Origin: a virus
Virus record (IMG/VR): IMGVR_UViG_3300008261_000125
Coordinates: 31,568-95,567 of that record
Length of the DNA stretch: 64,000 bases
Reading direction: 5' to 3' (one strand)
Shown here: one piece after another, positions 1 to 64,000 of the stretch
Position numbering within the stretch: position 1 is the first letter of the stretch
How the letters are laid out: every line of letters starts with the position of its first letter
Program-made: the position numbers and the translations under genes
The notes under the pieces: model-generated
The model's input: only the letters and a program-made list of their open reading frames with translations
Databases searched by the model: none
Told to the model about the DNA's origin: nothing

Positions 1-3000
1 GATTAGTAGAAGGATCCTCATAAGATTGACTTATTACATAAACTCCATCATCAATTTTAGATACATAAGGTTTATCAAACAAGTAAGTATCTTTACCAGT
101 AGCATCTGCTATTAATTGATTAACTGATCTTTTATAGCTAATACCTCTACCTTTAAGTCTATTGTTTTCAGTTTGATTATTTTGTTTAAAGAACTCATAA
201 AATCCTTCTAGTACCATGTTAGCTTTAGACTCATTTTTATTTAAGAATGTATAGAATGCTTCAGAAGCTTTTTCCATTACAGGTCTATATCTATCATAAG
301 GCATGATACTGTTTAATGAAAATTCACTAGAATCCATACCACTCTGTAGGAAAGCAATCATAGGTAACTGAGCAAAGAACTCACTAATATATGCATTAGC
401 TTGTGCTCTATTAGCTGTTTTCTCAGACACTTTCATTTCTTTAGGATTAGCTAACTTAAGCCACTCATTATAGTATTCTTCACTCAAGTTTTCATCTAAC
501 TCAGTTAAGTTTTTAATCTTAAAGTTAGTTCTTGACATGTGGTTCTTTTTACTACTTATAGAAGATGCAGAAAATTGTCTAACTAAATCAAATTGAAGTT
601 TTAATTCAGGATAGCTTTCAATAATACTAATTAGTTTTCTAGCTGTAGTATGCTCACCAGATCTGAATAACTCATAGTTATTATAAGTATTACTTAATGC
701 TTCATGCATTAATACATACTCATAAACTATTTTGTTTAATCTATTTGTATAATCTTCTTGACTTTCACCTTCTCTTTTAACAAATAAACTAACCCCACTA
801 TTTACAAGTCTGTTTTTAGCACTTTGAAATTCTTTTGTTCCTAATAAAGATTCTAAACTTTTTATCTTTCTTAAATATTCTCTTTCTAAACTGAACTCAA
901 TAAATGATTCAACATCATTTTGATTAAATGCAGATGGATGAATATAAAATAATCCTCTTCTTAAATAAGCTTCATCAGATTTAGAACTAGATAAGTGATT
1001 TTCATTAGCAAAATCACTTCTTAATTGCTCAATACTTTTAACAGGACTGTTCTCATTAAGTAATTCACTAATAGGAGTTTGTTTGTATTCACTAGCACCT
1101 TGTTTATATTGTTTAAGAACATTAGTAAATATGTATAAACTTAAAGCATTTTTAAATCTGTTAATAAATGTTTCTTCATCTAAACCAGTTTCTTGTTTTA
1201 GAATAGCTCTTTCAATTGGATTCTCTAAAGTTTTTATTAAGAATTTATTTACTAAATCATTATCCCTTGTAGCAAATAAGTTTTTACCAAATAATGCTCT
1301 AGAAAATTCTTGAATAAAGAATGATGATATAGCACTCTCTTCTTTGAAATGAACTTTAAGAGAAGAATCTAATGTTTTAAACTTATCAATTTTTTCAATG
1401 TCATGTATTTTAGCTTGAGCTGCAAAGTTATCAACTGCTGATTCTGTATCTACATTAAGATATCCTTTAAGGTTATCAAACTCTTCAATTAAATCTTCAA
1501 TATAAAAATACTGTAATAAACCAGCTATTTGTTCTTTATTAAATTTAAATGATTGTTTTGCTACTTCTTTTAAAGATTCTTTACTAAAAGATACATCTTT
1601 ATATCTTGTATTTAATATTTTATAAAATCCAGCAATATTATTTTTTAATTGATTTCCATCAAGATCTACCATTACTCCTTTAAGTAATTCTTTTCTTGCT
1701 TTATTTTTAGCAGAAGTAGTTGTATTTCTATGTTTAGGACCATAGATTATTTTTGCTAAAGGTGATTTATAATTTATCTTAGATTCAACATATTTTCTAA
1801 TCATAGGATTACTTACAAAATACGCTATATCCTCTATAGGAACACCTGCTTGTAATAAGAATAATGTTTTAGGAATTACTTCCATGTTACCTTGTAAGTA
1901 ACTAATCCATGCATCTTTACCAACATCCACAGCACCATTCATCAATTGAGATAAAATATCAGCTATATTATTAATTTTTTCAGCATCTGTTTTATTAGAT
2001 AAAGAAATAACTTCAATCTCTTTTAATGTTTTACTATCAATTTCTTTAGTTTTATTATAATTAAGTCTTAGTTTAATTGGAACTTTTACAGGTGATAAAA
2101 CTTCACTATCACTATAGTATGGATTTTCTACTTCAAATGAATAATTCATTTTAGCACCAGCCATAGTTAACATATTAGCAAATGTATTATGTAAAGTAAT
2201 AAGTCCTAAAATGTTTTTACCTGTAATATTATCTTGTTGTTTTTTAAGATTGTAAGCATACTCAGTCATTTTAGTAGGACTCACTCCACCACCTGGAGTT
2301 GATTCTCCAGTTTTAATAGATTTAGTATGATCAACTTCATTATCTGCTTTTTGAATATCTTTTTTGAGTGTATTAGATAAAGGTTTAGTTAAATGAGTAT
2401 CATTAGGTTGCATTAATGAGAAAGCCATCTCTGGCATTTCCATAACCCCAATAATATTATCTATAAATTTATTTTGAATAGCAGCAGTAAAGTTTCTCTT
2501 ATGTTCTTTTAAATTAGAAAGTTCATTATAAGCTCTACTTAATTCACTATCTTTTGATATTAATTCAGTAATTAAATTTTCAATTTCAGGATATTTTTCT
2601 GAATCAAATCCTTTAATTTGTTTAGATAAAATTTGATAAGATTCTGGAAGATTCTTTTTAATAAACTCTTGTTCCTTTGGATTACTTAAAGTTTTTAATA
2701 ACTCTTCATTATTATAAGTAGTATAAGCAAAGAACTTTTCTTTAACAAGTCTTTTATGTTTACTTTCTTTTTTAATACTATTTCTAAAGTCATCAAGATC
2801 TTCTTTAATAGTTAATTTATCAGCTTTTAAATCTTTTAATTTAGTTTTTAATTCTTGAATTTTAGCATCTAATTCTTCTGGTGTTTTATAAGTATCACCT
2901 GCAGATGCTGGTAAGAATTCATGTATTTGAACAAACTCAACTGAGTTAGGTCCTTGTGTAGGAATCCTTACACCAGTCATTCTAATAGAGTTTTCATTTT

Positions 3001-6000
3001 CTTTTAACCAAGCTTCATTCTTAATCATTTCATTAAGTCTTATGAAACTTGCATCATAGTCTAATACATATTTAATCTCAGATTCTGTATCAGGGTTCTT
3101 TACATAAACAGCTACTTTATCTGTAGTCTTTTTACCATTAACATAGTAATTAGTAGAGAATAGATTTTGATAGTTATCTGTTAAGGCAACTTTAACCTTT
3201 GCACCTATAGTCTCTTTACTACCATTTGTACTAACAATATATCCACTTAAACCATTAGTACCAAAGTCATCATATTCTTTTGTTTGTTCAATAGTAGGTT
3301 TTTTAAATGATTGTGTAAGAGCAGAAGAAACTTGTACTAAAGGTTCACCTTTAATTTTAAGTTTAATCAATCTATTATTAATAACAGACATTAAAAGTTT
3401 TTCAAGTCTAGCAGCTTGAGGACTTAAACTTAAATCAATTTTCTTGTTAGAACTATATTGAACAAAGTCTATTTCATGATCACTATATCCTTGACTTTTT
3501 AATATATCAACAACATAAGTAATCATGTCATCAATATTACCTTCTGGTAAACCATTTACTTCAGTCCAACCCATTTCTTCTAATAGGTCTTTTCTCATGT
3601 ACTCAGTTAACCTTTTAAGTTGCTTATATACTTGTTGTGTATTTTTATAAGCATTACTGTTTTTTAGCTTTTCAGCTTTAGTTAAACTGTTCCATTCCTC
3701 TTTAGTACCTTTATAATCTATAGGGACACCATTATCAAATAACCCAACATTAAACACTTTACGTAACTGAGTAGATAAAACACTCTTTCCTTTAAAGTAT
3801 TTATTAACTTCTGTTTGATTTTTTAAGTATTCAAAGTAAATAGGATTAGGAGTAAAGTTAATATCTTGATATTCTTTGATATTACTTGTATCACCTTCAT
3901 AAATACTATCACCATTAGTTTTGTCATCAGCTCTTAAGTAAGATCTCTTAGCTCCAGAATCAAATAATGCATAGTCAATGTTTTGAGCCATCATAGCTAA
4001 GTGCATTTTTTCTAAAGGTAATCCTTTAATTACACTAGGAATTAATGGTAATAAACTGAATTTATCAATACTTTGTATAGGATAGTTCTTTAATTCAGTT
4101 ACTAATGGTCCTGCATACTGTAATTTATATACTGGGAATAAATCAGTTAACTCTTCAGGTGTAAGACTTTCTCCTCTAAGTTCTTTTTGGTAAGCAGCTT
4201 CTTGTTGTTCTGTCCAACTATTTTCAAGATTTTTTAAGATTCTATATGAGTCAAATGATATCCATCCTTGACCATCACCATCTTTAATTCCTGTATATGG
4301 TTGTAATAAACCTCCAGTAATATTAGTTTCAGAACCACCTTTACCATATAAAGCTTCGTTAATATCACCTTGATATTTTTTTTCTTTTAACCAATGTCTG
4401 AACATTTCAGCATAATCATCTAAGTAAATACTATCTACTTTACTCTCTTTGATTATTGCTTTGTTACCTTTACCTGTATATAATCTTGACTCAGTTTGAT
4501 TTGGATCTCTTCTTACTAATTTACCACTCTTAACTAGACTATCTTCATATGGTCTTTTTACATGAGTATTAATAAATAGTTTTGCTAGTTCATCAGTAGG
4601 GAAGATTAGACCAGAAGAGTTATAAGTAGGAACCCTTTTTAAACTCTCGTCATTGATATGATTAAATTGAAATCCATCACCAAGCTCTAACAATATAACT
4701 TCATTAGCATGTAAAGAACTGTTTATAGCAAATGAATATAATAAAGCATCTTTAATACTATCAGTTGTAGCTACTTGTCCTTCAGTAAGATGTTCTTCAG
4801 CAATTGATCTTAAGAAATTAGGAACATTATTACCAAAAACTTTATTATAATTATTAACTTCTAATGATTTTTTTGAAGTTTCAAAATAGTTAATAATTTC
4901 TTTTTCAATTTCTTTTCTTAACTCAAGGTTTTTATTTAATAAACTATTTAAAGTAGTTTCATCATTTAACTGACTAGCATACTCATTAATAAGTTTATTT
5001 TTTAATTCACCATCTTTAGTATTTAAGATATCATCAAAATAATCAAACTTAATACCTTTTTCATAAAAGTCTTTAGCTTTAGAATAGTACTCTTTATTGT
5101 CTTTGATTTTTTGAATTCTTCTTAACTCACCTTCTAACTTAGGAATCATTATGTCCATTACTTTATCAAATGGATTATATCCTAATAAGTAATTACCATT
5201 AATATCTTTTAAGAAAGCTTGAGTATCTACATATAAATGGTTATTCTTTTTAAGTGAATAAGTGTTAAGTCTTTTTACTTTAACTCCAGTATAAGTACTT
5301 TTTTCACCATGTCTTACAGCTTCAATATATCCATCTTTTAACATAGAAGCAAAGTCAGTAATAAACTTATCAACTTTGGTCATTGAACCGTGTGAAACAC
5401 CATTACTATCATCAGATAAATCTTCATATTGAGAACCAGTTAAATCTACTAATTCAATACCATTAAGATTATTTCTCTTACCTGTAGTGTCAAATAATGA
5501 ATTCATTATAACACTACCTATAACATGAGGGTTGTTTTCTTTAACTAAATGAGGAACATAACTATAAGCACCACTTTTTAATTCATCTAAAGAACCTGCT
5601 TTCTTTAAAGCATATACAATTTGAGTTAAAGTTGTATTTAATGAGAATGCACTTTTCTTACTTTTTTCTGCAGTAAGTTTCATCCTACTAATGTTTTCTG
5701 TAGAGAACTCAGCATCAATCTTAGCTAATGTATTAACATTAGAAGCTTGATTATCTATAGCACCCTCAATAAACTCACCAGTAGCTAGTTCAATTTTAAT
5801 CTTATTATGTTTTTGACCTAAGAAATTAACTATGTTAGTAATAGGTAATAGGTTTCTTTTTGCTAAGATGTCTTTGTTAGCTTCTGCTAAACCAATAGCA
5901 TTAACAATATAATCAAAAGCTTTTGTAGTATCATCATTAATAGCTTTTCTAACATCATAGTTATCTTCTAAATACATACCTATTGCATTTAAGAATGGAA

Positions 6001-9000
6001 TCTTTAATGATTCATCTTTAATGAAATATTTAGTAATACCTTCTTTACCTATAGCAGAAGATGTTAAAAATTCTTTAACTACTTTACTTAAGTTAAGAGT
6101 ATTTTCTTTATTAGCATTTACAGTAACAAATGGACCTGATTCAGTAGAGAACTTAGCTGGCCATACTTTATTTTTAATTGCTGAGTGATCAGCTGATACT
6201 TTACCTACTACAAAACTAACTTGAGTTTGATTATCAATGGTTTCTTCTTTAAATTTAGAAGTAACTAAATCTTCTCTTTCTAAGTTCAATGATCTGAATA
6301 CACCCATCCAAATTTTAGATGCACCAGCACCTTTATCAGCACCCATAACCACAGTAGGATCACCTAGTTTTTCTAACAACTGAGCAAATAAAGGTGAAGT
6401 ATTTTTAACTGATGCTAGTTTTTTGTATAACTCATCAACTCTTTTTTCACCACCAACTTTATCTATTAAATTGTTAAAGAACTGTTTATGATTAATAGGC
6501 TCAGGAAATCCTAGACTATTTAATATATTAACTCTTTCTCCATTTACAACTTCTTGTTTTAATAAAGTCTTTAGGATGTATGTACAATCAGCAGTAGCAA
6601 GTTCATATGATTCAGTTTCATTACCACCTTCTCTTCCAGATTTAGATAATGGAGACTCATAGTTCTCATCAATCATTTCATTAAATGAACTGTTTTGTAA
6701 ATGGTAAGTAATAAGATCTAACTTATCACCTTTTCCATTTAAAGAATTAGTTGCATCACCATAGTTATCTAAAGCTTTTATTAACAATAAAACATTGTTT
6801 CTTTTATATTTTCTTTCAATCTTATCCCACTTAGTTTTATTATTTTTATCTTTAGCATAATCTGCTTCAAACTCTTTTCTTAAAACATCTAATCTAGATG
6901 CTAATTTCTTTTTAATTGCAGAATTATATAATAAAGTTAATCTCTCTTGTCCTTTTAAGATATTAGCTGCAGCATCATATTTACCTTTTAATAAATAACC
7001 TGTAGTTATATCAGATATAATACCATCCATACTCTTAACAAGTAATGATGCTTCTACTGGAGTAAATATTACAGTACCATCTTTAGCAATTATACCAGAG
7101 TTTAATACACCAAACTCAGCATTGTCCATACTTGGAGTATACATGTTTAATTGTTCAGGACTTTCTGCTGTATATAACTGATTAAACATTTCAGATAATA
7201 TACCTTGAGAACCAGGATTAGAATAAACATTAATATCAGTTGTTCCTTTAAATAATGTTTTTAAGAATTTCCAAACTCTATCAAAGATTCTTGAGAATAT
7301 ATTTGATTTTTCATTTTCAGTTTTGAACTTACCATTGTTCATGGCATATACTCTGAACTCTTCTGCTATAAATTCTTCTAACTCTTTTCTAGAAGCTTCA
7401 GTAAATTCTACTTTAACTGTTTGGATGTTATTACTTTCATTCTTTCTGGTAACAGTGAAGGTGCCTGGTAATTGTCCTACAGCTTCATATAGTTTATTTC
7501 TATCAGCTTTAGATAAATATATCTGACTGAATGCATGCCAAGCCTCATGGTAATTATGAGTGTAATCTGAACCTGCAAACAAAGTAATAGTAGCATTACT
7601 AAAACTAGCCCAAGCATCTGAGTTAACTAAATTAAAAGCTTCTTTTAAAGTAATCAATGGTTTACCATTAGAGTCTTTAGCTTTAGATAATGCACTTTTT
7701 TCCCACCATGTTTTTGCTTTAGCTTTCTGTTCTGGAGTAGCAATACTTTCAATTAACTTAGATCTTAATAAACTTTCTAGTTTATCTTCTTCATCAGTAT
7801 CTTCTTGTATAATTGTTTTAGCATTATTAACTACTTCTTTTACTTCTTGTTCTACTACTGCTGTTTCATTAGTAGGTTCAAAACTGAAATATCCATTAGC
7901 TACTAATGGTCTTTCTGTTGTAGAATCAAAAGCAATTCTGGGGATCATGTTTTGTAAAACATAATCTTTAATGTAATTAATAGGTTGTACACTTACTACA
8001 CCATCTTTAATATTAAATCTTTCAATGGTTACTTTATTTTTTAAATCAGTAGAGAAGTTAGCAAATAGTTTTGCACCCAAAGTTTTTACTAGCTGTTCTT
8101 TAGCTTGTACTTTATCTGATAAATCTAACTGCTGTCCATTTAAACTAATAACAATTTCATTGTTTACTATTGAAAGATTAAATACAGATCTATCTAATTT
8201 ACTAGCATAGTTATTAAAATAACTTTGTCTATCAGCTGGAGATAATGGTTTACCATTTTCATATACTAAATCATCAATCAGTACAGAAATTAAACTATCA
8301 AACAATGATCTATCACCTGCAAGAAGGTTTCTACCTTTTAATGATATAGGTTTATCAATATTGTTTATTTTAATAGATGGTAAGTTTAATGTTTTAACAA
8401 CACCTTTTACCATCATATCAGCATATGCTATTGCAATACTTTCAATTTCAGTATCTGTAAGATTAAATTGACTTAGTGTTTTTTCAACTAAAGATTTGTA
8501 TTGTTTTAATTTTTCAGGATCAGTTATTTTCTTAAATGTCTCATCAGTATTTTCATGATAACCTTTTTTACCACCTGTTATATCTAACAAAATTGGTTGG
8601 TTATCCATTACAGATTTGGATATAAGATCACTTTGTTTTTTTTCTTCATTAACCATTTGGTTAATTTTAGAAATAAGTTCATTTCTTAATCTTGAGTATT
8701 CAAGAGGATCATTTTTAGATTGCTCTCTTAAAGCTGTCTCATTACTTTTTAATAACTCTTCTTTAAGTGCTTTAACTTTAGCATCAGAAGAGTCTTTCAT
8801 ATAGAAGTAAACTATTTTACCATCTTCTTTAGATGTAATCTCACCTTTACTATTAAAGTATAAAAACTCACCTTTGTTATTAGTTAATGCTAGAATTATT
8901 CTCTTAGAACTTAAAGTAGCTCCAGGATATATATTTTTTTCTAAATCAGGTAATGTATTTTCTACTATTGGTTTTAATTTAAAACCTTTATGTCCACTAT

Positions 9001-9625
9001 ATTCTACATTAGAGTAATTAGCATTATCAGTTGTATTAGCTTCTAATACTTTAGTTAATACATTATAGTAAAAGTTTTTACCAGCATTTGTTTTAGTAAA
9101 TATAGGAAGACCTGATACTTCTTCTAACTGTTGACCTGTTGAGTTTTGTAAAGATAAACTAGTTAATATTTTATTAAGAACTAATTCTAATATTTGATTT
9201 TCATTAGATACTTCAGACTGAGTTTCAGGAGTGGTAACACTATTTTCTAATATGACTTTCATACTAGTTTTAGTACCAACTTTAATGTAATTAGCAATTT
9301 CTTTTAAAGGATCCTCTGACTTATTAACTAATAACTCAAAATTTCTTACAGCTTTTAAATCAAAGTTTTTGTCTATTAACTGAGTTAGTAATTTAGGATT
9401 GTCTTCAATAACTTGAAAAAACACTGTAGGAATAACTGCTGCTATTCCTAAAGACTTAGCTTGGTCTTTGTTTTTCTCATAAGCAACATAATAAACATCT
9501 CTTACTACTTCTAATATTTTAAAAGGTTTATCAGGAGTCTTTAAGTTGTTTAAAATCTTATTGTAGACCTGATTAGCAAGAACTTTAGCTAATTCTTTAT
9601 TTTCATCTAAATTACAAATACTCAT
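1..9625 (-). CDS. Giant virion cargo protein, C-terminus outside window (candidate part of the virion RNA polymerase block)
   Basis: This reading frame starts at ATG 9625 and stays open to the left edge, so at least 3208 residues are visible and the stop lies outside. It begins 2 nt after the stop of the 2044-residue gene and closes the row of giant late genes. In crAss-like phages this position holds enormous virion proteins, including the virion-packaged RNA polymerase. By hand translation I see an HExxH zinc-peptidase motif (HEAWH, residues 693-697) and a DGDGQGW motif near residue 1782. I did not find the DxDxD polymerase signature in the visible part, so the catalytic centre, if present, would lie in the missing C-terminus or a neighbouring gene. 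Much of the rest is Lys/Glu/Asn-rich and looks helical. Presence of a gene is certain; the polymerase assignment is only inferred from position. Confidence 0.85.
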   Translation of the reverse strand, partial: MSICNLDENKELAKVLANQVYNKILNNLKTPDKPFKILEVVRDVYYVAYEKNKDQAKSLGIAAVIPTVFFQVIEDNPKLLTQLIDKNFDLKAVRNFELLVNKSEDPLKEIANYIKVGTKTSMKVILENSVTTPETQSEVSNENQILELVLNKILTSLSLQNSTGQQLEEVSGLPIFTKTNAGKNFYYNVLTKVLEANTTDNANYSNVEYSGHKGFKLKPIVENTLPDLEKNIYPGATLSSKRIILALTNNKGEFLYFNSKGEITSKEDGKIVYFYMKDSSDAKVKALKEELLKSNETALREQSKNDPLEYSRLRNELISKINQMVNEEKKQSDLISKSVMDNQPILLDITGGKKGYHENTDETFKKITDPEKLKQYKSLVEKTLSQFNLTDTEIESIAIAYADMMVKGVVKTLNLPSIKINNIDKPISLKGRNLLAGDRSLFDSLISVLIDDLVYENGKPLSPADRQSYFNNYASKLDRSVFNLSIVNNEIVISLNGQQLDLSDKVQAKEQLVKTLGAKLFANFSTDLKNKVTIERFNIKDGVVSVQPINYIKDYVLQNMIPRIAFDSTTERPLVANGYFSFEPTNETAVVEQEVKEVVNNAKTIIQEDTDEEDKLESLLRSKLIESIATPEQKAKAKTWWEKSALSKAKDSNGKPLITLKEAFNLVNSDAWASFSNATITLFAGSDYTHNYHEAWHAFSQIYLSKADRNKLYEAVGQLPGTFTVTRKNESNNIQTVKVEFTEASRKELEEFIAEEFRVYAMNNGKFKTENEKSNIFSRIFDRVWKFLKTLFKGTTDINVYSNPGSQGILSEMFNQLYTAESPEQLNMYTPSMDNAEFGVLNSGIIAKDGTVIFTPVEASLLVKSMDGIISDITTGYLLKGKYDAAANILKGQERLTLLYNSAIKKKLASRLDVLRKEFEADYAKDKNNKTKWDKIERKYKRNNVLLLIKALDNYGDATNSLNGKGDKLDLITYHLQNSSFNEMIDENYESPLSKSGREGGNETESYELATADCTYILKTLLKQEVVNGERVNILNSLGFPEPINHKQFFNNLIDKVGGEKRVDELYKKLASVKNTSPLFAQLLEKLGDPTVVMGADKGAGASKIWMGVFRSLNLEREDLVTSKFKEETIDNQTQVSFVVGKVSADHSAIKNKVWPAKFSTESGPFVTVNANKENTLNLSKVVKEFLTSSAIGKEGITKYFIKDESLKIPFLNAIGMYLEDNYDVRKAINDDTTKAFDYIVNAIGLAEANKDILAKRNLLPITNIVNFLGQKHNKIKIELATGEFIEGAIDNQASNVNTLAKIDAEFSTENISRMKLTAEKSKKSAFSLNTTLTQIVYALKKAGSLDELKSGAYSYVPHLVKENNPHVIGSVIMNSLFDTTGKRNNLNGIELVDLTGSQYEDLSDDSNGVSHGSMTKVDKFITDFASMLKDGYIEAVRHGEKSTYTGVKVKRLNTYSLKKNNHLYVDTQAFLKDINGNYLLGYNPFDKVMDIMIPKLEGELRRIQKIKDNKEYYSKAKDFYEKGIKFDYFDDILNTKDGELKNKLINEYASQLNDETTLNSLLNKNLELRKEIEKEIINYFETSKKSLEVNNYNKVFGNNVPNFLRSIAEEHLTEGQVATTDSIKDALLYSFAINSSLHANEVILLELGDGFQFNHINDESLKRVPTYNSSGLIFPTDELAKLFINTHVKRPYEDSLVKSGKLVRRDPNQTESRLYTGKGNKAIIKESKVDSIYLDDYAEMFRHWLKEKKYQGDINEALYGKGGSETNITGGLLQPYTGIKDGDGQGWISFDSYRILKNLENSWTEQQEAAYQKELRGESLTPEELTDLFPVYKLQYAGPLVTELKNYPIQSIDKFSLLPLIPSVIKGLPLEKMHLAMMAQNIDYALFDSGAKRSYLRADDKTNGDSIYEGDTSNIKEYQDINFTPNPIYFEYLKNQTEVNKYFKGKSVLSTQLRKVFNVGLFDNGVPIDYKGTKEEWNSLTKAEKLKNSNAYKNTQQVYKQLKRLTEYMRKDLLEEMGWTEVNGLPEGNIDDMITYVVDILKSQGYSDHEIDFVQYSSNKKIDLSLSPQAARLEKLLMSVINNRLIKLKIKGEPLVQVSSALTQSFKKPTIEQTKEYDDFGTNGLSGYIVSTNGSKETIGAKVKVALTDNYQNLFSTNYYVNGKKTTDKVAVYVKNPDTESEIKYVLDYDASFIRLNEMIKNEAWLKENENSIRMTGVRIPTQGPNSVEFVQIHEFLPASAGDTYKTPEELDAKIQELKTKLKDLKADKLTIKEDLDDFRNSIKKESKHKRLVKEKFFAYTTYNNEELLKTLSNPKEQEFIKKNLPESYQILSKQIKGFDSEKYPEIENLITELISKDSELSRAYNELSNLKEHKRNFTAAIQNKFIDNIIGVMEMPEMAFSLMQPNDTHLTKPLSNTLKKDIQKADNEVDHTKSIKTGESTPGGGVSPTKMTEYAYNLKKQQDNITGKNILGLITLHNTFANMLTMAGAKMNYSFEVENPYYSDSEVLSPVKVPIKLRLNYNKTKEIDSKTLKEIEVISLSNKTDAEKINNIADILSQLMNGAVDVGKDAWISYLQGNMEVIPKTLFLLQAGVPIEDIAYFVSNPMIRKYVESKINYKSPLAKIIYGPKHRNTTTSAKNKARKELLKGVMVDLDGNQLKNNIAGFYKILNTRYKDVSFSKESLKEVAKQSFKFNKEQIAGLLQYFYIEDLIEEFDNLKGYLNVDTESAVDNFAAQAKIHDIEKIDKFKTLDSSLKVHFKEESAISSFFIQEFSRALFGKNLFATRDNDLVNKFLIKTLENPIERAILKQETGLDEETFINRFKNALSLYIFTNVLKQYKQGASEYKQTPISELLNENSPVKSIEQLRSDFANENHLSSSKSDEAYLRRGLFYIHPSAFNQNDVESFIEFSLEREYLRKIKSLESLLGTKEFQSAKNRLVNSGVSLFVKREGESQEDYTNRLNKIVYEYVLMHEALSNTYNNYELFRSGEHTTARKLISIIESYPELKLQFDLVRQFSASSISSKKNHMSRTNFKIKNLTELDENLSEEYYNEWLKLANPKEMKVSEKTANRAQANAYISEFFAQLPMIAFLQSGMDSSEFSLNSIMPYDRYRPVMEKASEAFYTFLNKNESKANMVLEGFYEFFKQNNQTENNRLKGRGISYKRSVNQLIADATGKDTYLFDKPYVSKIDDGVYVISQSYEDPSTN

Positions 9626-9627
9626 AA

Positions 9628-12600
9628 TTAACAAATGTTATCTTGTATATCTTTTTTAAGTTCATCTTCTGATTTCTCTGTGTAAGTTATATTAACATTT
9701 TTAATAGCTGATTGATTTTGTACTGCTGTATCAATATCCTCTTTACTATTTTGTATTCCTTGGATGTCAATTATTGATTTAATTTCATTAGGAATGTTTT
9801 CTGTTTTTACACTGATATCACCAGATAATCCTGATAAAGATACAGAATTTTCTTTTATTTCCTTTATTATATATCTACCATTTTTCTCTGGATTATCAAC
9901 TGATTCATACATAACTTCATAATTTCTGTCTTTAGCAACCTGAAGACTGTTAATGTTAATATTCTGATTTAATGTTTCTATAGTAGCTTGTTTACTCTCT
10001 GGTACTTCTACTTTAGCTTTTTCATTTTTAGGTGTACTCTCTCTTATATATGTAAGAACATTTCCATTATATAATACTTCAATTACATCAGTAGAAGGTT
10101 TGTCACCAACTGCTTTTTTAATCTTTTGTATAGTAACCTTTTCTCCAATAGGTAACTTGTTATCTTTAAAGAATTGAGTTACTCTTACTACTCTACCATC
10201 ATCTAACACTACATGATATGAACTCTCATCAGCTGCATTAGGATATACACCTTTTTGAAATACACCACTAAGTTGCTCACCTGGCTTAAGTTCATCAACA
10301 ATAGTTTTAAATTTCTTTTCTATTGATAACTCATTAAATTCTCCTACAGGTTTACCTTTTAAAGCTTTTAGTTCTGCATCATATCTAGTATTGATTTTAG
10401 TTACTTTGTTACCTAAGTGAGTACTTCTGTACTTTTCACCTTTTTCTTCATATCTTCTTTGGTCAAAAGTATTGTAACCTATTTTTGGTTCTAAAGATGT
10501 TTCAACTGTTTCAATAACTTTTCCATCTTTAACAATAGCAAGTTTTACATCTTTCCCTTTTACTTGCTCATTAGTATCATAAACATTTCCAGCAGAATCA
10601 ACTACATATAACTTTTTACCATCTTGCCTATTTTGTGCAGAAAGAAAATCTTGTTCTTGTTGTACATTTTTAAACTTAACAAATACAATTAAGTCATTAG
10701 GTTCATTTTGTTCTCCAGTAGCTGTTTTAAATCTTTGTGTTCTACCATCAGGTAACACAGTATAAACACTTCCTTTAGCTGTTTCAAAACTTTCTATATC
10801 AGCTTTCTTATCAGAAACAGTACCTTCTAAAGCAGCTAGTTCTGCATCGTAATCTCTATATGCAATAGCTTCTGCTTTTCTTATTCTATTACTAGCAAGA
10901 TTTTCAAATAGTTCAGAATCAGTAAATCCTTCTGAACCCATTGCTTTTCCTGTATCTGACACCACAGCTATTATCCAAGTCCATAATCCATTTTCTTTTC
11001 TTTTAGCCCTCCCAACTTTTACAGTACCATCAGATTGTTTTTTACTTATAAGAATTTCATCTTTTCCTTCAATATCTTCAATTTGAACTGGTCCAGAAGG
11101 TTTAACTTCTACAAATTGTCTATCAGACCCGTTAAAAAGAGTTGTTTTATTTAAATTTTTTAAATCTTCTTGTCTTCTCTCTTCTATATCAGCTTTCTTA
11201 GCTTTTAAATCTGTAGTAGTTTCGGTTCCAGTTGGTACTGGAGCTGCTACTTCTAATTTAGAAGGGATGTATTTATTTACAATCTCTTTAAATTCATTAT
11301 AATTAATCTTTGTTTTACTTGCTCTTGGTTCTTCTGTTAATGAGGTAATATTACCATCTAAATCTTCTTTTGTTTTAAAAGCTATAAGTTCTAAGTTAGT
11401 TACTTTTATTCCTGTAGTATTCTCTAATAAGTTTTTATATAGAGAAAGCTGTAGGGAATATTTTTCTTTCTTAGCAGACTTATCACTTTTGTTTCCAAAG
11501 TATTCCCATTTTGAACTAGTTTTCATGTCATATATTTTGTATTCTCCACCAGGAGTAACTACAAGTAAATCCATTTCACCAGCTATAGTTTGAGGCTTAC
11601 CATTTACTTCATTAGTTGTAACACCAGATAACACTAATCCACTAGCAACTACAACTTCATTTTGTTCAGCTAATTGTTGATCAAATTCAATTAATTTAGT
11701 TCTTAAATTGTTAAAAGCTGTCTCACTCATATTTGATGGTTTTATAAGTTCAACACCCTCAAAATAATCACGGACTAATTTATCTACAACATTACCTCTA
11801 ATTGTAGTTTCTTCATAAATATATTTTTCAAATAGCTTTTTAAAATTATCATTTGAAGTATTAGACTTAAGTTCTTCTTTAAATAGTTTTAATTTTCTAC
11901 CATTAAATTGTTTATTAAATAACTCTTGAGCTTTTTGTTTAGCTTCATTATCTTTATTATCTGCTAAATCTTTTTTAATAAATTCAAATATACTGTCTAC
12001 ATATGCTTCTCTATTTTTAGCATTTGCTTTAACAGTATCATCTTCTTGAGCTTTTATATAAGCATCAAGAATAGGAGCAGCAGATTTTTCAAATACAGCA
12101 AACTTGCTATAATCTGGATAATTTTCTTCTAAGATTTGATCAATAAGTTTTGTTACTCTAGTGTCTTTCTTTTCACCATTGATAATATAATTATTATCAA
12201 CTTTATCTTTATTAACTGTTCTCTTAGATAAAGCTTTAACAAGAGCTAATGCATTTTCTTGTTCAGGTGTCATTTTAATTGACAATCTGATTTTATAGTT
12301 AAGTGCTTGTTTAACTTTATTTAATTCATTTAAAACACTAGGTTCAGTTTTATATTTTTCTAAAAGCTCTTTATGTTTATTTTCAAGTTCCTTAAGTGTT
12401 AAGTTTAAATACTCTTGAAACTCAGCTGTTTTTTCATTTAGTATTTCTTTTTCTAATTGTTTTTTGAAATCATCAACAATATTTTTACCAGCTGGAAACT
12501 GTGTAGAAAATTCTTCAATAGTCATTTCATCACTAATATCTCCTGCTTTAATTAAAGCATTGTATTTTTCTTCTAGTTTAGCTTTAAGTTCATCAGGGTA

Positions 12601-15600
12601 TTCTTCATACTTAGCAGAATCAAATGATTTTAAAGTTTGTAGTTTCTCATCTTTTTTCTTTTGCTTTTCTAATTCAGCTTTTACAGTTACAATATTTAAA
12701 TGCATCTCCCATAACTCTAAAGCTTTATCAAAGTCAACACCTTGAGTTACTTGTTCATTTCTAGAAGGATCTATAAAATTAGTAGGAAGTATAGGTGTTT
12801 CCCCTTTATCCAAAGCTTTTTGATATTCAGCAATGTACTCTGCAGATAATGTTAAACCAGTTTCTTTTGTAATCTCATTTAAAGCATCATTTTTTTCTTG
12901 AAGCTTTACTAACAGATCAAACATTTTTTTTGCTTGTTCTGCTTTTTCTTTATCATGTTCAGTAATAGCTTGTTGAAGTCTATACTGTAAATTCATAAAA
13001 CCTTTAGGACTGCTTAGTACATTAATACTTTCAGCTAAACCTTGTCTGTCTTTTTGAATTTGTAATCCATCTTTTAATAAAGAAAATGCTTCATCCATGT
13101 CTTTATCAAAAACTATGGTATTATTTTTTTTACTTAAATATTTAGCATATTTAGCAAAAACCTTTTTAGCATTTTCATGTATCTTTTCTTTTTCAATAGG
13201 ATCAGTTGTTTTTTCTGCAGCTAATAACTCTTCTTGAAACTGTTCTAATATTTCAATTCTTTTTTCTTTATCTCTTTTAACATCAGCTTGTTCTGGTACA
13301 TTACCTAAAACTTTTACCTCATCTCTTAATAACTTAAGTTCTTTTTCTAAACTAGGAAGAGATAATACATTCATTAAAGATTGAGAATCTTCTTTAGCAA
13401 TATTACTAGACAATTTAGAAAATGAGTTATACATTTTCTCTAGTCTTTGACCATAATGCTGAAAAGTATTAGTAGCAAATACTAAGTTTTGTTGTGCTTT
13501 TCTCCAAGCAATGGATGAATTAACAGCTGCTAAATAAGCATCACTACCATGTTCATATTGATTTGGATTAAATGGATTTGGATAATTAGTAGCTACTTCT
13601 TCATAAGTTTCTTTAATCTTTTTAGCTCTGGCAATAACACCATCCATTGCTTTTAAAGCTTTACCTACATCTTCTTTAGCTACACCATATTTAGCAAATG
13701 CTTCAGCTGCTTCTTCTGGAGATAAGTTTTTATAATCTTCTAACTGATCTACAAATAAATCAAACTTACTTGTTTCTAATGCAGTCATTATATGATTATA
13801 TTCAATTTCTTCTTGAGCATCTTTAGCTTCTTTATGCTTACCTTCTTTAATAGCAGTATATAAATCATCTGATAAAGTACCATTTCTTATAACATTATGA
13901 ATTTCTGGAAAAAAATGTTTTAAATTATCTTTAGAAAGCTCATTTAATATCTTAACTTGTCTATCAATAGTTTCATCTCTTTTTCTCTTTGCTTCTTCAA
14001 TTTTAGATTTATCACCTGCTAGTTTAGAAAGTTTTGTAAATGACCAAGCAGGTACTGCCATAATAGGTTGAGCAAACATACCCATTAAGAAACCTCCAGC
14101 AAAAGTCTCAGCTCCTTCAGCAGAAAACTGATCTTTCATACCTTCCATAAAGTGACCCATGTAACCATGATATGCACCCATCTTAGGATCTTTAAAAACT
14201 GCAAGTGCATGATTAATTGCACCTTTAGAAATAGCTTCTTGAAGATTCTCTTGAATACCTTCAGCAAAGTTGGCTTTTAAATAGTTCATACCAACTTGAC
14301 CATATATTTTAGGTTGTGCTAATGACTTAGCAGCAGCTCTAGCTTTAGAACCAAAACCTTCACCTAATTTAGCAAAGCCTTCAGTTGTAGTTGCTTTTAA
14401 TGGTTTTGATGCTATGATGTCATCAAGTAATTTAACTGAGCTACCTCTACCTACCATTTTACGAATAGGTGCAAGCATTGTAGCATAAAGTAATTTATTA
14501 CTAGTCATGATTGCTGGTAAGTTCCAGAAAGCAGTTCTTCTAGCTTCTTCTCCTGATAATGCTTCTATTTTTGCAAGTTCTTTTTCATCAGGCTCTTGAC
14601 CAAAATGTGTTCTTTTATATTCATCAATCAATGCTTTGTTAGCATCAATTTTAACCATACCACCTTCTAACTTAGCTTCTGATACAGCAGTTTTAATACT
14701 AATAATATCATCTGCAAAAGCTCCGAATGTTTTAGTAGTCTTAATAAGATCAGTTGCATAATCAGTTTTCTCTAAAGCTTGTAATGTATTTTCAAATGGG
14801 TTTAATGTTCTTAAAGTACCCATTGCTATTTGTTTAGCCCCTAACTCACCAGCTTTTATAGAATTATAAAAGTTTCTAGCATCATTAAAACTTCTAATAC
14901 CCTTAATATTATCAGTAGCTTTTTTAACAGTCTCAGCTTCTTTAGCTAATCTTCCAGCAGCAGCAGCTTTTTCAGCACCTGCTACAGCTTCACCAAAACC
15001 CATTAATTTTCTAGTTGCCATACCTGCTTTAGCAGCCATTCCTGGTAATGTAACTTCACCAGCTAAACCACCTGTAAATGCAGTAACAGCTCCTAATGCA
15101 ACCTCTTCTGCTAAGAAGTCAGCAGCAATACCTATAGTGTAAGCAGAGTTTAAGAATGTATTAGTTACAAATCCACCTATACCACCAGAACTAGAGTTAC
15201 CAATAGCCATAGCTTTTTGCATTTCTCTAGCACTTTCAATATCCGGGGCTAATGGATCTGTGAATAAAGTACCCCATGCTTTAATACCTGATTTAAAACC
15301 AGTTAATGCTAAGTTATCCCATTGTGATGCAGCTCTTACAAACTGATCACCAAATGTCATCTTACTATTATATAGTGCTTCATTATCTCTAAAGGGGGAG
15401 AATCCTAAAGTTTTAAATTGATCAGTAGAGTAATATCTTTCAAAGTTAGCACCATCCACATCACCATTGTATGTATATGGTCTCATCTTTACATAATCAC
15501 TCTTAGAAGACTGAACATTTATATCAAATAGTTTTGCTTCATCTTTAGGACTAACAGCAGCAGTATTAATATCACTTAGTTTTGTTTTAGGATTAGTACC

Positions 15601-15762
15601 AGTTATTGGATTACCTACAACATTTTTATAAATATTTAAACTTGCAGGTTTTGCTGAATACTCTCCTAAGTCTGTAGTAACACCTGTGGTATTAATACTA
15701 GAAAAATCTTTAGGGGAAGCTGTGTTTACTGCTTCTTCAGATGTGTTTAATTCTTCTGCCAT
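9628..15762 (-). CDS. Giant virion cargo protein with PD-(D/E)XK nuclease-like domain
   Basis: A 2044-residue protein in the cargo block. Residues about 195-240 are hydrophobic and small-residue rich and could insert into a membrane, as expected of ejected podovirus proteins. The middle (about 560-1250) is highly charged and should form long helices or coiled coils. Residues about 1320-1480 match a PD-(D/E)XK nuclease core: a helix starting GNVVDKLVRDYF, then D1398 in GEMDLLVV, D1412-M-K1414 in IYDMKTS, and a following helix with QLSLYKN. The C-terminal third is beta-rich and repetitive in character. It ends with TAA 2 nt before the next giant gene and starts 2 nt after the previous stop, so it is translated within one operon. 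The nuclease call is motif-based; whether it cuts host DNA or is inactive cannot be seen. Confidence 0.85.
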   Translation of the reverse strand: MAEELNTSEEAVNTASPKDFSSINTTGVTTDLGEYSAKPASLNIYKNVVGNPITGTNPKTKLSDINTAAVSPKDEAKLFDINVQSSKSDYVKMRPYTYNGDVDGANFERYYSTDQFKTLGFSPFRDNEALYNSKMTFGDQFVRAASQWDNLALTGFKSGIKAWGTLFTDPLAPDIESAREMQKAMAIGNSSSGGIGGFVTNTFLNSAYTIGIAADFLAEEVALGAVTAFTGGLAGEVTLPGMAAKAGMATRKLMGFGEAVAGAEKAAAAGRLAKEAETVKKATDNIKGIRSFNDARNFYNSIKAGELGAKQIAMGTLRTLNPFENTLQALEKTDYATDLIKTTKTFGAFADDIISIKTAVSEAKLEGGMVKIDANKALIDEYKRTHFGQEPDEKELAKIEALSGEEARRTAFWNLPAIMTSNKLLYATMLAPIRKMVGRGSSVKLLDDIIASKPLKATTTEGFAKLGEGFGSKARAAAKSLAQPKIYGQVGMNYLKANFAEGIQENLQEAISKGAINHALAVFKDPKMGAYHGYMGHFMEGMKDQFSAEGAETFAGGFLMGMFAQPIMAVPAWSFTKLSKLAGDKSKIEEAKRKRDETIDRQVKILNELSKDNLKHFFPEIHNVIRNGTLSDDLYTAIKEGKHKEAKDAQEEIEYNHIMTALETSKFDLFVDQLEDYKNLSPEEAAEAFAKYGVAKEDVGKALKAMDGVIARAKKIKETYEEVATNYPNPFNPNQYEHGSDAYLAAVNSSIAWRKAQQNLVFATNTFQHYGQRLEKMYNSFSKLSSNIAKEDSQSLMNVLSLPSLEKELKLLRDEVKVLGNVPEQADVKRDKEKRIEILEQFQEELLAAEKTTDPIEKEKIHENAKKVFAKYAKYLSKKNNTIVFDKDMDEAFSLLKDGLQIQKDRQGLAESINVLSSPKGFMNLQYRLQQAITEHDKEKAEQAKKMFDLLVKLQEKNDALNEITKETGLTLSAEYIAEYQKALDKGETPILPTNFIDPSRNEQVTQGVDFDKALELWEMHLNIVTVKAELEKQKKKDEKLQTLKSFDSAKYEEYPDELKAKLEEKYNALIKAGDISDEMTIEEFSTQFPAGKNIVDDFKKQLEKEILNEKTAEFQEYLNLTLKELENKHKELLEKYKTEPSVLNELNKVKQALNYKIRLSIKMTPEQENALALVKALSKRTVNKDKVDNNYIINGEKKDTRVTKLIDQILEENYPDYSKFAVFEKSAAPILDAYIKAQEDDTVKANAKNREAYVDSIFEFIKKDLADNKDNEAKQKAQELFNKQFNGRKLKLFKEELKSNTSNDNFKKLFEKYIYEETTIRGNVVDKLVRDYFEGVELIKPSNMSETAFNNLRTKLIEFDQQLAEQNEVVVASGLVLSGVTTNEVNGKPQTIAGEMDLLVVTPGGEYKIYDMKTSSKWEYFGNKSDKSAKKEKYSLQLSLYKNLLENTTGIKVTNLELIAFKTKEDLDGNITSLTEEPRASKTKINYNEFKEIVNKYIPSKLEVAAPVPTGTETTTDLKAKKADIEERRQEDLKNLNKTTLFNGSDRQFVEVKPSGPVQIEDIEGKDEILISKKQSDGTVKVGRAKRKENGLWTWIIAVVSDTGKAMGSEGFTDSELFENLASNRIRKAEAIAYRDYDAELAALEGTVSDKKADIESFETAKGSVYTVLPDGRTQRFKTATGEQNEPNDLIVFVKFKNVQQEQDFLSAQNRQDGKKLYVVDSAGNVYDTNEQVKGKDVKLAIVKDGKVIETVETSLEPKIGYNTFDQRRYEEKGEKYRSTHLGNKVTKINTRYDAELKALKGKPVGEFNELSIEKKFKTIVDELKPGEQLSGVFQKGVYPNAADESSYHVVLDDGRVVRVTQFFKDNKLPIGEKVTIQKIKKAVGDKPSTDVIEVLYNGNVLTYIRESTPKNEKAKVEVPESKQATIETLNQNININSLQVAKDRNYEVMYESVDNPEKNGRYIIKEIKENSVSLSGLSGDISVKTENIPNEIKSIIDIQGIQNSKEDIDTAVQNQSAIKNVNITYTEKSEDELKKDIQDNIC

Positions 15763-15764
15763 AA

Positions 15765-18578
15765 CTATTTATTTTTATTTATTTCTCTAATAGCATCTTC
15801 TGCTGCTAAATTTCTTGCTTCTTGGTCCTTGAGTATTTGAAGTAATTGCGATTCTACTGCATTAATGTCTTCTAGATTATAACTATTATATGGAATATCT
15901 TGAGTTCTTGGTTGACCATTAATATATACTTTTTTATGATAAACAACATTAACTTCATTAGTTTCATCATCATAACTAAGATTTATTTTTCCAGCTTTGG
16001 GAAATGAATCAATAGTGTAATTTTTTTGAACTTTAAGAATAGGTGTTATATTACTTACTTCAGCTTCTTTTTTGAATACTGTATTTAAACTATTATCATA
16101 AAACAAAGTAAATTTAGATATGTCTTGACCATATAAAGGACCAGGATTTTCTTTAGTACCTACATATTTTTTAATATAATCTGGATCAAATCCACTAAAA
16201 GTAATAGCTGCCATATTTTTATTACCAGCAGCATAAGGACTAAGTTTTACATTAAATACAGGTCTAGTTCCTTTTTCTTTAGATGATGTAGTATTAACAT
16301 CATTTATTAATCCTGACATAAATTGTTTAACTAACTCTGTGTTATCTTTTTCAAATGATTCTTTAGAAGCATCACCTAATACTCCAGTAAATGAACCAGG
16401 TGTATTAACTAATTGATTAGTAACAGATGTTACATTTTTAAGAACTTTAGATTTATTTTTAGCATCTACAGTTGAGTAGTTTAAAGTACTAGCACCAATA
16501 GAACCTGTTCCTTGATAATCAGTAATTAATCCAGTAGCTTGTTTTAAACTAACTCCAGGGGTTGTGTTGTATGTTCTGTAAAACTGAGTTTTTAATGCTT
16601 CATAAGCATCTTCAGCATCTCCTTTATCAACACCATAATCCCCTTCAGAGTGTTTTTTTGATATATATTTTTGAATAAATTCTGCAGGTGCTTCTTTATC
16701 TGTATATAAAAATCCAGAAGAAGTTAATAATAAGTCTGCATATTTAGCTACAGGATTTTCTGAAGATACAGTTTTCTTGATTTCTCCTACTACTTTTTTA
16801 TTTGATGTTGTTAAATGTTTTATAGATGCATAGTAAGCATCATTAGTAGTTTTAATATCATGAATTTGTGAACCATATTTTTGCAATACTGGTTGAGCCC
16901 ATGCATAATCACCTTGAGGATTTTTACCTTCAGGAACTATTTTCATAGTAGCATCAAAAACAGATTTAGGAGAAGTTTTCTTTGCTGCCATTGCAGCAGT
17001 TAACTCTTGTTTGTTTGTAATTGATTTACTTCCTACTACTTGTTGTAAATATTGTTTAGCACCTACACTACCTTCTTTAGCAGCTTTTTGAGCAGCTATA
17101 ACCATATTATATACATAGTCAGTAGACATAGCATTTGCTTTAGCTTGATAGTCATGCATTTCTTTCCTAGTCATTTCAAATCCTGCTTCAGGATTATTGT
17201 CTAGATCTACTTGAACTTGAGTATTAGGGTCATTCTCATCAACTGTTAATGATGGTTCTTCACCATCTTCACCAGCAGTACCTTCTTTTCTAAGTTTTGC
17301 AAACTCTTTAAACTCTTCTAACTTAATATCTAAATCATGTTTTATTAACATTTTTTGTTTATCAAGTTCAAAATCTAAAAGTTTATTTTGTCTTGTAATA
17401 GCAGCTTGTTGTGCATTTACACCATAAGGGTTAGCCTTAACACTTTGTTTTTTTGTAATGTTAGCAAGTGATTCGCCTAAACTTCTAAAATCTTCATCTT
17501 TTAAAGTATTAGCTACAGCTATATCAACTCTATTTCTAAAACTACTTAAATCAGCACTTTGTAAATTATTGTTAACATTATCTATATCTGATTGAATAGC
17601 AGTTCTTTGAGCAGCTAATGATTCTTTAGTTTGAGGAATATTTTCTAAATAAGCTTCTTCTTCAGGAGTTAATCCTTTACCACTATCTCTTTGTTTTTGC
17701 AATTGTAATTGTCTACTATTTAAATTTTCATAAGATTTATTTAAATAGTTATAATTACTTTCTAGTTTTTTAAGACCTCTTTGCATTTCAGTTTGTATGT
17801 AATGTTTTTCAGCTTCTTCTTCAGAACCAAATTGAGCAGCATTACCTTTAACAAAATCTTTTCTTCTAACATAAGATTGGGTATTATAGTTAGATTGAAT
17901 TCTTGAATCATCCCCATAAATGTCTTTAAACAACGAATGTAATCCCCCACTTACTAATTGACCATTAGTGTTTGTAACAATCCATTCTTTAGTAACTTCA
18001 TCTTGAGAAACACCATAATTTAAATCTTTAGCAGCTTTAATAGCTTTAGTTTTCCAATCAAAGTATGGTGTATATTCTCCTATATCATATCTAAGAGCTT
18101 CATCATCACTTGCATTTTTAAACTCTTCCATTCTATATTGAAGAGATTTAACACCATCATCCCAATACTGACCTCCACATTTATCTGGATCTAAACATGA
18201 TTTTAATGATTCAGCTTTATCTAATTCAGCATAAGCCTTCTTAGTTTTAACCATATCATTAATCATATTTTTATCTTCATAAAAACCTTTAAACACATTT
18301 TCAGCAGCATCTACATTTTGTTGTAGTGATAAATCCATTCCAGATATTTTTTTAATATCTTCATCTATCACTTTGAAGAACTCATCCCTTCTTTTAACAT
18401 TACCTTCTCTCAACATTGGAGAGTAAAGTAACGAACCATATAAATCACTTACTTTCTTCTTAGCAGAATCATACCTAGTTTGTCTAGTCTGCATTACATT
18501 TGCTAAGAAATTATAATCAGGTCTGAATGGTTGAATTTGAGGAATGTAATCTGTTACACCATTAATATAAGTAGCCAT
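15765..18578 (-). CDS. Large internal virion (cargo) protein, 937 aa
   Basis: No enzymatic motif is recognised. The N-terminus (residues 1-110, MATYINGVTDYIPQ onward) resembles a family I associate with cargo proteins of crAss-like phages. It is followed by a long helical region rich in Gln, Lys and Glu (about 270-470) that should form coiled coils, and a beta-rich C-terminal part. It ends with TAG, two bases before the ATG of the 2044-residue gene. That tight junction shows that TAG is a normal stop here. Gene position between other cargo genes suggests packaging in the virion and release during DNA ejection. Function beyond that is unknown. Confidence 0.85.
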   Translation of the reverse strand: MATYINGVTDYIPQIQPFRPDYNFLANVMQTRQTRYDSAKKKVSDLYGSLLYSPMLREGNVKRRDEFFKVIDEDIKKISGMDLSLQQNVDAAENVFKGFYEDKNMINDMVKTKKAYAELDKAESLKSCLDPDKCGGQYWDDGVKSLQYRMEEFKNASDDEALRYDIGEYTPYFDWKTKAIKAAKDLNYGVSQDEVTKEWIVTNTNGQLVSGGLHSLFKDIYGDDSRIQSNYNTQSYVRRKDFVKGNAAQFGSEEEAEKHYIQTEMQRGLKKLESNYNYLNKSYENLNSRQLQLQKQRDSGKGLTPEEEAYLENIPQTKESLAAQRTAIQSDIDNVNNNLQSADLSSFRNRVDIAVANTLKDEDFRSLGESLANITKKQSVKANPYGVNAQQAAITRQNKLLDFELDKQKMLIKHDLDIKLEEFKEFAKLRKEGTAGEDGEEPSLTVDENDPNTQVQVDLDNNPEAGFEMTRKEMHDYQAKANAMSTDYVYNMVIAAQKAAKEGSVGAKQYLQQVVGSKSITNKQELTAAMAAKKTSPKSVFDATMKIVPEGKNPQGDYAWAQPVLQKYGSQIHDIKTTNDAYYASIKHLTTSNKKVVGEIKKTVSSENPVAKYADLLLTSSGFLYTDKEAPAEFIQKYISKKHSEGDYGVDKGDAEDAYEALKTQFYRTYNTTPGVSLKQATGLITDYQGTGSIGASTLNYSTVDAKNKSKVLKNVTSVTNQLVNTPGSFTGVLGDASKESFEKDNTELVKQFMSGLINDVNTTSSKEKGTRPVFNVKLSPYAAGNKNMAAITFSGFDPDYIKKYVGTKENPGPLYGQDISKFTLFYDNSLNTVFKKEAEVSNITPILKVQKNYTIDSFPKAGKINLSYDDETNEVNVVYHKKVYINGQPRTQDIPYNSYNLEDINAVESQLLQILKDQEARNLAAEDAIREINKNK

Positions 18579-18646
18579 GTTTTAAAATCAATTTATGTTT
18601 AAATATACAAAATTTAAAAAGAGTGATAATACACTTTAAAAGTTTA
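18579..18646 (-). promoter_or_regulatory. AT-rich gap between cargo genes with weak hairpin and promoter-like box
   Basis: This 68-nt gap is unusually long for the cargo operon. On the minus strand it shows a short imperfect hairpin (AAAGTG, six-base loop, CACTCTTT) followed by a T run, and then TAAATTTTG, one base longer than the Bacteroidota -7 consensus TAnnTTTG. It could be a weak terminator followed by a promoter. Both readings are tentative. Confidence 0.25.
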
Positions 18647-20143
18647 TTATGCTGTTGAACCTGGATATCCAGGAGGTATTGATCTTTCATTATCTTCACC
18701 TGTATTAACTTTTTGATTTTTTAAATAATCAAGAGCATCTTTTGGAGTTAAACCTGGTATATCTCTCATTAATTTTCTTACTTGTGCAGTAATATCATTA
18801 TTAGTAGGGGAGGTAGGAGTAAAATTGTTTGTTGGATCAAAATTAATTAAACCACCACTTGAAGGATCTGTATAGTAGTTAGGATATAATGTATTTAAGT
18901 TAGCAGTATTAGCTCTATTAGTAATAGCATCCATATATGATTGTCTGATATTTTGTCTAGCTTGAGCTTTACTATTATCAAACTGTTGATTAAGTACTGT
19001 ATACTTATCCCATAACTGAGTATCTAAATTAGCTTTGTTTTGTGAAGCTTGATTTAAGATATTAGTTCTTTCTTGAGATAACTGATTAGATAGTCCTACA
19101 TTTAAGTTATTATATCTGCTCATTATGTCTGCTGCATTCTTACCTGCTTGTCCTTGAGCTGCTGACATTTGGGCTGCTAGTTGTCTTGGATCAGTAAAGG
19201 AAGCTGCAGCTTGTGCTGATATATTAGCTTGTTCTGCATTAGCAGCAAGTTCTCTAGTTGGATCATAGAAGGTAGCTTCTGGCAATCTTACTTGAGGAGT
19301 AGCTTGCCAAGGCATGTATCTTTTAATTCTAGCTTTATCTCCTACAGCTCCAGCTACTTTAATAATATCTTGCAACCACCAAGGAGCTTGACCTTGTGGA
19401 CCTAATGGTGGAGGAGGATTTCTTTGAAAATCATCTCTAGTAATTTCTTCTTCAGGTTTTTCAGTTGGAGTTGTACTAGTATCTTTTGGTGTTTTTACTG
19501 GTTCATCAGTTATGTAAGTTGTATATTCATAAGGTTTGTCTAAATCTTCAACCCAATATTTTTTATTATCTTGAGAAACAAAATTCTCACGACTCATTAA
19601 CTTATCATATTCATCTTTGCTAACTTTTTTAACTTGAGGTACTACAGCTCTAAACCACCATTGTTGATCTTTGTAAGAATTTACAACATCATCTTTAGAA
19701 AGTTTACCAGATTTCACAGACTCATGAACATCTGACATTGTAGGTACTTTACTAGTCTTATTTAAAGATTGCCAAGTTTTAATTAATTTATTATTAGGTT
19801 TAGGATTTCTATATAACATAAAATCATAAACCAACTCAGGAAGTTTACCACCTGAATATTGTTGAAGTTCATTAATACCTTGCCTCACAGCTTTGTCTAT
19901 ATCAGTAGAACTATTTGACTTAGGTTGGATAGGTGGTAGTTCAACTCTAGCTCTAAGCTCATTAAGTCTTTTTAAACCTTTTTCACCATAAGCTTCTTTT
20001 TCTCCATAACCTGCTTGCTTTTCAGCTTTATGATATTCATAATCTTGTACTTCTTCGTCAGTTGCTTTTCTTAAGTCAGTATATGTTTTACCATCATCTG
20101 TACTTTTTTGAAGCATTCCATTATATATTCTAAATTTGTCCAT
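18647..20143 (-). CDS. Internal virion (cargo) protein, 498 aa
   Basis: No catalytic motif is seen. The N-terminal 230 residues are charged and low in complexity, with a Pro-rich linker at about 235-250 (RNPPPPLGPQG). The C-terminal half is Ala/Gln/Asn-rich and helical, passing through YMPWQATPQVRLPEATFYD and a stretch of AEQANI/QAAASF type that resembles the C-terminal module of other crAss-like cargo proteins. It ends at TAA and starts at ATG 20143, 11 nt after the 556-residue gene. The likely role is an ejected internal protein that helps form a conduit through the periplasm; this is inferred from position and composition. Confidence 0.8.
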   Translation of the reverse strand: MDKFRIYNGMLQKSTDDGKTYTDLRKATDEEVQDYEYHKAEKQAGYGEKEAYGEKGLKRLNELRARVELPPIQPKSNSSTDIDKAVRQGINELQQYSGGKLPELVYDFMLYRNPKPNNKLIKTWQSLNKTSKVPTMSDVHESVKSGKLSKDDVVNSYKDQQWWFRAVVPQVKKVSKDEYDKLMSRENFVSQDNKKYWVEDLDKPYEYTTYITDEPVKTPKDTSTTPTEKPEEEITRDDFQRNPPPPLGPQGQAPWWLQDIIKVAGAVGDKARIKRYMPWQATPQVRLPEATFYDPTRELAANAEQANISAQAAASFTDPRQLAAQMSAAQGQAGKNAADIMSRYNNLNVGLSNQLSQERTNILNQASQNKANLDTQLWDKYTVLNQQFDNSKAQARQNIRQSYMDAITNRANTANLNTLYPNYYTDPSSGGLINFDPTNNFTPTSPTNNDITAQVRKLMRDIPGLTPKDALDYLKNQKVNTGEDNERSIPPGYPGSTA

Positions 20144-20154
20144 AAATAAATTTT

Positions 20155-21825
20155 TTAATCCCAGTTATGCAAAGGTTTACGTGAACTTGATGTTTTAACT
20201 TCTTCAACATCAGTTACAGCTTTAGCTGCAGGTTTTTTTATAATTTTTACATTTTCAACAACAGGTTTAGCTACAGGAGTTTTTCTAATATTAGTTACAA
20301 CATTCTTTGTAGTTACTTTTGTTTTTGGAGTTATTTTATTAACTTTTTTACTATTTAATGCATTAGGATGTTGAATAGCTTTTTCAGCTTCTTCTCTTAA
20401 TATTTTATTTTGTAATTGAAGATTTTTAATTTCTTTATCTTTTTTTTGTTCTTGACCATATCCTTGTAAAGATCTTGTTCCAATATTAACAACAAATCCA
20501 GGAGGCATTTTTTCAGCAATTTTTGGAGCATTTTCTATAACATAGTCAATACCTTTTTTACCATATTTATTAATAGCATCTATACCAGCTTCACCATATT
20601 TTTGGACTAGCTCGTATCCTTTTGTACCATATTTTTGTAAAAATTTTCCTACTTCAGGGCCATACTTTAATGCTGCTTGACCTATTTGTTTAGCATACTG
20701 AACAGGTGCAGTATAGGCTTTTGCACCAAACCAAGTTGTAGGATCAGCAGCAACATCTGTATAAATGTTTCCTGTACTTTCCCATTCACCTGTTAATAAA
20801 TTATTTACACCATATAATGGAGCATTTAACATATTGGCTGCATAATCTATAACACCTTCTGAATTTGCTGGATTTAATTTAGCAACAAATTGATTAAGTT
20901 TTTTCTTACTTGGATTTTCTACTACACCTTTTCCTGATTTAGGTGGTGGAGCAAATTCATACATATCTCCTGACCATCTTTTCCCTACTTTTTCAGCGTA
21001 ATCTTCTATAGATTTAAGATCAAAATAACCATGTTCTTGTTTAAGATTACCTTCTTCATCAAATCTATCACCAGAACCACTTACCCATTCAGACTCTTCA
21101 GCAATATTTAATTTAGGTTTACTTTTTCTAAACTTATCTCTTTCTGCATATGTTTTACCATAATTTTCATTAATTAGTTTATTATTATTAGTATATTGAT
21201 CTAAGAGATATTTAGGTATTTTTTCACCTGATTCATTATATTGCCCAAATTGTTTTAGTAAATTTCTTTCTTTAGTTTCTAAAATCTCTAAAGAAGGTAT
21301 ATAACTTTTTTTGGCTCCACCTTTTTGTTTTGTATCAAACTGAGATATCATATTTCCACCATATCTAGCTTCACCTGTATCAGCATCTGGTTCTTCTTCT
21401 TGAGACTGAGTAGGTAAATAGCTAGAAGGATCAATGTCATTCTCAATGATATATGGCATAGCAATAGCAGGTATACCTTGAGGGAAACCTTTCATTGATT
21501 CTTGAATTAAAGCAAGTTTAGCTAACTTTAAATTGTAGTTAGATATCATTGCTTCTGCAGTTTTTCTTTGTAAATCTTCAGAATTAGGATCAGCAAGTAT
21601 TTGTCTGAACTTATTAATATCAAACTTCTTAGCTATTTCAGCTGGAGTATATCCTGCTTTTTTAGGAACCATTCCAAACTGAGCTATTATAATAGGATCC
21701 TTTATTTTCATCTTAGCTGTATCACTAAAAATAAAAGAGTTATCAGGAAGGTTTAATGGTGTACCACCTTGACTATGTCTTTTACCACCAATCTTAAAAT
21801 GAGCTGGTAATCCTCCTAAACTCAT
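20155..21825 (-). CDS. Internal virion (cargo) protein, 556 aa from ATG, probably longer at the N-terminus
   Basis: The first ATG is at 21825, but 19 further codons in the same frame (21826-21882) read as plausible protein (GANLEAEKGETAV runs straight into MSLGGLPAHFKIGG). They are preceded directly by the TAA stop of the upstream 1431-residue gene in the same frame. The N-terminal domain (IGGKRHSQGGTPLNLPDNSF) resembles a domain I associate with crAss-like cargo proteins. In that domain the NLEAEKGE segment would be expected to be included, so either a non-ATG start or readthrough is possible. Residues about 370-440 carry repeated KYG motifs (KYGPEVGKFL, KYGTKGYEL, KYGEAGI, KYGKKGI), a helical repeat that may be membrane-active. 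The C-terminus is Lys/Pro/Val-rich and probably disordered. Confidence 0.8.
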   Translation of the reverse strand: MSLGGLPAHFKIGGKRHSQGGTPLNLPDNSFIFSDTAKMKIKDPIIIAQFGMVPKKAGYTPAEIAKKFDINKFRQILADPNSEDLQRKTAEAMISNYNLKLAKLALIQESMKGFPQGIPAIAMPYIIENDIDPSSYLPTQSQEEEPDADTGEARYGGNMISQFDTKQKGGAKKSYIPSLEILETKERNLLKQFGQYNESGEKIPKYLLDQYTNNNKLINENYGKTYAERDKFRKSKPKLNIAEESEWVSGSGDRFDEEGNLKQEHGYFDLKSIEDYAEKVGKRWSGDMYEFAPPPKSGKGVVENPSKKKLNQFVAKLNPANSEGVIDYAANMLNAPLYGVNNLLTGEWESTGNIYTDVAADPTTWFGAKAYTAPVQYAKQIGQAALKYGPEVGKFLQKYGTKGYELVQKYGEAGIDAINKYGKKGIDYVIENAPKIAEKMPPGFVVNIGTRSLQGYGQEQKKDKEIKNLQLQNKILREEAEKAIQHPNALNSKKVNKITPKTKVTTKNVVTNIRKTPVAKPVVENVKIIKKPAAKAVTDVEEVKTSSSRKPLHNWD

Positions 21826-21882
21826 TACAGCTGTTTCACCTTTTTCTGCTTCAAGATTTGCACCTTCTCTAGCAATATTTTT

Positions 21883-24800
21883 TTAATAGCGTTGTACTGT
21901 GTATCCTAATTTTTGTAATCTATCAATCTCATCTTCATCAATATCTGCTTCATAATACTCATCATCTTCATCTGAGGAACCTCCCATAGCATAACCACCA
22001 TATCTCATTGCTGGTTGCATTTGTTCTTGCTCAGGTTGTTGTTGTTCAGACATTTGTAATTGGTTAATTACAGTATCAATTATTTCAGAAGCTTGTTCTT
22101 CAGGTAAACCCATTTCAACAAGTTGTTCTAAAATCTGTTCTGATTCAGCACCTTGTTGTAACATTTGTGCAACACCTTGCATGATTTGTTGTTCTCTACC
22201 ATCTTGTTGTTGCATACCTCCATCTTGCATAAAGCCACCATAAGCTGCTACAGATTGTCCATGAAATTGTACAGGTGTATGATCCCGTGATCTTAACCTA
22301 CCTGAATTAATTTCAGTATCACCTTGACTTATTGCATTTTCTGGAGTTTTTATTTTTGCATTATCTGCTACTGTAGATGCTTTAAGATTTCTTTTATTAG
22401 GTGCTACCTCTGATATTTGTTCTAAACCACTTGAAATCATATCTGCTCCGGTAATTTCCCAATTAGCCATAGCCTCTTGGTTAAATTTAGGTTTACTCTT
22501 TTCAGTTATTTCAACTTGTTTTTCATCTCTACCCATACCTTTCATTTCAATATTTTTATGTTGTAACCCAACTGATTCGGGTGTAGAGTATGCTGGTTGA
22601 GAAGCACCTTGATAAGATATATTTGAAGGTGCTGCACCTGGAGCATTACCAGATGGTTGAAAAGGAGAACCTTGATTAGAAAATAAAATAGGATTAGAAG
22701 ATACTCCTAAATTACCAGTTGAAGATTGAACACCAACTTGAGCTTTTGCTAATCCTCCATATTCTTTTTGTCTAGCTCTATTTTTAAATTTTTTAAGTAT
22801 TTCTGCATCTAATGGATTTTTACTATCTAATACCATTAATGTATCTGATGTAGGGAAAACTTTTGCTATATCATCATAAGAAGCTTCTGCTACATTAACA
22901 CATCCATAAGAAGTACATCTCATGTTAGGATTTTGAGAGTTTAATTTTTTCATCCTTTCTACAAATACAGGATCTTTAGGATTAAATGCATTATCTGAAT
23001 AGACTCTATGAAAACCTAAATCATTAGCAGCAGGAGCAGGTTGACCATAAGCAGATATAGGATTCATATCTCTTGTTTTTCCTTTATAAGCTTTTTTAAT
23101 ATAATTATAATATGAACCTGGTTTACCTAGACTTCCATCATCTTCCTCAAGAACCATTGTTTTTAAATCAGGGTGTGTTAAAGCAGGTTTTCCTAAAGTA
23201 TAATAACCAACTGGAGTAGCTCTTAATGATGGGTTATTTGCTAATTGTATTAAATTATAAGGATTATAATTAGATTCAACATTTGAACCAGTTAATACAG
23301 GAAATGAACCTGCTTGTCCTTTGTCTCCAATATAATAAGCTTGATTAGTTCTTTTATCAACTACTACTCCAGATTGAGGGGCTTTTCTTTTATCTACTTT
23401 ATTTTGAGTTAATTTTTTAGCAGATGGACCAAAAGGATTTTGATAAATATGGTTTAAGTTATTAGTTACTGCAGGCATTGGAGAACTGCTTTTAACATTT
23501 GATTTTTCTGGTAATGTTCTTGGAGCAGGAACTGCTTTAACAGGAGTCTTTACTCCTTTTGTAGGTTTAGTTTCTGATTTAACTTTACTTACATTTTCTT
23601 TATTTACAACTTTTGGTTTATTATCAGATGTATTTCTATAAGAAATTTTAGTAGGATTAGCAACATCATTCAATATATTTGCTAAATTAACTTCTGGTTC
23701 TTCTTGTTGCATTTGAAGTACTTTTGCTTGAATAGCATTCATAATCTCAGGGTGATATGCTTCATCATTATTTTCATATGCTTCATCATTATTTTCAAAA
23801 GCATTACCATGATTAAATGGGTTCATCATCATCTCAACAGTCTGACCTTGAGGTCCTATTCTTGATGATTTAAATCCTCCATCTTGGTAGAATCCACCAT
23901 ATCTTTGTATTCTTGGGCCAGATTGAGGAATCATTGCTTCTTTTTGGAAATTATAATTTGTTTCTACATTATTTACTGGATTAGCAGGGTTATTCTGATA
24001 AGCATTTATTTCATCCATTACTTGATCTTCATCAATATCTTTATATCCAAAATTATAATGACCTTGAACTGGTATATTATTTTGAACTGGTGGAGTGTAT
24101 TGAGAATAAGAAGGATTTAACATATCATTTGCATACTGTTCAAAATCCATATCTTTATAATTCTCTCTTTGTCTAGGTAAAGATTGTAATTTATTTTTTA
24201 ATTCAGCTGCTCTTCTTTCTGGCATATCTTCTACAGTATGCACTGCAGGGAATCCTTCAGTAAATCCTCTTGGTTGTACTTGTATAGGATCACCTTTATA
24301 TTCACTATATGGAGTTTGATCTTTATAACCAAATTTCATTTTAGTTTTACTCCATGGTCCAAAATGTCTATGACTAAACTCTCTAAGATTACTACTAGGG
24401 TTGTTAGCTAATTTCTTTAAAGCTTCTACATCACTAGAAGAAATTGAATGTTTATATCCATAGTTCATTGGAAAATACCTCATACCATATCCTTGGTTAT
24501 AGTAATGAGCTGGATAACCATATTGTTGAGGAGCATAGCCATAAGGATAATAATCTCTTTTTGGTTGTTTTTGTGACTCTTGATATTGAGATATTATTTG
24601 ATCTAATAACTTTTCTCTTTCTGCTGCTTTTTTATTAACCTCAGTTTCTTTAGTATCTTTTGTTTCAATACCTTCTTGTGCTTTAACTTCTTTAACTTTA
24701 GTTTTATCTTTAGTACCCATGGTGTTAAATACATCCATAGTTGAACTACCTAAGTTAGCAGCTGCTTGACTTAATCCTGCTTGACCTTGATTAATGTTTT

Positions 24801-26178
24801 GTTGTAACATTTGTTGGTAAGCTTGATTTTGAGGATTAAGTTGTGGACCACCCATTTGCTTGTATTGTTCAAGCATGCTGTTTCCTTCTTCCTCTACTAA
24901 TGAATTATGTAAATTAGTTTTAATAGCATTATCAAATTCTTCTCTTCTTTTACCTGGATAGTCTGTAGCATTACCTCCTTGCATTACTGTATCTCCACCT
25001 TTAGAGAATAGTTTCTTTTTAGCTTTCTTTAGGTTGTTTATTAAGCTGTAGAAGGATCCACCTTTCTCAAACTCATTACCACCTTCTTGAAATACAGGAT
25101 ACTCATCCATATTAGATTGGTCTAACATTCCACCATATTCAGTATTAGGAAATGCACCATAGTTCATAGGAGAAGCAACATCACCTCCATCATCCATATA
25201 TCCACCACAATTCATACATGGCATTTCATTAGCACCATTAGGTAAACCTCCACCATAAGCAAAACCAGTAGAACCAGCCATTGTAATAGGATTATCTGTT
25301 GCTGAACCAATTGGTGTATTAATTCTTGTTTGTTTTAATGTACCTTCAGCACCAGGAGCACCTTGTATAAAATTAGCTACATAGTCTCCTTTATCAGTAT
25401 ATGATTTAGCAGGATCAATTTCTTGCCCTGTCTTTTTATCAAAGTATCTTCTTGTAGGATTTGCATAACCAGAATTAACATCAGGATACATATATGAATC
25501 ATAATTTTGACTTTGATTACCTGGAGATGAAAACCATTTTCTATCTATTTTATCTTGATCTTTTAAAGGAGTTGGTTGAGGTTTAGAAATAGAAGTTGCA
25601 GGAGTTGTTTGAGCTGTTTCAGTATAAACTGGTTTATAATATTGTTCAAAATCTTTAGCAGCATCTTTAGATATATGACCAGCTTCAACTAATGATTGAG
25701 GACTAACTCCAGATTGTAATCTACTTATCATTGATTGCTTCCAATCACCACTTGTACCAGAACCACTTCCAGGACTACTAATAGCTTTATCAGCTTTCTT
25801 ATCATAGAATGTTTTACTTCCTACAGAACCTAACATATTATATCCTGGTTCTACAGTAGATACTTTAGTAGCACCTCTAGGTTCTTCTTTTAATACAGGA
25901 GGATTTGGATTATTCATCCCTCCTGGTTCAAAATACCCACCATAAGCAAAATTACCAAATGGTATATTTAAATTACCATATGTAGGATCTCCAAAACTGA
26001 AGAACTCATCAGCAGTAGGTTGTCCATTGTGAGGAGCACCACTTAGTGATCCACCATGTTTCATTTGCTTATAACTTTCCCAATCTTCTTTAGTTGGAAA
26101 CTCTTTATAAAAAGCAGCTTTGCCTTCTGGGGTATTTGGAAACCCTGCTTCTGCTAAAATTTCATCTATCTTGCTCAT
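21883..26178 (-). CDS. Large virion cargo protein with L,D-transpeptidase (YkuD)-like domain
   Basis: From ATG 26178 it encodes 1431 residues. A TTG six bases upstream is in frame, but it forms part of a promoter-like box, so I prefer the ATG. Residues about 960-1120 form an L,D-transpeptidase-like domain: PQSGVVVDKRTNQAYY, GTPVGYY-type segment (ATPVGYYTLG), H1057 in LGFHRVYSD, and the catalytic-type C1093 in CTSYGCVNV. The canonical SHGC has become SYGC, and the His-Cys spacing is wider than usual. The rest is low-complexity, Tyr/Gln/Asn/Pro-rich, with many Gly-Gly motifs of the form YGG and QDGG. It probably remodels or cuts peptidoglycan during genome entry. The C-terminus is very acidic. 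The following 556-residue ORF continues in the same frame after the TAA stop. Confidence 0.85.
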   Translation of the reverse strand: MSKIDEILAEAGFPNTPEGKAAFYKEFPTKEDWESYKQMKHGGSLSGAPHNGQPTADEFFSFGDPTYGNLNIPFGNFAYGGYFEPGGMNNPNPPVLKEEPRGATKVSTVEPGYNMLGSVGSKTFYDKKADKAISSPGSGSGTSGDWKQSMISRLQSGVSPQSLVEAGHISKDAAKDFEQYYKPVYTETAQTTPATSISKPQPTPLKDQDKIDRKWFSSPGNQSQNYDSYMYPDVNSGYANPTRRYFDKKTGQEIDPAKSYTDKGDYVANFIQGAPGAEGTLKQTRINTPIGSATDNPITMAGSTGFAYGGGLPNGANEMPCMNCGGYMDDGGDVASPMNYGAFPNTEYGGMLDQSNMDEYPVFQEGGNEFEKGGSFYSLINNLKKAKKKLFSKGGDTVMQGGNATDYPGKRREEFDNAIKTNLHNSLVEEEGNSMLEQYKQMGGPQLNPQNQAYQQMLQQNINQGQAGLSQAAANLGSSTMDVFNTMGTKDKTKVKEVKAQEGIETKDTKETEVNKKAAEREKLLDQIISQYQESQKQPKRDYYPYGYAPQQYGYPAHYYNQGYGMRYFPMNYGYKHSISSSDVEALKKLANNPSSNLREFSHRHFGPWSKTKMKFGYKDQTPYSEYKGDPIQVQPRGFTEGFPAVHTVEDMPERRAAELKNKLQSLPRQRENYKDMDFEQYANDMLNPSYSQYTPPVQNNIPVQGHYNFGYKDIDEDQVMDEINAYQNNPANPVNNVETNYNFQKEAMIPQSGPRIQRYGGFYQDGGFKSSRIGPQGQTVEMMMNPFNHGNAFENNDEAYENNDEAYHPEIMNAIQAKVLQMQQEEPEVNLANILNDVANPTKISYRNTSDNKPKVVNKENVSKVKSETKPTKGVKTPVKAVPAPRTLPEKSNVKSSSPMPAVTNNLNHIYQNPFGPSAKKLTQNKVDKRKAPQSGVVVDKRTNQAYYIGDKGQAGSFPVLTGSNVESNYNPYNLIQLANNPSLRATPVGYYTLGKPALTHPDLKTMVLEEDDGSLGKPGSYYNYIKKAYKGKTRDMNPISAYGQPAPAANDLGFHRVYSDNAFNPKDPVFVERMKKLNSQNPNMRCTSYGCVNVAEASYDDIAKVFPTSDTLMVLDSKNPLDAEILKKFKNRARQKEYGGLAKAQVGVQSSTGNLGVSSNPILFSNQGSPFQPSGNAPGAAPSNISYQGASQPAYSTPESVGLQHKNIEMKGMGRDEKQVEITEKSKPKFNQEAMANWEITGADMISSGLEQISEVAPNKRNLKASTVADNAKIKTPENAISQGDTEINSGRLRSRDHTPVQFHGQSVAAYGGFMQDGGMQQQDGREQQIMQGVAQMLQQGAESEQILEQLVEMGLPEEQASEIIDTVINQLQMSEQQQPEQEQMQPAMRYGGYAMGGSSDEDDEYYEADIDEDEIDRLQKLGYTVQRY
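23755..23796. repeat. Perfect 2 x 21-bp tandem repeat inside the 1431-residue cargo gene
   Basis: Two identical 21-bp units abut (23755-23775 and 23776-23796) and encode a duplicated ENNDEAY peptide. The copies are identical at every base, which points to recent slippage duplication in a low-complexity part of the protein. Confidence 0.9.
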
Positions 26179-26181
26179 ATA

Positions 26182-26212
26182 CAAATATATTGAATTTATT
26201 AAATATCATCAA
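26182..26212 (-). promoter_or_regulatory. Bacteroidota-type promoter candidate before the 1431-residue cargo gene
   Basis: On the minus strand TTG (26210-26212) is followed after exactly 20 bases by TATATTTG (26182-26189). This fits the known Bacteroidota vegetative promoter (TTG about 19-21 bases before TAnnTTTG). The ATG at 26178 follows four bases after the box, so any transcript would be leaderless or nearly so. The box overlaps the end of the upstream gene. In DNA this AT-rich a chance match is possible. Confidence 0.35.
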
Positions 26213-28622
26213 GCCAATTAGTAGATTCCCCACCATCTTGGTACTTTAAATTTGGTTTATATCTTCTTTTACCAGAAGGTCCATAAATAGTTTCATTTCT
26301 TAACATAATATCATTTATGCTAGTTTGAATATTTTTAGATGTAAATCTTTTTAAACCTTTTTGACCACCTTTTTTAAACTCATCTTCATACTCATCCAAC
26401 CATTCTCCACCTTCTTCTTTCTTCATTCTTTTTTTAGCTTGATTTAAGAGTTTTAAATCTTTAGGTCTTTTACTATCAATTACCATAAGTGTATCAGGAT
26501 TAGGAAACATCTTATTTATTTTATCATAAGAATTATCTCCAACATTTACACAACCATAAGAACCACATCTTAATTTAGGATCTGCTTGTCTTAATAATTC
26601 TAATCTTTTATTATACTCAACATCATCAGCATTATAAGCATCATCTGCATAAAGTCTGTGAAAAGCTAAATTAGCAGCACTAGGAGCTGCTTGCCCATAT
26701 GCAGGAATTGGATTTAAATATCTAATTTTAGATTTATAATTAACATCTTCATCATCACCTTTAACAGGAGTTAATTGTTTTTCTAAATTATAATAACCTA
26801 CTGGAGTACCTCTTAATTTACGGTTTTGTGCTAGTTGCTCTACAGTATATGGGTTTACATTTAAATCAGGGTTAGCACCTGTCATTACATTAAAAGAAAG
26901 TGTTTTACCATTATCTCCTACTGCATAAGCAATGTTAGTTCTTTTATCAACTACTACTCCAGATTGAGGTATCTTTCTATTGTCTTTATAAACTATAGGA
27001 TATTTTTCTCCTGAAGCTAATCTGTTATCATAATATTCAGGATGATAACCACCTCCTACTTGATACTCATCTAACCATCCTCCATTTTTAAAAGTTTTTG
27101 ATAAACTTAAACCCTGATAATCTGGAGAAATATTTGCCCCTATAGATATATCATTATTTAATTGATAATTTGCACCCACATATGGATTTATAATACCTGT
27201 TTGTTCAAATGTTTTAATAGGTATATAATTTCCAATATTACCTGTTAGTTTTCCTTTACCAAAAGATAATCCTAAATCTTTATATGATTCTCCTAACCAG
27301 TTCATATTTTCATTCCATCCTTCTAATAATTTATTTTCTGAAAGGTTAAATTTTGGAATAATATCTATTTGTCTTGGTTTATTATGTATATTATTTATAC
27401 CTCCTTTTTGCATATGAGTATGAGTCTTAGTGTTCTGTCCACCAAAAGGATAATGACCTGTTATGTTAGGTAGAGAAGGATCTCCACCATAAGCTACTGT
27501 ATTTAAGTCTTTAGTTTGATTATTTTTAGCTAAAGTATTAAGCATATCAATAATGGTATCATCATCATAATAAAATCTAAGATCAGAAATAGGTAGTTTA
27601 ATAGATTTATTATCAAGTATAGATTTATTTACTTTTTGACCAGGCTTTAAATTAAGAGTTCTTCTAATATCCATTATTCTAGGATACATACCATCTTTAT
27701 CTAAATATTTTTTTTGTTTTTCAAACTCGCTATAAATACCAGGATATTTTTGTTTTGCTTTATCAAAAGAATCATAGACTTTATTATAATTATCATCAAA
27801 ATTATAATCTCCATACATCTCTACAAATTTTTTATCAGAATTTTGTTTCTTATCTAAATAGTTGCTCAATATAACATCCTCCATAGTTTTTTGCAAAGGG
27901 CCTGCACCATGTGTTTGTTCATGAGTAATTACTCCTGGATTATTAAAAGTATTAACCATTGATACATGGTAATTAGGTATATAAACACCAAGTTCTCCAG
28001 GATCACCTGAAAAATAAGGATTACTTGAAGAAATATTACTAGGTGTTTTCCATCCTTGTAAAGAGTTATTATATTCTATATCATTTTGACTAACATCAGC
28101 TTTTTTTACTAACTCTCTACTAAACATTGGTAAAGCATTAAGTTTGTTTATAACTTCTTTTGTTAAAATTTTTGGATTTATATCATTAGTAAGAATATTT
28201 GACTTTAAGTTTTTACTTAATCTTTTTTGTGTTTCTGGATGCTGCAACCAATTGACTAAAAAAGGATCTACATCAGGTGCCATCTTATATGTACTTTGTA
28301 CATCATCTGTATTATTCCACCAGTCACTTATAGGATTACCTTTTTGCTTACCTTTCTGAGCCATAGGTATTTCAGTAACATACTGTCCTGGAAACTGATA
28401 GTCCATACCAGGATACATCATCTGACCATAACCTAAGTCATCTTCTCCATATACAGGGTAATTTACACCCTGCATTGTTATATCATTAGAAGGAATTTTA
28501 GTTACTTGTCCAGGGTATTTCCACTGACCTAAGTTAGTATATTGTACATCATCCTTATATGGATCTGTTTTACCTTTTGGTTTAACTATGTACTCATTTC
28601 TAGGTATCTTATTCTGTTTCAT
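26199..28622 (-). CDS. Virion cargo protein with HExxH metallopeptidase motif and L,D-transpeptidase-like domain
   Basis: An 807-residue protein paralogous in part to the next gene. Residues 234-238 are HEQTH within PGVITHEQTHGAG, a zinc-metallopeptidase signature. Residues about 565-720 repeat the L,D-transpeptidase-like domain of the 1431-residue protein: PQSGVVVDKRTNIAYAVG, GTPVGYYNL, H655 in LAFHRLYAD and C691 in CGSYGCVNVG, with the same 36-residue His-Cys spacing. Gly-Gly motifs (MQKGG, YQVGGG, FKKGG, YQDGG) recur as in its neighbour. The gene overlaps the stop of the 1684-residue gene by one base. The likely role is cell-wall remodelling on entry, with the peptidase perhaps processing cargo or wall peptides. 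Catalytic activity is inferred from motifs only. Confidence 0.85.
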   Translation of the reverse strand: MKQNKIPRNEYIVKPKGKTDPYKDDVQYTNLGQWKYPGQVTKIPSNDITMQGVNYPVYGEDDLGYGQMMYPGMDYQFPGQYVTEIPMAQKGKQKGNPISDWWNNTDDVQSTYKMAPDVDPFLVNWLQHPETQKRLSKNLKSNILTNDINPKILTKEVINKLNALPMFSRELVKKADVSQNDIEYNNSLQGWKTPSNISSSNPYFSGDPGELGVYIPNYHVSMVNTFNNPGVITHEQTHGAGPLQKTMEDVILSNYLDKKQNSDKKFVEMYGDYNFDDNYNKVYDSFDKAKQKYPGIYSEFEKQKKYLDKDGMYPRIMDIRRTLNLKPGQKVNKSILDNKSIKLPISDLRFYYDDDTIIDMLNTLAKNNQTKDLNTVAYGGDPSLPNITGHYPFGGQNTKTHTHMQKGGINNIHNKPRQIDIIPKFNLSENKLLEGWNENMNWLGESYKDLGLSFGKGKLTGNIGNYIPIKTFEQTGIINPYVGANYQLNNDISIGANISPDYQGLSLSKTFKNGGWLDEYQVGGGYHPEYYDNRLASGEKYPIVYKDNRKIPQSGVVVDKRTNIAYAVGDNGKTLSFNVMTGANPDLNVNPYTVEQLAQNRKLRGTPVGYYNLEKQLTPVKGDDEDVNYKSKIRYLNPIPAYGQAAPSAANLAFHRLYADDAYNADDVEYNKRLELLRQADPKLRCGSYGCVNVGDNSYDKINKMFPNPDTLMVIDSKRPKDLKLLNQAKKRMKKEEGGEWLDEYEDEFKKGGQKGLKRFTSKNIQTSINDIMLRNETIYGPSGKRRYKPNLKYQDGGESTNWLDDI

Positions 28623-31600
28623 TATCTTGGAGAATTAAGGTTCTTAGTATTAGCTATCATTACCAACATTTTGTAATTCATAGATTGGTTTAACACAACT
28701 GCTTTTCTTAATAAAACAGAAGTAGTATAATGTCTGAATTTTTTTCTTTGAAATGGAGCTTTGTTATAATCTAGATTAAAAGTATTTAATACTCTATGGT
28801 ATCCATTAGCACCTGTGTTCCAAATAGGTCTTTGAGCAAATCCAGGAATAGTTGGGTTATAATATTCCCCTCTATCTTTAGTAGTATCCCAGAATTGATT
28901 GAATCTATATTTGTTTTCTTCCTTAGAGAATAGAACATTTATGTTAGTTGGATTGATGATTGGATACTGAAGTATTGCAGTTGGATTCTGTTTAGGATTA
29001 AGAACTAACTTCAATAATCCTGAAGTTTGTTCAGTATTATATATAATAGCTTCATTAAAATTATAATCCAATACATGGAATCTATCATAACAGTTTGGTG
29101 CATATTTGTATGCTTCCATAATATATTCAATACTTCTTAAAGATGTAACATCTTGAGCAGTATTAACCATAAACTCTACTTCAAATGGTTGATCAATATT
29201 GTAATAGTTACAATATAAATCACATCTTTGATTATGAATCCATATACCTCTAAGATCATTAGGGTTAGTAGTCATGAAAGTATTTTTACCAGGAAGTGTT
29301 AATGATGGATGCCAATCATGGTACCCAATCCAACCATCAGTTTTAGGATCATAACTTATAGTCCATGATGCATCATCAAAGTATAATTGCCATAAAGTAT
29401 CTACAGGATCACCTAGTTTAAATAGTAATTGTGTAGAAAGTACTTTGAATACATTTGAACTACCAGTGTATTGTATTAAGTTTTTAAACTCAGGTTTGAG
29501 TTTGTAATCCTTCTTACTAAAGTATAATATACCATCTTGATTATTATACATAGATTGACAACCAATACCAATAACAGGGTTATCAATAAGTTCAAAATCA
29601 GGAAAGTCTTTTGTTAATACATAAGGTAAGTATTGAGCAAACCACCATTTCATATTCATGTTGGATACCTCTTTAATACCACCTTGTAAAGAGAATACTT
29701 TACCTTGGTTTTGACTAATCCAATACAATCCTGCTGGAGTATTTATTACACTTAATCTATTTTGACAAGATGCATACTCATGAGAACTATCTACATTAAT
29801 AAGTGCTTGCATTGGTTGAGAGAATAATCCTCCATCACCAATAGTAAGTTTAGTTCCTAAACCTGTTTCTAATTGATCTGTTCCTTGAAACTGAACTGGA
29901 CTAGCAGCATCAAAGAATATCATAGCACCACTTTTATTTACTGGTTTAATACATGTTACTACATTGTCAAAATCATTATAGTTACTCGGTAGGAAGACCA
30001 ACCATCCATCCTTTAAACTTTCATATTGAGCAGGTAAAGAATAAACAGCTCTTGTTGGTTTATATACATAACATGTTTCAGCAATATATGGATCATAACT
30101 AATAGGTTGACTACTAGCCCATGATACATAATTAGAAAACATTTTAGATATACTTAATGAAAAATCATATTTATAATAGTTACCTGATTTAATAATACTA
30201 GTTTTAAATAAATCTTTAGTATCACTTCCTTCATATGGATCATAAAACTTTTGTTCTTCTAAAGCACCATAATCTCTATAGGCAGTATTAATTTCACTTT
30301 CAACAAAGAAATCTCTTACACCAGATTTAAATAAATAAAACCATCCTTTTACATCAAACCTAAACGAGTTAGGTGAAAAACCTGAAATTGCAGCATTAAA
30401 ACCTTCACCATCTAGTACATAATAACTACTAGGAACAATTGAAGGTTCACTTTGTCCAAAAGTAGCTAATTGTGAAAAAAAACTACTAGTAAAATCACTT
30501 GTTTGAAACTGATTAAAGTTAGCCCAATACTTAGGATAAGGTATCATTACATGCTGCGTGTAATCTAACTGAGCACCATCTGGTTGACCCTCTAACCAAT
30601 CATAAAAGTATAAGAAAGTATTTTTTTCTGTATATCTGTTTACATAAGTATCACCACCAAATAGTGTAGTTGTAGAAGATCCTGTACTATAACAAGGACT
30701 TACAGGTACTTGAACTATATTATTTAATTGACTATACTGATTTTTAATTCTAACTTTTAAAGCACCATAATGAGAAGCACATCTGGTTTCAAAAATTTTA
30801 TTAACCATGTCTTCTACTTTTGTAATATTACTAGGTTTTATAATACCAGATCTAGAATTATCTCCTGTTGGTACTGGTAGTTTATTAGTTGATATTGTTT
30901 CAAATGTAACAGTTCTTTGTCTATATAGATTGTTTATTTGTAAATTAGGATTTAATGATACTATTTCAGGATTAATATAAAATGCATTATCAATTTCACT
31001 TCTAAATGTATTAGCTTTATTTACATTGTCAAATTCATTATAAAACCCATGAGAATGGTATCTTAATGCAAAGTCTCTATATCTAATAATTGCTCTAATT
31101 AATCTTATAATAGAATCAGTTCCTTCAGAAAAATAGTTTAAAAACATTGGTATTTTGTATATTATTCCTGCTCCTCCTAAACCATCTAAATAACCATCAG
31201 TTTTATTAACTTCTAAATCTGGTATTGAAGCTGCTAAAACACCTGAAGCCGACATTGCAGCAGAATAATAAGCTATATTTTTTTGAGTAGCATTTGGAAC
31301 TAATGGTACTAATGCACCAATTGTATTTGAAGCTAAGGCTTCATCAGCTAATATTGTTCCTACTAATCCTAAATTTACTCCAGTAACTGGGGGGTTTACT
31401 AATAAATAACTTGGTGATAATAACCCACTAGATGTACCAGCTGCTAATACATCATTATAATGACCAGATGTAGAAAGAGTGGTGCTAAATTTTTTACTAC
31501 TTTGTCCTTGAGCTGCTTGAGCTGCTATTACTAAACCACCTATAGCTGAAATTATAAAAGATAAATTAGTAATTAGTTTTTCTTTAGGATGTTCTTCAGA

Positions 31601-33676
31601 ATATTCATATTTACCTCTTACACCCCCTTTTATTGTACCATAGAGTTTAAATTCTTTAGCAGATAAAAATGGATTATTAAAGTTAGTTTCAGGAGAGTGA
31701 AAAGTATAATAAGGATTATCAAAACTAGAACCAGGTATTGGTATATTAGCATTTATATTTCCATTACTATAAGAAGTTAATGTTGAACTTAAAAATGGAT
31801 TATTGCCTAAATCATTATATGGATAATTTGGAAATAAACCATTTTTTGTACTATTTGGTATAGCATATCTACACATGTTATTAATCATACCTTTGGCAAT
31901 AATTGTTCTATTACCATTTCTAGTACCTCTTAATATTTCATATCCTATAATACCTGGAATAGGTTGACCACTATTATCTACAGGAGGTTTGACTTTTTCA
32001 AACTTAACTCCCATTATTCTTATTTTATCTCCATTACCACTATTAAATAATACTGTATTTGAACTAGTATTATCTTCAGGAAACTTATGATGTCTTATAG
32101 GTTTTCCACATAAATCATAATCATCAATTTGAGTACTGCTGTAAGGAAAGCTAGTAACTGCTGACCAAGTATGAGCACTTGCATTCCAAATTTGTGGTTT
32201 GTTATCTGGGTAGTTTTCACTTGATTGCCAATAACCCATATAACCTTCAGCAATGACTACACCACCATCTGGTAAAACATTAGCACCTAAAGGTGGAGGT
32301 AATGGAAAAGTAGCAGTTTCAGTAGCTGTATTGTAAGTTTCAAATACGTATTCATCTCCTTCTAATGCATTACTTGCTCCAAAACTCCAAGCTGAATCTT
32401 CTTTAGCAGAAGGTCCACCAGGAATTGAATATGAAACTGCTGGTCTACCTGGAATATGATATGAAGAAGATTTATCACCTGTATCATATATCCATTGGAT
32501 AAAGTAAGAATAAACTTCATCTCTCATATACCCAACATGGTTATTACCTTTTTTGTAATAGTTAGCAGGATATTCAACTGATTGCCATTTAGCAACTATT
32601 TGATTAGCTAATGGTTGATAGTTAAAATCTTGTTTTGATGTTGGACCAACTCTTAATAAGTAATCTCCTACAGAGTACATAGCATCTGTCTTGTCCATTA
32701 TAGGAGTCATTATAGGTAACTGCTCTATAGGAATAGCTGGCCAAGTATCTTGTATAATATCAAAGCTTAATTTTTTTTGTCTAGTGCTGTAGATACCAGC
32801 TTGCCTTACTACTACTTGTTGATTAGTGCTTGAACCAACTCCAACAATTAATTCATCATAATCAGCATCAACACTATCTATAAATACATCTAATGATGAG
32901 GCTACATTATTATGATCAAATAATCCTTGAACATTTGACATATACCAGTCACTTATTTTTTGTCCTTTAATAGCATAAGCCATTACAACAAAGTAAGATC
33001 CATTAATTAGATTACCACCACTAACTCCTTTTTCCACTCTAGGACAGATAGGATTTATGTACTTAGCTAATCTAATTTTATCACAATCTAGTACAGATGT
33101 GTTTTCTGTTTCACTACATGGTGGTTGACCTTCTGGACCAGGTGCTGGTGCTTGTATCCATGGAATAGTACTTTCAGGATTACTATAAAGATTTCTAGCA
33201 GGATTATCTACATCAATCTCTAATACTCTTGATGGGTTGTTTCCATCATCCCAATATAAATTATATGTACAAGTACTTAAAGATCTTGCTACTCCTATTA
33301 CTAAATTATCTTGATTAAACTTTAAGCAAGCATCATTTACTACTGTTATGTAAGCTGGATTGATTTGTTGATTTTGACCACAGTTCTTTTCTATAAACAA
33401 TCCTATTTCAGAATTAGTATTATCAGTAGAGAAAACAGCCCATTTATCTTCAATAATATGTATGTATCCAATAACCGGATATGGTGCAGATACACAATAA
33501 AGGTTTGCTGGCTCATTACCAAGTTTTCCTAAATCACCAGTATTTGAATTATTAATAGCATTCCTAGCCTGTGTCCAGGAATTGGAGGGTAGGTGAAAGT
33601 CATTAACATCTTCATTTAAAGCTTTATCAAATGTCCTACCTTGACCACCACTAGTATTTTGTGTATTATCTTCCAT
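28622..33676 (-). CDS. Giant tail protein of muzzle / tail-stabilisation type
   Basis: A 1684-residue protein placed directly after two ring-type proteins and before the cargo block. This is where crAss-like phages encode the muzzle/tail-stabilisation protein that closes the tail. The N-terminus begins with a short Gly/Gln-rich arm (NTSGGQGRTFDKALNEDVND). It is followed by a predominantly beta-strand sequence with many Tyr, Asn and Pro residues and segments of propeller character (for example VISTDN-like strands, LYWDDGNNPSRVLEIDV). Residues about 700-850 contain hydrophobic Ala/Gly-rich stretches that may be membrane-active or form the plug. Start ATG 33676 overlaps the previous stop by one base. 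Assignment rests on size, order and the beta-rich composition. Confidence 0.75.
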   Translation of the reverse strand: MEDNTQNTSGGQGRTFDKALNEDVNDFHLPSNSWTQARNAINNSNTGDLGKLGNEPANLYCVSAPYPVIGYIHIIEDKWAVFSTDNTNSEIGLFIEKNCGQNQQINPAYITVVNDACLKFNQDNLVIGVARSLSTCTYNLYWDDGNNPSRVLEIDVDNPARNLYSNPESTIPWIQAPAPGPEGQPPCSETENTSVLDCDKIRLAKYINPICPRVEKGVSGGNLINGSYFVVMAYAIKGQKISDWYMSNVQGLFDHNNVASSLDVFIDSVDADYDELIVGVGSSTNQQVVVRQAGIYSTRQKKLSFDIIQDTWPAIPIEQLPIMTPIMDKTDAMYSVGDYLLRVGPTSKQDFNYQPLANQIVAKWQSVEYPANYYKKGNNHVGYMRDEVYSYFIQWIYDTGDKSSSYHIPGRPAVSYSIPGGPSAKEDSAWSFGASNALEGDEYVFETYNTATETATFPLPPPLGANVLPDGGVVIAEGYMGYWQSSENYPDNKPQIWNASAHTWSAVTSFPYSSTQIDDYDLCGKPIRHHKFPEDNTSSNTVLFNSGNGDKIRIMGVKFEKVKPPVDNSGQPIPGIIGYEILRGTRNGNRTIIAKGMINNMCRYAIPNSTKNGLFPNYPYNDLGNNPFLSSTLTSYSNGNINANIPIPGSSFDNPYYTFHSPETNFNNPFLSAKEFKLYGTIKGGVRGKYEYSEEHPKEKLITNLSFIISAIGGLVIAAQAAQGQSSKKFSTTLSTSGHYNDVLAAGTSSGLLSPSYLLVNPPVTGVNLGLVGTILADEALASNTIGALVPLVPNATQKNIAYYSAAMSASGVLAASIPDLEVNKTDGYLDGLGGAGIIYKIPMFLNYFSEGTDSIIRLIRAIIRYRDFALRYHSHGFYNEFDNVNKANTFRSEIDNAFYINPEIVSLNPNLQINNLYRQRTVTFETISTNKLPVPTGDNSRSGIIKPSNITKVEDMVNKIFETRCASHYGALKVRIKNQYSQLNNIVQVPVSPCYSTGSSTTTLFGGDTYVNRYTEKNTFLYFYDWLEGQPDGAQLDYTQHVMIPYPKYWANFNQFQTSDFTSSFFSQLATFGQSEPSIVPSSYYVLDGEGFNAAISGFSPNSFRFDVKGWFYLFKSGVRDFFVESEINTAYRDYGALEEQKFYDPYEGSDTKDLFKTSIIKSGNYYKYDFSLSISKMFSNYVSWASSQPISYDPYIAETCYVYKPTRAVYSLPAQYESLKDGWLVFLPSNYNDFDNVVTCIKPVNKSGAMIFFDAASPVQFQGTDQLETGLGTKLTIGDGGLFSQPMQALINVDSSHEYASCQNRLSVINTPAGLYWISQNQGKVFSLQGGIKEVSNMNMKWWFAQYLPYVLTKDFPDFELIDNPVIGIGCQSMYNNQDGILYFSKKDYKLKPEFKNLIQYTGSSNVFKVLSTQLLFKLGDPVDTLWQLYFDDASWTISYDPKTDGWIGYHDWHPSLTLPGKNTFMTTNPNDLRGIWIHNQRCDLYCNYYNIDQPFEVEFMVNTAQDVTSLRSIEYIMEAYKYAPNCYDRFHVLDYNFNEAIIYNTEQTSGLLKLVLNPKQNPTAILQYPIINPTNINVLFSKEENKYRFNQFWDTTKDRGEYYNPTIPGFAQRPIWNTGANGYHRVLNTFNLDYNKAPFQRKKFRHYTTSVLLRKAVVLNQSMNYKMLVMIANTKNLNSPR

Positions 33677-34698
33677 TAGTATCTATTCATTTGATTTTGA
33701 ACATTAATATTAAAAGCTTGATTCCATGGGTATGATTTAAATGGTTCATAGAATTTAGCATATTGAGCTTTTCTATTAGCTTCCCATAATTGTTTCATCT
33801 CAGCAAAGTTTGGAGTATTAACAATCATTTTAGCATAGTTCCTAGATTGTCTTAATCTTTGTTCTACTAAGTTTAACTTAGCTGAAACATTCTCATCATT
33901 CATTAATAAGTTTTCTAGTATCCTTTGTTTAATAGCATACTCATAATACTCATTAATTTCTGGATGATCTGGAACAAGTAAGTTACCTTCTTCATCTTCT
34001 AATTGACCTTGGTAAGCAATGTATACTCTCCCATCATCAAAATTAGTAAAGAGAAAGTTATCTTTTATCCAAGCTTGTTGTGGAGATCTAACATATAAGT
34101 TAGGACAATCACAATCAATAGTCTGAGGATTATTAATAATAGTCAAAGGCCAAAGTCTTTTATAGACTCTCTGTTGAGTTTTAACTATTTGTACTAACTC
34201 ATAAGTTTCACCTTTACAGTTTAATTGAATCTTAGGTTTAATACAGTAGCTTTGATCACCTGGTAAATCAGGACAGTTAGATGGGTTAGTATGACATGTG
34301 CAAGTATTACAAGGAATACCACATGATTGACAATTTACAACTCCATCAGTACATGAACTAATAGTAGCAGGTGTTTGATAGTAAGGAGGAATTATCTTAA
34401 CTTCTTGAATATCAGTACCTTGACTAACTGGTTCATGAACAGTTAACTCATCACAAATCAATGCATAGTTTAAAACAAAGAAATCATCAGGTAATTTTAC
34501 TCTACCTTTATTAACTTCTAAAAGAGTTTCTTTAGTCATATTAACTCTAAGACCTAAATCATAAGTAACTCTTTTAGCAACTTTAATAAGCTGCTGAGGT
34601 TCAATCATATTTTGCAATGACAAGTTTTGAAAGTCAACCTGAACATCATCAAGTAACTGGTCAAAAGTTCTGTATTTGAGGGTATAATTATATGACAT
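33676..34698 (-). CDS. Tail ring / tubular protein with cysteine-rich insertion, 340 aa
   Basis: The N-terminal helical part (residues 1-65, RTFDQLLDDVQVDF to KGRVKLPDDFF) and the C-terminal helices (about 240-310) fit P22 gp4-like and T7 gp11-like ring proteins of podovirus tails, as expected between head and muzzle genes. Between them residues 116-161 hold nine cysteines (116, 123, 126, 130, 133, 135, 142, 152, 161), several in CxxC spacing, suggesting a zinc-binding or disulfide-stabilised insert. The gene ends by overlapping the muzzle gene by one base and starts 5 nt after the 223-residue gene, so the two ring-type genes are translated together. Confidence 0.65.
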   Translation of the reverse strand: MSYNYTLKYRTFDQLLDDVQVDFQNLSLQNMIEPQQLIKVAKRVTYDLGLRVNMTKETLLEVNKGRVKLPDDFFVLNYALICDELTVHEPVSQGTDIQEVKIIPPYYQTPATISSCTDGVVNCQSCGIPCNTCTCHTNPSNCPDLPGDQSYCIKPKIQLNCKGETYELVQIVKTQQRVYKRLWPLTIINNPQTIDCDCPNLYVRSPQQAWIKDNFLFTNFDDGRVYIAYQGQLEDEEGNLLVPDHPEINEYYEYAIKQRILENLLMNDENVSAKLNLVEQRLRQSRNYAKMIVNTPNFAEMKQLWEANRKAQYAKFYEPFKSYPWNQAFNINVQNQMNRY

Positions 34699-34703
34699 TG
34701 TTA

Positions 34704-35375
34704 TTAGGTTCTAAGAGGATTTTGATTATCATCATTATTTTCAATAGGTACTTGCATTAAGAATGTTAATTCTTTTAATACCATTTGTTCTATTTCAGCA
34801 AATAAGTATTCTGGAATGTGAGTATCACTATCTTGTCTTGGTTTACATTGATCTCCATCACATAGATACATCTCAATACTATCATCCCATAGACCTTCTA
34901 CAGCAACAGCTTCCCAAACAATATTAGGAAAATATAAATATCCTCCTAAATACCAGTAGTATTTATTTTTATTATACTTGAATGAACTAAGATTAGCCAT
35001 GTTAGTATATGTACTAGGATAGGTTTTATAAACTTGTATAGATCCATCTATAGAGGAGATAGTCCTAAACAATGGTCCATAAGCTCCTTCTAATACAGTA
35101 GGAAGTTTATCCTTTGTTCTTTTAATAGTACAGTTGGATTTTACTCCTGCACAACATGCTTCAATTTTATCTACTTCAACAAGTTCTACACAAGGTAATC
35201 TTTCAAACAAACTTTGAAATCTCATAATCTTGTTTTCATTATCTTGTCTCCTGATTAGCATCTTAGCATATTTCAAGATCATAGAATATAAGAATCTATC
35301 TGTAAGGAAAGCATCTTCTTTAACACCCTTTACAACATTCCTAACTCTGGATATGGTTTCACCTATAGTTGTCAT
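34704..35375 (-). CDS. Tail tubular / ring protein, 223 aa
   Basis: A protein with an N-terminal helix (TIGETISRVRNVVKGVKEDAFLTDRFLYSMI), a beta-rich middle with Cys residues, and a C-terminal helix (EYLFAEIEQMVLKELTFLMQV). This is the usual plan of head-tail connector and tail ring proteins in podoviruses. It lies next to another ring-type gene and the muzzle gene. It probably forms a dodecameric ring of the tail barrel. Alternative assignment: another connector subunit. Start ATG 35375 follows the previous stop by 4 nt. Confidence 0.65.
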   Translation of the reverse strand: MTTIGETISRVRNVVKGVKEDAFLTDRFLYSMILKYAKMLIRRQDNENKIMRFQSLFERLPCVELVEVDKIEACCAGVKSNCTIKRTKDKLPTVLEGAYGPLFRTISSIDGSIQVYKTYPSTYTNMANLSSFKYNKNKYYWYLGGYLYFPNIVWEAVAVEGLWDDSIEMYLCDGDQCKPRQDSDTHIPEYLFAEIEQMVLKELTFLMQVPIENNDDNQNPLRT

Positions 35376-35379
35376 TTTA

Positions 35380-35985
35380 TTAATTTAAATCAAATTCATT
35401 ATATAATGGATCAATAGCAAAAGTTTCAATTGAATTTCTAAACCATTCATTTTTCTTATATGTCTGCATGTATTTAGAAATGTTTTTACCATTCTCAACT
35501 TGCACATATATTTTCCAGTTATTAATATAAATATCTTTAACACTTCTTTTAAACTCTCTAACAGCTGTAAATCTCCAAAGCTCTCTGTTTTTAAACTTAT
35601 ACTTGTTAGCAAAATTAGTATAGAATATTTTAGCTAAGAAGTTATCTGAATCAAAGTTCTTTTGTCTGTGTCTTAAACCAGAATCTTGTATTGATTTACC
35701 ATAATCAGTGTTATATTTTTTAGGACTTAAACAAGTTCCTAAGAATATAAAACCTAAATTTTCTGGAAGCTCTACCCCATCTCTGTAATTTAAAGCATGG
35801 TTCCATAATTCACCATTAAATACTTTAATTATTTCTTTAAGGTCTTTAATAGGAACATCTTTAAACTCTGGATTATCTTTCTTAAACTTTTCAAAAAACA
35901 CTTTATTATAAATACTGTGTACTTCTTCTCTCTTTCTAGGAGCTTTTAAATCAGGTTTTTTAAAATGAGTAATTACACCTTCCAT
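35380..35985 (-). CDS. Conserved phage protein of unknown function, 201 aa
   Basis: The sequence is basic and aromatic-rich, without signal peptide or membrane segment. It begins MEGVITHFKKPDLKAPRKREEVHS and has a central segment LPENLGFIFLGTCLSPKK followed by basic residues (GLRHRQKNF) and a Trp-containing helical end. I do not recognise a catalytic motif. It is the first gene after a hairpin terminator and may start a transcription unit that includes both ring proteins and the muzzle. A role in tail assembly is possible from position only. Confidence 0.7.
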   Translation of the reverse strand: MEGVITHFKKPDLKAPRKREEVHSIYNKVFFEKFKKDNPEFKDVPIKDLKEIIKVFNGELWNHALNYRDGVELPENLGFIFLGTCLSPKKYNTDYGKSIQDSGLRHRQKNFDSDNFLAKIFYTNFANKYKFKNRELWRFTAVREFKRSVKDIYINNWKIYVQVENGKNISKYMQTYKKNEWFRNSIETFAIDPLYNEFDLN

Positions 35986-36061
35986 ACTTAAATATACATA
36001 TAATTTCTAATCTTTAAAAATAATCTTTTATTGCCTGATTTGCAAGATATTATAAAGCAAA

Positions 36062-36091
36062 AGTCCTCTGGTATAATTTAACCAGAGGACT
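36062..36091 (-). terminator. Perfect 11-bp hairpin terminator
   Basis: AGTCCTCTGGT (36062-36072) is fully complementary to 36081-36091 across an 8-base loop. On the minus strand the stem is followed by TTTGCTTT, a fair T-tract. It separates the metallopeptidase-like gene from the tail ring genes. The flank 36094-36122 holds a second, wobble-containing stem. Confidence 0.7.
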
Positions 36092-36093
36092 CT

Positions 36094-36122
36094 GCTTGTT
36101 AGGCACGTTTAAACCAACAAAC
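36094..36122 (-). other. Second hairpin beside the terminator (possible structured RNA)
   Basis: The arms at 36094-36103 and 36114-36122 can form a nine-pair stem with two G-U pairs around a 10-base loop. This stem lies before the strong terminator in the direction of transcription. It could be part of a double-hairpin terminator or of a small RNA at the 3' end of the metallopeptidase transcript. Confidence 0.35.
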
Positions 36123-36137
36123 CGTGACACTAATATT

Positions 36138-36695
36138 TTAATTCAATCTAATTCTATTATGTAAAAATTCATTTATAGATTCAATTGTTGTATAATTTTT
36201 ATTTACTACTTCATTCCTTACCATCTGAATATACTTTCTAATATAATTAAAATTATTCAGATTTAAATATCTGGGTGTAATATTAACAATAATTTTTGTA
36301 TTATTTTTCTTAACAATACTGTTTAATTTCATTAATGCAAATCTGTCTGCTGATTGCTCAAAATATAATAAAGATTCTATAGCTTCATCTATGGATGTGT
36401 TGCTCCTATAGATTTCTAATGCTAAGTCTTTACCATACTTTTTATACTGATATTGGTGTGCTATCTCATGTAGTATTATGTATAAGATGTAATCAGTAGG
36501 AAGATCCAACACTTTATAGCTTATAACACATTCTTCAGGTTTAGATATACCCATAGCTTTAATTGACATGTGTTCAAACCTAATACTTACACAGCCAGAC
36601 TTAATAATAAAATCTTCTAAATCCTCAAAGAATTCCTCACCAATATAAAAACATCTGTCTTTTATTGTATTGATAAATTCTTTGAGATTATTCAT
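36138..36695 (-). CDS. Putative zinc metallopeptidase (HExxH), 185 aa
   Basis: Residues 76-80 are HEIAH within LYIILHEIAHQYQYKKYG, and a downstream helix provides E113 and D117 (FEQSADRFA). This is the arrangement of gluzincin-type and ImmA/IrrE-like zinc peptidases, where the third ligand lies in such a helix. No signal peptide is present, so it acts in the cytoplasm or is packaged. It starts 5 nt after the preceding virion gene and is followed by a strong terminator, so it is the last gene of its unit. Possible roles are cleavage of a virion or host regulatory protein. The substrate cannot be guessed from the sequence. Confidence 0.7.
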   Translation of the reverse strand: MNNLKEFINTIKDRCFYIGEEFFEDLEDFIIKSGCVSIRFEHMSIKAMGISKPEECVISYKVLDLPTDYILYIILHEIAHQYQYKKYGKDLALEIYRSNTSIDEAIESLLYFEQSADRFALMKLNSIVKKNNTKIIVNITPRYLNLNNFNYIRKYIQMVRNEVVNKNYTTIESINEFLHNRIRLN

Positions 36696-36700
36696 TAGTA

Positions 36701-37306
36701 TTATAAAGTAGGAGTAAAAATAAAATCAGGAACATTAACTACATCTTCAATATCACTACCGACAGTAATCTTAATTAATTTTTTAAGAGTACACATAAGT
36801 TCTTGTGAAGCAGTAATATAGTCATTAAGAACTTCTTCAGTAAGATTTTCATAATTACCAAAATCAATGACTTGATCAAAGTCATATGCTACAGGTTCAT
36901 ATAACCAAGTATTACCTGTCATAGGAATTAATTCAGGTACTAATTTAGTTAATTCAACAATCTTAACACCAGTACCAGGTAAACATGATGCACATGGTTC
37001 AAAAACATCAGTTGCTGCACATCCTGCATAAGCATTATAAAAAATTAATCTTTTAATCCTCCAATTAATAAAAGCATCTTGAAACTCTCCGTAATAATAA
37101 CTATCAGGATTTGGTGTACAAGTATAAGGAGGATGCCAAGCAGTACTTGCTAAAAACCATTCATTAACAGCTTTTAAAAAAGCATTAAAACTTTCATTAG
37201 CAGTTCCTAAAGCATCTACTTTATCTCCATAAGGTGTTGAATATGGTGGTCTGTTATATTGACCGATTAGACCAGTAGTGTAATAATCTTCTAAATCAAA
37301 TAGCAT
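36701..37306 (-). CDS. Virion-associated protein of unknown function, 201 aa
   Basis: An acidic protein beginning MLFDLEDYYTTGLIGQYNRPP with aromatic-rich N-terminal half and four cysteines between about residues 94 and 108 (GCAATDVFEPCASC). The C-terminal part is helical. It lies between the fiber genes and the HExxH gene, with gaps of 12 and 5 nt. A structural or chaperone role for the preceding fibers is suggested by position only. No known domain is recognised. Confidence 0.7.
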   Translation of the reverse strand: MLFDLEDYYTTGLIGQYNRPPYSTPYGDKVDALGTANESFNAFLKAVNEWFLASTAWHPPYTCTPNPDSYYYGEFQDAFINWRIKRLIFYNAYAGCAATDVFEPCASCLPGTGVKIVELTKLVPELIPMTGNTWLYEPVAYDFDQVIDFGNYENLTEEVLNDYITASQELMCTLKKLIKITVGSDIEDVVNVPDFIFTPTL

Positions 37307-37318
37307 GTTTTATAATTT

Positions 37319-38956
37319 TTAAATATTTGTAATTTGATAATCTCTATATGTTTTAATTACATGTTGTAATATATACACATTAGACCAAGTAAATGGTTTC
37401 GTAGCTAAAGACATTTGAACTGTAGATTGTTTTTGTGCATCTCTTCTTGCTCTTCTTGTAGTTAATATGTCATCAAAATATAAACTTATAGGTTCCCATA
37501 TAGATAATGTGCTATTCCATATTAAATCAGCACCAGCATCAAAAACTCTAATAATTTGTCCAGGTTCAATTGGTATAGGATCATTGCTAGTTAAAGTTGG
37601 TAAATCTGCAGCTGTTTTTACAGCAGGTCTTCTTTTAATATCAATAACTCCAGGATATCTGTCAGATAATGTGGTTCCATAATCAGGGTCTATAACTTCT
37701 GTCCACATATTTTTAATAACACCTGAATCTTCATAATAAATTTGACTAATAGGATAACCACCATCAAATACATTTATATATTTTAAAGGAGCTTTTCCAT
37801 TATTGTTGTAAAAAATATCATGAGGAAAAGTTAATGAATTAAGATTTAAGTTTTCTCCAGGTAAATATGATTGTGGTTTAGGTTTATCATATGGTTGAAA
37901 TCCTGTACCTGCTGATGATGCTAATAAAACCCCCCATTGACGTTTCATAAAAGAATCTCTTTGTTCTCTATATATAGTTCCAATGTCTCCTTCATTTAAT
38001 TCAGGTCTATATATACCATAACTATTTAAATCAGTACATGTAGGTATAACCCTTTTATCATCCATAAAATCTAAATCCATTGTCACCCAATTAAAGAAAG
38101 TTTGACCTTGATCACAAAACTCTACATTGTAAGAATTACATACAGATGCATTAACTGGATAACAATCTTCATTAGTATATCTATAATAAAAAGTTTTATT
38201 AGCTCCATTAGCATCAGTTACTTTTAGTTGCAAAGTAGTACCAGCTATAGTAGATCCATCTTCTTTTAAAGTTGTTTTTGGTGTATATGCACCAGTTAAT
38301 TTTGGTCTTCCATTATATACAGCCCCATTAAATTCTCCATCAATTTTTTTAAAATTTACATCTAAATAAATTTTGTTTGTATTTGTTGGAAGACAACCTC
38401 TGAAATAATGACCAGCTTGATCTCCTTCAGCAATTGTCCATTCATAAGTATATGGACTTTGACCACCAGTAATTGTTACCTCTACAGAGGGTGTTAAAGC
38501 TTTCATATAAGCAAACCACTGAGATTCTCCTATCCAACCTGGACCACATGGAGGTGTTGACCCTATATAATTATCAAATGGTGCTGGTATATCTCCACAA
38601 CAATATGGTGTATTATCACTAAGTTGAGCAGCACAACTTAAGCTTGTTACATAATCAGTATATCTCTGATCTGGATAAGAAGTAAACTCAGCTTCTAAGT
38701 CACAATATCTTTTATTGATGTAATCCATTATATCATTTAATCCAGCACTAATTGGTGAATTAGTAGGGATAACAGGTCCATTAAGTCCTTCAATAGGATC
38801 ACCTGTATATATGACACAGTCAGCATCAAATGTTTCAGTACATGGAGATGGGTCTGGACATGCTGGTGTATTTGGAATACAATAATCAGGAGTTGTCATT
38901 GATTGTGGAATACATCCACAATTACATTCTTTATCACATTTATTACAGTTTGACAT
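37319..38956 (-). CDS. Fiber/appendage protein with shared Cys-rich N-terminal anchor, 545 aa
   Basis: The first 85 residues (CNKCDKECNCGCIPQ, then CPDPSPCTETFDADCVIYTG, then IPTNSPIS and a helix) match the N-terminus of the next fiber protein nearly residue by residue, marking a common virion-attachment domain. The middle contains an immunoglobulin-like beta region (about residues 155-255, VEVTITGGQSPYTYEW). The C-terminal part ends with DILTTRRARRDAQKQ and a helical tail. It likely forms part of the host-recognition apparatus. Gene order and the shared anchor suggest that it assembles at the same virion site as its two neighbours, perhaps as a branched complex. Confidence 0.75.
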   Translation of the reverse strand: MSNCNKCDKECNCGCIPQSMTTPDYCIPNTPACPDPSPCTETFDADCVIYTGDPIEGLNGPVIPTNSPISAGLNDIMDYINKRYCDLEAEFTSYPDQRYTDYVTSLSCAAQLSDNTPYCCGDIPAPFDNYIGSTPPCGPGWIGESQWFAYMKALTPSVEVTITGGQSPYTYEWTIAEGDQAGHYFRGCLPTNTNKIYLDVNFKKIDGEFNGAVYNGRPKLTGAYTPKTTLKEDGSTIAGTTLQLKVTDANGANKTFYYRYTNEDCYPVNASVCNSYNVEFCDQGQTFFNWVTMDLDFMDDKRVIPTCTDLNSYGIYRPELNEGDIGTIYREQRDSFMKRQWGVLLASSAGTGFQPYDKPKPQSYLPGENLNLNSLTFPHDIFYNNNGKAPLKYINVFDGGYPISQIYYEDSGVIKNMWTEVIDPDYGTTLSDRYPGVIDIKRRPAVKTAADLPTLTSNDPIPIEPGQIIRVFDAGADLIWNSTLSIWEPISLYFDDILTTRRARRDAQKQSTVQMSLATKPFTWSNVYILQHVIKTYRDYQITNI

Positions 38957-38967
38957 GTTATATTTTA

Positions 38968-41076
38968 TTAATAAGGTGCAACATAAACAACATTAGTACC
39001 ATCAAAATAACTCATATATATAGTACCATTACTACCAGTTAAAAATTTACAATTAGTATTTCCATACACAGGACTAGCAGAATTTATAAAATCTATAGCA
39101 AAATAACCTGTATTAAATTCATTAAAACTAAAATTACTTAAAGTTTCAAAACCTATATTAATTGAACACTCTTCACCTATAATTATATTATTTGTACAAT
39201 CAGCTCCAAATTTACTACCAACTATTCTATCTATTTTATTATACTTAAAGTTATTTCTAAAAGTACTCCCCTCTACATATTTTAATGTATTAAACGTAAA
39301 TAATCCATAAGTAATACAGTCACTCATATTTTGAATAACATTTCCCCCAAAACCATCTGCAATGGTGTTAGCATAAAAAAAATCTTTTATTTGATTATTT
39401 CTAAAGTTATTTCCAATAGTATTACCAAATTGTGTTAGATCAGGATCAGCACTACCAAAGTAATTTCCTATTTGATTATTTTGAAAATCTTCACCTATAA
39501 TATTAGATTGAGAACCTGGTGCTTGTTTAGTATTACCAAAATAATCTCCTATAACATTATTATTAAATCTATCACCTATTTCATTATTCCATATATAATT
39601 ACCTAATGTATTACTATCTGCATTACCAAAAGTATTACTATAATTAGTATTACCTCCATTATATCCACAATAATTACCTATTGTATTGTTTGTAAAAAGT
39701 CCATTAAATATATTATATCCACAATTATCACCTATTGTATTATGTTCAAGTACAGCATTTATAGTATTGTTAATAAAATTAAAACTAATTTTATTAAAAG
39801 CCATCGGAACATTTAAAATTGTATTATTAGTAAAATTTGTTTCTATAACATTGAAACAAAACTCTTGACTTGAGTTATTTATATTATTTGATGCAAAGCC
39901 TCCTCTTATTGTATTAGAATAAAAAAGTGAATAACTAATATTATTGTCTTTAAAACTATATGGTTCTGCATAACCAGAATTATCAATTATATTAGATTCA
40001 AAATCACTTTCTGTAATTATATTTTGTACAAAATAATTATTTATAGTATTATTAATAAATCTACTTCCACTTACAATATTATTGTTAATAAATTGAAAAT
40101 TAATATTATTATTATCAATAATATCACCAGTAATTCTATTTCTTATAAAATTGTTTTTAATATTATTATTTTTAAAACTTTCAAAAAATGCTATACTATT
40201 ATTAACACAATTATTTCCAATTATATTATTTTTTGTTAAATTAGAAAAGTCATTATCAAAAACATTATTACTTAATAAAAAAGGTAAATTAAATTCTGTA
40301 TTATTACCTATATAATTATTTGTAGAATTATTATTTAATAAATCAAAAGTTAAAAATTCACTACTAGCATATCCTGTATCATAAAATACATTATATCTTG
40401 AAGTAATAGGATCTTCTTTATACCTTTTAAACAATATATGTCTATGGTCATAATCAGTTCTGTTATTCCACTCATCTATTCTTTCAATGATTCTACCTTT
40501 TGCAGGAGCATTCATTACTTCTGTATTAGTAAAAGTTATATCAAATTTTATTTGATCTTTAGGATGAAGAGTTGATACAGCCTCTGGTAATAAAGCATTT
40601 GTAGTTGCAGCAGTTACAATCAAAGGTTCTATTGGACCTGTCTTAGTAGCTACTACAGTTTTAGGTGTTGCATCTCTTAACTCTACTGGAGTTACAGGTA
40701 AATTTCCTGTATAATCAGGTTGATCATATATAGTTTGAAAATTACTAATTAAATACTTAGCACCAGGTGTTAATGAATTTGTATTAATTAAATTAGTTAA
40801 ACTAGTAAAAGTTACACTTGTAGGAGTAATAGAATTATAGTTTATATAATTTACAATATTTTGCACACTAGTACTTATAGGAGTATTAGTAGGAATGATT
40901 GTACCGGTTGTCCCAGTGATAGGAGGTCCAGTGTAAATTACACAATTTGCATCAGTAGTTTCATCACAAGGAATAGGATCTGGACAAACAGGTGTATCAT
41001 TTGGACAAAGGTTTGGTGTTGTTAAACCTTTAGAAATACATCCACAGTTATTTGTATTGCATGTTGAGCAGCTCAT
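38968..41076 (-). CDS. Asn-rich beta-solenoid receptor-binding fiber, 702 aa
   Basis: I place the start at ATG 41076 because it aligns with the start of the 545-residue paralog and lies 2 nt past the upstream stop; a TTG 39 nt upstream is an ORF artefact. Residues 1-85 are the shared Cys-rich anchor. From about residue 250 to 620 the protein is a ladder of short repeats with a recurring pattern N-N-x-I-G-x-x-F-x-N-N, typical of a parallel beta-helix with Asn stacks. A short non-repetitive cap follows. Such solenoids are common in phage receptor-binding and polysaccharide-binding fibers. I see no clear hydrolase triad. The gene is even more AT-rich than its neighbours because of AAT/AAC codons. 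Confidence 0.8.
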   Translation of the reverse strand: MSCSTCNTNNCGCISKGLTTPNLCPNDTPVCPDPIPCDETTDANCVIYTGPPITGTTGTIIPTNTPISTSVQNIVNYINYNSITPTSVTFTSLTNLINTNSLTPGAKYLISNFQTIYDQPDYTGNLPVTPVELRDATPKTVVATKTGPIEPLIVTAATTNALLPEAVSTLHPKDQIKFDITFTNTEVMNAPAKGRIIERIDEWNNRTDYDHRHILFKRYKEDPITSRYNVFYDTGYASSEFLTFDLLNNNSTNNYIGNNTEFNLPFLLSNNVFDNDFSNLTKNNIIGNNCVNNSIAFFESFKNNNIKNNFIRNRITGDIIDNNNINFQFINNNIVSGSRFINNTINNYFVQNIITESDFESNIIDNSGYAEPYSFKDNNISYSLFYSNTIRGGFASNNINNSSQEFCFNVIETNFTNNTILNVPMAFNKISFNFINNTINAVLEHNTIGDNCGYNIFNGLFTNNTIGNYCGYNGGNTNYSNTFGNADSNTLGNYIWNNEIGDRFNNNVIGDYFGNTKQAPGSQSNIIGEDFQNNQIGNYFGSADPDLTQFGNTIGNNFRNNQIKDFFYANTIADGFGGNVIQNMSDCITYGLFTFNTLKYVEGSTFRNNFKYNKIDRIVGSKFGADCTNNIIIGEECSINIGFETLSNFSFNEFNTGYFAIDFINSASPVYGNTNCKFLTGSNGTIYMSYFDGTNVVYVAPY

Positions 41077-41078
41077 AT

Positions 41079-42563
41079 TTATGGTGTTAATGTTGTTACT
41101 ACAGTAAATGCACAAGTTGTTATTGCATTATTGATATCTATTTTAACTCTTAATTTATAACTAGTAGAGGATACTAATTCTACAAATGATCCATTGTAAA
41201 TATTAACTGAACTAGATTCAAATGTTTGAGAACTAATCAATACAGTTCCTAAATCATTCCATAACTCAACAATATAAGTTTTATTTCCAGACTCACTTGT
41301 AAATTGGAAATCAATAGAATCTAAAGCTGGAGTATAAACTACTTCAGGACAGTTAGCTAATTGAATAATAGTAAATTGTAATATTGATTGACATTGAGAA
41401 CCACTTACAGTATTTGTAAAGTTAGGTTCTGCTGTGATAGTCAAGTTAGTTGAACCATTTAATATTGTATTTCCAATAGGAATGATACCACCAAAAGGAG
41501 AGTTTAGAATATCAATGATGTTTAAGTAACTACTAGTAGTAGAGTTATAACTATCACGGACAGTAAATAATGTACCTAATGACTCAGTATTAACAAATGT
41601 TCCTGGAATAACTCCATTAACAAATACACTTACTTCTTGTGTATCACTATTGTATGATGCAAATATAGTTAAGTTGATTCCACTACATACATTAGGAATA
41701 TAGTTAGTAATGATATTCTGTAGGGCAACCCTCATATCAGCAATAGTCAACCAGATGTTTCCAATTGAAGATGCTTCATTTTGAATTGATGAATTCCACC
41801 CATCTAAAGAAGCCATATTTCCACCAACACCAGATAGGGTTGGAGCTTCATTAAGATTAGGAATTTGTTTTTGAATATTAGTAAAAATATCAATTGGAGT
41901 TCCTGTTGCTAATCTTAACTCACAAAACTGTTGTTCTGTAGCAGCTAAAACTATATTCATTGCAGTAGGTCCTGCTTCTGGTATTACACATATTGGAGTT
42001 ACAGTTGGTAATTCAATTGTTGGAGCAGGAGCTGTTTCTAATAATATTAATCTATTATTATGATTAGTTAATGTAGATTCAATATTAGTAATAGTAGTAA
42101 CCATGTTTGATACTCTATTACCAATTGCAACTGCATAATTAGTTACTGTCATTGTGGTAACTAAATCACCAAACTCATTATAGTAATAGAAAGCTGGAGC
42201 TATTTCAACAATAGTATCTCCACTAGCATCTACACCAATTACTGACATACTTCTTGCTGCAGGTTGTGCAGAAGATACTGAATAATTACTGATTTGACCA
42301 GTACATACTTTATCAATAAGTAATTGTACAAATTCTCTAAAAGTTTGTGGAGGGCAAATACCTTGAGCAAAACAACTTAATGTATAAGTGCTTATATCAA
42401 ATGTGTTAATTAACTCACACAATTCTGTAGCTAATTTGTATACAACTTCTGTAACAGAATCTCCTTTACATAAATTAATACAAGGTATATTAGGACCTTG
42501 CCAAACTACACAGTTTGATGAAATATTTGAGCATCCTGTTTTATCAATATTTAATGGTTTCAT
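41079..42563 (-). CDS. Fiber protein with related N-terminal anchor, 494 aa
   Basis: Residues about 10-55 (CSNISSNCVVWQGPNIPCINLCKGDSVTEV then helix) are a shorter version of the CVIYTG anchor in the two downstream fiber genes. A helical segment near residues 165-195 (GNRVSNMVTTITNIESTL, then a loop) suggests a trimeric coiled-coil stalk. The C-terminal half is beta-rich and ends in a fibronectin/Ig-like strand pattern (SYKLRVKIDINNAITTC). It probably is a trimeric fiber or collar whisker. The 55-nt gap upstream contains a TTG-N20-TAAATT motif that could be a weak promoter. Confidence 0.7.
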   Translation of the reverse strand: MKPLNIDKTGCSNISSNCVVWQGPNIPCINLCKGDSVTEVVYKLATELCELINTFDISTYTLSCFAQGICPPQTFREFVQLLIDKVCTGQISNYSVSSAQPAARSMSVIGVDASGDTIVEIAPAFYYYNEFGDLVTTMTVTNYAVAIGNRVSNMVTTITNIESTLTNHNNRLILLETAPAPTIELPTVTPICVIPEAGPTAMNIVLAATEQQFCELRLATGTPIDIFTNIQKQIPNLNEAPTLSGVGGNMASLDGWNSSIQNEASSIGNIWLTIADMRVALQNIITNYIPNVCSGINLTIFASYNSDTQEVSVFVNGVIPGTFVNTESLGTLFTVRDSYNSTTSSYLNIIDILNSPFGGIIPIGNTILNGSTNLTITAEPNFTNTVSGSQCQSILQFTIIQLANCPEVVYTPALDSIDFQFTSESGNKTYIVELWNDLGTVLISSQTFESSSVNIYNGSFVELVSSTSYKLRVKIDINNAITTCAFTVVTTLTP

Positions 42564-42618
42564 GCTATAATTTTAGTATGTTAATTTACATAATTTTTAT
42601 TTTATACACAATATTTAT

Positions 42619-44268
42619 TTAACAATCTGGATCAGGTTCTGGTAAAGTAGATTTACATAAATCTGGATCTGTTAATAGTTCAAAATCTAGTATTTGTTTT
42701 TTGATATCCCAAGTGTCTAGTTCATCACCACAACAAGGGGTAATACCATATCTATTAACTATCATTTTGTTATATACTTCTTGTGCAAATGTGCAGTTTA
42801 CTTTCTCTATGTAATCAGTAGAGAGACATGAATTTTTACTGAAGTATCCAGGTTTAATTCTTCTAGGATGTAAACTAAAAGTTGGTACTGGGATTACTGG
42901 AGCACATGCTTCACATGTTTCATAATCATCAGTTACTTCACCTACATTAACTCCAAACTCACAAGTATCAGCAATAGATACTTCCCAACATACATCAGGA
43001 CAACCTACAATCTTAATTATATTACCTACATATTGTGAGAAGTCATTATATACAATTCTAGGTTCTAATGTACTAGGAGTACATGGAGTAATTAAATAAC
43101 AAACTCTTAAGCATTCAAAACAGTTTGCATAGTTATTAGATAACACAGTTCCTGTGAAAGGTTCTCCTACTACTGTAACTACTCTTTCAATAGTAACACA
43201 ATATACACCTTCATCCCAGAATTCACCAGGTTCTGTTATTTCTATTTTTTGTGTTGTACCATCATATACTAACAAGTCTGTGTTAGTAATCCAAGGGGTT
43301 AGTCCTGAATCTTCTTCACAAGCAGTAATTTTAAATGTTGGAGCATTACACTGAGGACAACTAGTAAATTGTGTAAAGCTTACTACATCAGTATATAATA
43401 TTGCAGTAGGGTATTCTCCAGCTGGTGCTGGTATTATATTAAAACAACCAGGTAAAGTTGTATTACTACTACCTGAATCATAAGTAAATACACCTAATGT
43501 AGCACTACCTAATGTTGATGGATTAGGTAAAGCATTAGGATTTGGTCCATTATATACAATTATTTTATTATTAGTAGTATCATTAGTACAACTATTTAAA
43601 TAATATGCAGGTGGTGGAGGTGGAGGTAAGCAATCAAGACAAGTTTCATAATCATCTGAAACAGTAACTGATACAGTATTAGGACTAAATTCTGTCAAGC
43701 TTACACTATAACAATTTGTATCTCCATCTATTTTAATTACTTTATCTAAGTATAATAATAAATCAGTTTGAGTTACTATTGTTAATAAATCTGGACCACA
43801 CCCAGTTAATAAATAATAAATATTATTATTTAAACATGTTTCACACTCAGTATAAGAATTTTTTCTAGTTAAAGTAAAATCAATAATTGAGTTTGTATTA
43901 GGAGCACATTCAACCTGAGATCTAATATGTTTCCAGCATCCAGGAATTTCATCAAATTCATAAATTCCACTACCAATTCCTTGAGGAATTACATAAATGT
44001 AATCTAAAGGGTTACTACAACTTTGTAATTCAATATATGTACTTCTACCCCTACTTTGTACTAAATAATCTGAAAAACTTAAATTTAAAGGAAGAGTACT
44101 ACTACATACTGGTATATATTGTCTAAGACCATTAGAACCTGATACAATCATAGTTGCAGGTTGGCCTGTTTCACAATCAGTATAATTAATAAAGGCATTA
44201 CCCTCATTAGAATAAAAATTAATAGTAAACAAATAACAACAACATGAAGTAGGTTGATCAAATAACAT
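42619..44268 (-). CDS. Virion protein made of tandem CxxC-ended repeats, 549 aa
   Basis: Five repeat units end in CxxC: 142-145, 210-213, 304-307, 383-386 and 452-455. Several share the form DDYETCxxC, and units contain a DLLxY...IKI...CYxV core. The units are about 68-94 residues apart. The C-terminal 85 residues form a separate domain (HPRRIKPGYFSKNSC...YNKMIVNRYGITPCCG...TDPDLC). A Pro run (LPPPPPPAYY) lies after the second unit. This is a structural, probably appendage, protein stabilised by disulfides or metal. Exact location in the virion is unknown. It overlaps neither neighbour and precedes the 494-residue fiber. Confidence 0.75.
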   Translation of the reverse strand: MLFDQPTSCCCYLFTINFYSNEGNAFINYTDCETGQPATMIVSGSNGLRQYIPVCSSTLPLNLSFSDYLVQSRGRSTYIELQSCSNPLDYIYVIPQGIGSGIYEFDEIPGCWKHIRSQVECAPNTNSIIDFTLTRKNSYTECETCLNNNIYYLLTGCGPDLLTIVTQTDLLLYLDKVIKIDGDTNCYSVSLTEFSPNTVSVTVSDDYETCLDCLPPPPPPAYYLNSCTNDTTNNKIIVYNGPNPNALPNPSTLGSATLGVFTYDSGSSNTTLPGCFNIIPAPAGEYPTAILYTDVVSFTQFTSCPQCNAPTFKITACEEDSGLTPWITNTDLLVYDGTTQKIEITEPGEFWDEGVYCVTIERVVTVVGEPFTGTVLSNNYANCFECLRVCYLITPCTPSTLEPRIVYNDFSQYVGNIIKIVGCPDVCWEVSIADTCEFGVNVGEVTDDYETCEACAPVIPVPTFSLHPRRIKPGYFSKNSCLSTDYIEKVNCTFAQEVYNKMIVNRYGITPCCGDELDTWDIKKQILDFELLTDPDLCKSTLPEPDPDC

Positions 44269-44269
44269 A

Positions 44270-44434
44270 TTATCTAAAAGTTTTAATATTAGGATTAGGA
44301 GGCTGAGTATTTTTGATAGTTTTTAATTTGTTTTCATATAAACCTAAACAGTTACTACATACACTTTTTCCATCAGTTGCCACTCTCTTTTGGCAACCAC
44401 ATGATAATTTAGCATTACAGTTAAGACAATTCAT
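44270..44434 (-). CDS. Small zinc-finger-like protein, 54 aa
   Basis: ATG 44434 to TAA 44270. The protein starts MNCLNCNAKLSCGCQKRVA and continues KSVCSNCLGLYE, giving CxxC, CxC and CxxC pairs, a typical treble-clef or zinc-ribbon layout. The C-terminus is Pro/Asn-rich. It sits 1 nt before the 549-residue protein and 21 nt after the 187-residue protein, so the three Cys-rich genes form a cassette. The leader contains AAACCAAC, seen before several other starts. A role as an assembly factor for its Cys-rich neighbours is a guess. Confidence 0.8.
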   Translation of the reverse strand: MNCLNCNAKLSCGCQKRVATDGKSVCSNCLGLYENKLKTIKNTQPPNPNIKTFR

Positions 44435-44455
44435 ATTAGTTGGTTTTTAATTGGT

Positions 44456-45019
44456 TTAACATGTTTTACAAGAACTACTGCAACTTAATTTATCAATTAG
44501 CTTAACAGCATATCTGTATAGTTCCATACCTTTTGAAGGATCATGACAATCTTCTACATATGCTTTAGCAGCTTTTAAATATTGTTGTATTAATCTTACT
44601 TGATTAAGTTTATCTTTAATAGATGCTGGTGGATCACAAGCACCTAATGATAAAGAACAATAGATCTCTTTTATTCTATTGTCTGCACAAGTAGTTCTTA
44701 AATGATTATACTCTACATATACTAAGTCTTTAGGTTCTACACTATACTTAACTATATAAATACCATCTGGTACATCATAGAATGTAGTACCACAATCTGA
44801 TACTTGTAATTCTAAATCACAAGCTGTAAGATTAAGATTAAATCCTGGTAGTATTTGAGGGTTAGTAAAGTTTACAGGATGTATATACCCTGGAGGTGTA
44901 ATCTGTAAGAGGGGGCAAGTCACAGGTATAGTTGTTGCATATACACTTGTATCCACCACTCTAAAAATACATTTGTTCATTGTGTCTGGAATTTCCAAAC
45001 TTAATACATGTTTTGCCAT
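44456..45019 (-). CDS. Conserved virion-associated protein, 187 aa
   Basis: The N-terminal half is beta-rich (MAKHVLSLEIPDTMNKCIFRVVDTSVY to DVPDGIYIVKYSVEP) and the C-terminal half is helical (ASIKDKLNQVRLIQQYLKAAKAYVEDC), ending in a Cys cluster SCSSSCKTC. No enzymatic motif is seen. It is the first gene after the 45.05-kb terminator and heads the Cys-rich appendage cassette. Function unknown; a connector or fiber-base protein is plausible. Confidence 0.7.
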   Translation of the reverse strand: MAKHVLSLEIPDTMNKCIFRVVDTSVYATTIPVTCPLLQITPPGYIHPVNFTNPQILPGFNLNLTACDLELQVSDCGTTFYDVPDGIYIVKYSVEPKDLVYVEYNHLRTTCADNRIKEIYCSLSLGACDPPASIKDKLNQVRLIQQYLKAAKAYVEDCHDPSKGMELYRYAVKLIDKLSCSSSCKTC

Positions 45020-45040
45020 AATCTTATTACAAATATAATA

Positions 45041-45072
45041 AAAAAAAAGAGGAAAATTAATTCCTCTTTTTT
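45041..45072 (-). terminator. Hairpin terminator after the 448-residue virion gene
   Basis: AAGAGGAA pairs with TTCCTCTT across a short AT loop. A-rich and T-rich flanks lie on both sides, so it can work in either direction. It lies 19 nt past the stop of the 448-residue gene and just before the start of the 187-residue gene. Confidence 0.8.
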
Positions 45073-45090
45073 ATTGTAAGTTATTAATTT

Positions 45091-46437
45091 TTAAGCATTA
45101 GGTTCTGGAGTACATTCTACACATTCTTGAATTTCAAGAGGTACAACACAGTCAGTACAATTACCTAACCAAGCATTTAAGAAAGTATCTAATGCAGGAT
45201 TACCTACTGGTGATGCTGGATCTGCTTCAGGTACTATAATTTCTAACATGTATCTGTCATTATCAAACACACCAGTTGGGTTGTTGAAACGAGGTACACT
45301 GTGTAATAAGAAATAACGAGTATATAAAGCATCTCTATCTACTGAATTCAAGATATCAAAACCTTGAGTGATTTCCCTAACCCTGATATCAGAGTGGAAG
45401 AAGTTTTGTAAATAAGATTCAGCTTTAATTAAATCCCTTACAACTTGTTCACCAAAGCCCATACCTTGTAAACCTAAACAATCATTGTATACACAGATAC
45501 CTTCAAAAGTACAAGGATCTCCAGTGTAATCAACCATTGAAGCATAAACTTTAATTGGTTCTTTTTCAAAGAAGTCAGTTACTTGGAAAGAGCAGTTACC
45601 AAATTTAGTTTCTACAAATGCACCAAATAATCTTAAACCTGCAGTTGCACCTGGAGTATGAACACCTGGTACATAAGCTGTCCACCATTGAGCTGAAGTT
45701 ACAGACCCTGGTATTCCAGAGATAGGATCTACAGTTGTTCCTGGAGCATACCAAGGAGTACCTGCTTCATCAAATACTACTGGAAGTACAAAGTCTTTTA
45801 AGTAGTTATTGATAATTAATGCTTTAGCCCATTCAATCATTACTAAAGTTGAATCAACAGCTGTAGGAACAGCACCTGCACAACATCCTGTGTAAGCAGA
45901 TAATGTTTGGTAAGCATTGTGATTCAAAGCACGTAATGCTGGTGAACCTTTAACATCAATTCTTAAGTAGTAAGTTTCTCCACATAAGAATTCAAAATTA
46001 CAACCTGCTTCAGTAGTTCCACCTTGGAATTTGTTTACATCTAAACCACCAGCAGTAATTTGAGGAGTTGTTCCTACTGATACTACAGTTTGTTTAGGTA
46101 CACAAGTTGTTACTTTGTATGCTTTTTGTACATACTTAGGATTGATTAATTTAGACTTGTTAGTCTCTTTGTAACCTCCATGGAAAGGTCCAATTTTATC
46201 TTTAGCTAATAAAGAAGAACCAGCTAAGATCAATGGACAACATCCAGTGAGAGTACTTACATTTACTGATTCATAGTTTTTATCAAAGAATCCAAAGTAT
46301 CCAGGAGCCAATTTAGATAATTCAGAAGTTGTTACACCAGCATCAATGATTAAACCACCATCTGTTGCAAATGGAGAAGCTATTGTTCCCCCTGTTCCCA
46401 AGAACATCTTGGTAAACGCATGATTAAAATAAGCCAT
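45091..46437 (-). CDS. Probable abundant virion protein, 448 aa (exact role unknown)
   Basis: A Gly/Cys-rich protein beginning MAYFNHAFTKMFLGTGG. It contains a CCP motif (TGCCPLIL), a second CC (TGCCAGAVP), and ends CTDCVVPLEIQECVECTPEP. Two features mark it as highly expressed: a strong terminator directly after it, and a leader whose last 17 bases before ATG are identical to those of the MCP gene. It could be an auxiliary capsid protein, a major tail component, or the shaft of a head fiber; I cannot decide between these. No enzymatic motif is seen. Confidence 0.7.
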   Translation of the reverse strand: MAYFNHAFTKMFLGTGGTIASPFATDGGLIIDAGVTTSELSKLAPGYFGFFDKNYESVNVSTLTGCCPLILAGSSLLAKDKIGPFHGGYKETNKSKLINPKYVQKAYKVTTCVPKQTVVSVGTTPQITAGGLDVNKFQGGTTEAGCNFEFLCGETYYLRIDVKGSPALRALNHNAYQTLSAYTGCCAGAVPTAVDSTLVMIEWAKALIINNYLKDFVLPVVFDEAGTPWYAPGTTVDPISGIPGSVTSAQWWTAYVPGVHTPGATAGLRLFGAFVETKFGNCSFQVTDFFEKEPIKVYASMVDYTGDPCTFEGICVYNDCLGLQGMGFGEQVVRDLIKAESYLQNFFHSDIRVREITQGFDILNSVDRDALYTRYFLLHSVPRFNNPTGVFDNDRYMLEIIVPEADPASPVGNPALDTFLNAWLGNCTDCVVPLEIQECVECTPEPNA

Positions 46438-46454
46438 TTTGTTTTGTTTTTGTT
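46438..46454 (-). promoter_or_regulatory. A/C-rich translation leader identical to that of the MCP gene
   Basis: Read on the minus strand the 17 bases before the ATG are AACAAAAACAAAACAAA, exactly as at 52464-52480 in front of the MCP. There is no Shine-Dalgarno. Bacteroidota initiate efficiently from A-rich leaders, so this is likely a translation enhancer for abundant structural proteins. Confidence 0.6.
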
Positions 46455-46495
46455 GTTAATAAATAAAAATATAAATAATAGTTAAATATATAAAA

Positions 46496-46945
46496 TTATT
46501 TTAAAAATAACAATTTATATTTAATTGAATTAATTGTTGATTTAATTGTGTCTAAATCATTCACTATTTCAGAGTAAGGCATTTTACCTTGTAATCCTGT
46601 AACCATTTGGTACATTTCTCTTAAATAAGCTAATGCTTCAGGTACACTATTTAATGTTCTTGGAGCTACATCTTTGTATTCCAATAATTTTTCAGTTGCT
46701 CCTTGGAATCCTTCAGCTAATGCATCAGCATGATCTGGTAATGCATCATATAATTCATTCAAAGCTTTATGAGATGCAAATGATCCTGGACCAGAAACTT
46801 TCAAATGAAGTTTGTGGATGGCAGTTGCAGCATTCATTAACTCTGATACACATGCTGCAGTCATTGTATCCAATCCTCCTGTAGAGGGAGCACTGTAGTT
46901 GGCAGCTGAACCACCATCTCTTTTTAAAAATCTTTTTGCTTCCAT
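46496..46945 (-). CDS. Dps/ferritin-like four-helix protein, 149 aa
   Basis: The segment AIHKLHLKVSGPGSFASHKALNELYDALPDHADALAEGFQG (residues about 42-82) follows the Dps pattern: His near 44-47, GPGSF, H59, D74 and E78 match the ferroxidase-site positions of Dps (the usual Trp after the first His is replaced). It resembles a phage family of unknown function I recall as ferritin-like. The N-terminal 25 residues are a basic, Gly/Ser-rich arm (KRFLKRDGGSAANYSAP), reminiscent of DNA-binding Dps tails. It lies between ring-protein and major virion genes, so it may be a virion or DNA-associated protein, or a helical connector with accidental similarity. Confidence 0.6.
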   Translation of the reverse strand: MEAKRFLKRDGGSAANYSAPSTGGLDTMTAACVSELMNAATAIHKLHLKVSGPGSFASHKALNELYDALPDHADALAEGFQGATEKLLEYKDVAPRTLNSVPEALAYLREMYQMVTGLQGKMPYSEIVNDLDTIKSTINSIKYKLLFLK

Positions 46946-46953
46946 TATATAAT

Positions 46954-47655
46954 TTAGTTATTATTTTCTACTGTTTGTGTCATTCTTTGATATTGGTTCA
47001 TTGATTCAATATCACCTGCTAATATTTTAACTGCTTCATCTATAAACAACTCAACTAAATCATCTTTAAATTCTGATTCAGTATCTACTGTTGGTGTTAC
47101 ATTAGTGTAAGGGTTGGTTACACCAGCTATTTGAATATATCTAGGTTGTCTGTAATAGTAAAGAGTTGCCTCACTTACATCAAACAGGTTATTAGTATAT
47201 ATCTGTATTTGGTTATTTGATATGGTAGCAAATGTTTCAGCCCACTCAAAGCTAGGTTGTTTATTTTTATCTCTAAGAAGTTGATCCACATTGGCTACTT
47301 CTCCTAAGTAAACCACCATTGGTTTAGATTCACAACAATCACTTTTAGCTTTTGCAGAAAGTCTTTTCCATTGTAGGTAATTAGTAGGGAAGTTGGTAGT
47401 CTCAAAGTATGTTTGCTTATCAGCCATTTTTAAATTAAGTGGAGTAAGCAACACTTGTAAATCATCTATTCTTCTAGTAGATTGTTCATCACCTTCCTTG
47501 GTAATATTAGTACCATGAAGGTTTCTTCTACACCAATCAACTTGACCTTTATTAAAAGCTTCAGTTATTTGCCAAGCTTCTATGTTATCATAATCGTTTG
47601 AGGAGAGTTTATTTAAGCGGTTTTTCACTTTAATTAGTATAGCTGAATTAAGCAT
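46954..47655 (-). CDS. Head-tail connector / ring protein, 233 aa
   Basis: An N-terminal helical part (LIKVKNRLNKLSSNDYDNIEAWQITEAFNKGQVDWCRRN), a beta-rich middle with ATLYYYRQPRYIQIAG, and a C-terminal helix (FKDDLVELFIDEAVKILAGDIESMNQYQR) match the plan of connector and ring proteins of Bacteroidota podophages. Its first eight residues, MLNSAILI, are also the first eight of the HNH gene just upstream, whose stop overlaps this start by 8 nt. It is therefore intact but has a re-created beginning. It likely forms a dodecameric ring below the portal. Confidence 0.65.
   Translation of the reverse strand: MLNSAILIKVKNRLNKLSSNDYDNIEAWQITEAFNKGQVDWCRRNLHGTNITKEGDEQSTRRIDDLQVLLTPLNLKMADKQTYFETTNFPTNYLQWKRLSAKAKSDCCESKPMVVYLGEVANVDQLLRDKNKQPSFEWAETFATISNNQIQIYTNNLFDVSEATLYYYRQPRYIQIAGVTNPYTNVTPTVDTESEFKDDLVELFIDEAVKILAGDIESMNQYQRMTQTVENNN
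47645..47655 (-). other. Re-created gene start, downstream copy at the HNH insertion
   Basis: The first eight codons of the ring-protein gene and the first eight codons of the HNH gene encode the same peptide MLNSAILI, but differ at several third positions. This marks the border of the HNH insertion. The upstream copy lies at 48131-48154. Confidence 0.8.
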
Positions 47656-48154
47656 TGTTTAAATAAGTTATAAGGTTTAATAATGTGTCTTTATTATCTT
47701 CAATCATTCCTAAAGCTGTATTACATTTAGTACATAACAAACCTCTTACTTTACCTGTAGTATGACAATGATCTACACATAAATCACTTTTTAAAATAGA
47801 CCTATGATTCTTACAACCTAAGCAACACCCTTCTTGTTTTTCAAACATTAAAGAATATTCTTCCAAAGTTATACCATAAATTGCTTTTAAATGAGGTTTA
47901 GTTTCTTTTACTTTTAACCATCTTTCTTTATTATAAGCTTTTGTTTTTTCTTTATTATTAATTAAATATTGTTTTCTGGTTTCACTTTTACCAAACTTTG
48001 TAGCTCTTGCTTTATATGTATCTATATTAGCATAGTAATGAGCTTTTTTATAAGCTGCAGCTTTTTCTTTATTTCTATGATACCATTCTAGAGATCTACT
48101 TTTTTTAGGAATAGACTCTGCTGGATTAGTTATGAGAATAGCTGAATTTAACAT
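47648..48154 (-). CDS. HNH homing endonuclease of the endonuclease VII type
   Basis: A 168-residue protein with a basic Tyr/Lys-rich N-terminal part and a C-terminal endonuclease VII-like HNH core: C111 and C114 (CCLGC), the DHCH motif at 128-131 (LCVDHCHTTGKVRGLLC), and C141 and C144 (CTKCN), followed by an N-A-L-G helix. The paired CxxC motifs bind a structural zinc and DHCH carries the catalytic His. It begins with MLNSAILI, a copy of the start of the next gene, differing at third codon positions. It is a free-standing mobile gene between structural genes; no intron or intein borders are seen. Confidence 0.9.
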   Translation of the reverse strand: MLNSAILITNPAESIPKKSRSLEWYHRNKEKAAAYKKAHYYANIDTYKARATKFGKSETRKQYLINNKEKTKAYNKERWLKVKETKPHLKAIYGITLEEYSLMFEKQEGCCLGCKNHRSILKSDLCVDHCHTTGKVRGLLCTKCNTALGMIEDNKDTLLNLITYLNNA

Positions 48155-48157
48155 TTG

Positions 48158-48325
48158 TTATTTTTTCTTTTTAGCCTTAGCTTTTGGATTCATAAATTCT
48201 TGTACAACTTCAACTCTAGGTTGTTTCTTTTTAGGAGATCCCTCTACAGTTTTGTTATATATACCTACCATTTTTTTATCAGTAGATAAGATTGATTTTC
48301 CTTTTTTAGGTGCTGTCTTTTTCAT
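48158..48325 (-). CDS. Tiny lysine-rich protein, 55 aa
   Basis: ATG 48325 to TAA 48158. Runs of Lys occur at the start (MKKTAPKKGKS), the middle (SPKKKQPRVEVVQEF) and the end (PKAKAKKKK). The composition is that of a nucleic-acid-binding or capsid-interior peptide. It is one of six small basic genes in this stretch. No fold is recognised. Confidence 0.75.
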   Translation of the reverse strand: MKKTAPKKGKSILSTDKKMVGIYNKTVEGSPKKKQPRVEVVQEFMNPKAKAKKKK

Positions 48326-48331
48326 ATTATT

Positions 48332-48577
48332 TTAGCATTTCCACTTTCTAAGTGATTTGTTTATTCTTGAATTAGGATCATTAGCTGTTTTACTAGAAGT
48401 AAGTTTCTTTTTCATTCCTTCCATTCTAGCACAAAAAGATTTCTTTCTAGGTCCTCCTTCAGGTTGAGGAGCTTTAATATCATGACCTGCAGCTTTAAGA
48501 GAAGCTCTCCCTTTAGCATTTAAACCTCCACTTGGAGATTTACCTTCTTTTCTTTGCCATGCTGGACTCTTTGCCAT
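48332..48577 (-). CDS. Small conserved basic phage protein, 81 aa
   Basis: The sequence MAKSPAWQRKEGKSPSGGLNAKGRASLKAAG, then KAPQPEGGPRKKSFCARMEGMKKKL and SRINKSLRKWKC is a family I recognise from many unrelated tailed phages (a DUF found near structural genes; I recall DUF6321). The PSGGLN, RKKSFCARM and INKSLRKW blocks are the conserved cores. Its function is unknown; the strong positive charge suggests DNA contact in the head. It ends 6 nt before the 55-residue gene and starts 1 nt after the 52-residue gene. Confidence 0.85.
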   Translation of the reverse strand: MAKSPAWQRKEGKSPSGGLNAKGRASLKAAGHDIKAPQPEGGPRKKSFCARMEGMKKKLTSSKTANDPNSRINKSLRKWKC

Positions 48578-48578
48578 A

Positions 48579-48737
48579 TTATCCTTTTTTTGCTTTAGCC
48601 ATTTTCTTAAAAGTTAATGCTAATGCTTTAGCTTTACCTGTGCAACCTGGTTTAGTAATAGGAGTACATTTACCTTCAGTACCTCTTCTTTTTATAGAGG
48701 CTGTAGCTTTTTGTATCCAGTTTTTATCTTTAGCCAT
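48579..48737 (-). CDS. Small basic phage protein, 52 aa
   Basis: ATG 48737 to TAA 48579. MAKDKNWIQKATASIKRRGTEGK is followed by CTPITKPGCTGKAKALALTFKKMAKAKK. The opening KNWIQKA resembles a class of small phage proteins often encoded next to the 81-residue family. Two Cys residues frame TPITKPG. Strongly basic, probably DNA-associated or virion-internal. It abuts both neighbours. Confidence 0.75.
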   Translation of the reverse strand: MAKDKNWIQKATASIKRRGTEGKCTPITKPGCTGKAKALALTFKKMAKAKKG

Positions 48738-48739
48738 TG

Positions 48740-49258
48740 TTATTTCTTTTTAGCTGTTTTAGCTGATTGAACAAATGCTTTAGAAGTTGGGGCACCAGCA
48801 GCTCCAGGTTTTCTCATTTTCTCCCCATAGTTAGCTTTGTTAGCTGCATCTGATGCTGCAGATCTAGCTGATTGAACAGCTCTTTCTTTTTCATAAGCTC
48901 TAACATTAGAAGGTCTTTTAGTAGCTCTAGCTGCAGCTTCCATTTTAGGTTTTATGTTAGAACCTCGTAACTCTTCAGGACTAAATTTAGATTTAGCTTG
49001 AGCCATATATTGAGCACCTGCTGTACTATCAGATACTGCTTTGCTCATTCTTGGTGATATAGGAGCTATTGGTTTTACTGGAGCTGGTGTTGTAGCCATT
49101 CCTACTTGTGCTTTTTTTAATGCAGATTTCTTGGCAAGTGAATCTCCTATAGCACGAGCTTTTTCAATTTTATTTGATGCAGCTTTAAATGCTGAATCAT
49201 AAGATGATTTCTTAACTTTTGTTGAACCACCTGTTTGTTTTTTAGCTAATTTTCTCAT
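48740..49258 (-). CDS. Histone-like Ala/Lys/Ser-rich protein, 172 aa
   Basis: Low-complexity, very basic protein (MRKLAKKQTGGSTKVKKSSYD, repeated AARATK/ARSAASDAAN segments, ending SAKTAKKK). The composition resembles histone H1 tails or packaged nucleoid proteins. Residues 45-52 (LKKAQVGM) carry the KAQVG motif also found in the 1431-residue cargo protein. It is likely packaged with DNA or acts in head assembly. No domain is recognised. Confidence 0.75.
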   Translation of the reverse strand: MRKLAKKQTGGSTKVKKSSYDSAFKAASNKIEKARAIGDSLAKKSALKKAQVGMATTPAPVKPIAPISPRMSKAVSDSTAGAQYMAQAKSKFSPEELRGSNIKPKMEAAARATKRPSNVRAYEKERAVQSARSAASDAANKANYGEKMRKPGAAGAPTSKAFVQSAKTAKKK

Positions 49259-49270
49259 AATATTTTTATA

Positions 49271-49447
49271 TTAACATGATTTTTTAGAACCACCCATTTT
49301 CATTTTAGCAGGTACTGCACCTTTAGGGGGAGTATTAACTTTACCAGATGGTTTAGCTTTAATACCTTTTTGTACTTTAGCAGTACCATTAGTACCACCT
49401 TGTTTACCTGTAGGTTTAGTAACTACTTTTGCTTTTATATCTTTCAT
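49271..49447 (-). CDS. Tiny basic Gly/Lys-rich protein, 58 aa
   Basis: ATG 49447 to TAA 49271. MKDIKAKVVTKPTGKQGGTNGTAKVQKGIKAK, then PSGKVNTPPKGAVPAK and MKMGGSKKSC. Disordered and basic, with GG and QKG motifs like those of the cargo proteins. It is codirectional with the other small genes and has a free C-terminal Cys. Confidence 0.7.
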   Translation of the reverse strand: MKDIKAKVVTKPTGKQGGTNGTAKVQKGIKAKPSGKVNTPPKGAVPAKMKMGGSKKSC

Positions 49448-49452
49448 GATTA

Positions 49453-49623
49453 TTATTTTTTTAATTTACCTGCTGGTACATTACAAGCTTCAATATTTTT
49501 TCCACCAGTATAACGAGTAGGGTTAGTTACTACAGTAACATTAGCATTTTTTCCTCCTGTGTATCTTGTAGGGTTTGTTACAACTTGAGGATAAGAGTTT
49601 GCGGTTTTCATTTGTCCAGCCAT
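49453..49623 (-). CDS. Tiny protein with a tandem VVTNPTRYTGGKN repeat, 56 aa
   Basis: ATG 49623 to TAA 49453; a second in-frame ATG lies four codons downstream. The 13-residue unit VVTNPTRYTGGKN occurs twice, separated by ANVT, with different codons in each copy. The copies are therefore old and the amino acids are under selection. The repeat suggests a small beta-hairpin that docks twice onto a repetitive surface such as a capsid. It is the first of the six small basic genes. Confidence 0.75.
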   Translation of the reverse strand: MAGQMKTANSYPQVVTNPTRYTGGKNANVTVVTNPTRYTGGKNIEACNVPAGKLKK

Positions 49624-49642
49624 GATATTTAATTTTAATTAG

Positions 49643-50659
49643 TTATACATTCCAATATTTTTCAACCTTTTTAGTTAAGTCTAATAATAAACCATCATTA
49701 AGAGGGTTCTTTAAGAACTCAACACAATCAGCTGCATTTCTTCCCATCAAAGCACTTGAATCAGTATGGTAAATAAATCCATCAGATTTTGCTATAATAA
49801 ATTTGTAGTAAGTAGAATCTTTAACAATAGATTTCAACTTAAGTGTCTCCATATCAGATACTGCTGCATCTAAGAATAATTGAGATGCTCTTTTGATATT
49901 TGGTTCAACACCTTCTCCTCTAATAAATCTATCCATGTTGTCATATACAATATCATTAGGAGTAGATTTTTTGTATTGAACACTATTACCATCTACTACT
50001 TTAGCAACATAGAAAAGTTTGTTTTGATTTTTATCAAACAACTTAGTAAGTTCAGCAATAGCTTTATTTCTAAGTTTAGAAAGCTCAGTTTTAGTAGATA
50101 CAGTTTCAACAAATTTATCTAAGTAAAATTTAGGTGCAACAGATCTGCTTCTTGCATCTTCATAGCTTCTAGCTACTATAGAGAATCCACCATTTTCTAT
50201 TGCATATATCTTAATCAAGTCATGTGCATCTTTAGAGGGATCCAAATAAACTGGTTCATTACCACATCTAATTGTAATCTTACTCCAAAAGTCATGATTG
50301 TTAGGAGATAATAATTGAACTTTATTCCAAAAATCTTTATCATTAGGATCAATAATGTTAGCAGCTAATTCTTTTTCTAATTCAGAAACTACATTTCTAA
50401 TTTCTTTAATCTTAGCTTCTCTTTCTTCTGGATCCTTGATTAATTTAATTTCAGGTGCAAATTCATTTAGTCCTGTTAAATATCTTGTTATACCATTTCT
50501 CTCTATACAAGCTAATTGCTCTTCATGGAATACTCCATCAAATAAAGACATGTTATATTTTTCAAGACCTAAATTACTTTTGTTTGGGTCAAAGAACGGT
50601 TTGATAGTTATACTACCAGATTTTGCTGTTTCAGCTAATGATACAATTGAGTAACTCAT
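49643..50659 (-). CDS. Conserved virion structural protein following the MCP, 338 aa
   Basis: Mixed alpha/beta protein beginning MSYSIVSLAETAKSGSITIKPFFDP. It has a charged helical segment (about residues 75-95, EEREAKIKEIRNVVSELEKEL) and a C-terminal helical domain with SSALMGRNAADCVEFLKN. No catalytic motif is seen. It is the first gene after the MCP terminator, with its own leader containing two AAACCAAC copies, so it has separate expression. Position suggests a head-associated protein (auxiliary capsid or head-completion). Confidence 0.7.
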   Translation of the reverse strand: MSYSIVSLAETAKSGSITIKPFFDPNKSNLGLEKYNMSLFDGVFHEEQLACIERNGITRYLTGLNEFAPEIKLIKDPEEREAKIKEIRNVVSELEKELAANIIDPNDKDFWNKVQLLSPNNHDFWSKITIRCGNEPVYLDPSKDAHDLIKIYAIENGGFSIVARSYEDARSRSVAPKFYLDKFVETVSTKTELSKLRNKAIAELTKLFDKNQNKLFYVAKVVDGNSVQYKKSTPNDIVYDNMDRFIRGEGVEPNIKRASQLFLDAAVSDMETLKLKSIVKDSTYYKFIIAKSDGFIYHTDSSALMGRNAADCVEFLKNPLNDGLLLDLTKKVEKYWNV

Positions 50660-50796
50660 GTTGGTTTATTTTTGTTGGTTTATTTATTTAATGTAAAAAT
50701 AACAATTATTGGTTAAACTTACAATTTTGCCCCACATCAGAATCATGATTTCTGTAGAAGTCTTTAACTTGCATGTGGGTGAAGGTACCTATAATT
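50660..50796 (-). promoter_or_regulatory. Structured leader between MCP terminator and the 338-residue gene
   Basis: On the minus strand this stretch holds nested inverted repeats: CCCACAT (50773-50779 read in reverse) pairs with 50731-50737, and inside it CAGAA/TTCTG arms (50738-50742 and 50750-50754) flank a palindromic TCATGAT loop. Next comes ATTGTAAGTTTAA, also present at 62.15 kb inside a promoter candidate, then an A-rich leader with two AAACCAAC copies up to the ATG. This could be a regulatory RNA, processing site or phage-specific promoter region. Confidence 0.45.
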
Positions 50797-50823
50797 TAAA
50801 AGGGGGTATTTAACAACCCCCTC
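50797..50823 (-). terminator. Rho-independent terminator after the MCP gene
   Basis: On the minus strand AGGGGGT pairs with ACCCCCT around a short AT loop and is followed by TTTT. It begins 15 nt past the MCP stop. Such strong G-C pairing is rare in this AT-rich genome, and it isolates a highly expressed MCP transcript. Confidence 0.85.
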
Positions 50824-50837
50824 TTAAGGTACAAGTA

Positions 50838-52463
50838 TTAGAATGATCCACCTGTGATTGGGTTTCTCATAACAATTTTCAACACTTTGGTTGGATCTTT
50901 AACCCAAATAGCTGGCATTGTTTGTGTCATCATTACACGGTATCCATTGAAGTTACCATTAGATTGGAAACCTTGAGTTCTTCCCATGTAATCCATAGTT
51001 CCATTTTGGTAGAACCATTTCAATTGATTATCCCAAGATAATTTTAACATGTAGATGTTGTCATTACCTGTATCAGTGATATCAAAAATTACAAAGCTGT
51101 AAGAAGATAAAGGATTACCATCAATGATTGGATTCTCAATATCATTAGTATGTAAGTTATCAAAAGCTGGATTAAGAACAAACTTAACATTAGCTAAGAA
51201 AGGAATTACATAACTAGTGAAAGCAAATCCAAAATTTAAATCCATTCCTTGACCAGAGATTGCACCAATACCATTGTTAGATGCAGCTTGGATTACTAAA
51301 CCTGAGTTAACAGCTTCACGCTTGATAGCCTCATTTACTAATCTCATACCACCCATACCAGTTTGTACAATCAATTGTCTTTTTGGATCTGGACCTTGGA
51401 ACTCCACACGACCTGCATAGAAGTTATACAATTCAGATCTGAACAATTCTAAGCTGAAGCTAGATTTGTTGTATACTCTTTTGTAAGAGTTATCTAATTG
51501 TTTCCAAAGACCCACAGATAATCTCATATCATCTGGACCATCTTGCTTAATTCTACCACCATGACCCCACATTAAGTAAGTTTCAATGTCAGTAGCAATT
51601 TTAGTCAAGTGAGCTGCTTCCATGCTAGTTAAGAATGTACGAGTTAATGTACCATTTCCTACTGCTCTTTTTAAATAGTCTTTACCCATTTTAGAAGCAA
51701 CATCCTCAATTTTAGAAATTGCAGGATCAACATTTTTGTCAAAGTTTCTCCAGATTTCTGTAACAGGAACTGTTCCATCTGCATTCATACCACCTTTTAA
51801 CATTAAATCAGCTCTTGAAGAAACTGAATAATGAACATGAGCTTCAGCACCACCCACAAAGTTATAGAATTCACGGAAACCAGATCTAGTTTGAATATCT
51901 GAAAATCTTTCACCATACTCACCTCTAGCAGAACCTTTTCTGAACAATTTAGTTTGTGGTGTTAAATACTTGTTCTCTAAGAATTTGTAGTTATCATTGT
52001 TTACTAATTGAACAGTATAGATGAAACCATCACCCATAGGTAAGATATCATCAGCTGTGATGTACATCTCAACACCATTGTATTTGTCATAAGTGATGAT
52101 ATCACCATGTCCAAATTCTCTTTTGTTGATTTTAACTTTGAAAGTTGTACCATCAATACCTTTTGTAGCATTTCCTGCTTCAATATCTTCTACAATGTAA
52201 GGAAGATCTTGAGACACTGGAGTTTGCCATTTGTACTCACCACGAGCATTATCTACATTAATGATGTTCTTGCCACCAAATGAAGATAATTGGTAAAGAG
52301 GCATTTCAACCTTTTGAGACATAGCCCAGATATCTACTGGTCCTAAATCCATAGGTTCTGCATCTTTCAACATATTCACTAAGTGATAAGAATCTACATG
52401 TGAACTAGCTTGGTAGTTGGTATCACGTAGAAATATACCATTGTTTAAAACTGGAGTTGACAT
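50838..52463 (-). CDS. Major capsid protein, 541 aa
   Basis: This gene follows TerL, portal and the scaffold-like gene, the standard place of the crAss-like MCP, and has the expected size (about 500 residues). The sequence is even in composition with long beta segments, a charged N-arm region (residues 1-60), and a loop rich in Gly/Asn near 390-410 (SNNGIGAISGQGMDLNFGF), consistent with an HK97 fold. High expression is supported by the special A/C-rich leader and a dedicated terminator. The HK97 fold is inferred from family knowledge rather than shown by a short motif. Confidence 0.8.
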   Translation of the reverse strand: MSTPVLNNGIFLRDTNYQASSHVDSYHLVNMLKDAEPMDLGPVDIWAMSQKVEMPLYQLSSFGGKNIINVDNARGEYKWQTPVSQDLPYIVEDIEAGNATKGIDGTTFKVKINKREFGHGDIITYDKYNGVEMYITADDILPMGDGFIYTVQLVNNDNYKFLENKYLTPQTKLFRKGSARGEYGERFSDIQTRSGFREFYNFVGGAEAHVHYSVSSRADLMLKGGMNADGTVPVTEIWRNFDKNVDPAISKIEDVASKMGKDYLKRAVGNGTLTRTFLTSMEAAHLTKIATDIETYLMWGHGGRIKQDGPDDMRLSVGLWKQLDNSYKRVYNKSSFSLELFRSELYNFYAGRVEFQGPDPKRQLIVQTGMGGMRLVNEAIKREAVNSGLVIQAASNNGIGAISGQGMDLNFGFAFTSYVIPFLANVKFVLNPAFDNLHTNDIENPIIDGNPLSSYSFVIFDITDTGNDNIYMLKLSWDNQLKWFYQNGTMDYMGRTQGFQSNGNFNGYRVMMTQTMPAIWVKDPTKVLKIVMRNPITGGSF

Positions 52464-52480
52464 TTTGTTTTGTTTTTGTT
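52464..52480 (-). promoter_or_regulatory. A/C-rich translation leader of the MCP gene
   Basis: The 17 bases directly before the ATG (AACAAAAACAAAACAAA on the minus strand) are identical to the leader of the 448-residue virion gene. No Shine-Dalgarno is present. A shared, unstructured A/C-rich leader probably gives high translation in a Bacteroidota host. Confidence 0.6.
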
Positions 52481-52509
52481 TTTAGTTGTTGTTTATAATT
52501 TATGTTAAT

Positions 52510-53766
52510 TTATCTTTTGAAAAAATTCTGAGATGGTCTAGCTATTCCTGAAGATTGTTTTTTAACTTTAGATTCAGAAGTATCATTAGACATACCAGAT
52601 GTTAATTTATTACTTTGTTCTGTTTTTAATGCTCTAACTGTTTTTTCAGTTGCTTCTTTTTTACCTATCTCTCTAACTCTTGCTTCAAAGCCTTGTTCAT
52701 CTGATAATAACCAAAGTGCTTTAGCAATTAATCCATGATTAGGTTCAACATATTGATATTTTTCTAACAAGTGCCCTAAAAGATTTGTAGGCTTTCCAGA
52801 CATTGATGGATAGTTAGCTTGAGTTAACCCAGAGAATAATTGACTTTGAGTTTTTTTATCAAGTTTTAATCCATTTAATTCACCTGGCTCTAACACTCTA
52901 TAGATATTATCAGTATATAATTGAGCTTGTTTTTGTTGTTGTTTGCGTAAGTGCTCTTGTTGTTCTAGTTGTCTAGCTACAACTTGCTCTTGCATAGCAT
53001 CTAATTTTGGTTTGAATTTTTTAGCTTTAGCTTCTAATTCATCCCTATCTTTCCATGCTTCAATTTCTTCTTCTATTTCATCAGCATCACCAAAGTTAGT
53101 TGCATGTAAATAGCTTCTAACAATTTGTTCTTGACTGTTTTCATCAGAAGTATCTAAACTTCTAATTTCTTCTGCTGCTGCTAATGATCTGAATAGAGAC
53201 TTAAGATCTTTACCACCATTTGCTACATAGTGAGCAGCAACTTGCAACTCATTAGGAAGAGCATCAAAAAATTCAGATGAAACTTGTTCTTGTAGTTTTG
53301 TTACTCTTTCATGCTCATTAGCTTCATATAACTCTTCAAAATCTTTGACAGTATATTTTTCAATATCATCATTGTCCTCAAATGGAACAATTAAACCTTT
53401 TTGAATAAGTTTATTAGTTAACTCTACAAGCCCATTAGGTCTGCCACCTTTTTTAGTAGGTCCTTCATTTTCTTCAGCTTCAGCAGTCTCATTAATAATA
53501 CTATCAATTTCAGCTGATGCTTGCTCTGCTGTTTTCTTTGGTTTAAAAGAACCTTCAGCTCCTGCAGTTTCACCTTCTGATGATTCTTCATTTTCTTCAG
53601 GATTATCAAGGAACGATAGATCTGCATCTTTTCTAGAAAAGATACTAGGTTTCTCTTCTTTTTTTGTTTCAGCAACCATGATGTTTTCAGCACCAGGTGT
53701 ACCTAATAGTTCATCAAGGTTCATTTCAACCTCTTGAACTGTTGTTGTGTCTTTATTTTCTGACAT
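52510..53766 (-). CDS. Scaffolding-type protein, 418 aa
   Basis: Located directly before the MCP. The N-terminal 110 residues are very acidic and low in complexity, the middle is helical with a Gln/Glu-rich coiled coil (about residues 245-275, QEQVVARQLEQQEHLRKQQQ), and the C-terminus is basic (IARPSQNFFKR). This acidic-coiled coil-basic plan is typical of phage scaffolding proteins, whose basic end binds the capsid protein. No protease domain is visible. The leader carries AAACCAACA close to the ATG. Confidence 0.65.
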   Translation of the reverse strand: MSENKDTTTVQEVEMNLDELLGTPGAENIMVAETKKEEKPSIFSRKDADLSFLDNPEENEESSEGETAGAEGSFKPKKTAEQASAEIDSIINETAEAEENEGPTKKGGRPNGLVELTNKLIQKGLIVPFEDNDDIEKYTVKDFEELYEANEHERVTKLQEQVSSEFFDALPNELQVAAHYVANGGKDLKSLFRSLAAAEEIRSLDTSDENSQEQIVRSYLHATNFGDADEIEEEIEAWKDRDELEAKAKKFKPKLDAMQEQVVARQLEQQEHLRKQQQKQAQLYTDNIYRVLEPGELNGLKLDKKTQSQLFSGLTQANYPSMSGKPTNLLGHLLEKYQYVEPNHGLIAKALWLLSDEQGFEARVREIGKKEATEKTVRALKTEQSNKLTSGMSNDTSESKVKKQSSGIARPSQNFFKR

Positions 53767-53874
53767 AAGTGTTGGTTTAATTGACTATGTTACTAACAAA
53801 TTTAATAAAATAAACTTTATAAATTTAATACTAAGGGATACTATAGAATAATTTTTTCCATTATATGGCTAACT
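53767..53874 (-). promoter_or_regulatory. Intergenic region before the scaffold/MCP genes with promoter-like -7 box
   Basis: This 108-nt gap carries on the minus strand TAAATTTG (53797-53804), matching the Bacteroidota -7 consensus TAnnTTTG, about 30 nt before the ATG. A clear TTG at the right upstream distance is missing, so it would be a weaker or activated promoter. The AAACCAACA leader motif follows. I see no hairpin. Confidence 0.4.
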
Positions 53875-56643
53875 CTATTTCTTCTTATTATTATTTTTAG
53901 CTTTTACATCAAATTTATTTTTATTTTCTCTTGCTATATTTAAATCCATCTGCTTCATTTGCATTTGAGCTTGTATTTTCTCTCTTTCAATTTGAGCCTT
54001 TTCTCTATCATTCTCTGTTCTGTTAGACTCTTTATTGTATTGCAAATTCATGTTTTCTTTATACTGTTCAGTTTTTTGAATTTGTCCTAAAGCATCCATA
54101 TAATCAGACTGTTGGTTCTGATTAATATCTTGCATAGCACCATATCCAGCAGATTTAATTTCAGCAATAAGTATATCTTTTCTTCTATCTTTCTCAGCTT
54201 CTTGCATTTTAGTATCAAGTTCAAGTTGTTTTTCTTGAAGTCTAGTTTGCATTTCTTGCTGTTGCATTTCTTGTTCATGCTGTTGTTGTTCTTGTCTCAA
54301 CTTATCAGCTTTCTTCTCTATTCCTTTTAATGCATTAGTAAGTTCACCAATAGATTCAGTTTGGATAATATTTCCTAAATCATAAATAGATGCACCAGCA
54401 GTATTGTTAGAAATAGCTAACTGTTTCATTTGCTCTAATATAGATCTTTGATTTGCCTTAGTAGAAGAGAATATATTAAGATCTCTTAATAATAAATCAG
54501 TACCATTCATTTCAAAGTTTACTTTTTCATCAGCAGATGTCATATACTGAAGTCTTACAGATGGTTTTTTAGCTTGATAATATTGTGCTAAATCAGTTCT
54601 CATCTGGTGAACTCTTGGCATTAAGTAATCTGAATGTTGAATAAAGTAGGTTTCAGTCTGTGCATAAGATCCTGTTACAGCTTGTTCAATTCCTTTAGCA
54701 GTATCAGTTTGTCCTATTTGTTGACCTAATCTTTGAGGAGATACACCAATTACTTCAAAACATTGTTGTTTAAAGTAGTTAGCCATTTGAATCCTAGATA
54801 ACATCCTTTGAGTTTGTTCTAGGTTCATTACTTGGAAATGCTGGAAGTTTAATGCATTTTCTGTATTAGTAATAGAAGTATCCAATGGTAACATTTGGAA
54901 ATTCTTCATTGCTACATAAGCTTTGGCTAAATTGTTTTTACCCCAATCACCTCCTAAAGATTTTTGTGGTAAAGCATTTTGATCCAACATAATAACTGTA
55001 CCTAATTCATCTACTAGAATATCAGCTATCTGGTTATTAACAATGTTGTATCCAATTTGGAAAGGTTTCATTAAATCTACCATAGAAGTAGATCTTGTAT
55101 TTCTATCATTAAATACAGCACCTTCTACTGGAAGTTTACAACCATAAAGTGTACTGTCTCCTTTGAATTGAAATTTTAATGGTCCTAATTTGTTTTGATC
55201 TATACCTAAGTACATTGGGTTAATACCTCCTGGATTATTCATACCCCAGAATGATGGATGGTTAGGTCCTATTTTAATACCTCCCCAAGTTTGATTAATC
55301 CATATCCAATCAATGTGCTCACCAAATACTAAGTTATCTTTAGTTTTATTTTTAACTAAAGTTGTATCATAGATTGGTTTATCTGTTACTATATAGTCTT
55401 CTGTGATGATGTCTGTATCTACTTCACCTGTTTCACTTATCTTAGTAAGATGACCTACTTTTCTTTGTGATTTCCAGTATGCTGTAGTTACCCTTAGTAG
55501 GAAGGCTGCACCCATAGGAGCATAATCCTCATTCTCAGACATGATCCAGTTAATAATATCTCCACCATTATAAATGAAGTTATCATACATAGACACAAAC
55601 TGTCTGTATGCTAAACCTGGCATATTTGTATTCCACTCATGTGATTTAGTAGCATCATAGTAACTACCATCATTTTGATAACCTTGAAGTGGATAACCTG
55701 CAGATCTTACCGGGTAAATAGCTTCAATAGATTCTAATTGTTCTTGAGTCATTACATAACCATACTTGTCAATAACATCAGCAATGGTCATCATCTCAAT
55801 TTTACCAACCCAGTTACCTTGAGAAATATATCTAGCATCAGGAGATTTATGATAGAATGTAGTTACAGGATTCCATAATTCTACATCATAATCATCATCA
55901 TTCATTTTAAAGTGCCAGAACTCTCTATCAGTAATAAGCATATCTCTGAATCCTCTTTCCTCAAGCTCATCCATTTTAAATCTTTCTTCATCAATTTTAT
56001 ACTGATGAATAGCCCATTGTTCACACATACTTCTATAATCTTTATCAAAGAATGATTGAATCTCTGGTAAAGTTTTAAGATTTTCTGGAGACATTTGTTG
56101 TTCCATTTGTTGTTGAACTTCAGGATCATTTTGATCAAGACCTTGTTCAAGCATTTTAGCCATAAGCTTTTGTTGTGCTTTAGCTAATAATACTTCTTCA
56201 ACTTGAGATCTCTTTTGTTCTAATTGTTCATTATAAGAGAATTCATCTACAGCTTTAAATGTAATTTTAGTATTTCTTTTTGCAAACTCAGCAGTAAGGA
56301 CATTAATTACATTAGGAATGATAGGATAAAACTTTAATTCAAGAGCACTAACATCTTCTTTTGCTAGAGTGTCAACTATATCTCTCATCTCATTATCATC
56401 TTCAACAAGATAATCTGTTTTATCAATTACACCTTTAGCTAATTTGTAATTTTTCATCAACCTCCTGGCATTTCTTCTGATTTGCTTTAATCCATTCCAT
56501 TCAAGCCAATCTAAATTCCAGGCTGCCCATTCTGCATCTTTTTCACTTTTAGGTAAAAACTGGAGAGGTTGAGTAATAGAACCCATTCTATTGTACTCAG
56601 CCTTTTTTCCAGACTTCATTTGCATTGCATTTAATACTTGCAT
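53875..56643 (-). CDS. Portal protein, 922 aa
   Basis: The gene follows TerL by 7 nt, and its length fits crAss-like portals, which are large. The N-terminal half carries the mixed alpha/beta crown and wing-type sequence with many Trp and Asp residues (AAWNLDWLEWNGLKQIRRNARRL). Residues about 660-700 contain a helical stem/clip-type segment (GVSPQRLGQQIGQTDTAKGIEQA). The last 170 residues are a long Gln/Glu-rich coiled coil ending in Lys/Asn. It forms the dodecameric vertex through which DNA is packaged and ejected. It ends at TAG. Confidence 0.8.
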   Translation of the reverse strand: MQVLNAMQMKSGKKAEYNRMGSITQPLQFLPKSEKDAEWAAWNLDWLEWNGLKQIRRNARRLMKNYKLAKGVIDKTDYLVEDDNEMRDIVDTLAKEDVSALELKFYPIIPNVINVLTAEFAKRNTKITFKAVDEFSYNEQLEQKRSQVEEVLLAKAQQKLMAKMLEQGLDQNDPEVQQQMEQQMSPENLKTLPEIQSFFDKDYRSMCEQWAIHQYKIDEERFKMDELEERGFRDMLITDREFWHFKMNDDDYDVELWNPVTTFYHKSPDARYISQGNWVGKIEMMTIADVIDKYGYVMTQEQLESIEAIYPVRSAGYPLQGYQNDGSYYDATKSHEWNTNMPGLAYRQFVSMYDNFIYNGGDIINWIMSENEDYAPMGAAFLLRVTTAYWKSQRKVGHLTKISETGEVDTDIITEDYIVTDKPIYDTTLVKNKTKDNLVFGEHIDWIWINQTWGGIKIGPNHPSFWGMNNPGGINPMYLGIDQNKLGPLKFQFKGDSTLYGCKLPVEGAVFNDRNTRSTSMVDLMKPFQIGYNIVNNQIADILVDELGTVIMLDQNALPQKSLGGDWGKNNLAKAYVAMKNFQMLPLDTSITNTENALNFQHFQVMNLEQTQRMLSRIQMANYFKQQCFEVIGVSPQRLGQQIGQTDTAKGIEQAVTGSYAQTETYFIQHSDYLMPRVHQMRTDLAQYYQAKKPSVRLQYMTSADEKVNFEMNGTDLLLRDLNIFSSTKANQRSILEQMKQLAISNNTAGASIYDLGNIIQTESIGELTNALKGIEKKADKLRQEQQQHEQEMQQQEMQTRLQEKQLELDTKMQEAEKDRRKDILIAEIKSAGYGAMQDINQNQQSDYMDALGQIQKTEQYKENMNLQYNKESNRTENDREKAQIEREKIQAQMQMKQMDLNIARENKNKFDVKAKNNNKKK

Positions 56644-56650
56644 ATCTTTT

Positions 56651-58852
56651 TTATCTTAAATTTTTAAATGGTGATCTTGGTACTCTATAAGAAGAATCCC
56701 AATTACTTTTACCCATATGTCTAAAAGGACTATTAGTAAATTTATATAAATCTTGTGAATTATCCAAAGATTTTTTATCTGTCTTATCTATTCTCTTTTT
56801 GATACCTCTATTGGCTTCCTGCACTTTAGCAAAAGCTATAAGAGCCCCCAATGCAACTAGTCTATCCACATTCATTCCTTCTCTGTATTGTTGCATTTCT
56901 ATCATTGCCATTATATCAGGAATCCTTTCAATACCATACTTAATTCTTACAACTACACCATCTTCTTTTTCAACTCTGTCCAGTTCTTCTTTACAGTAAT
57001 CAATTAAGTAATTTAGAATGTAAGTTTTAAATATAGTACCACTATTTCTCCAACCATATTCAGTATATCCTCCTATAGAGTTTTCTATATCTTTTCTAAA
57101 TATAATTTGATCTTTAGGAACAAGGTACTTTTGTTTTCTTTTTTTAATCATATGTGTTAGAAAGCCTGGTACATTGTTCTCAACAATAGTCCAAGCATTA
57201 TACCACTCTATGAGTAACTCTAATCTTTCATGTGTTTTATTAATATCATCAAACCTTCCACACCAGCTTGCTACAATTCTATCTTCTTCAATATAAGTAG
57301 TTACTTCACCACCATCAATCTTAGTTACTTCTACTGGAATTTTATACACATAAATAGAACATAAAGATTCTGATGTAGTTGTTTTACCCTGAGCTACTGG
57401 ATCTATAGAGGCATAATATGTTCCCCAACTAGCATTTTTATCTGGTCTTTCATAAACAACAATAACACCTGTTTTATCTTCAGTGTTTTTAGTTATAGGA
57501 AATTCACTAATAGGAATCTTATTACTCTTTTCTACATTCCATGTAGCATCTGCATTTCTTGATAAATTAATAAATTCAGTTACATATTCCTTTTCTTCAA
57601 TTCTTCTTTTCTGAGCAGCAACTAAATGACTAGGAAATATAGAAACAGATCTTGTAGCAAATGCTTCTTCAATATTTCTAGGATGCTGTGATAACTCTAA
57701 CTGGAAAAGCTCTGGAGATAAATCCTTTTTCTTTTTATCAAAGTATTCATCTAGCATTTTTAGAGCTTCCTCTACTAATGAGTTACCATACTTATCTACA
57801 CAAGGAGGCATTGACCATTGTTCAGGAATAAATAATCCTGATTTACCATGAGTATTTTTATTGTCTAATAGATTAGATTCAACATAAAAAATATCATTAG
57901 CTTCTGGATGAAGTATCATTTCTCTTAATGGTTCACATTGATCTAAATCACCCACTGATCCAGCAGCAATAAAAGTACCTGTTGTAATCATACCTGATTT
58001 AAGTGCAGGCTTCATGTATCCAAATGTGTTATCCATCTTTGGAGCAATTCCTGCCTCCTCATGGAAGAAGTAAGTACATGGTCCCCCTACACCAGCAGTA
58101 GGATCTTTTTCAAATGATGTTCCTTTAAGAACTCCTTTCAAACCTTTGTTAGTTTTTCTGTTTTGACCTGGGACTGAAGTCTCAATTTGCTGTTGCCAGT
58201 CAAGGACTTTACCTGGGTTCATTGGTCTATACCAAGCAGTATTATCATCTAAGAAGTTTCTATATTCATTTAAGAATCTCCATGTATCATTAACATAAGT
58301 CTTAAGACTTGCACCTATTTTTAAGATAGGAGTTTCTTCAAACCAAATACAGTTTATAAGTTTAGCTGCATGGAAATAAGAAGAGGCTATCTGCCTTTTC
58401 TTTAATACAGCTGCATGTTTATAGAATAACTCTGCTAAAACTTCATATAATGCTAAATGGTATTGAGCATCTCTTATATCTGGGAAGGAGAATCTTCTTA
58501 TCTCTTTATTATTAATTGGTAGGAAGTTCAACCACATGTAGTACTCTCTAGTTAGATACCAACACTTTTCCCCATTCTTAAAAATAACTCCCTTTCTACA
58601 TCTTGTTTTTTGTTCATCCCAGTATGTTATATAGTCTTTACTTTTAACTGGAGCTGCTACATAGTAACCATTTTTATTATACTTTGAAGCCTCTTCATTA
58701 AATACAAATGAAGTCTCATCAAATTCATACTTACCTGGTTCTTTAAATATAGACAATACAAAATCTCTAAACTCACTTCTGGTATCAAAACTAGTTGTTG
58801 TCCAAGTACCATTGTCCCAAGTAGGAATATCAGTATAAAAAAATTTATCCAT
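56651..58852 (-). CDS. terL: Terminase large subunit
   Basis: A 733-residue packaging motor. The ATPase domain shows a degenerate Walker A-type segment around residues 152-162 (KRQIASSYFHA), Walker B at about 260-267 (TYFFHEEAG, with the catalytic Glu) and a coupling motif near 296-300 (AAGSV). The RNase H-like nuclease domain has its acidic residues at D484 (YASIDPVAQG), E558 (TIVENNVPG) and D663 (NVDRLVALGALI). The first ATG at 58852 overlaps the preceding 70-residue gene by 8 nt. Placement next to the portal is standard. The Walker A lacks the classical GKS/T, as in several divergent terminases. Confidence 0.9.
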   Translation of the reverse strand: MDKFFYTDIPTWDNGTWTTTSFDTRSEFRDFVLSIFKEPGKYEFDETSFVFNEEASKYNKNGYYVAAPVKSKDYITYWDEQKTRCRKGVIFKNGEKCWYLTREYYMWLNFLPINNKEIRRFSFPDIRDAQYHLALYEVLAELFYKHAAVLKKRQIASSYFHAAKLINCIWFEETPILKIGASLKTYVNDTWRFLNEYRNFLDDNTAWYRPMNPGKVLDWQQQIETSVPGQNRKTNKGLKGVLKGTSFEKDPTAGVGGPCTYFFHEEAGIAPKMDNTFGYMKPALKSGMITTGTFIAAGSVGDLDQCEPLREMILHPEANDIFYVESNLLDNKNTHGKSGLFIPEQWSMPPCVDKYGNSLVEEALKMLDEYFDKKKKDLSPELFQLELSQHPRNIEEAFATRSVSIFPSHLVAAQKRRIEEKEYVTEFINLSRNADATWNVEKSNKIPISEFPITKNTEDKTGVIVVYERPDKNASWGTYYASIDPVAQGKTTTSESLCSIYVYKIPVEVTKIDGGEVTTYIEEDRIVASWCGRFDDINKTHERLELLIEWYNAWTIVENNVPGFLTHMIKKRKQKYLVPKDQIIFRKDIENSIGGYTEYGWRNSGTIFKTYILNYLIDYCKEELDRVEKEDGVVVRIKYGIERIPDIMAMIEMQQYREGMNVDRLVALGALIAFAKVQEANRGIKKRIDKTDKKSLDNSQDLYKFTNSPFRHMGKSNWDSSYRVPRSPFKNLR

Positions 58853-59057
58853 TTTTTAATAGCTTTTTAATTTTAGCTTCATCACCATCAGTTCTTTGTA
58901 TAACATCAACTAATGTACTGTGATTTTTTGAAGTCAAAACATTTTGTAATTCTCCATTAAAATATTTGCTTGCATCTTCTCTTTTAAATGCAGCCCAACT
59001 TTTAATATGATAGTTATAATGAAATAACCAATTGTATAAAATATTATCATTGATCAT
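58845..59057 (-). CDS. Small protein before terL, 70 aa
   Basis: MINDNILYNWLFHYNYHIKS is followed by WAAFKREDASKYFNGEL and an acidic/basic C-terminus (DEAKIKKLLKNG). It overlaps both the upstream gene and terL, so all three are translationally coupled. The short helical sequence could be a terminase accessory protein. No domain is recognised. Confidence 0.7.
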   Translation of the reverse strand: MINDNILYNWLFHYNYHIKSWAAFKREDASKYFNGELQNVLTSKNHSTLVDVIQRTDGDEAKIKKLLKNG

Positions 59058-59559
59058 AAGCTAATGAGCCTCCACCTCTTGTTCTAGTTAATTGTTCATC
59101 TTGTAAATCTTTATATACTCCTTTGTAAGATTGTCTTACAGCATCAAAGTCTTTTGCTATTCTAAGTAAAGCAGTAGCAGATCCATCTCTACCAAATGTT
59201 GGTTTAGTTGTACTCATTACTTCTGCCATATTATCTAGTGCAATTTTAATCCCATTATAAGCTCTTGATGTAGGAGTTTCATTTAACTCTTTACATTTTT
59301 GTAAAGCAATTAAAATCAATTCATCTTCAGAAAAGAAATTAGCATCTATATCTCTTAGGATTAATTCTTCTTTGTCATCTTCTGAAATATTAAAATACGG
59401 ATTCAAGTCTTCACTAGGGCATGTCATATAAAATAAATAAGAATAAATAGATGTATAATCATCTGGATAACTCTCCATTATATCTTTAAGAAACTTTAAA
59501 GTATAACAATGTTCAGTAGGAATTATCTTTCCATTTTGTAAATCAAATAGTCTTATCAT
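59047..59559 (-). CDS. Conserved protein, possible small terminase subunit, 170 aa
   Basis: Acidic N-terminal part, helical C-terminal part (GSATALLRIAKDFDAVRQSYKGVYKDLQDEQLTRTRGGGSLAYDQ). The final RGG-AYDQ end resembles proteins I associate with the gene before terL in Bacteroidota phages. A small terminase subunit is expected at this place, and size and helical content fit. No helix-turn-helix is obvious. It overlaps the next gene by 11 nt. Confidence 0.65.
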   Translation of the reverse strand: MIRLFDLQNGKIIPTEHCYTLKFLKDIMESYPDDYTSIYSYLFYMTCPSEDLNPYFNISEDDKEELILRDIDANFFSEDELILIALQKCKELNETPTSRAYNGIKIALDNMAEVMSTTKPTFGRDGSATALLRIAKDFDAVRQSYKGVYKDLQDEQLTRTRGGGSLAYDQ

Positions 59560-59728
59560 CTTTAATTTTTTTTATTTGTCCACAAAAAAGTTCATGTACT
59601 TGTTCTTTGTCATTAAGTTCTAAAAAAACATACCTAGCTGATACAAGACATTTACCATTTTTATCTTTTTCTAAACATATGTTAGGATTTGTCCAATAGT
59701 TTTGGTGTGTATATTCTTCGTTACTCAT
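59543..59728 (-). CDS. Small protein of unknown function, 61 aa
   Basis: A polar protein (MSNEEYTHQNYWTNPNICLEK then DKNGKCLVSARYVFLELNDKEQ) with two separated Cys residues. It ends at TGA and overlaps the next gene by 17 nt and the previous by 4 nt (ATGA). Its use of TGA, together with TAG and TAA elsewhere, argues for the standard code. Function unknown. Confidence 0.65.
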   Translation of the reverse strand: MSNEEYTHQNYWTNPNICLEKDKNGKCLVSARYVFLELNDKEQVHELFCGQIKKIKDDKTI

Positions 59729-59973
59729 TTTGTTTTTTCTATAAATAATTTGTGAAAATCATCATAAGGTATATCAATACAAATACTGATACCTGGATCT
59801 ATTATTATTAATGTATATGGTTCAGGTTCTCCATCATCATCTACAGATTCTCTGTAGTAAATTACACCATCTAAATCAAAAGAACATTTGGAAAAATGCA
59901 ATTGCTCAATTCCTAAATCTTCTTTCATTTTACTATTTTCTAACACTAAGTTAAATTGTACTATATTTTTCAT
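59725..59973 (-). CDS. Small acidic protein, 82 aa
   Basis: I choose ATG 59973, which lies 1 nt after the stop of the nuclease gene; a GTG 18 nt upstream would overlap that gene and adds only a Lys/Asn-rich peptide. The protein starts MKNIVQFNLVLENSKMKEDLG, is mainly beta-strand-like and acidic (DDDGEPEPYTLIIIDPG). No domain is recognised. It couples the nuclease gene to the terminase region. Confidence 0.65.
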   Translation of the reverse strand: MKNIVQFNLVLENSKMKEDLGIEQLHFSKCSFDLDGVIYYRESVDDDGEPEPYTLIIIDPGISICIDIPYDDFHKLFIEKTK

Positions 59974-59974
59974 A

Positions 59975-60793
59975 TTATTTTTTATTTTCACTTAACCAAT
60001 TTAACATTGATAATACTTCTGATTTTAAATATGGTACCTCATAAGGAACCACTTCTTTTACTATTGGATCTCCATTTGTATCTTTTCTAGGAATAGGGTT
60101 TCCAAATTTATCTTCACCTTCCTTTTCAAATATAATATGATGCAATATTAGTTTACCTGCTTTGTATCTAGGATTATGTTTTAAAATAAAATACATGTAT
60201 GTACTTAATTGTAAAGCATAATGGTTATAGTTACAATCATCTAAATGTTCTAAAGGATGTAACATTTTTGTTGATTTACCTTCCCAGTTTACAAAACTTG
60301 TTTTCTTAATTTCTTTGTTTGTTTTGTAATCTACAATATCAACTGTATCTTTTATTACTTCTACTCTATCTGACTGACCACATACTCCTACTGATTTTAA
60401 ATATACAAAATGTTCAGGATAAATCCCTTCAGTAAGTTTCTGATTAGGAGCATGTTTTACTTTACCATCCCAAATAGGTTTGATAATAGGAATAGCTACA
60501 CCTTGTCTTTGTATAGTATCTATACTAAGTAAATCTGATTCTCTTTGATCATGATACCAAGACCCTGCAGTAATTGCTCTATCTGTTTCACTTGCCCAAT
60601 GAGCTTGAATTTCTTCAGGCTTCATACCAAACCATTTAGATTTAGGATTTTTTGCAGACTTGATAGATTGCTTAATAGGATCAAACTTTTGCTTAAACTG
60701 ACCAACAAATGTTGTAACACTTACCCAATCTATTTTATCATTTGGGTCTAAGCTTTCATATTTATGATTCTGTGCTTTGAATATTACTGCCAT
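59975..60793 (-). CDS. PD-(D/E)XK superfamily nuclease (Cas4/RecB-like exonuclease fold)
   Basis: A 272-residue protein with the complete core: a helix with GSWYHDQRE (His at 81), D142 in GVCGQSDRVEVI, D155-Y-K157 in VDIVDYKTNKE, and a following helix with LQLSTYMYFIL. This is the RecB/Cas4-type arrangement, which cleaves DNA with metal ions. In crAss-like genomes such a gene sits near the packaging genes and may serve in recombination or DNA processing before packaging. The N-terminus (MAVIFKAQNHKYESLDPNDKI) resembles that of other phage exonucleases. Confidence 0.8.
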   Translation of the reverse strand: MAVIFKAQNHKYESLDPNDKIDWVSVTTFVGQFKQKFDPIKQSIKSAKNPKSKWFGMKPEEIQAHWASETDRAITAGSWYHDQRESDLLSIDTIQRQGVAIPIIKPIWDGKVKHAPNQKLTEGIYPEHFVYLKSVGVCGQSDRVEVIKDTVDIVDYKTNKEIKKTSFVNWEGKSTKMLHPLEHLDDCNYNHYALQLSTYMYFILKHNPRYKAGKLILHHIIFEKEGEDKFGNPIPRKDTNGDPIVKEVVPYEVPYLKSEVLSMLNWLSENKK

Positions 60794-60803
60794 TGTTATT
60801 TAA

Positions 60804-61082
60804 TTAAAGTTTTACTTCTTTCCATTTAGCTCCATCTGGATGTGGACATTCTGATTCTAAAGAGCGAAGCTTTAGAGAAAGACTGCAACCACATTCCCCA
60901 CAACAAGGATGTGTACCAGATACTACACACTTTTCTCCTTTTACATCTAATAAAGGACATGTGTTACAAATCATTAATCTTTTATAATAAACTTTTTCAA
61001 CAGGATCTGTTTTAAATATCTTGTTGATCAGTCCCTTTAGAATCAAAGTTTTGTTTTTCCATATTGTTTTTACTTTGCTCAT
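60804..61082 (-). CDS. Zinc-ribbon protein, 92 aa
   Basis: Eight cysteines: C39 and C42 (CNTC), C52, C60-C61, C64, C66 and C79, in the spacing of two zinc knuckles (HPCCGECGC). The N-terminal 35 residues are basic and hydrophobic (TLILKGLINKIF). The ATG at 61082 gives a 71-nt overlap with the HU/IHF-like gene; the alternative start at 60974 would remove the basic helix but keep all cysteines. I prefer the long form because the helix looks conserved in type. The function may be DNA or RNA binding. Confidence 0.75.
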   Translation of the reverse strand: MSKVKTIWKNKTLILKGLINKIFKTDPVEKVYYKRLMICNTCPLLDVKGEKCVVSGTHPCCGECGCSLSLKLRSLESECPHPDGAKWKEVKL

Positions 61083-61434
61083 TTCTTAGGTTTTTAATTT
61101 TATTAAATTTCTCAGTTGTTTCTAATGCTTGTTTCTTAATGTTTTCTAAAAGAGCAATTCTTTCTTCAAGTTTTTTCTTGATGTGAAACTTTTTAAATTC
61201 CCCATCTAACTTATTAACTGCTCTAGTATATTTGGTTACAATCTCATCAATCTTCCAGTGTTTAACTTTGAATGTCCCTAGATTAGCTACAGATATGTTC
61301 ATATATTCCATATTAACTATATCTTGTCTAATGTTTTTCCAATAGTAATTAACTACTGCAGCTACTAACTTATCTGATTGACCAGTTTTATTAGCTGTAA
61401 CCTTTATAAAATCTTTAGCTTTTTTGGGATTCAA
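61012..61434 (-). CDS. HU/IHF-like DNA-binding protein with TTG start, 140 aa
   Basis: Residues 5-60 fit the HU/IHF N-terminal helices and first beta strand (KAKDFIKVTANKTG, then NISVANLGTFKVKHW, like the GFGTF strand of HU). The following part has a shortened arm and a long Lys-rich helix. crAss-like phages are known to encode IHF-like proteins. No in-frame ATG exists between the upstream stop codon (61453-61455) and the core, so translation most likely begins at TTG 61434, overlapping the previous gene by 20 nt. It bends DNA in replication, packaging or transcription. Confidence 0.75.
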   Translation of the reverse strand: MNPKKAKDFIKVTANKTGQSDKLVAAVVNYYWKNIRQDIVNMEYMNISVANLGTFKVKHWKIDEIVTKYTRAVNKLDGEFKKFHIKKKLEERIALLENIKKQALETTEKFNKIKNLRNEQSKNNMEKQNFDSKGTDQQDI

Positions 61435-61828
61435 TGTAAATAATTTTATAGTTTAACAAAATATTACCTTCAGTTTGAATCTGCAATTCACTATTAATTT
61501 CTACTGTTTTACTATGACCTGAACCTTTTTTAATAACAAGCTGATAGTTAGCCATTTTGGCTAGGCAGTTTCTAACTGTTTGTGGTGTTTTAAAAATAAG
61601 TCTGCTAAATGGTAATGTAGAATCCTTCTCTTTATTCTCAGGATCACAACAAGCATTACAAAAATTTGATAGCTCAGATTTTTTAACAAGAGCTAAGACT
61701 GTAAGACACTCAAGATCAGAGTCACTTATTGTTAACTTTTTAGTAAAACAATAAGTGATTATCTGATACTTGATAACCTCTTCCAAAGTCATAGCAACTT
61801 TCTTATCTACAAGGTTAACTTTAGCCAT
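61415..61828 (-). CDS. Probable winged-helix DNA-binding protein, 137 aa
   Basis: The segment FSRLIFKTPQTVRNCLAKMANYQLVIKKGSGHSKTVEIN (residues about 75-113) reads as helix-turn-helix followed by a beta wing. The N-terminal half is helical with a CNACCD cluster at about 58-63. It lies upstream of the HU/IHF-like gene with which it overlaps. A transcription or replication regulator is likely. Its leader shares 16 bases through the ATG with the 338-residue virion gene, including AAACCAAC. Confidence 0.6.
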   Translation of the reverse strand: MAKVNLVDKKVAMTLEEVIKYQIITYCFTKKLTISDSDLECLTVLALVKKSELSNFCNACCDPENKEKDSTLPFSRLIFKTPQTVRNCLAKMANYQLVIKKGSGHSKTVEINSELQIQTEGNILLNYKIIYIESQKS

Positions 61829-61854
61829 GTTGGTTTATTTTAGCTAAGTTAATC

Positions 61855-62109
61855 TTAAGAATTTGCTTCTGCTTTTTGTTCAGCTTCTTGATTCTCTTGT
61901 TCTTCTTTTGGTCCCATTGTCAAATGAGTCCTTTTGATAATACAACTGATTTCTCTTAATGCTGACTCTTCAATATCAGCTTTAAGTTTTTGATACTCAG
62001 CTTGTAATTTTAAAATTTCAATTTGATTTTTGAAAAACTCAGTTGTTTGAATTCTTCTTTTCATTAACTCTTCTGGAGTAATTTGCTCTTGTTGGTTTTC
62101 TGTTGACAT
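61855..62109 (-). CDS. Small coiled-coil protein, 84 aa
   Basis: I choose ATG 62109. The longer frame begins at a TTG that is part of the promoter -7 box. The protein (MSTENQQEQITPEELMKRR) is a single long helix with a Glu/Lys pattern and an acidic, low-complexity end (EEQENQEAEQKAEANS). It is the first gene behind a good promoter candidate. Function unknown; a DNA-packaging or regulatory cofactor is possible. Confidence 0.65.
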   Translation of the reverse strand: MSTENQQEQITPEELMKRRIQTTEFFKNQIEILKLQAEYQKLKADIEESALREISCIIKRTHLTMGPKEEQENQEAEQKAEANS

Positions 62110-62130
62110 AATTGTTAGTTTAACTTTATA

Positions 62131-62164
62131 CAAATTTAATGTATAAAGTTTAAACTTACAATAT
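62131..62164 (-). promoter_or_regulatory. Bacteroidota-type promoter candidate
   Basis: On the minus strand ATATTG (62159-62164) is followed by exactly 20 bases and then TAAATTTG (62131-62138). This is a full match to the Bacteroidota -33/-7 pattern. The start codon follows about 21 bases later. It lies in the gap between the lysis genes and the DNA-binding/packaging genes and likely drives the latter. Confidence 0.6.
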
Positions 62165-62175
62165 TTATTTTAAAA

Positions 62176-62709
62176 TTATTTAAATTTAAAATAAGATGCT
62201 AACCCTCTTAAACCAAGGTAAATAGCTATTAAAAGAATTGTAATCCAGAACCACCAGAATGTAAAACCAGTAAATTTAGTTTGATGAGGTTCTGTACATG
62301 CAGATACTTGTGTAGTTACTGAAGTTGAACTGGTTGAGATATAATGTTCTAACCATTGAATTCTAGCTTTTAATGAATCTGTTTCACACTTAATAACTAA
62401 TGAATTTCCTACAGATTGAACTGTAGATTTTAAACCTCTGTTAGAAGTTGATTTATAAAACTTTTTTAATCTTCCTAAAGAATCACATAGTTCTGAACAA
62501 GGGTTCTCTAAATATATAGGTTCATTAACTATATAAGGAATACTAATTGTTGTATCTCTAAATACTATTGAATCTTTATATACATATGATATACTGTCTT
62601 TTGTAGTACAGTACTTTTCTAAGAATCTATTCTTTTGCTTTTTAGTTAATACACATTGTGTAAAAGTAATCAGTAAGAGGATAACCCAAAGTTTATTTAG
62701 CTTTTTCAT
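62176..62709 (-). CDS. Probable unimolecular spanin (u-spanin), 177 aa
   Basis: The N-terminus is a lipoprotein-like signal (MKKLNKLWVILLLITFTQC, Cys at 19). The middle is an exported, Cys-containing helical/beta region. The C-terminus is a transmembrane segment (FWWFWITILLIAIYLGL, about residues 152-168) with a basic tail. An outer-membrane lipid anchor plus inner-membrane helix on one chain is the u-spanin topology that fuses the two membranes in the last step of lysis of Gram-negative hosts. The lipobox FTQC departs from the canonical form. It overlaps the holin-like gene by 17 nt and lies beside the amidase. Confidence 0.55.
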   Translation of the reverse strand: MKKLNKLWVILLLITFTQCVLTKKQKNRFLEKYCTTKDSISYVYKDSIVFRDTTISIPYIVNEPIYLENPCSELCDSLGRLKKFYKSTSNRGLKSTVQSVGNSLVIKCETDSLKARIQWLEHYISTSSTSVTTQVSACTEPHQTKFTGFTFWWFWITILLIAIYLGLRGLASYFKFK

Positions 62710-62923
62710 CAGAAAAGAAATTAGTTAAAAACTTACCTAAAATACCTACTACTAATGTTACACCAATAGCTACTTTTAATTGTTCAGGAGAATATAATTC
62801 TTTTAATTTATCATACTCAATTAAACCTCCACCACCTACTAAAGCAGCACAAGCTAATAAAGCATCTCCAAGTTTTCTCCATTTAACAGGAGTAGGTTTA
62901 TAATAATGTTTTAATGATTTCAT
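62693..62923 (-). CDS. Holin-like small membrane protein, 76 aa
   Basis: Two hydrophobic segments (about residues 20-36, ALLACAALVGGGGLIEY, and 50-69, VAIGVTLVVGILGKFLTNFF) are joined by a charged loop. A basic N-terminus and short acidic/basic C-terminus follow. Size, topology and location between amidase and spanin fit a class II-like holin that releases or activates the endolysin. Holins have no shared motif, so the call rests on context. Confidence 0.6.
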   Translation of the reverse strand: MKSLKHYYKPTPVKWRKLGDALLACAALVGGGGLIEYDKLKELYSPEQLKVAIGVTLVVGILGKFLTNFFSDEKAK

Positions 62924-63613
62924 TTATAATGATTTTAATAATTCAATTAATTGAGGATGTGGATACATATCACTTTTATCTGACCTTACATTACTGTGAG
63001 ACCATACACCAGGCCAACCTTTTTGAGCAATTTGATTTACTTCAAAACAGTCATCATTTGTAATAATTTCTTTTAAGCCTTTTTTAAGATCAATTTTAGG
63101 ATGCTTTTCAGCAATTAATATCATTAACTCTTTTAAACTTTCTAATTGTTTTTGAGTATAAGCATGATAATATGTATATCCTCTAAATGGTTTGTTAAGT
63201 TTAATAACCATTTCTTTAGGTATCACACCTTTTACATAATTATAATATTGTCCATCTTTACCTAAGATTAATGGACCATAATTACATACTTCAATAGCAA
63301 CTGATTTTTTATTTAAAATAGAATTGTTAGGAAGAGTTGTACCTAAATGGTGAGCCCAGTATTTATCATCAAATGCATTTACTACTACACCATCCCAGCT
63401 ATTATCTTTAGGATCTCTAGTAGATAATCCACCTATTACATAAGCTGTTGCTACTTTTAGACTTAATCCTGTTTTAGTTTTATCATGTTCCCATGAACCT
63501 ACAGTCCAATCAGCTCTATGACTTCCTGCAGTATGATGAATATAGATTGTATCTTTTTCATAGATCTCACTATAATATTCATCTTTTTCTAATAGTATTT
63601 TTTTTATTTCCAT
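62924..63613 (-). CDS. N-acetylmuramoyl-L-alanine amidase (endolysin)
   Basis: A 229-residue Amidase_2-type enzyme. Zinc-site residues are visible as H26-H27 (YIHHTAG) and H206 in SHSNVRSDKSDMYPHP, where D212 or D215 lies at the usual third position. The core also has KSVAIEVCNYG and TYYHAYTQKQLESL. No signal peptide is present, so it depends on the holin-like protein for access to the wall. It cleaves the amide between MurNAc and L-Ala of peptidoglycan. The stop of this gene abuts the ATG of the holin-like gene. Confidence 0.9.
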   Translation of the reverse strand: MEIKKILLEKDEYYSEIYEKDTIYIHHTAGSHRADWTVGSWEHDKTKTGLSLKVATAYVIGGLSTRDPKDNSWDGVVVNAFDDKYWAHHLGTTLPNNSILNKKSVAIEVCNYGPLILGKDGQYYNYVKGVIPKEMVIKLNKPFRGYTYYHAYTQKQLESLKELMILIAEKHPKIDLKKGLKEIITNDDCFEVNQIAQKGWPGVWSHSNVRSDKSDMYPHPQLIELLKSL

Positions 63614-63624
63614 TTTTAGTACAG

Positions 63625-63930
63625 TTAGTTAGTGTGTTTTCCCAATTGTGTTTGCACTAGCATTTGCACATTGGTAGTCAGCTTTCCCACTTGATCAGCT
63701 AAATTTCTAAGTTCAAGCTGGGTTGTTTGTTCTATTCTTTTTACATCACTAGTAAGCTGTTGCTCTACTAATTCAATTCTACCTTTGTTTTTACCACACT
63801 CTTCTACAGAAAATTTTACATCTGTATGTACAATCTTTAGGAAGTAACCAATAATACCAAATAGCAATAAAATAAAGCCACCAAGTAAACCGGCTACAAA
63901 ATATATTAAATCTATGTTTTCAGCAGTCAT
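63625..63930 (-). CDS. Membrane-anchored coiled-coil protein of the lysis module, 101 aa
   Basis: Residues 8-33 form one strong transmembrane helix (IYFVAGLLGGFILLLFGIIGYFL), followed by a hydrophilic coiled coil (NKGRIELVEQQLTSDVKRIEQ). Topology with a long cytoplasmic or periplasmic coil resembles XhlA-like holin accessory proteins. It directly precedes the amidase (11-nt gap). A role as pinholin, antiholin or accessory is suggested by position only. Confidence 0.6.
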   Translation of the reverse strand: MTAENIDLIYFVAGLLGGFILLLFGIIGYFLKIVHTDVKFSVEECGKNKGRIELVEQQLTSDVKRIEQTTQLELRNLADQVGKLTTNVQMLVQTQLGKHTN

Positions 63931-64000
63931 AATTGTATAAATAAATAATACTGTTAAAATACAAATAATATAAATTTTATAAAAGTTTTTTATTAATTAT
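63931..64000 (-). other. AT-rich upstream region at the window edge
   Basis: The last 70 bases are almost pure A/T and lie in front of the first lysis gene. I see no convincing TTG-N20-TAnnTTTG pair in the visible part and no further gene. The region may hold a promoter that continues outside the window. Confidence 0.4.

Follow-up and report, generated by a model that had tools for sequence, protein, structure and literature searches.

A cargo-region gene of a putative crAss-like phage that lacks the ATG and about 61 N-terminal codons found in its relatives

Introduction

The closest described counterparts of the locus studied here come from crAss-like and related phages. According to PMC10172136, gp45 and gp46 of crAss001 are cargo proteins, with one part of gp45 located in the tail and another on the portal. 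Cargo protein 1 (gp45, crAss_CARG1, PF25725) occupies a similar genome place to our gene, after a large tail protein, and shows a short likeness to its domain around FSD-x-M-x-I, within the portal-bound domain of gp45. Membership of crAss_CARG1 was rejected (hhalign probability 6; the BFVD match to a protein of that name reached only E 0.22), and PF25725 gave no match in the virus record or in 44 family members, the control gp45 matching at 2.3e-66. The same domain was found in WOZ57299.1, annotated as a structural protein of csAssE-Sib (OR575929.1), with a profile probability of 96 and an E value of 3.8e-9. The gene for this protein comes after one annotated as muzzle, its product starts with MKLRIIKNRP, which resembles the N-terminal motif of the relatives described below, and the match starts at profile position 5, upstream of the first methionine of our gene. 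In WOZ57299.1 the domain lies at residue 249, behind a long N-terminal part with its own Met, whereas our gene has no such part. Finally, Foldseek matched the domain model to the structural protein S0A572 of Cellulophaga phage phi4:1 (E 1.3e-3, probability 1.00), at a low TM-score (0.38 of the query) and 14% identity.

Source of the sequence and database searches

The window, i.e. the whole stretch of 64,000 nucleotides that was analysed, is part of a virus record of 95,567 bases. The phage is uncultured and is read as crAss-like because its capsid protein shares 21-27% identity with those of csAssE-Sib, Cellulophaga phage phi4:1 and cr106_1, and because portal, terminase and head genes were found by PHROGs. 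The two genes considered here are labelled "cargo" by their genome place. The sole full-length match of note for the major capsid protein gene (50838-52463) was Leptolyngbya phage Lbo-JY46 (27% over 99%), which ranks above the Bacteroidetes phages. A frame on the minus strand (1-9637) that is open for about 3200 codons runs off the window start and adjoins an ORF of 2044 aa.

In the literature library searched, no paper on this junction was found. PHROGs and Pfam gave nothing for the 575-aa protein encoded after the junction, PDB gave nothing at E 0.001 or better by fold, and PDB by sequence was also rejected. The phage collection returned no match for the DNA, the 575 aa or the 1431 aa of the upstream product, and one record for an 81-aa query. 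The whole 575-aa protein retrieved 13 pattern matches and no relative from the viral contigs, where a short junction query succeeded. Five weak loci in genome contigs matched only from query residue 21 onwards and are uninformative on the junction.

The TAA at the junction of the two genes

The upstream cargo-region gene (21883-26178, minus strand, ATG at 26178) comprises 1431 codons and a TAA at 21883-21885. As the first-pass annotation had pointed out, the same frame stays open after this stop, for 575 codons (20155-21882, minus strand), the first ATG lies at 21825, and the 19 codons in between read KNIAREGANLEAEKGETAV. Taken alone, the shared frame and the openness of these codons are compatible with chance: 19 open codons are expected with a probability of about 0.17 at the base composition of the window, 17-18 open codons precede the first ATG in three other long ORFs among the 30 examined, and upstream stop and downstream Met share a frame in 24 of 75 relatives, the third given by chance. 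These 75, out of 84 distinct relatives, are those in which an ORF of 150 codons or more lies upstream and ends near the start of the downstream gene.

The sequence context points to the TAA as the ordinary end of the upstream gene. The upstream protein ends ...LGYTVQRY* in a conserved C-terminal part (EIDRLQKLGYTVQRY, 21886-21930, minus strand) that fits the motif G[GYAW]x[VIFLY][EDQKNT], present in the last 10 residues of 66 of the 75 relatives and of the window protein, and absent from nine; this motif and the N-terminal one below were both written after the data had been seen. In L005 and L006, parts of whose upstream gene are matched by that of the window as far as the stop, the homologous gene has its stop at the corresponding position, and the gene behind it is in the same frame. 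The stop-to-Met gap in the 75 relatives ranges from -1 to 83 nt (median 8). TAA stands at this point in 72 of them, and it is also the terminator of 27 of the 30 window ORFs with at least 150 aa.

Conservation and predicted fold upstream of the first methionine

A 71-aa query starting at the first post-stop codon retrieved 66 viral loci (best identity 83%), 42 of which match from query residue 1-10; one of the 42, L064, is weak and of another kind. From a second, alignment-based scan the best 80 of 332 matches were kept, and the counts of relatives given here rest on the matches listed. Of the resulting 152 loci, 127 matched a 141-aa query. Eight whose match started within the domain were set aside, namely L045, L046 and their repeats L099 and L100 (contigs beginning inside the domain) and L048, L049, L050 and L152 (other kinds), and copies with identical 600 nt were counted once, which left 84 distinct relatives and the window.

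Among these listed matches, all 84 relatives align through the 19-codon segment, none begins at the Met without similarity upstream of it, and the Glu residues at the columns of query residues 11, 13 and 16 are found in 85 of 85 sequences, window included. The residues upstream of the Met are conserved by more than chance, in agreement with what had been suspected from the window alone. The conserved part comprises the last 16 codons (AREGANLEAEKGETAV, 21826-21873, minus strand), which form the putative start of a folded domain, while the first three (KNI) are the counterpart of the spacer between the genes, reading TNI in L005 and INI in L006; an Ile at the column of the KNI isoleucine is also found inside the protein in 3 of the 85 sequences. 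The domain of the family (L005-L151) is recognised by the three Glu (EAExGE) and a GGKRHSxGG block, both of which are present in the window.

The AlphaFold2 model of the window protein, made from 68 sequences and with a mean pLDDT of 86.3, has high confidence from its first residue on, with block means of 80-98 up to residue 160; the ordered domain would span 21403-21882 (minus strand). Strands are predicted at residues 10-12 and 17-22, so that Met20 lies within a predicted strand, as proposed earlier for a methionine inside a domain. Behind the junction, the remaining open frame (20155-21873, minus strand, TAA included) has no stop or frameshift, and residues 42-537 of its product match L045/L046 at 42% identity.

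For the 16 codons before the Met, dN/dS against five relatives was 0.09-0.17, similar to the 0.08-0.22 of the 52 codons after it. In a simulation from the window codons, five free substitutions changed at most one residue with a probability of 0.04, which suggests that the segment has not drifted for long. This constraint does not choose between a recent deletion, continued translation and an artefact, all of which fit equally well.

The missing start codon and N-terminus

What the first-pass annotation had not described is the absence of the start itself. There can be hardly any doubt that, compared with its relatives, the downstream gene lacks its ATG and about 61 codons. Alignment with L005 and L006 places the missing stretch, about 183 nt with the ATG included, between 21874 and 21873 (minus strand). 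L005 reads *TNI-MARVRITKRVPK...TEVRDTLQPV-ARDGANLEAE and L006 *INI-MARVRITKRVPK...-AREDANLEAE, and the window reads *KNI-AREGANLEAE. An in-frame Met further upstream is present in all 84 distinct relatives among the matches listed and is missing from the window; at least 47 open codons precede the anchor Glu in each of the 84 (median 68), compared with 12 in the window. A further characteristic of the family, the N-terminal motif M-x0-5-[KRQ][VIAL][KRQ][IVL] before the domain, occurs in 76 of the 84 relatives (eight are without it) and is absent from the window. The N-terminal peptides of nine relatives gave no convincing match elsewhere in the virus record.

In the model of L072, from the same contig as L005, the blocks of residues 1-50 have mean pLDDT values of 45-61, order in the domain sets in at about residue 51-60, and values exceed 90 from residue 61. 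Since the corresponding stretch is mostly disordered in L072 and the window domain is predicted to be folded from residue 1, the deletion would spare the fold. On the other hand, the N-terminal motif is found in 76 of the 84 relatives, so its loss may harm. The downstream gene may accordingly use an unusual start codon, be defective, or reflect an assembly error.

Candidate translation starts and origin of the truncated gene

Our tentative first choice is a natural deletion, after which the truncated protein would begin at AUU (21876-21874). Compared with the relatives, the missing stretch begins at the old start codon, spares the spacer and reaches as far as the onset of the folded domain, leaving the spacer remnant AAA AAT ATT (21874-21882, minus strand) between the TAA and the domain. 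Within this remnant the ATT (21874-21876), now flanked by the old A-rich leader and the domain, would be a candidate non-ATG start, and ribosomes terminating six bases earlier at the TAA might assist initiation there. In this way the phage would produce the domain without its N-terminal tag. AUU can initiate translation in bacteria, as in infC; we know of no AUU start for this phage.

The start codons were compared by means of a leader profile built from 30 window starts, all ATG and picked as the first ATG. On this scale the leader of the ATT scores -0.54, within the range of the 30 genes (9 of 30 are lower), and its 20-nt leader contains one G, where real leaders contain 0-3. The earlier suggestion of a non-ATG start, with ATT named as an example, hence stays a candidate, with several qualifications: a score as good is reached by 13.5% of 347 internal ATT codons, the AAT one codon before scores higher (3.59 vs -0.54), and, with the old leader left in place, a start-like leader would be expected anyway.

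The origin of the junction was also searched for in repeats. In six relatives the start and domain regions share no exact repeat of at least 7 nt, and a direct-repeat deletion was therefore rejected. ATT (3 nt) is common to the L005 spacer and the domain start of L085, in which Ile-Ala-Arg-Glu-Gly occurs inside the protein, so the ATT of the window may derive from either side as a 3-nt micro-homology. About 160 nt before the anchor Glu, L079 carries ATGGCTAGAGAAGG, which has an 11-nt word in common with the window junction.

An assembly error or a minority defective genome is nearly as likely, the natural gene then having its own ATG like the relatives and the stretch having been dropped by the assembly or in one strain. 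The truncated state occurs in 0 of 84 relatives, a degenerate pattern of the junction matched 0 other viral contigs, so that a single contig has it, no near-identical record was found (best 83% among the matches listed), and the 16 codons show no decay. Against an assembly error, the join keeps the reading frame and sits precisely at the border of spacer and domain, the 3-nt ATT shared by the L005 spacer and the L085 domain start would permit a natural micro-homology deletion, and the lack of an exact flanking repeat of at least 7 nt in six relatives leaves nothing for a short-read assembler to obviously collapse. Initiation at the AUU, assisted by ribosomes that terminate at the TAA, is still considered the likeliest live mechanism. 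That a truncated virion protein is truly made from this AUU, behind the previous stop and from a leader without a Shine-Dalgarno sequence, is doubtful; it would mean that the conserved N-terminal tag is dispensable and that a new start arose by deletion alone.

A start at the first in-frame ATG (21823-21825, minus strand), giving a protein of 556 residues, is unlikely, even though it is the sole nearby ATG and the frame is open. Its leader, unlike a start, scores below those of all 30 other genes and contains five G, and 78% of 241 internal ATGs score as well or better; the protein would, moreover, drop the three Glu found in 85 of 85 sequences and cut the predicted strands 10-12 and 17-22.

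Readthrough of the TAA into a fusion of about 2000 residues, raised in the first-pass annotation, is very improbable: the frame is shared and fused forms exist in L076 and L079, but the TAA lies at the conserved C-terminus of the upstream protein and is the main stop of the window, a shared frame (24 of 75) would arise by chance in one case out of three, and the ARAGORN search found no tRNA in the window, L003 or L004. Programmed readthrough was rejected, as homologues end at the point of the TAA and the two fused relatives are joined elsewhere. Stop-codon reassignment has been described in crAss-like phages (PMC9523058, PMC11210395); a reassignment of the Crassvirales type was rejected here, the TAA being neither rare nor interrupting and closing 27 of 30 ORFs of at least 150 aa.

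If the deletion is natural, the gene would have been caught just after the loss of its start and N-terminal tag, and would offer a case in which the loss of a start codon at a junction of coupled genes can be tested. Should the junction turn out to be an assembly error, it would serve as a warning that gene callers quietly give a 556-residue protein with a cut domain.

Fused relatives and lability of the gene boundary

In L076 and L079 both cargo-region genes form one ORF, the N-terminal part of which matches the upstream gene of the window. They are joined within the old C- and N-terminal parts, elsewhere than at the window junction, and they lack the upstream C-terminal motif while keeping the downstream N-terminal residues missing in the window. 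Descent of the window from such a fused gene, split again by the TAA, is highly unlikely: fusions do occur in two of the nine rows of its clade, but the window keeps the C-terminal motif absent from L076 and L079, which argues that it is not a fusion plus a stop, and it is without the N-terminal residues that they retain. The proposal of a recently split gene also finds no support: the closest relatives whose junction is complete (L005-L010) have two genes and the same end.

In the tree, L076 and L079 fall in the nine-row clade of the window (97/90). L076 pairs with L078, in which the genes are separate, and the fusion therefore probably arose twice. The tree label "fused" (at least 180 open codons upstream, 18 of 79 rows) is loose; of 19 loci that reach this threshold, L076 and L079 alone have a match to the upstream gene, so the tree is uninformative on the other rows with this label. 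The gene boundary would thus be labile, with two separate genes in most relatives, one fused gene in L076 and L079, and a truncated gene in the window.

The upstream gene also contains an L,D-transpeptidase-like (YkuD) domain (22606-23394, minus strand; E 4.7e-5), with 42% identity over 276 aa to one in the neighbouring 807-aa protein (26226-26984, minus strand). The matches to the upstream gene in L005 and L006 skip the YkuD stretch.

Follow-up and report, generated by a model that had tools for sequence, protein, structure and literature searches.

The window analysed here is a stretch of 64,000 nucleotides of the IMG/VR virus record IMGVR_UViG_3300008261_000125. A putative homing nuclease gene of the HNH type is located on its minus strand, at the start of a gene encoding a ring protein. 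The features of this locus are listed below, with the basis of each assignment in brackets.

48154..47648, minus strand: putative homing nuclease gene, HNH (Endonuclease VII family), family A, 168 aa (ORF; PF02945; PHROG endonuclease VII)
48131..48154, minus strand: upstream MLNSAILI copy, read as the native ring start captured by the HNH gene (empty relatives)
47654..47893, minus strand: EndoVII catalytic domain, HNH residues 88-167 (Pfam match to residues 88-167; structural model)
47648..47655, minus strand: overlap of the HNH stop and the ring start, 8 nt, AATGCTTAA (sequence)
47655..46954, minus strand: target gene, encoding the ring (virion structural) protein, 233 aa (PHROG 29507 virion structural protein)
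47632..47655, minus strand: replacement ring start MLNSAILI, silently different, read as borne by the element (L002 versus L004; families B and C)

A preliminary description of this DNA had stated that the HNH and ring genes open with the same peptide, that the two versions differ synonymously and that the genes overlap by 8 nt, and all three points were confirmed from the sequence. The HNH ORF begins with the codons ATG TTA AAT TCA GCT ATT CTC ATA and the ring ORF with ATG CTT AAT TCA GCT ATA CTA ATT, both encoding MLNSAILI; the two starts are identical at 19 of 24 nt and the five differences are silent. Since agreement at all seven of residues 2-8 is expected by chance at about 1e-7 per given ORF pair, and the next best agreement among all pairs of the 40 window ORFs of at least 80 aa was 3/7, the sharing of this peptide is not due to chance. 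An overlap of 7-8 nt between the HNH stop and the ring ATG is kept in all three HNH families described below (A, B and C), and it probably reflects translational coupling.

The HNH protein matched the Pfam family Endonuclease_7 (PF02945) with an E-value of 1.1e-23 and 83.3 bits (curated cut-off, 23.6), and it was the sole match to this family in the 95.6-kb contig. The catalytic DH.H region and the paired CxxC motifs that characterise the family are present, and residues D128, H129, H131, C111, C114, C141, C144 and N145 were invariant among the 25-30 aligned members. In the structural model the catalytic domain was predicted with pLDDT values above 90, and the captured residues 1-10 were predicted to be disordered. 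A Foldseek search with this model gave T4 EndoVII and Hpy99I as the best matches, both weak; the family match is clear by Pfam. The dN/dS ratio of the HNH gene was about 0.17-0.45 (against L040 and L002), and the nuclease is under purifying selection. GIY-YIG and HNH_3 domains were searched for within the contig and none was found. A group I intron or an intein was also considered and rejected, as the HNH insertion lacks the character of a spliced-out element. Splicing is not needed here, because the HNH ORF ends in the region of the ring start codon and the ring gene possesses a complete start of its own.

With the product of 47655..46954, tblastn gave weak matches to a protein of phage csAssE-Sib that is annotated as ring protein, and to structural proteins of the Cellulophaga phages phi17:2 and phi4:1. 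The label "ring protein" fits this product, which is distantly related to the ring protein of crAss-like phages. Since the major capsid protein also matches csAssE-Sib and Cellulophaga phi17:2/phi4:1, the contig probably belongs to a distant crAss-like phage. A cultured relative bearing the element was not found, isolates giving only weak ring matches. Directly 3' of the ring gene (window positions 46496-46945) lies a DUF5856 gene; its ferritin-like match is weak, and PHROG assigns it as "starvation-inducible transcriptional regulator". Upstream of the HNH gene (48158-49623) there is a series of small lysine-rich genes to which no function was assigned; their set and order vary strongly among close relatives, and the position of the ring gene is constant.

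Relatives of the ring gene were collected from IMG/VR and the HNH genes were searched for separately, which yielded 94 distinct ring loci. An HNH gene was present at the ring start in about 10 of them and absent (empty loci) in about 83, its presence being optional at one site among otherwise similar genomes, as in the near pair L002 (filled) and L004 (empty). This single gene start hosts three HNH families: family A (the window, L040 and L002/L003), family B (L027, L228/L148/L149 and the partial L151) and family C (L022, L200/L070, L221/L069, L073 and L071, with a frameshifted copy in L222/L072). For a common origin of the three families, the AU p value was 0.187. In families A and B the upstream copy forms the N-terminus of the nuclease, over about 8 and 11 codons, respectively. 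In family C it stands apart from the nuclease, as a leader of 19-20 codons whose stop lies within a few bases of the HNH start codon, the captured native part amounting to 18-19 codons. The fixed capture of eight codons given in the preliminary description must therefore be replaced by a length that differs from family to family.

This layout bears on the possibility that MLNSAILI is functional in both proteins, for instance as a localisation or binding tag, and is kept in the nuclease by selection on the peptide. Although the two peptides of the window are identical despite their silent differences, the family C nucleases do without the peptide, a stop codon terminating the native copy ahead of the HNH start codon, and residues 1-10 of the window's HNH protein are predicted to be disordered. 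A shared tag is consequently a very improbable explanation.

In order to establish which copy is native, both copies were compared with empty relatives. In L002, L022, L027, L073 and L200 the upstream copy matched empty ring sites. Upstream and downstream matches were 47 versus 36 of 51 nt in L022, 45 versus 36 in L200, 49 versus 37 in L073, and 32 versus 19 of 33 nt in L027. As the preliminary description had anticipated, relatives without the HNH gene have a single ring start, and this start matches the HNH-proximal copy: the upstream copy of L022 is identical to the ring start of the empty contigs L154/L157 across 56 nt, and that of L002 equals the empty start of L004 over the first 17 nt. 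The codon for Ser4 separates the two copies in the clade of families B and C. It is AGY in 62 of the 62 empty ring genes having Ser4, and each of the eight upstream copies uses AGT, whereas all seven replacement starts have TCN. As AGY cannot be converted into TCN by one silent mutation, the downstream start in these families is of separate origin.

The phages L022 (family C) and L027 (family B) are nearly identical, the 400 nt upstream and the native start being in agreement, and carry different HNH genes. Their ring genes differ at 23 of the first 90 nt and then at only 4 of 609 (99% identical; Fisher, 2.6e-18). Within one HNH family the downstream copies were closer to each other than the ring gene bodies (identity of 0.92 versus 0.75 for two B members). 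On these alignments, the replacement start is shown to move together with the element, and in families B and C the upstream copy is clearly indicated as the native start and the downstream copy as the re-spelled start of the element.

One alternative is a target duplication, in which a single HNH insertion had its first codons doubled by repair and the copies then drifted silently. It would account for two copies of similar length and for the few differences within family A. However, the downstream copies are far from the recipient's empty allele and the upstream copies near to it, the downstream serine codon class is absent from all empty loci of the clade, and L022 and L027 have different downstream copies on the same background. 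These comparisons already disfavour duplication for families B and C, and as an explanation of the whole it seems decidedly unlikely.

A second alternative is an ordinary intergenic homing gene, the foreign ring start being a co-converted flank of the donor whose re-spelling was not selected. Co-conversion of flanks is established for the free-standing nucleases of T4 (PMC2988022), and the family B replacement tract reaches about codon 30, beyond the 11-codon captured part, which counts against a replacement start carried as part of the element. Conversely, a second, native start remains upstream, which places the insertion point within the gene. Moreover, both junctions of family C coincide with the conserved KLD|S codons (nt 54-60), and the foreign tract stops at the insertion point. 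We regard co-conversion as unlikely; it differs from the element-borne replacement start mainly in whether the re-spelling is selected.

For family A, to which the window belongs, the best comparison is that of L002 with L004. Their ring genes are 98% identical, and the downstream start of L002 has four silent differences from L004 within the first 24 nt, versus 12 across the 666 nt that follow (p=0.0016). When all 24 nt are compared, both L002 copies match L004 at 20 positions, a tie that arises because the HNH side has its own ATTCTCATA. The window's upstream and downstream copies match the empty start of L005 at 23 and 20 of 24 nt, respectively, and that of L004 at 19 each. As the nearest empty relatives of the window are only 75-77% identical to it, its direction has to be read partly from its relatives. 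In family A the two starts differ silently to no greater extent than unrelated empty loci do, and this also counts against an element-borne start. Taken together, the single close pair L002/L004 supports the direction in family A moderately, and for the window itself the upstream copy is weakly indicated as the native one.

Two further loci of this type were observed. L040 (3001-3530) is an irregular family A member, in which the CTT codon found elsewhere in the downstream copy is upstream, and MLNQ takes the place of MLNS at the ring start; it counts against the element-borne start. L006 (4920-5011) lacks the HNH gene but retains about 20 nt from the tail of an HNH gene of the family A type, joined to an apparent DUF6321 gene start and located in front of a replacement-type ring start; this looks like a scar of element loss and speaks for the element-borne start.

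The comparison of relatives supports the proposal of the preliminary description that the HNH gene lies within the start of the ring gene, has appropriated the native start together with its leader and is followed by an intact replacement start. Its statement that the HNH gene copies the codons of its target has to be corrected: the HNH N-terminus is better read as what remains of the native start, and it is the replacement start that travels with the element. The arrangement is probably that of a homing element with two parts, an HNH nuclease gene of the EndoVII type and a replacement for the 5' end of the invaded gene. Homing is the best explanation because of the optional presence of the gene, its occurrence in different backgrounds and the EndoVII-type homing precedent F-CphI.

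We infer cutting, its position, homing and protection through re-spelling, and the process might run as follows. The nuclease would cut an empty ring gene within its first codons, near codon 8 in family A, at codon 11 or later in family B and at codons 18-19 in family C. Repair off an element-bearing phage would then insert the nuclease gene and the replacement start at the cut junction. The recipient's native start would stay upstream and drive the nuclease, either fused to it (A and B) or as a leader ending at the HNH start codon (C). The element's re-spelled start would join the remaining ring gene and restore it, coupled to the HNH stop codon. Owing to its different spelling, the replacement start is proposed to be a poor target and no rival to the native copy as left recombination partner; re-spelling would prevent re-cutting and would stop repair from pairing with the replacement start rather than with the native copy.

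The idea that EndoVII-type genes copy gene starts generally was rejected: among 77 distinct EndoVII-type ORFs, drawn from the loci fetched by that stage, N-terminal sharing of at least 7/10 residues was found only at the ring gene. Likewise, a 5' copy was sought in six phage isolates with EndoVII-type genes (L061-L066) and none was detected. Mirror cases were observed at 3' ends, at the following places.

L238-L246 at 2501-3070, L202:2231-2803, L214:2794-3366 and L156:1925-2344: HNH gene after the DUF6321 gene
L277 versus L280, and also L074, L081, L089 and L095 (marine contigs): endonuclease I-like gene and HNH gene

In the first case, found in related phages, the adjoining HNH gene finishes with the C-terminus of the DUF6321 gene itself (KWNC*), and the DUF6321 gene has another 3' end that hardly varies from phage to phage. 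The identity of the 84-nt 3' end of the DUF6321 gene was 0.86 among filled versus 0.66 among empty loci, and that of its 5' part was 0.56 and 0.55, respectively. In the marine contigs the HNH gene lies 3' of the endonuclease I-like gene, whose native end, ETLPEE.., also forms the end of the HNH gene. The near-identical L277 (empty) and L280 (filled) show the HNH gene ending in the native gene end, and six bases near the end of the L280 endonuclease I-like gene are changed. As the repeat does not differ between its two locations, this case may be a simple duplication. Whether EndoVII-type phage nucleases include a "terminus-replacing" class, which would invade the ends of conserved phage genes, take the native end and carry a re-spelled end as a rescue that also confers immunity on the allele, is to us an evenly balanced matter; such a class would be a recurrent home-and-rescue drive, acting at 5' ends (ring, three families) and at 3' ends (DUF6321, endonuclease I-like).

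If the proposed element is real, it would explain how a homing gene with neither intron nor intein can invade a presumably essential coding region, its own replacement end sparing the host, and it would provide a natural counterpart to engineered home-and-rescue drives. Sharp predictions would follow, namely that the cut site is the junction and that the replacement start is resistant. Gene starts in such phages may differ in history from the remainder of the gene, which affects phylogeny and start-site annotation.

The arrangement at the ring start is real, and its closest precedent is found in fungal mitochondrial mobile ORFs, which insert with foreign, largely silently different C-termini in Allomyces atp6 and in Glomus atp6, atp9, cox2 and nad3 (PMC3630166). 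In both systems an endonuclease ORF is accompanied by a foreign, largely silently different end with which the invaded gene is made whole again, and the native end persists next to the element and agrees with a close relative (PMC3630166). At the ring gene, this combination of a carried foreign end and a retained native end was found strongly in families B and C and moderately in A. The ring-start element works like these ORFs but is not a member of the group: theirs is the 3' end, in mitochondria, with a LAGLIDADG nuclease (Glomus atp6), and here it is the 5' end, in a phage genome, with an EndoVII-type nuclease. Within the open-access literature no phage precedent for replaced gene ends was found, subscription papers being outside the scope.

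Among phage systems of free-standing nucleases and intronless homing, the seg/mob enzymes of T4 cleave at sites hundreds to thousands of bp away from the genes encoding them (PMC2988022), and F-CphI of S-PM2 is an EndoVII-type homing precedent protected by an intron (PMC6083498). Like the gene studied here they are optional phage nuclease genes, and the EndoVII catalytic motif of F-CphI is the same; however, neither has been described with a replacement gene end (PMC2988022, PMC6083498). The synthetic home-and-rescue drive HomeR, a CRISPR-based, engineered system with a re-coded 3' end in Drosophila (PMC7968924), also places a nuclease element within an essential gene and supplies a re-coded end by which that gene is restored. 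HomeR is engineered, uses CRISPR and acts at a 3' end in Drosophila, whereas the present case is a natural one at the 5' end of a phage gene, and by analogy the ring-start element resembles a home-and-rescue design that occurs in nature.
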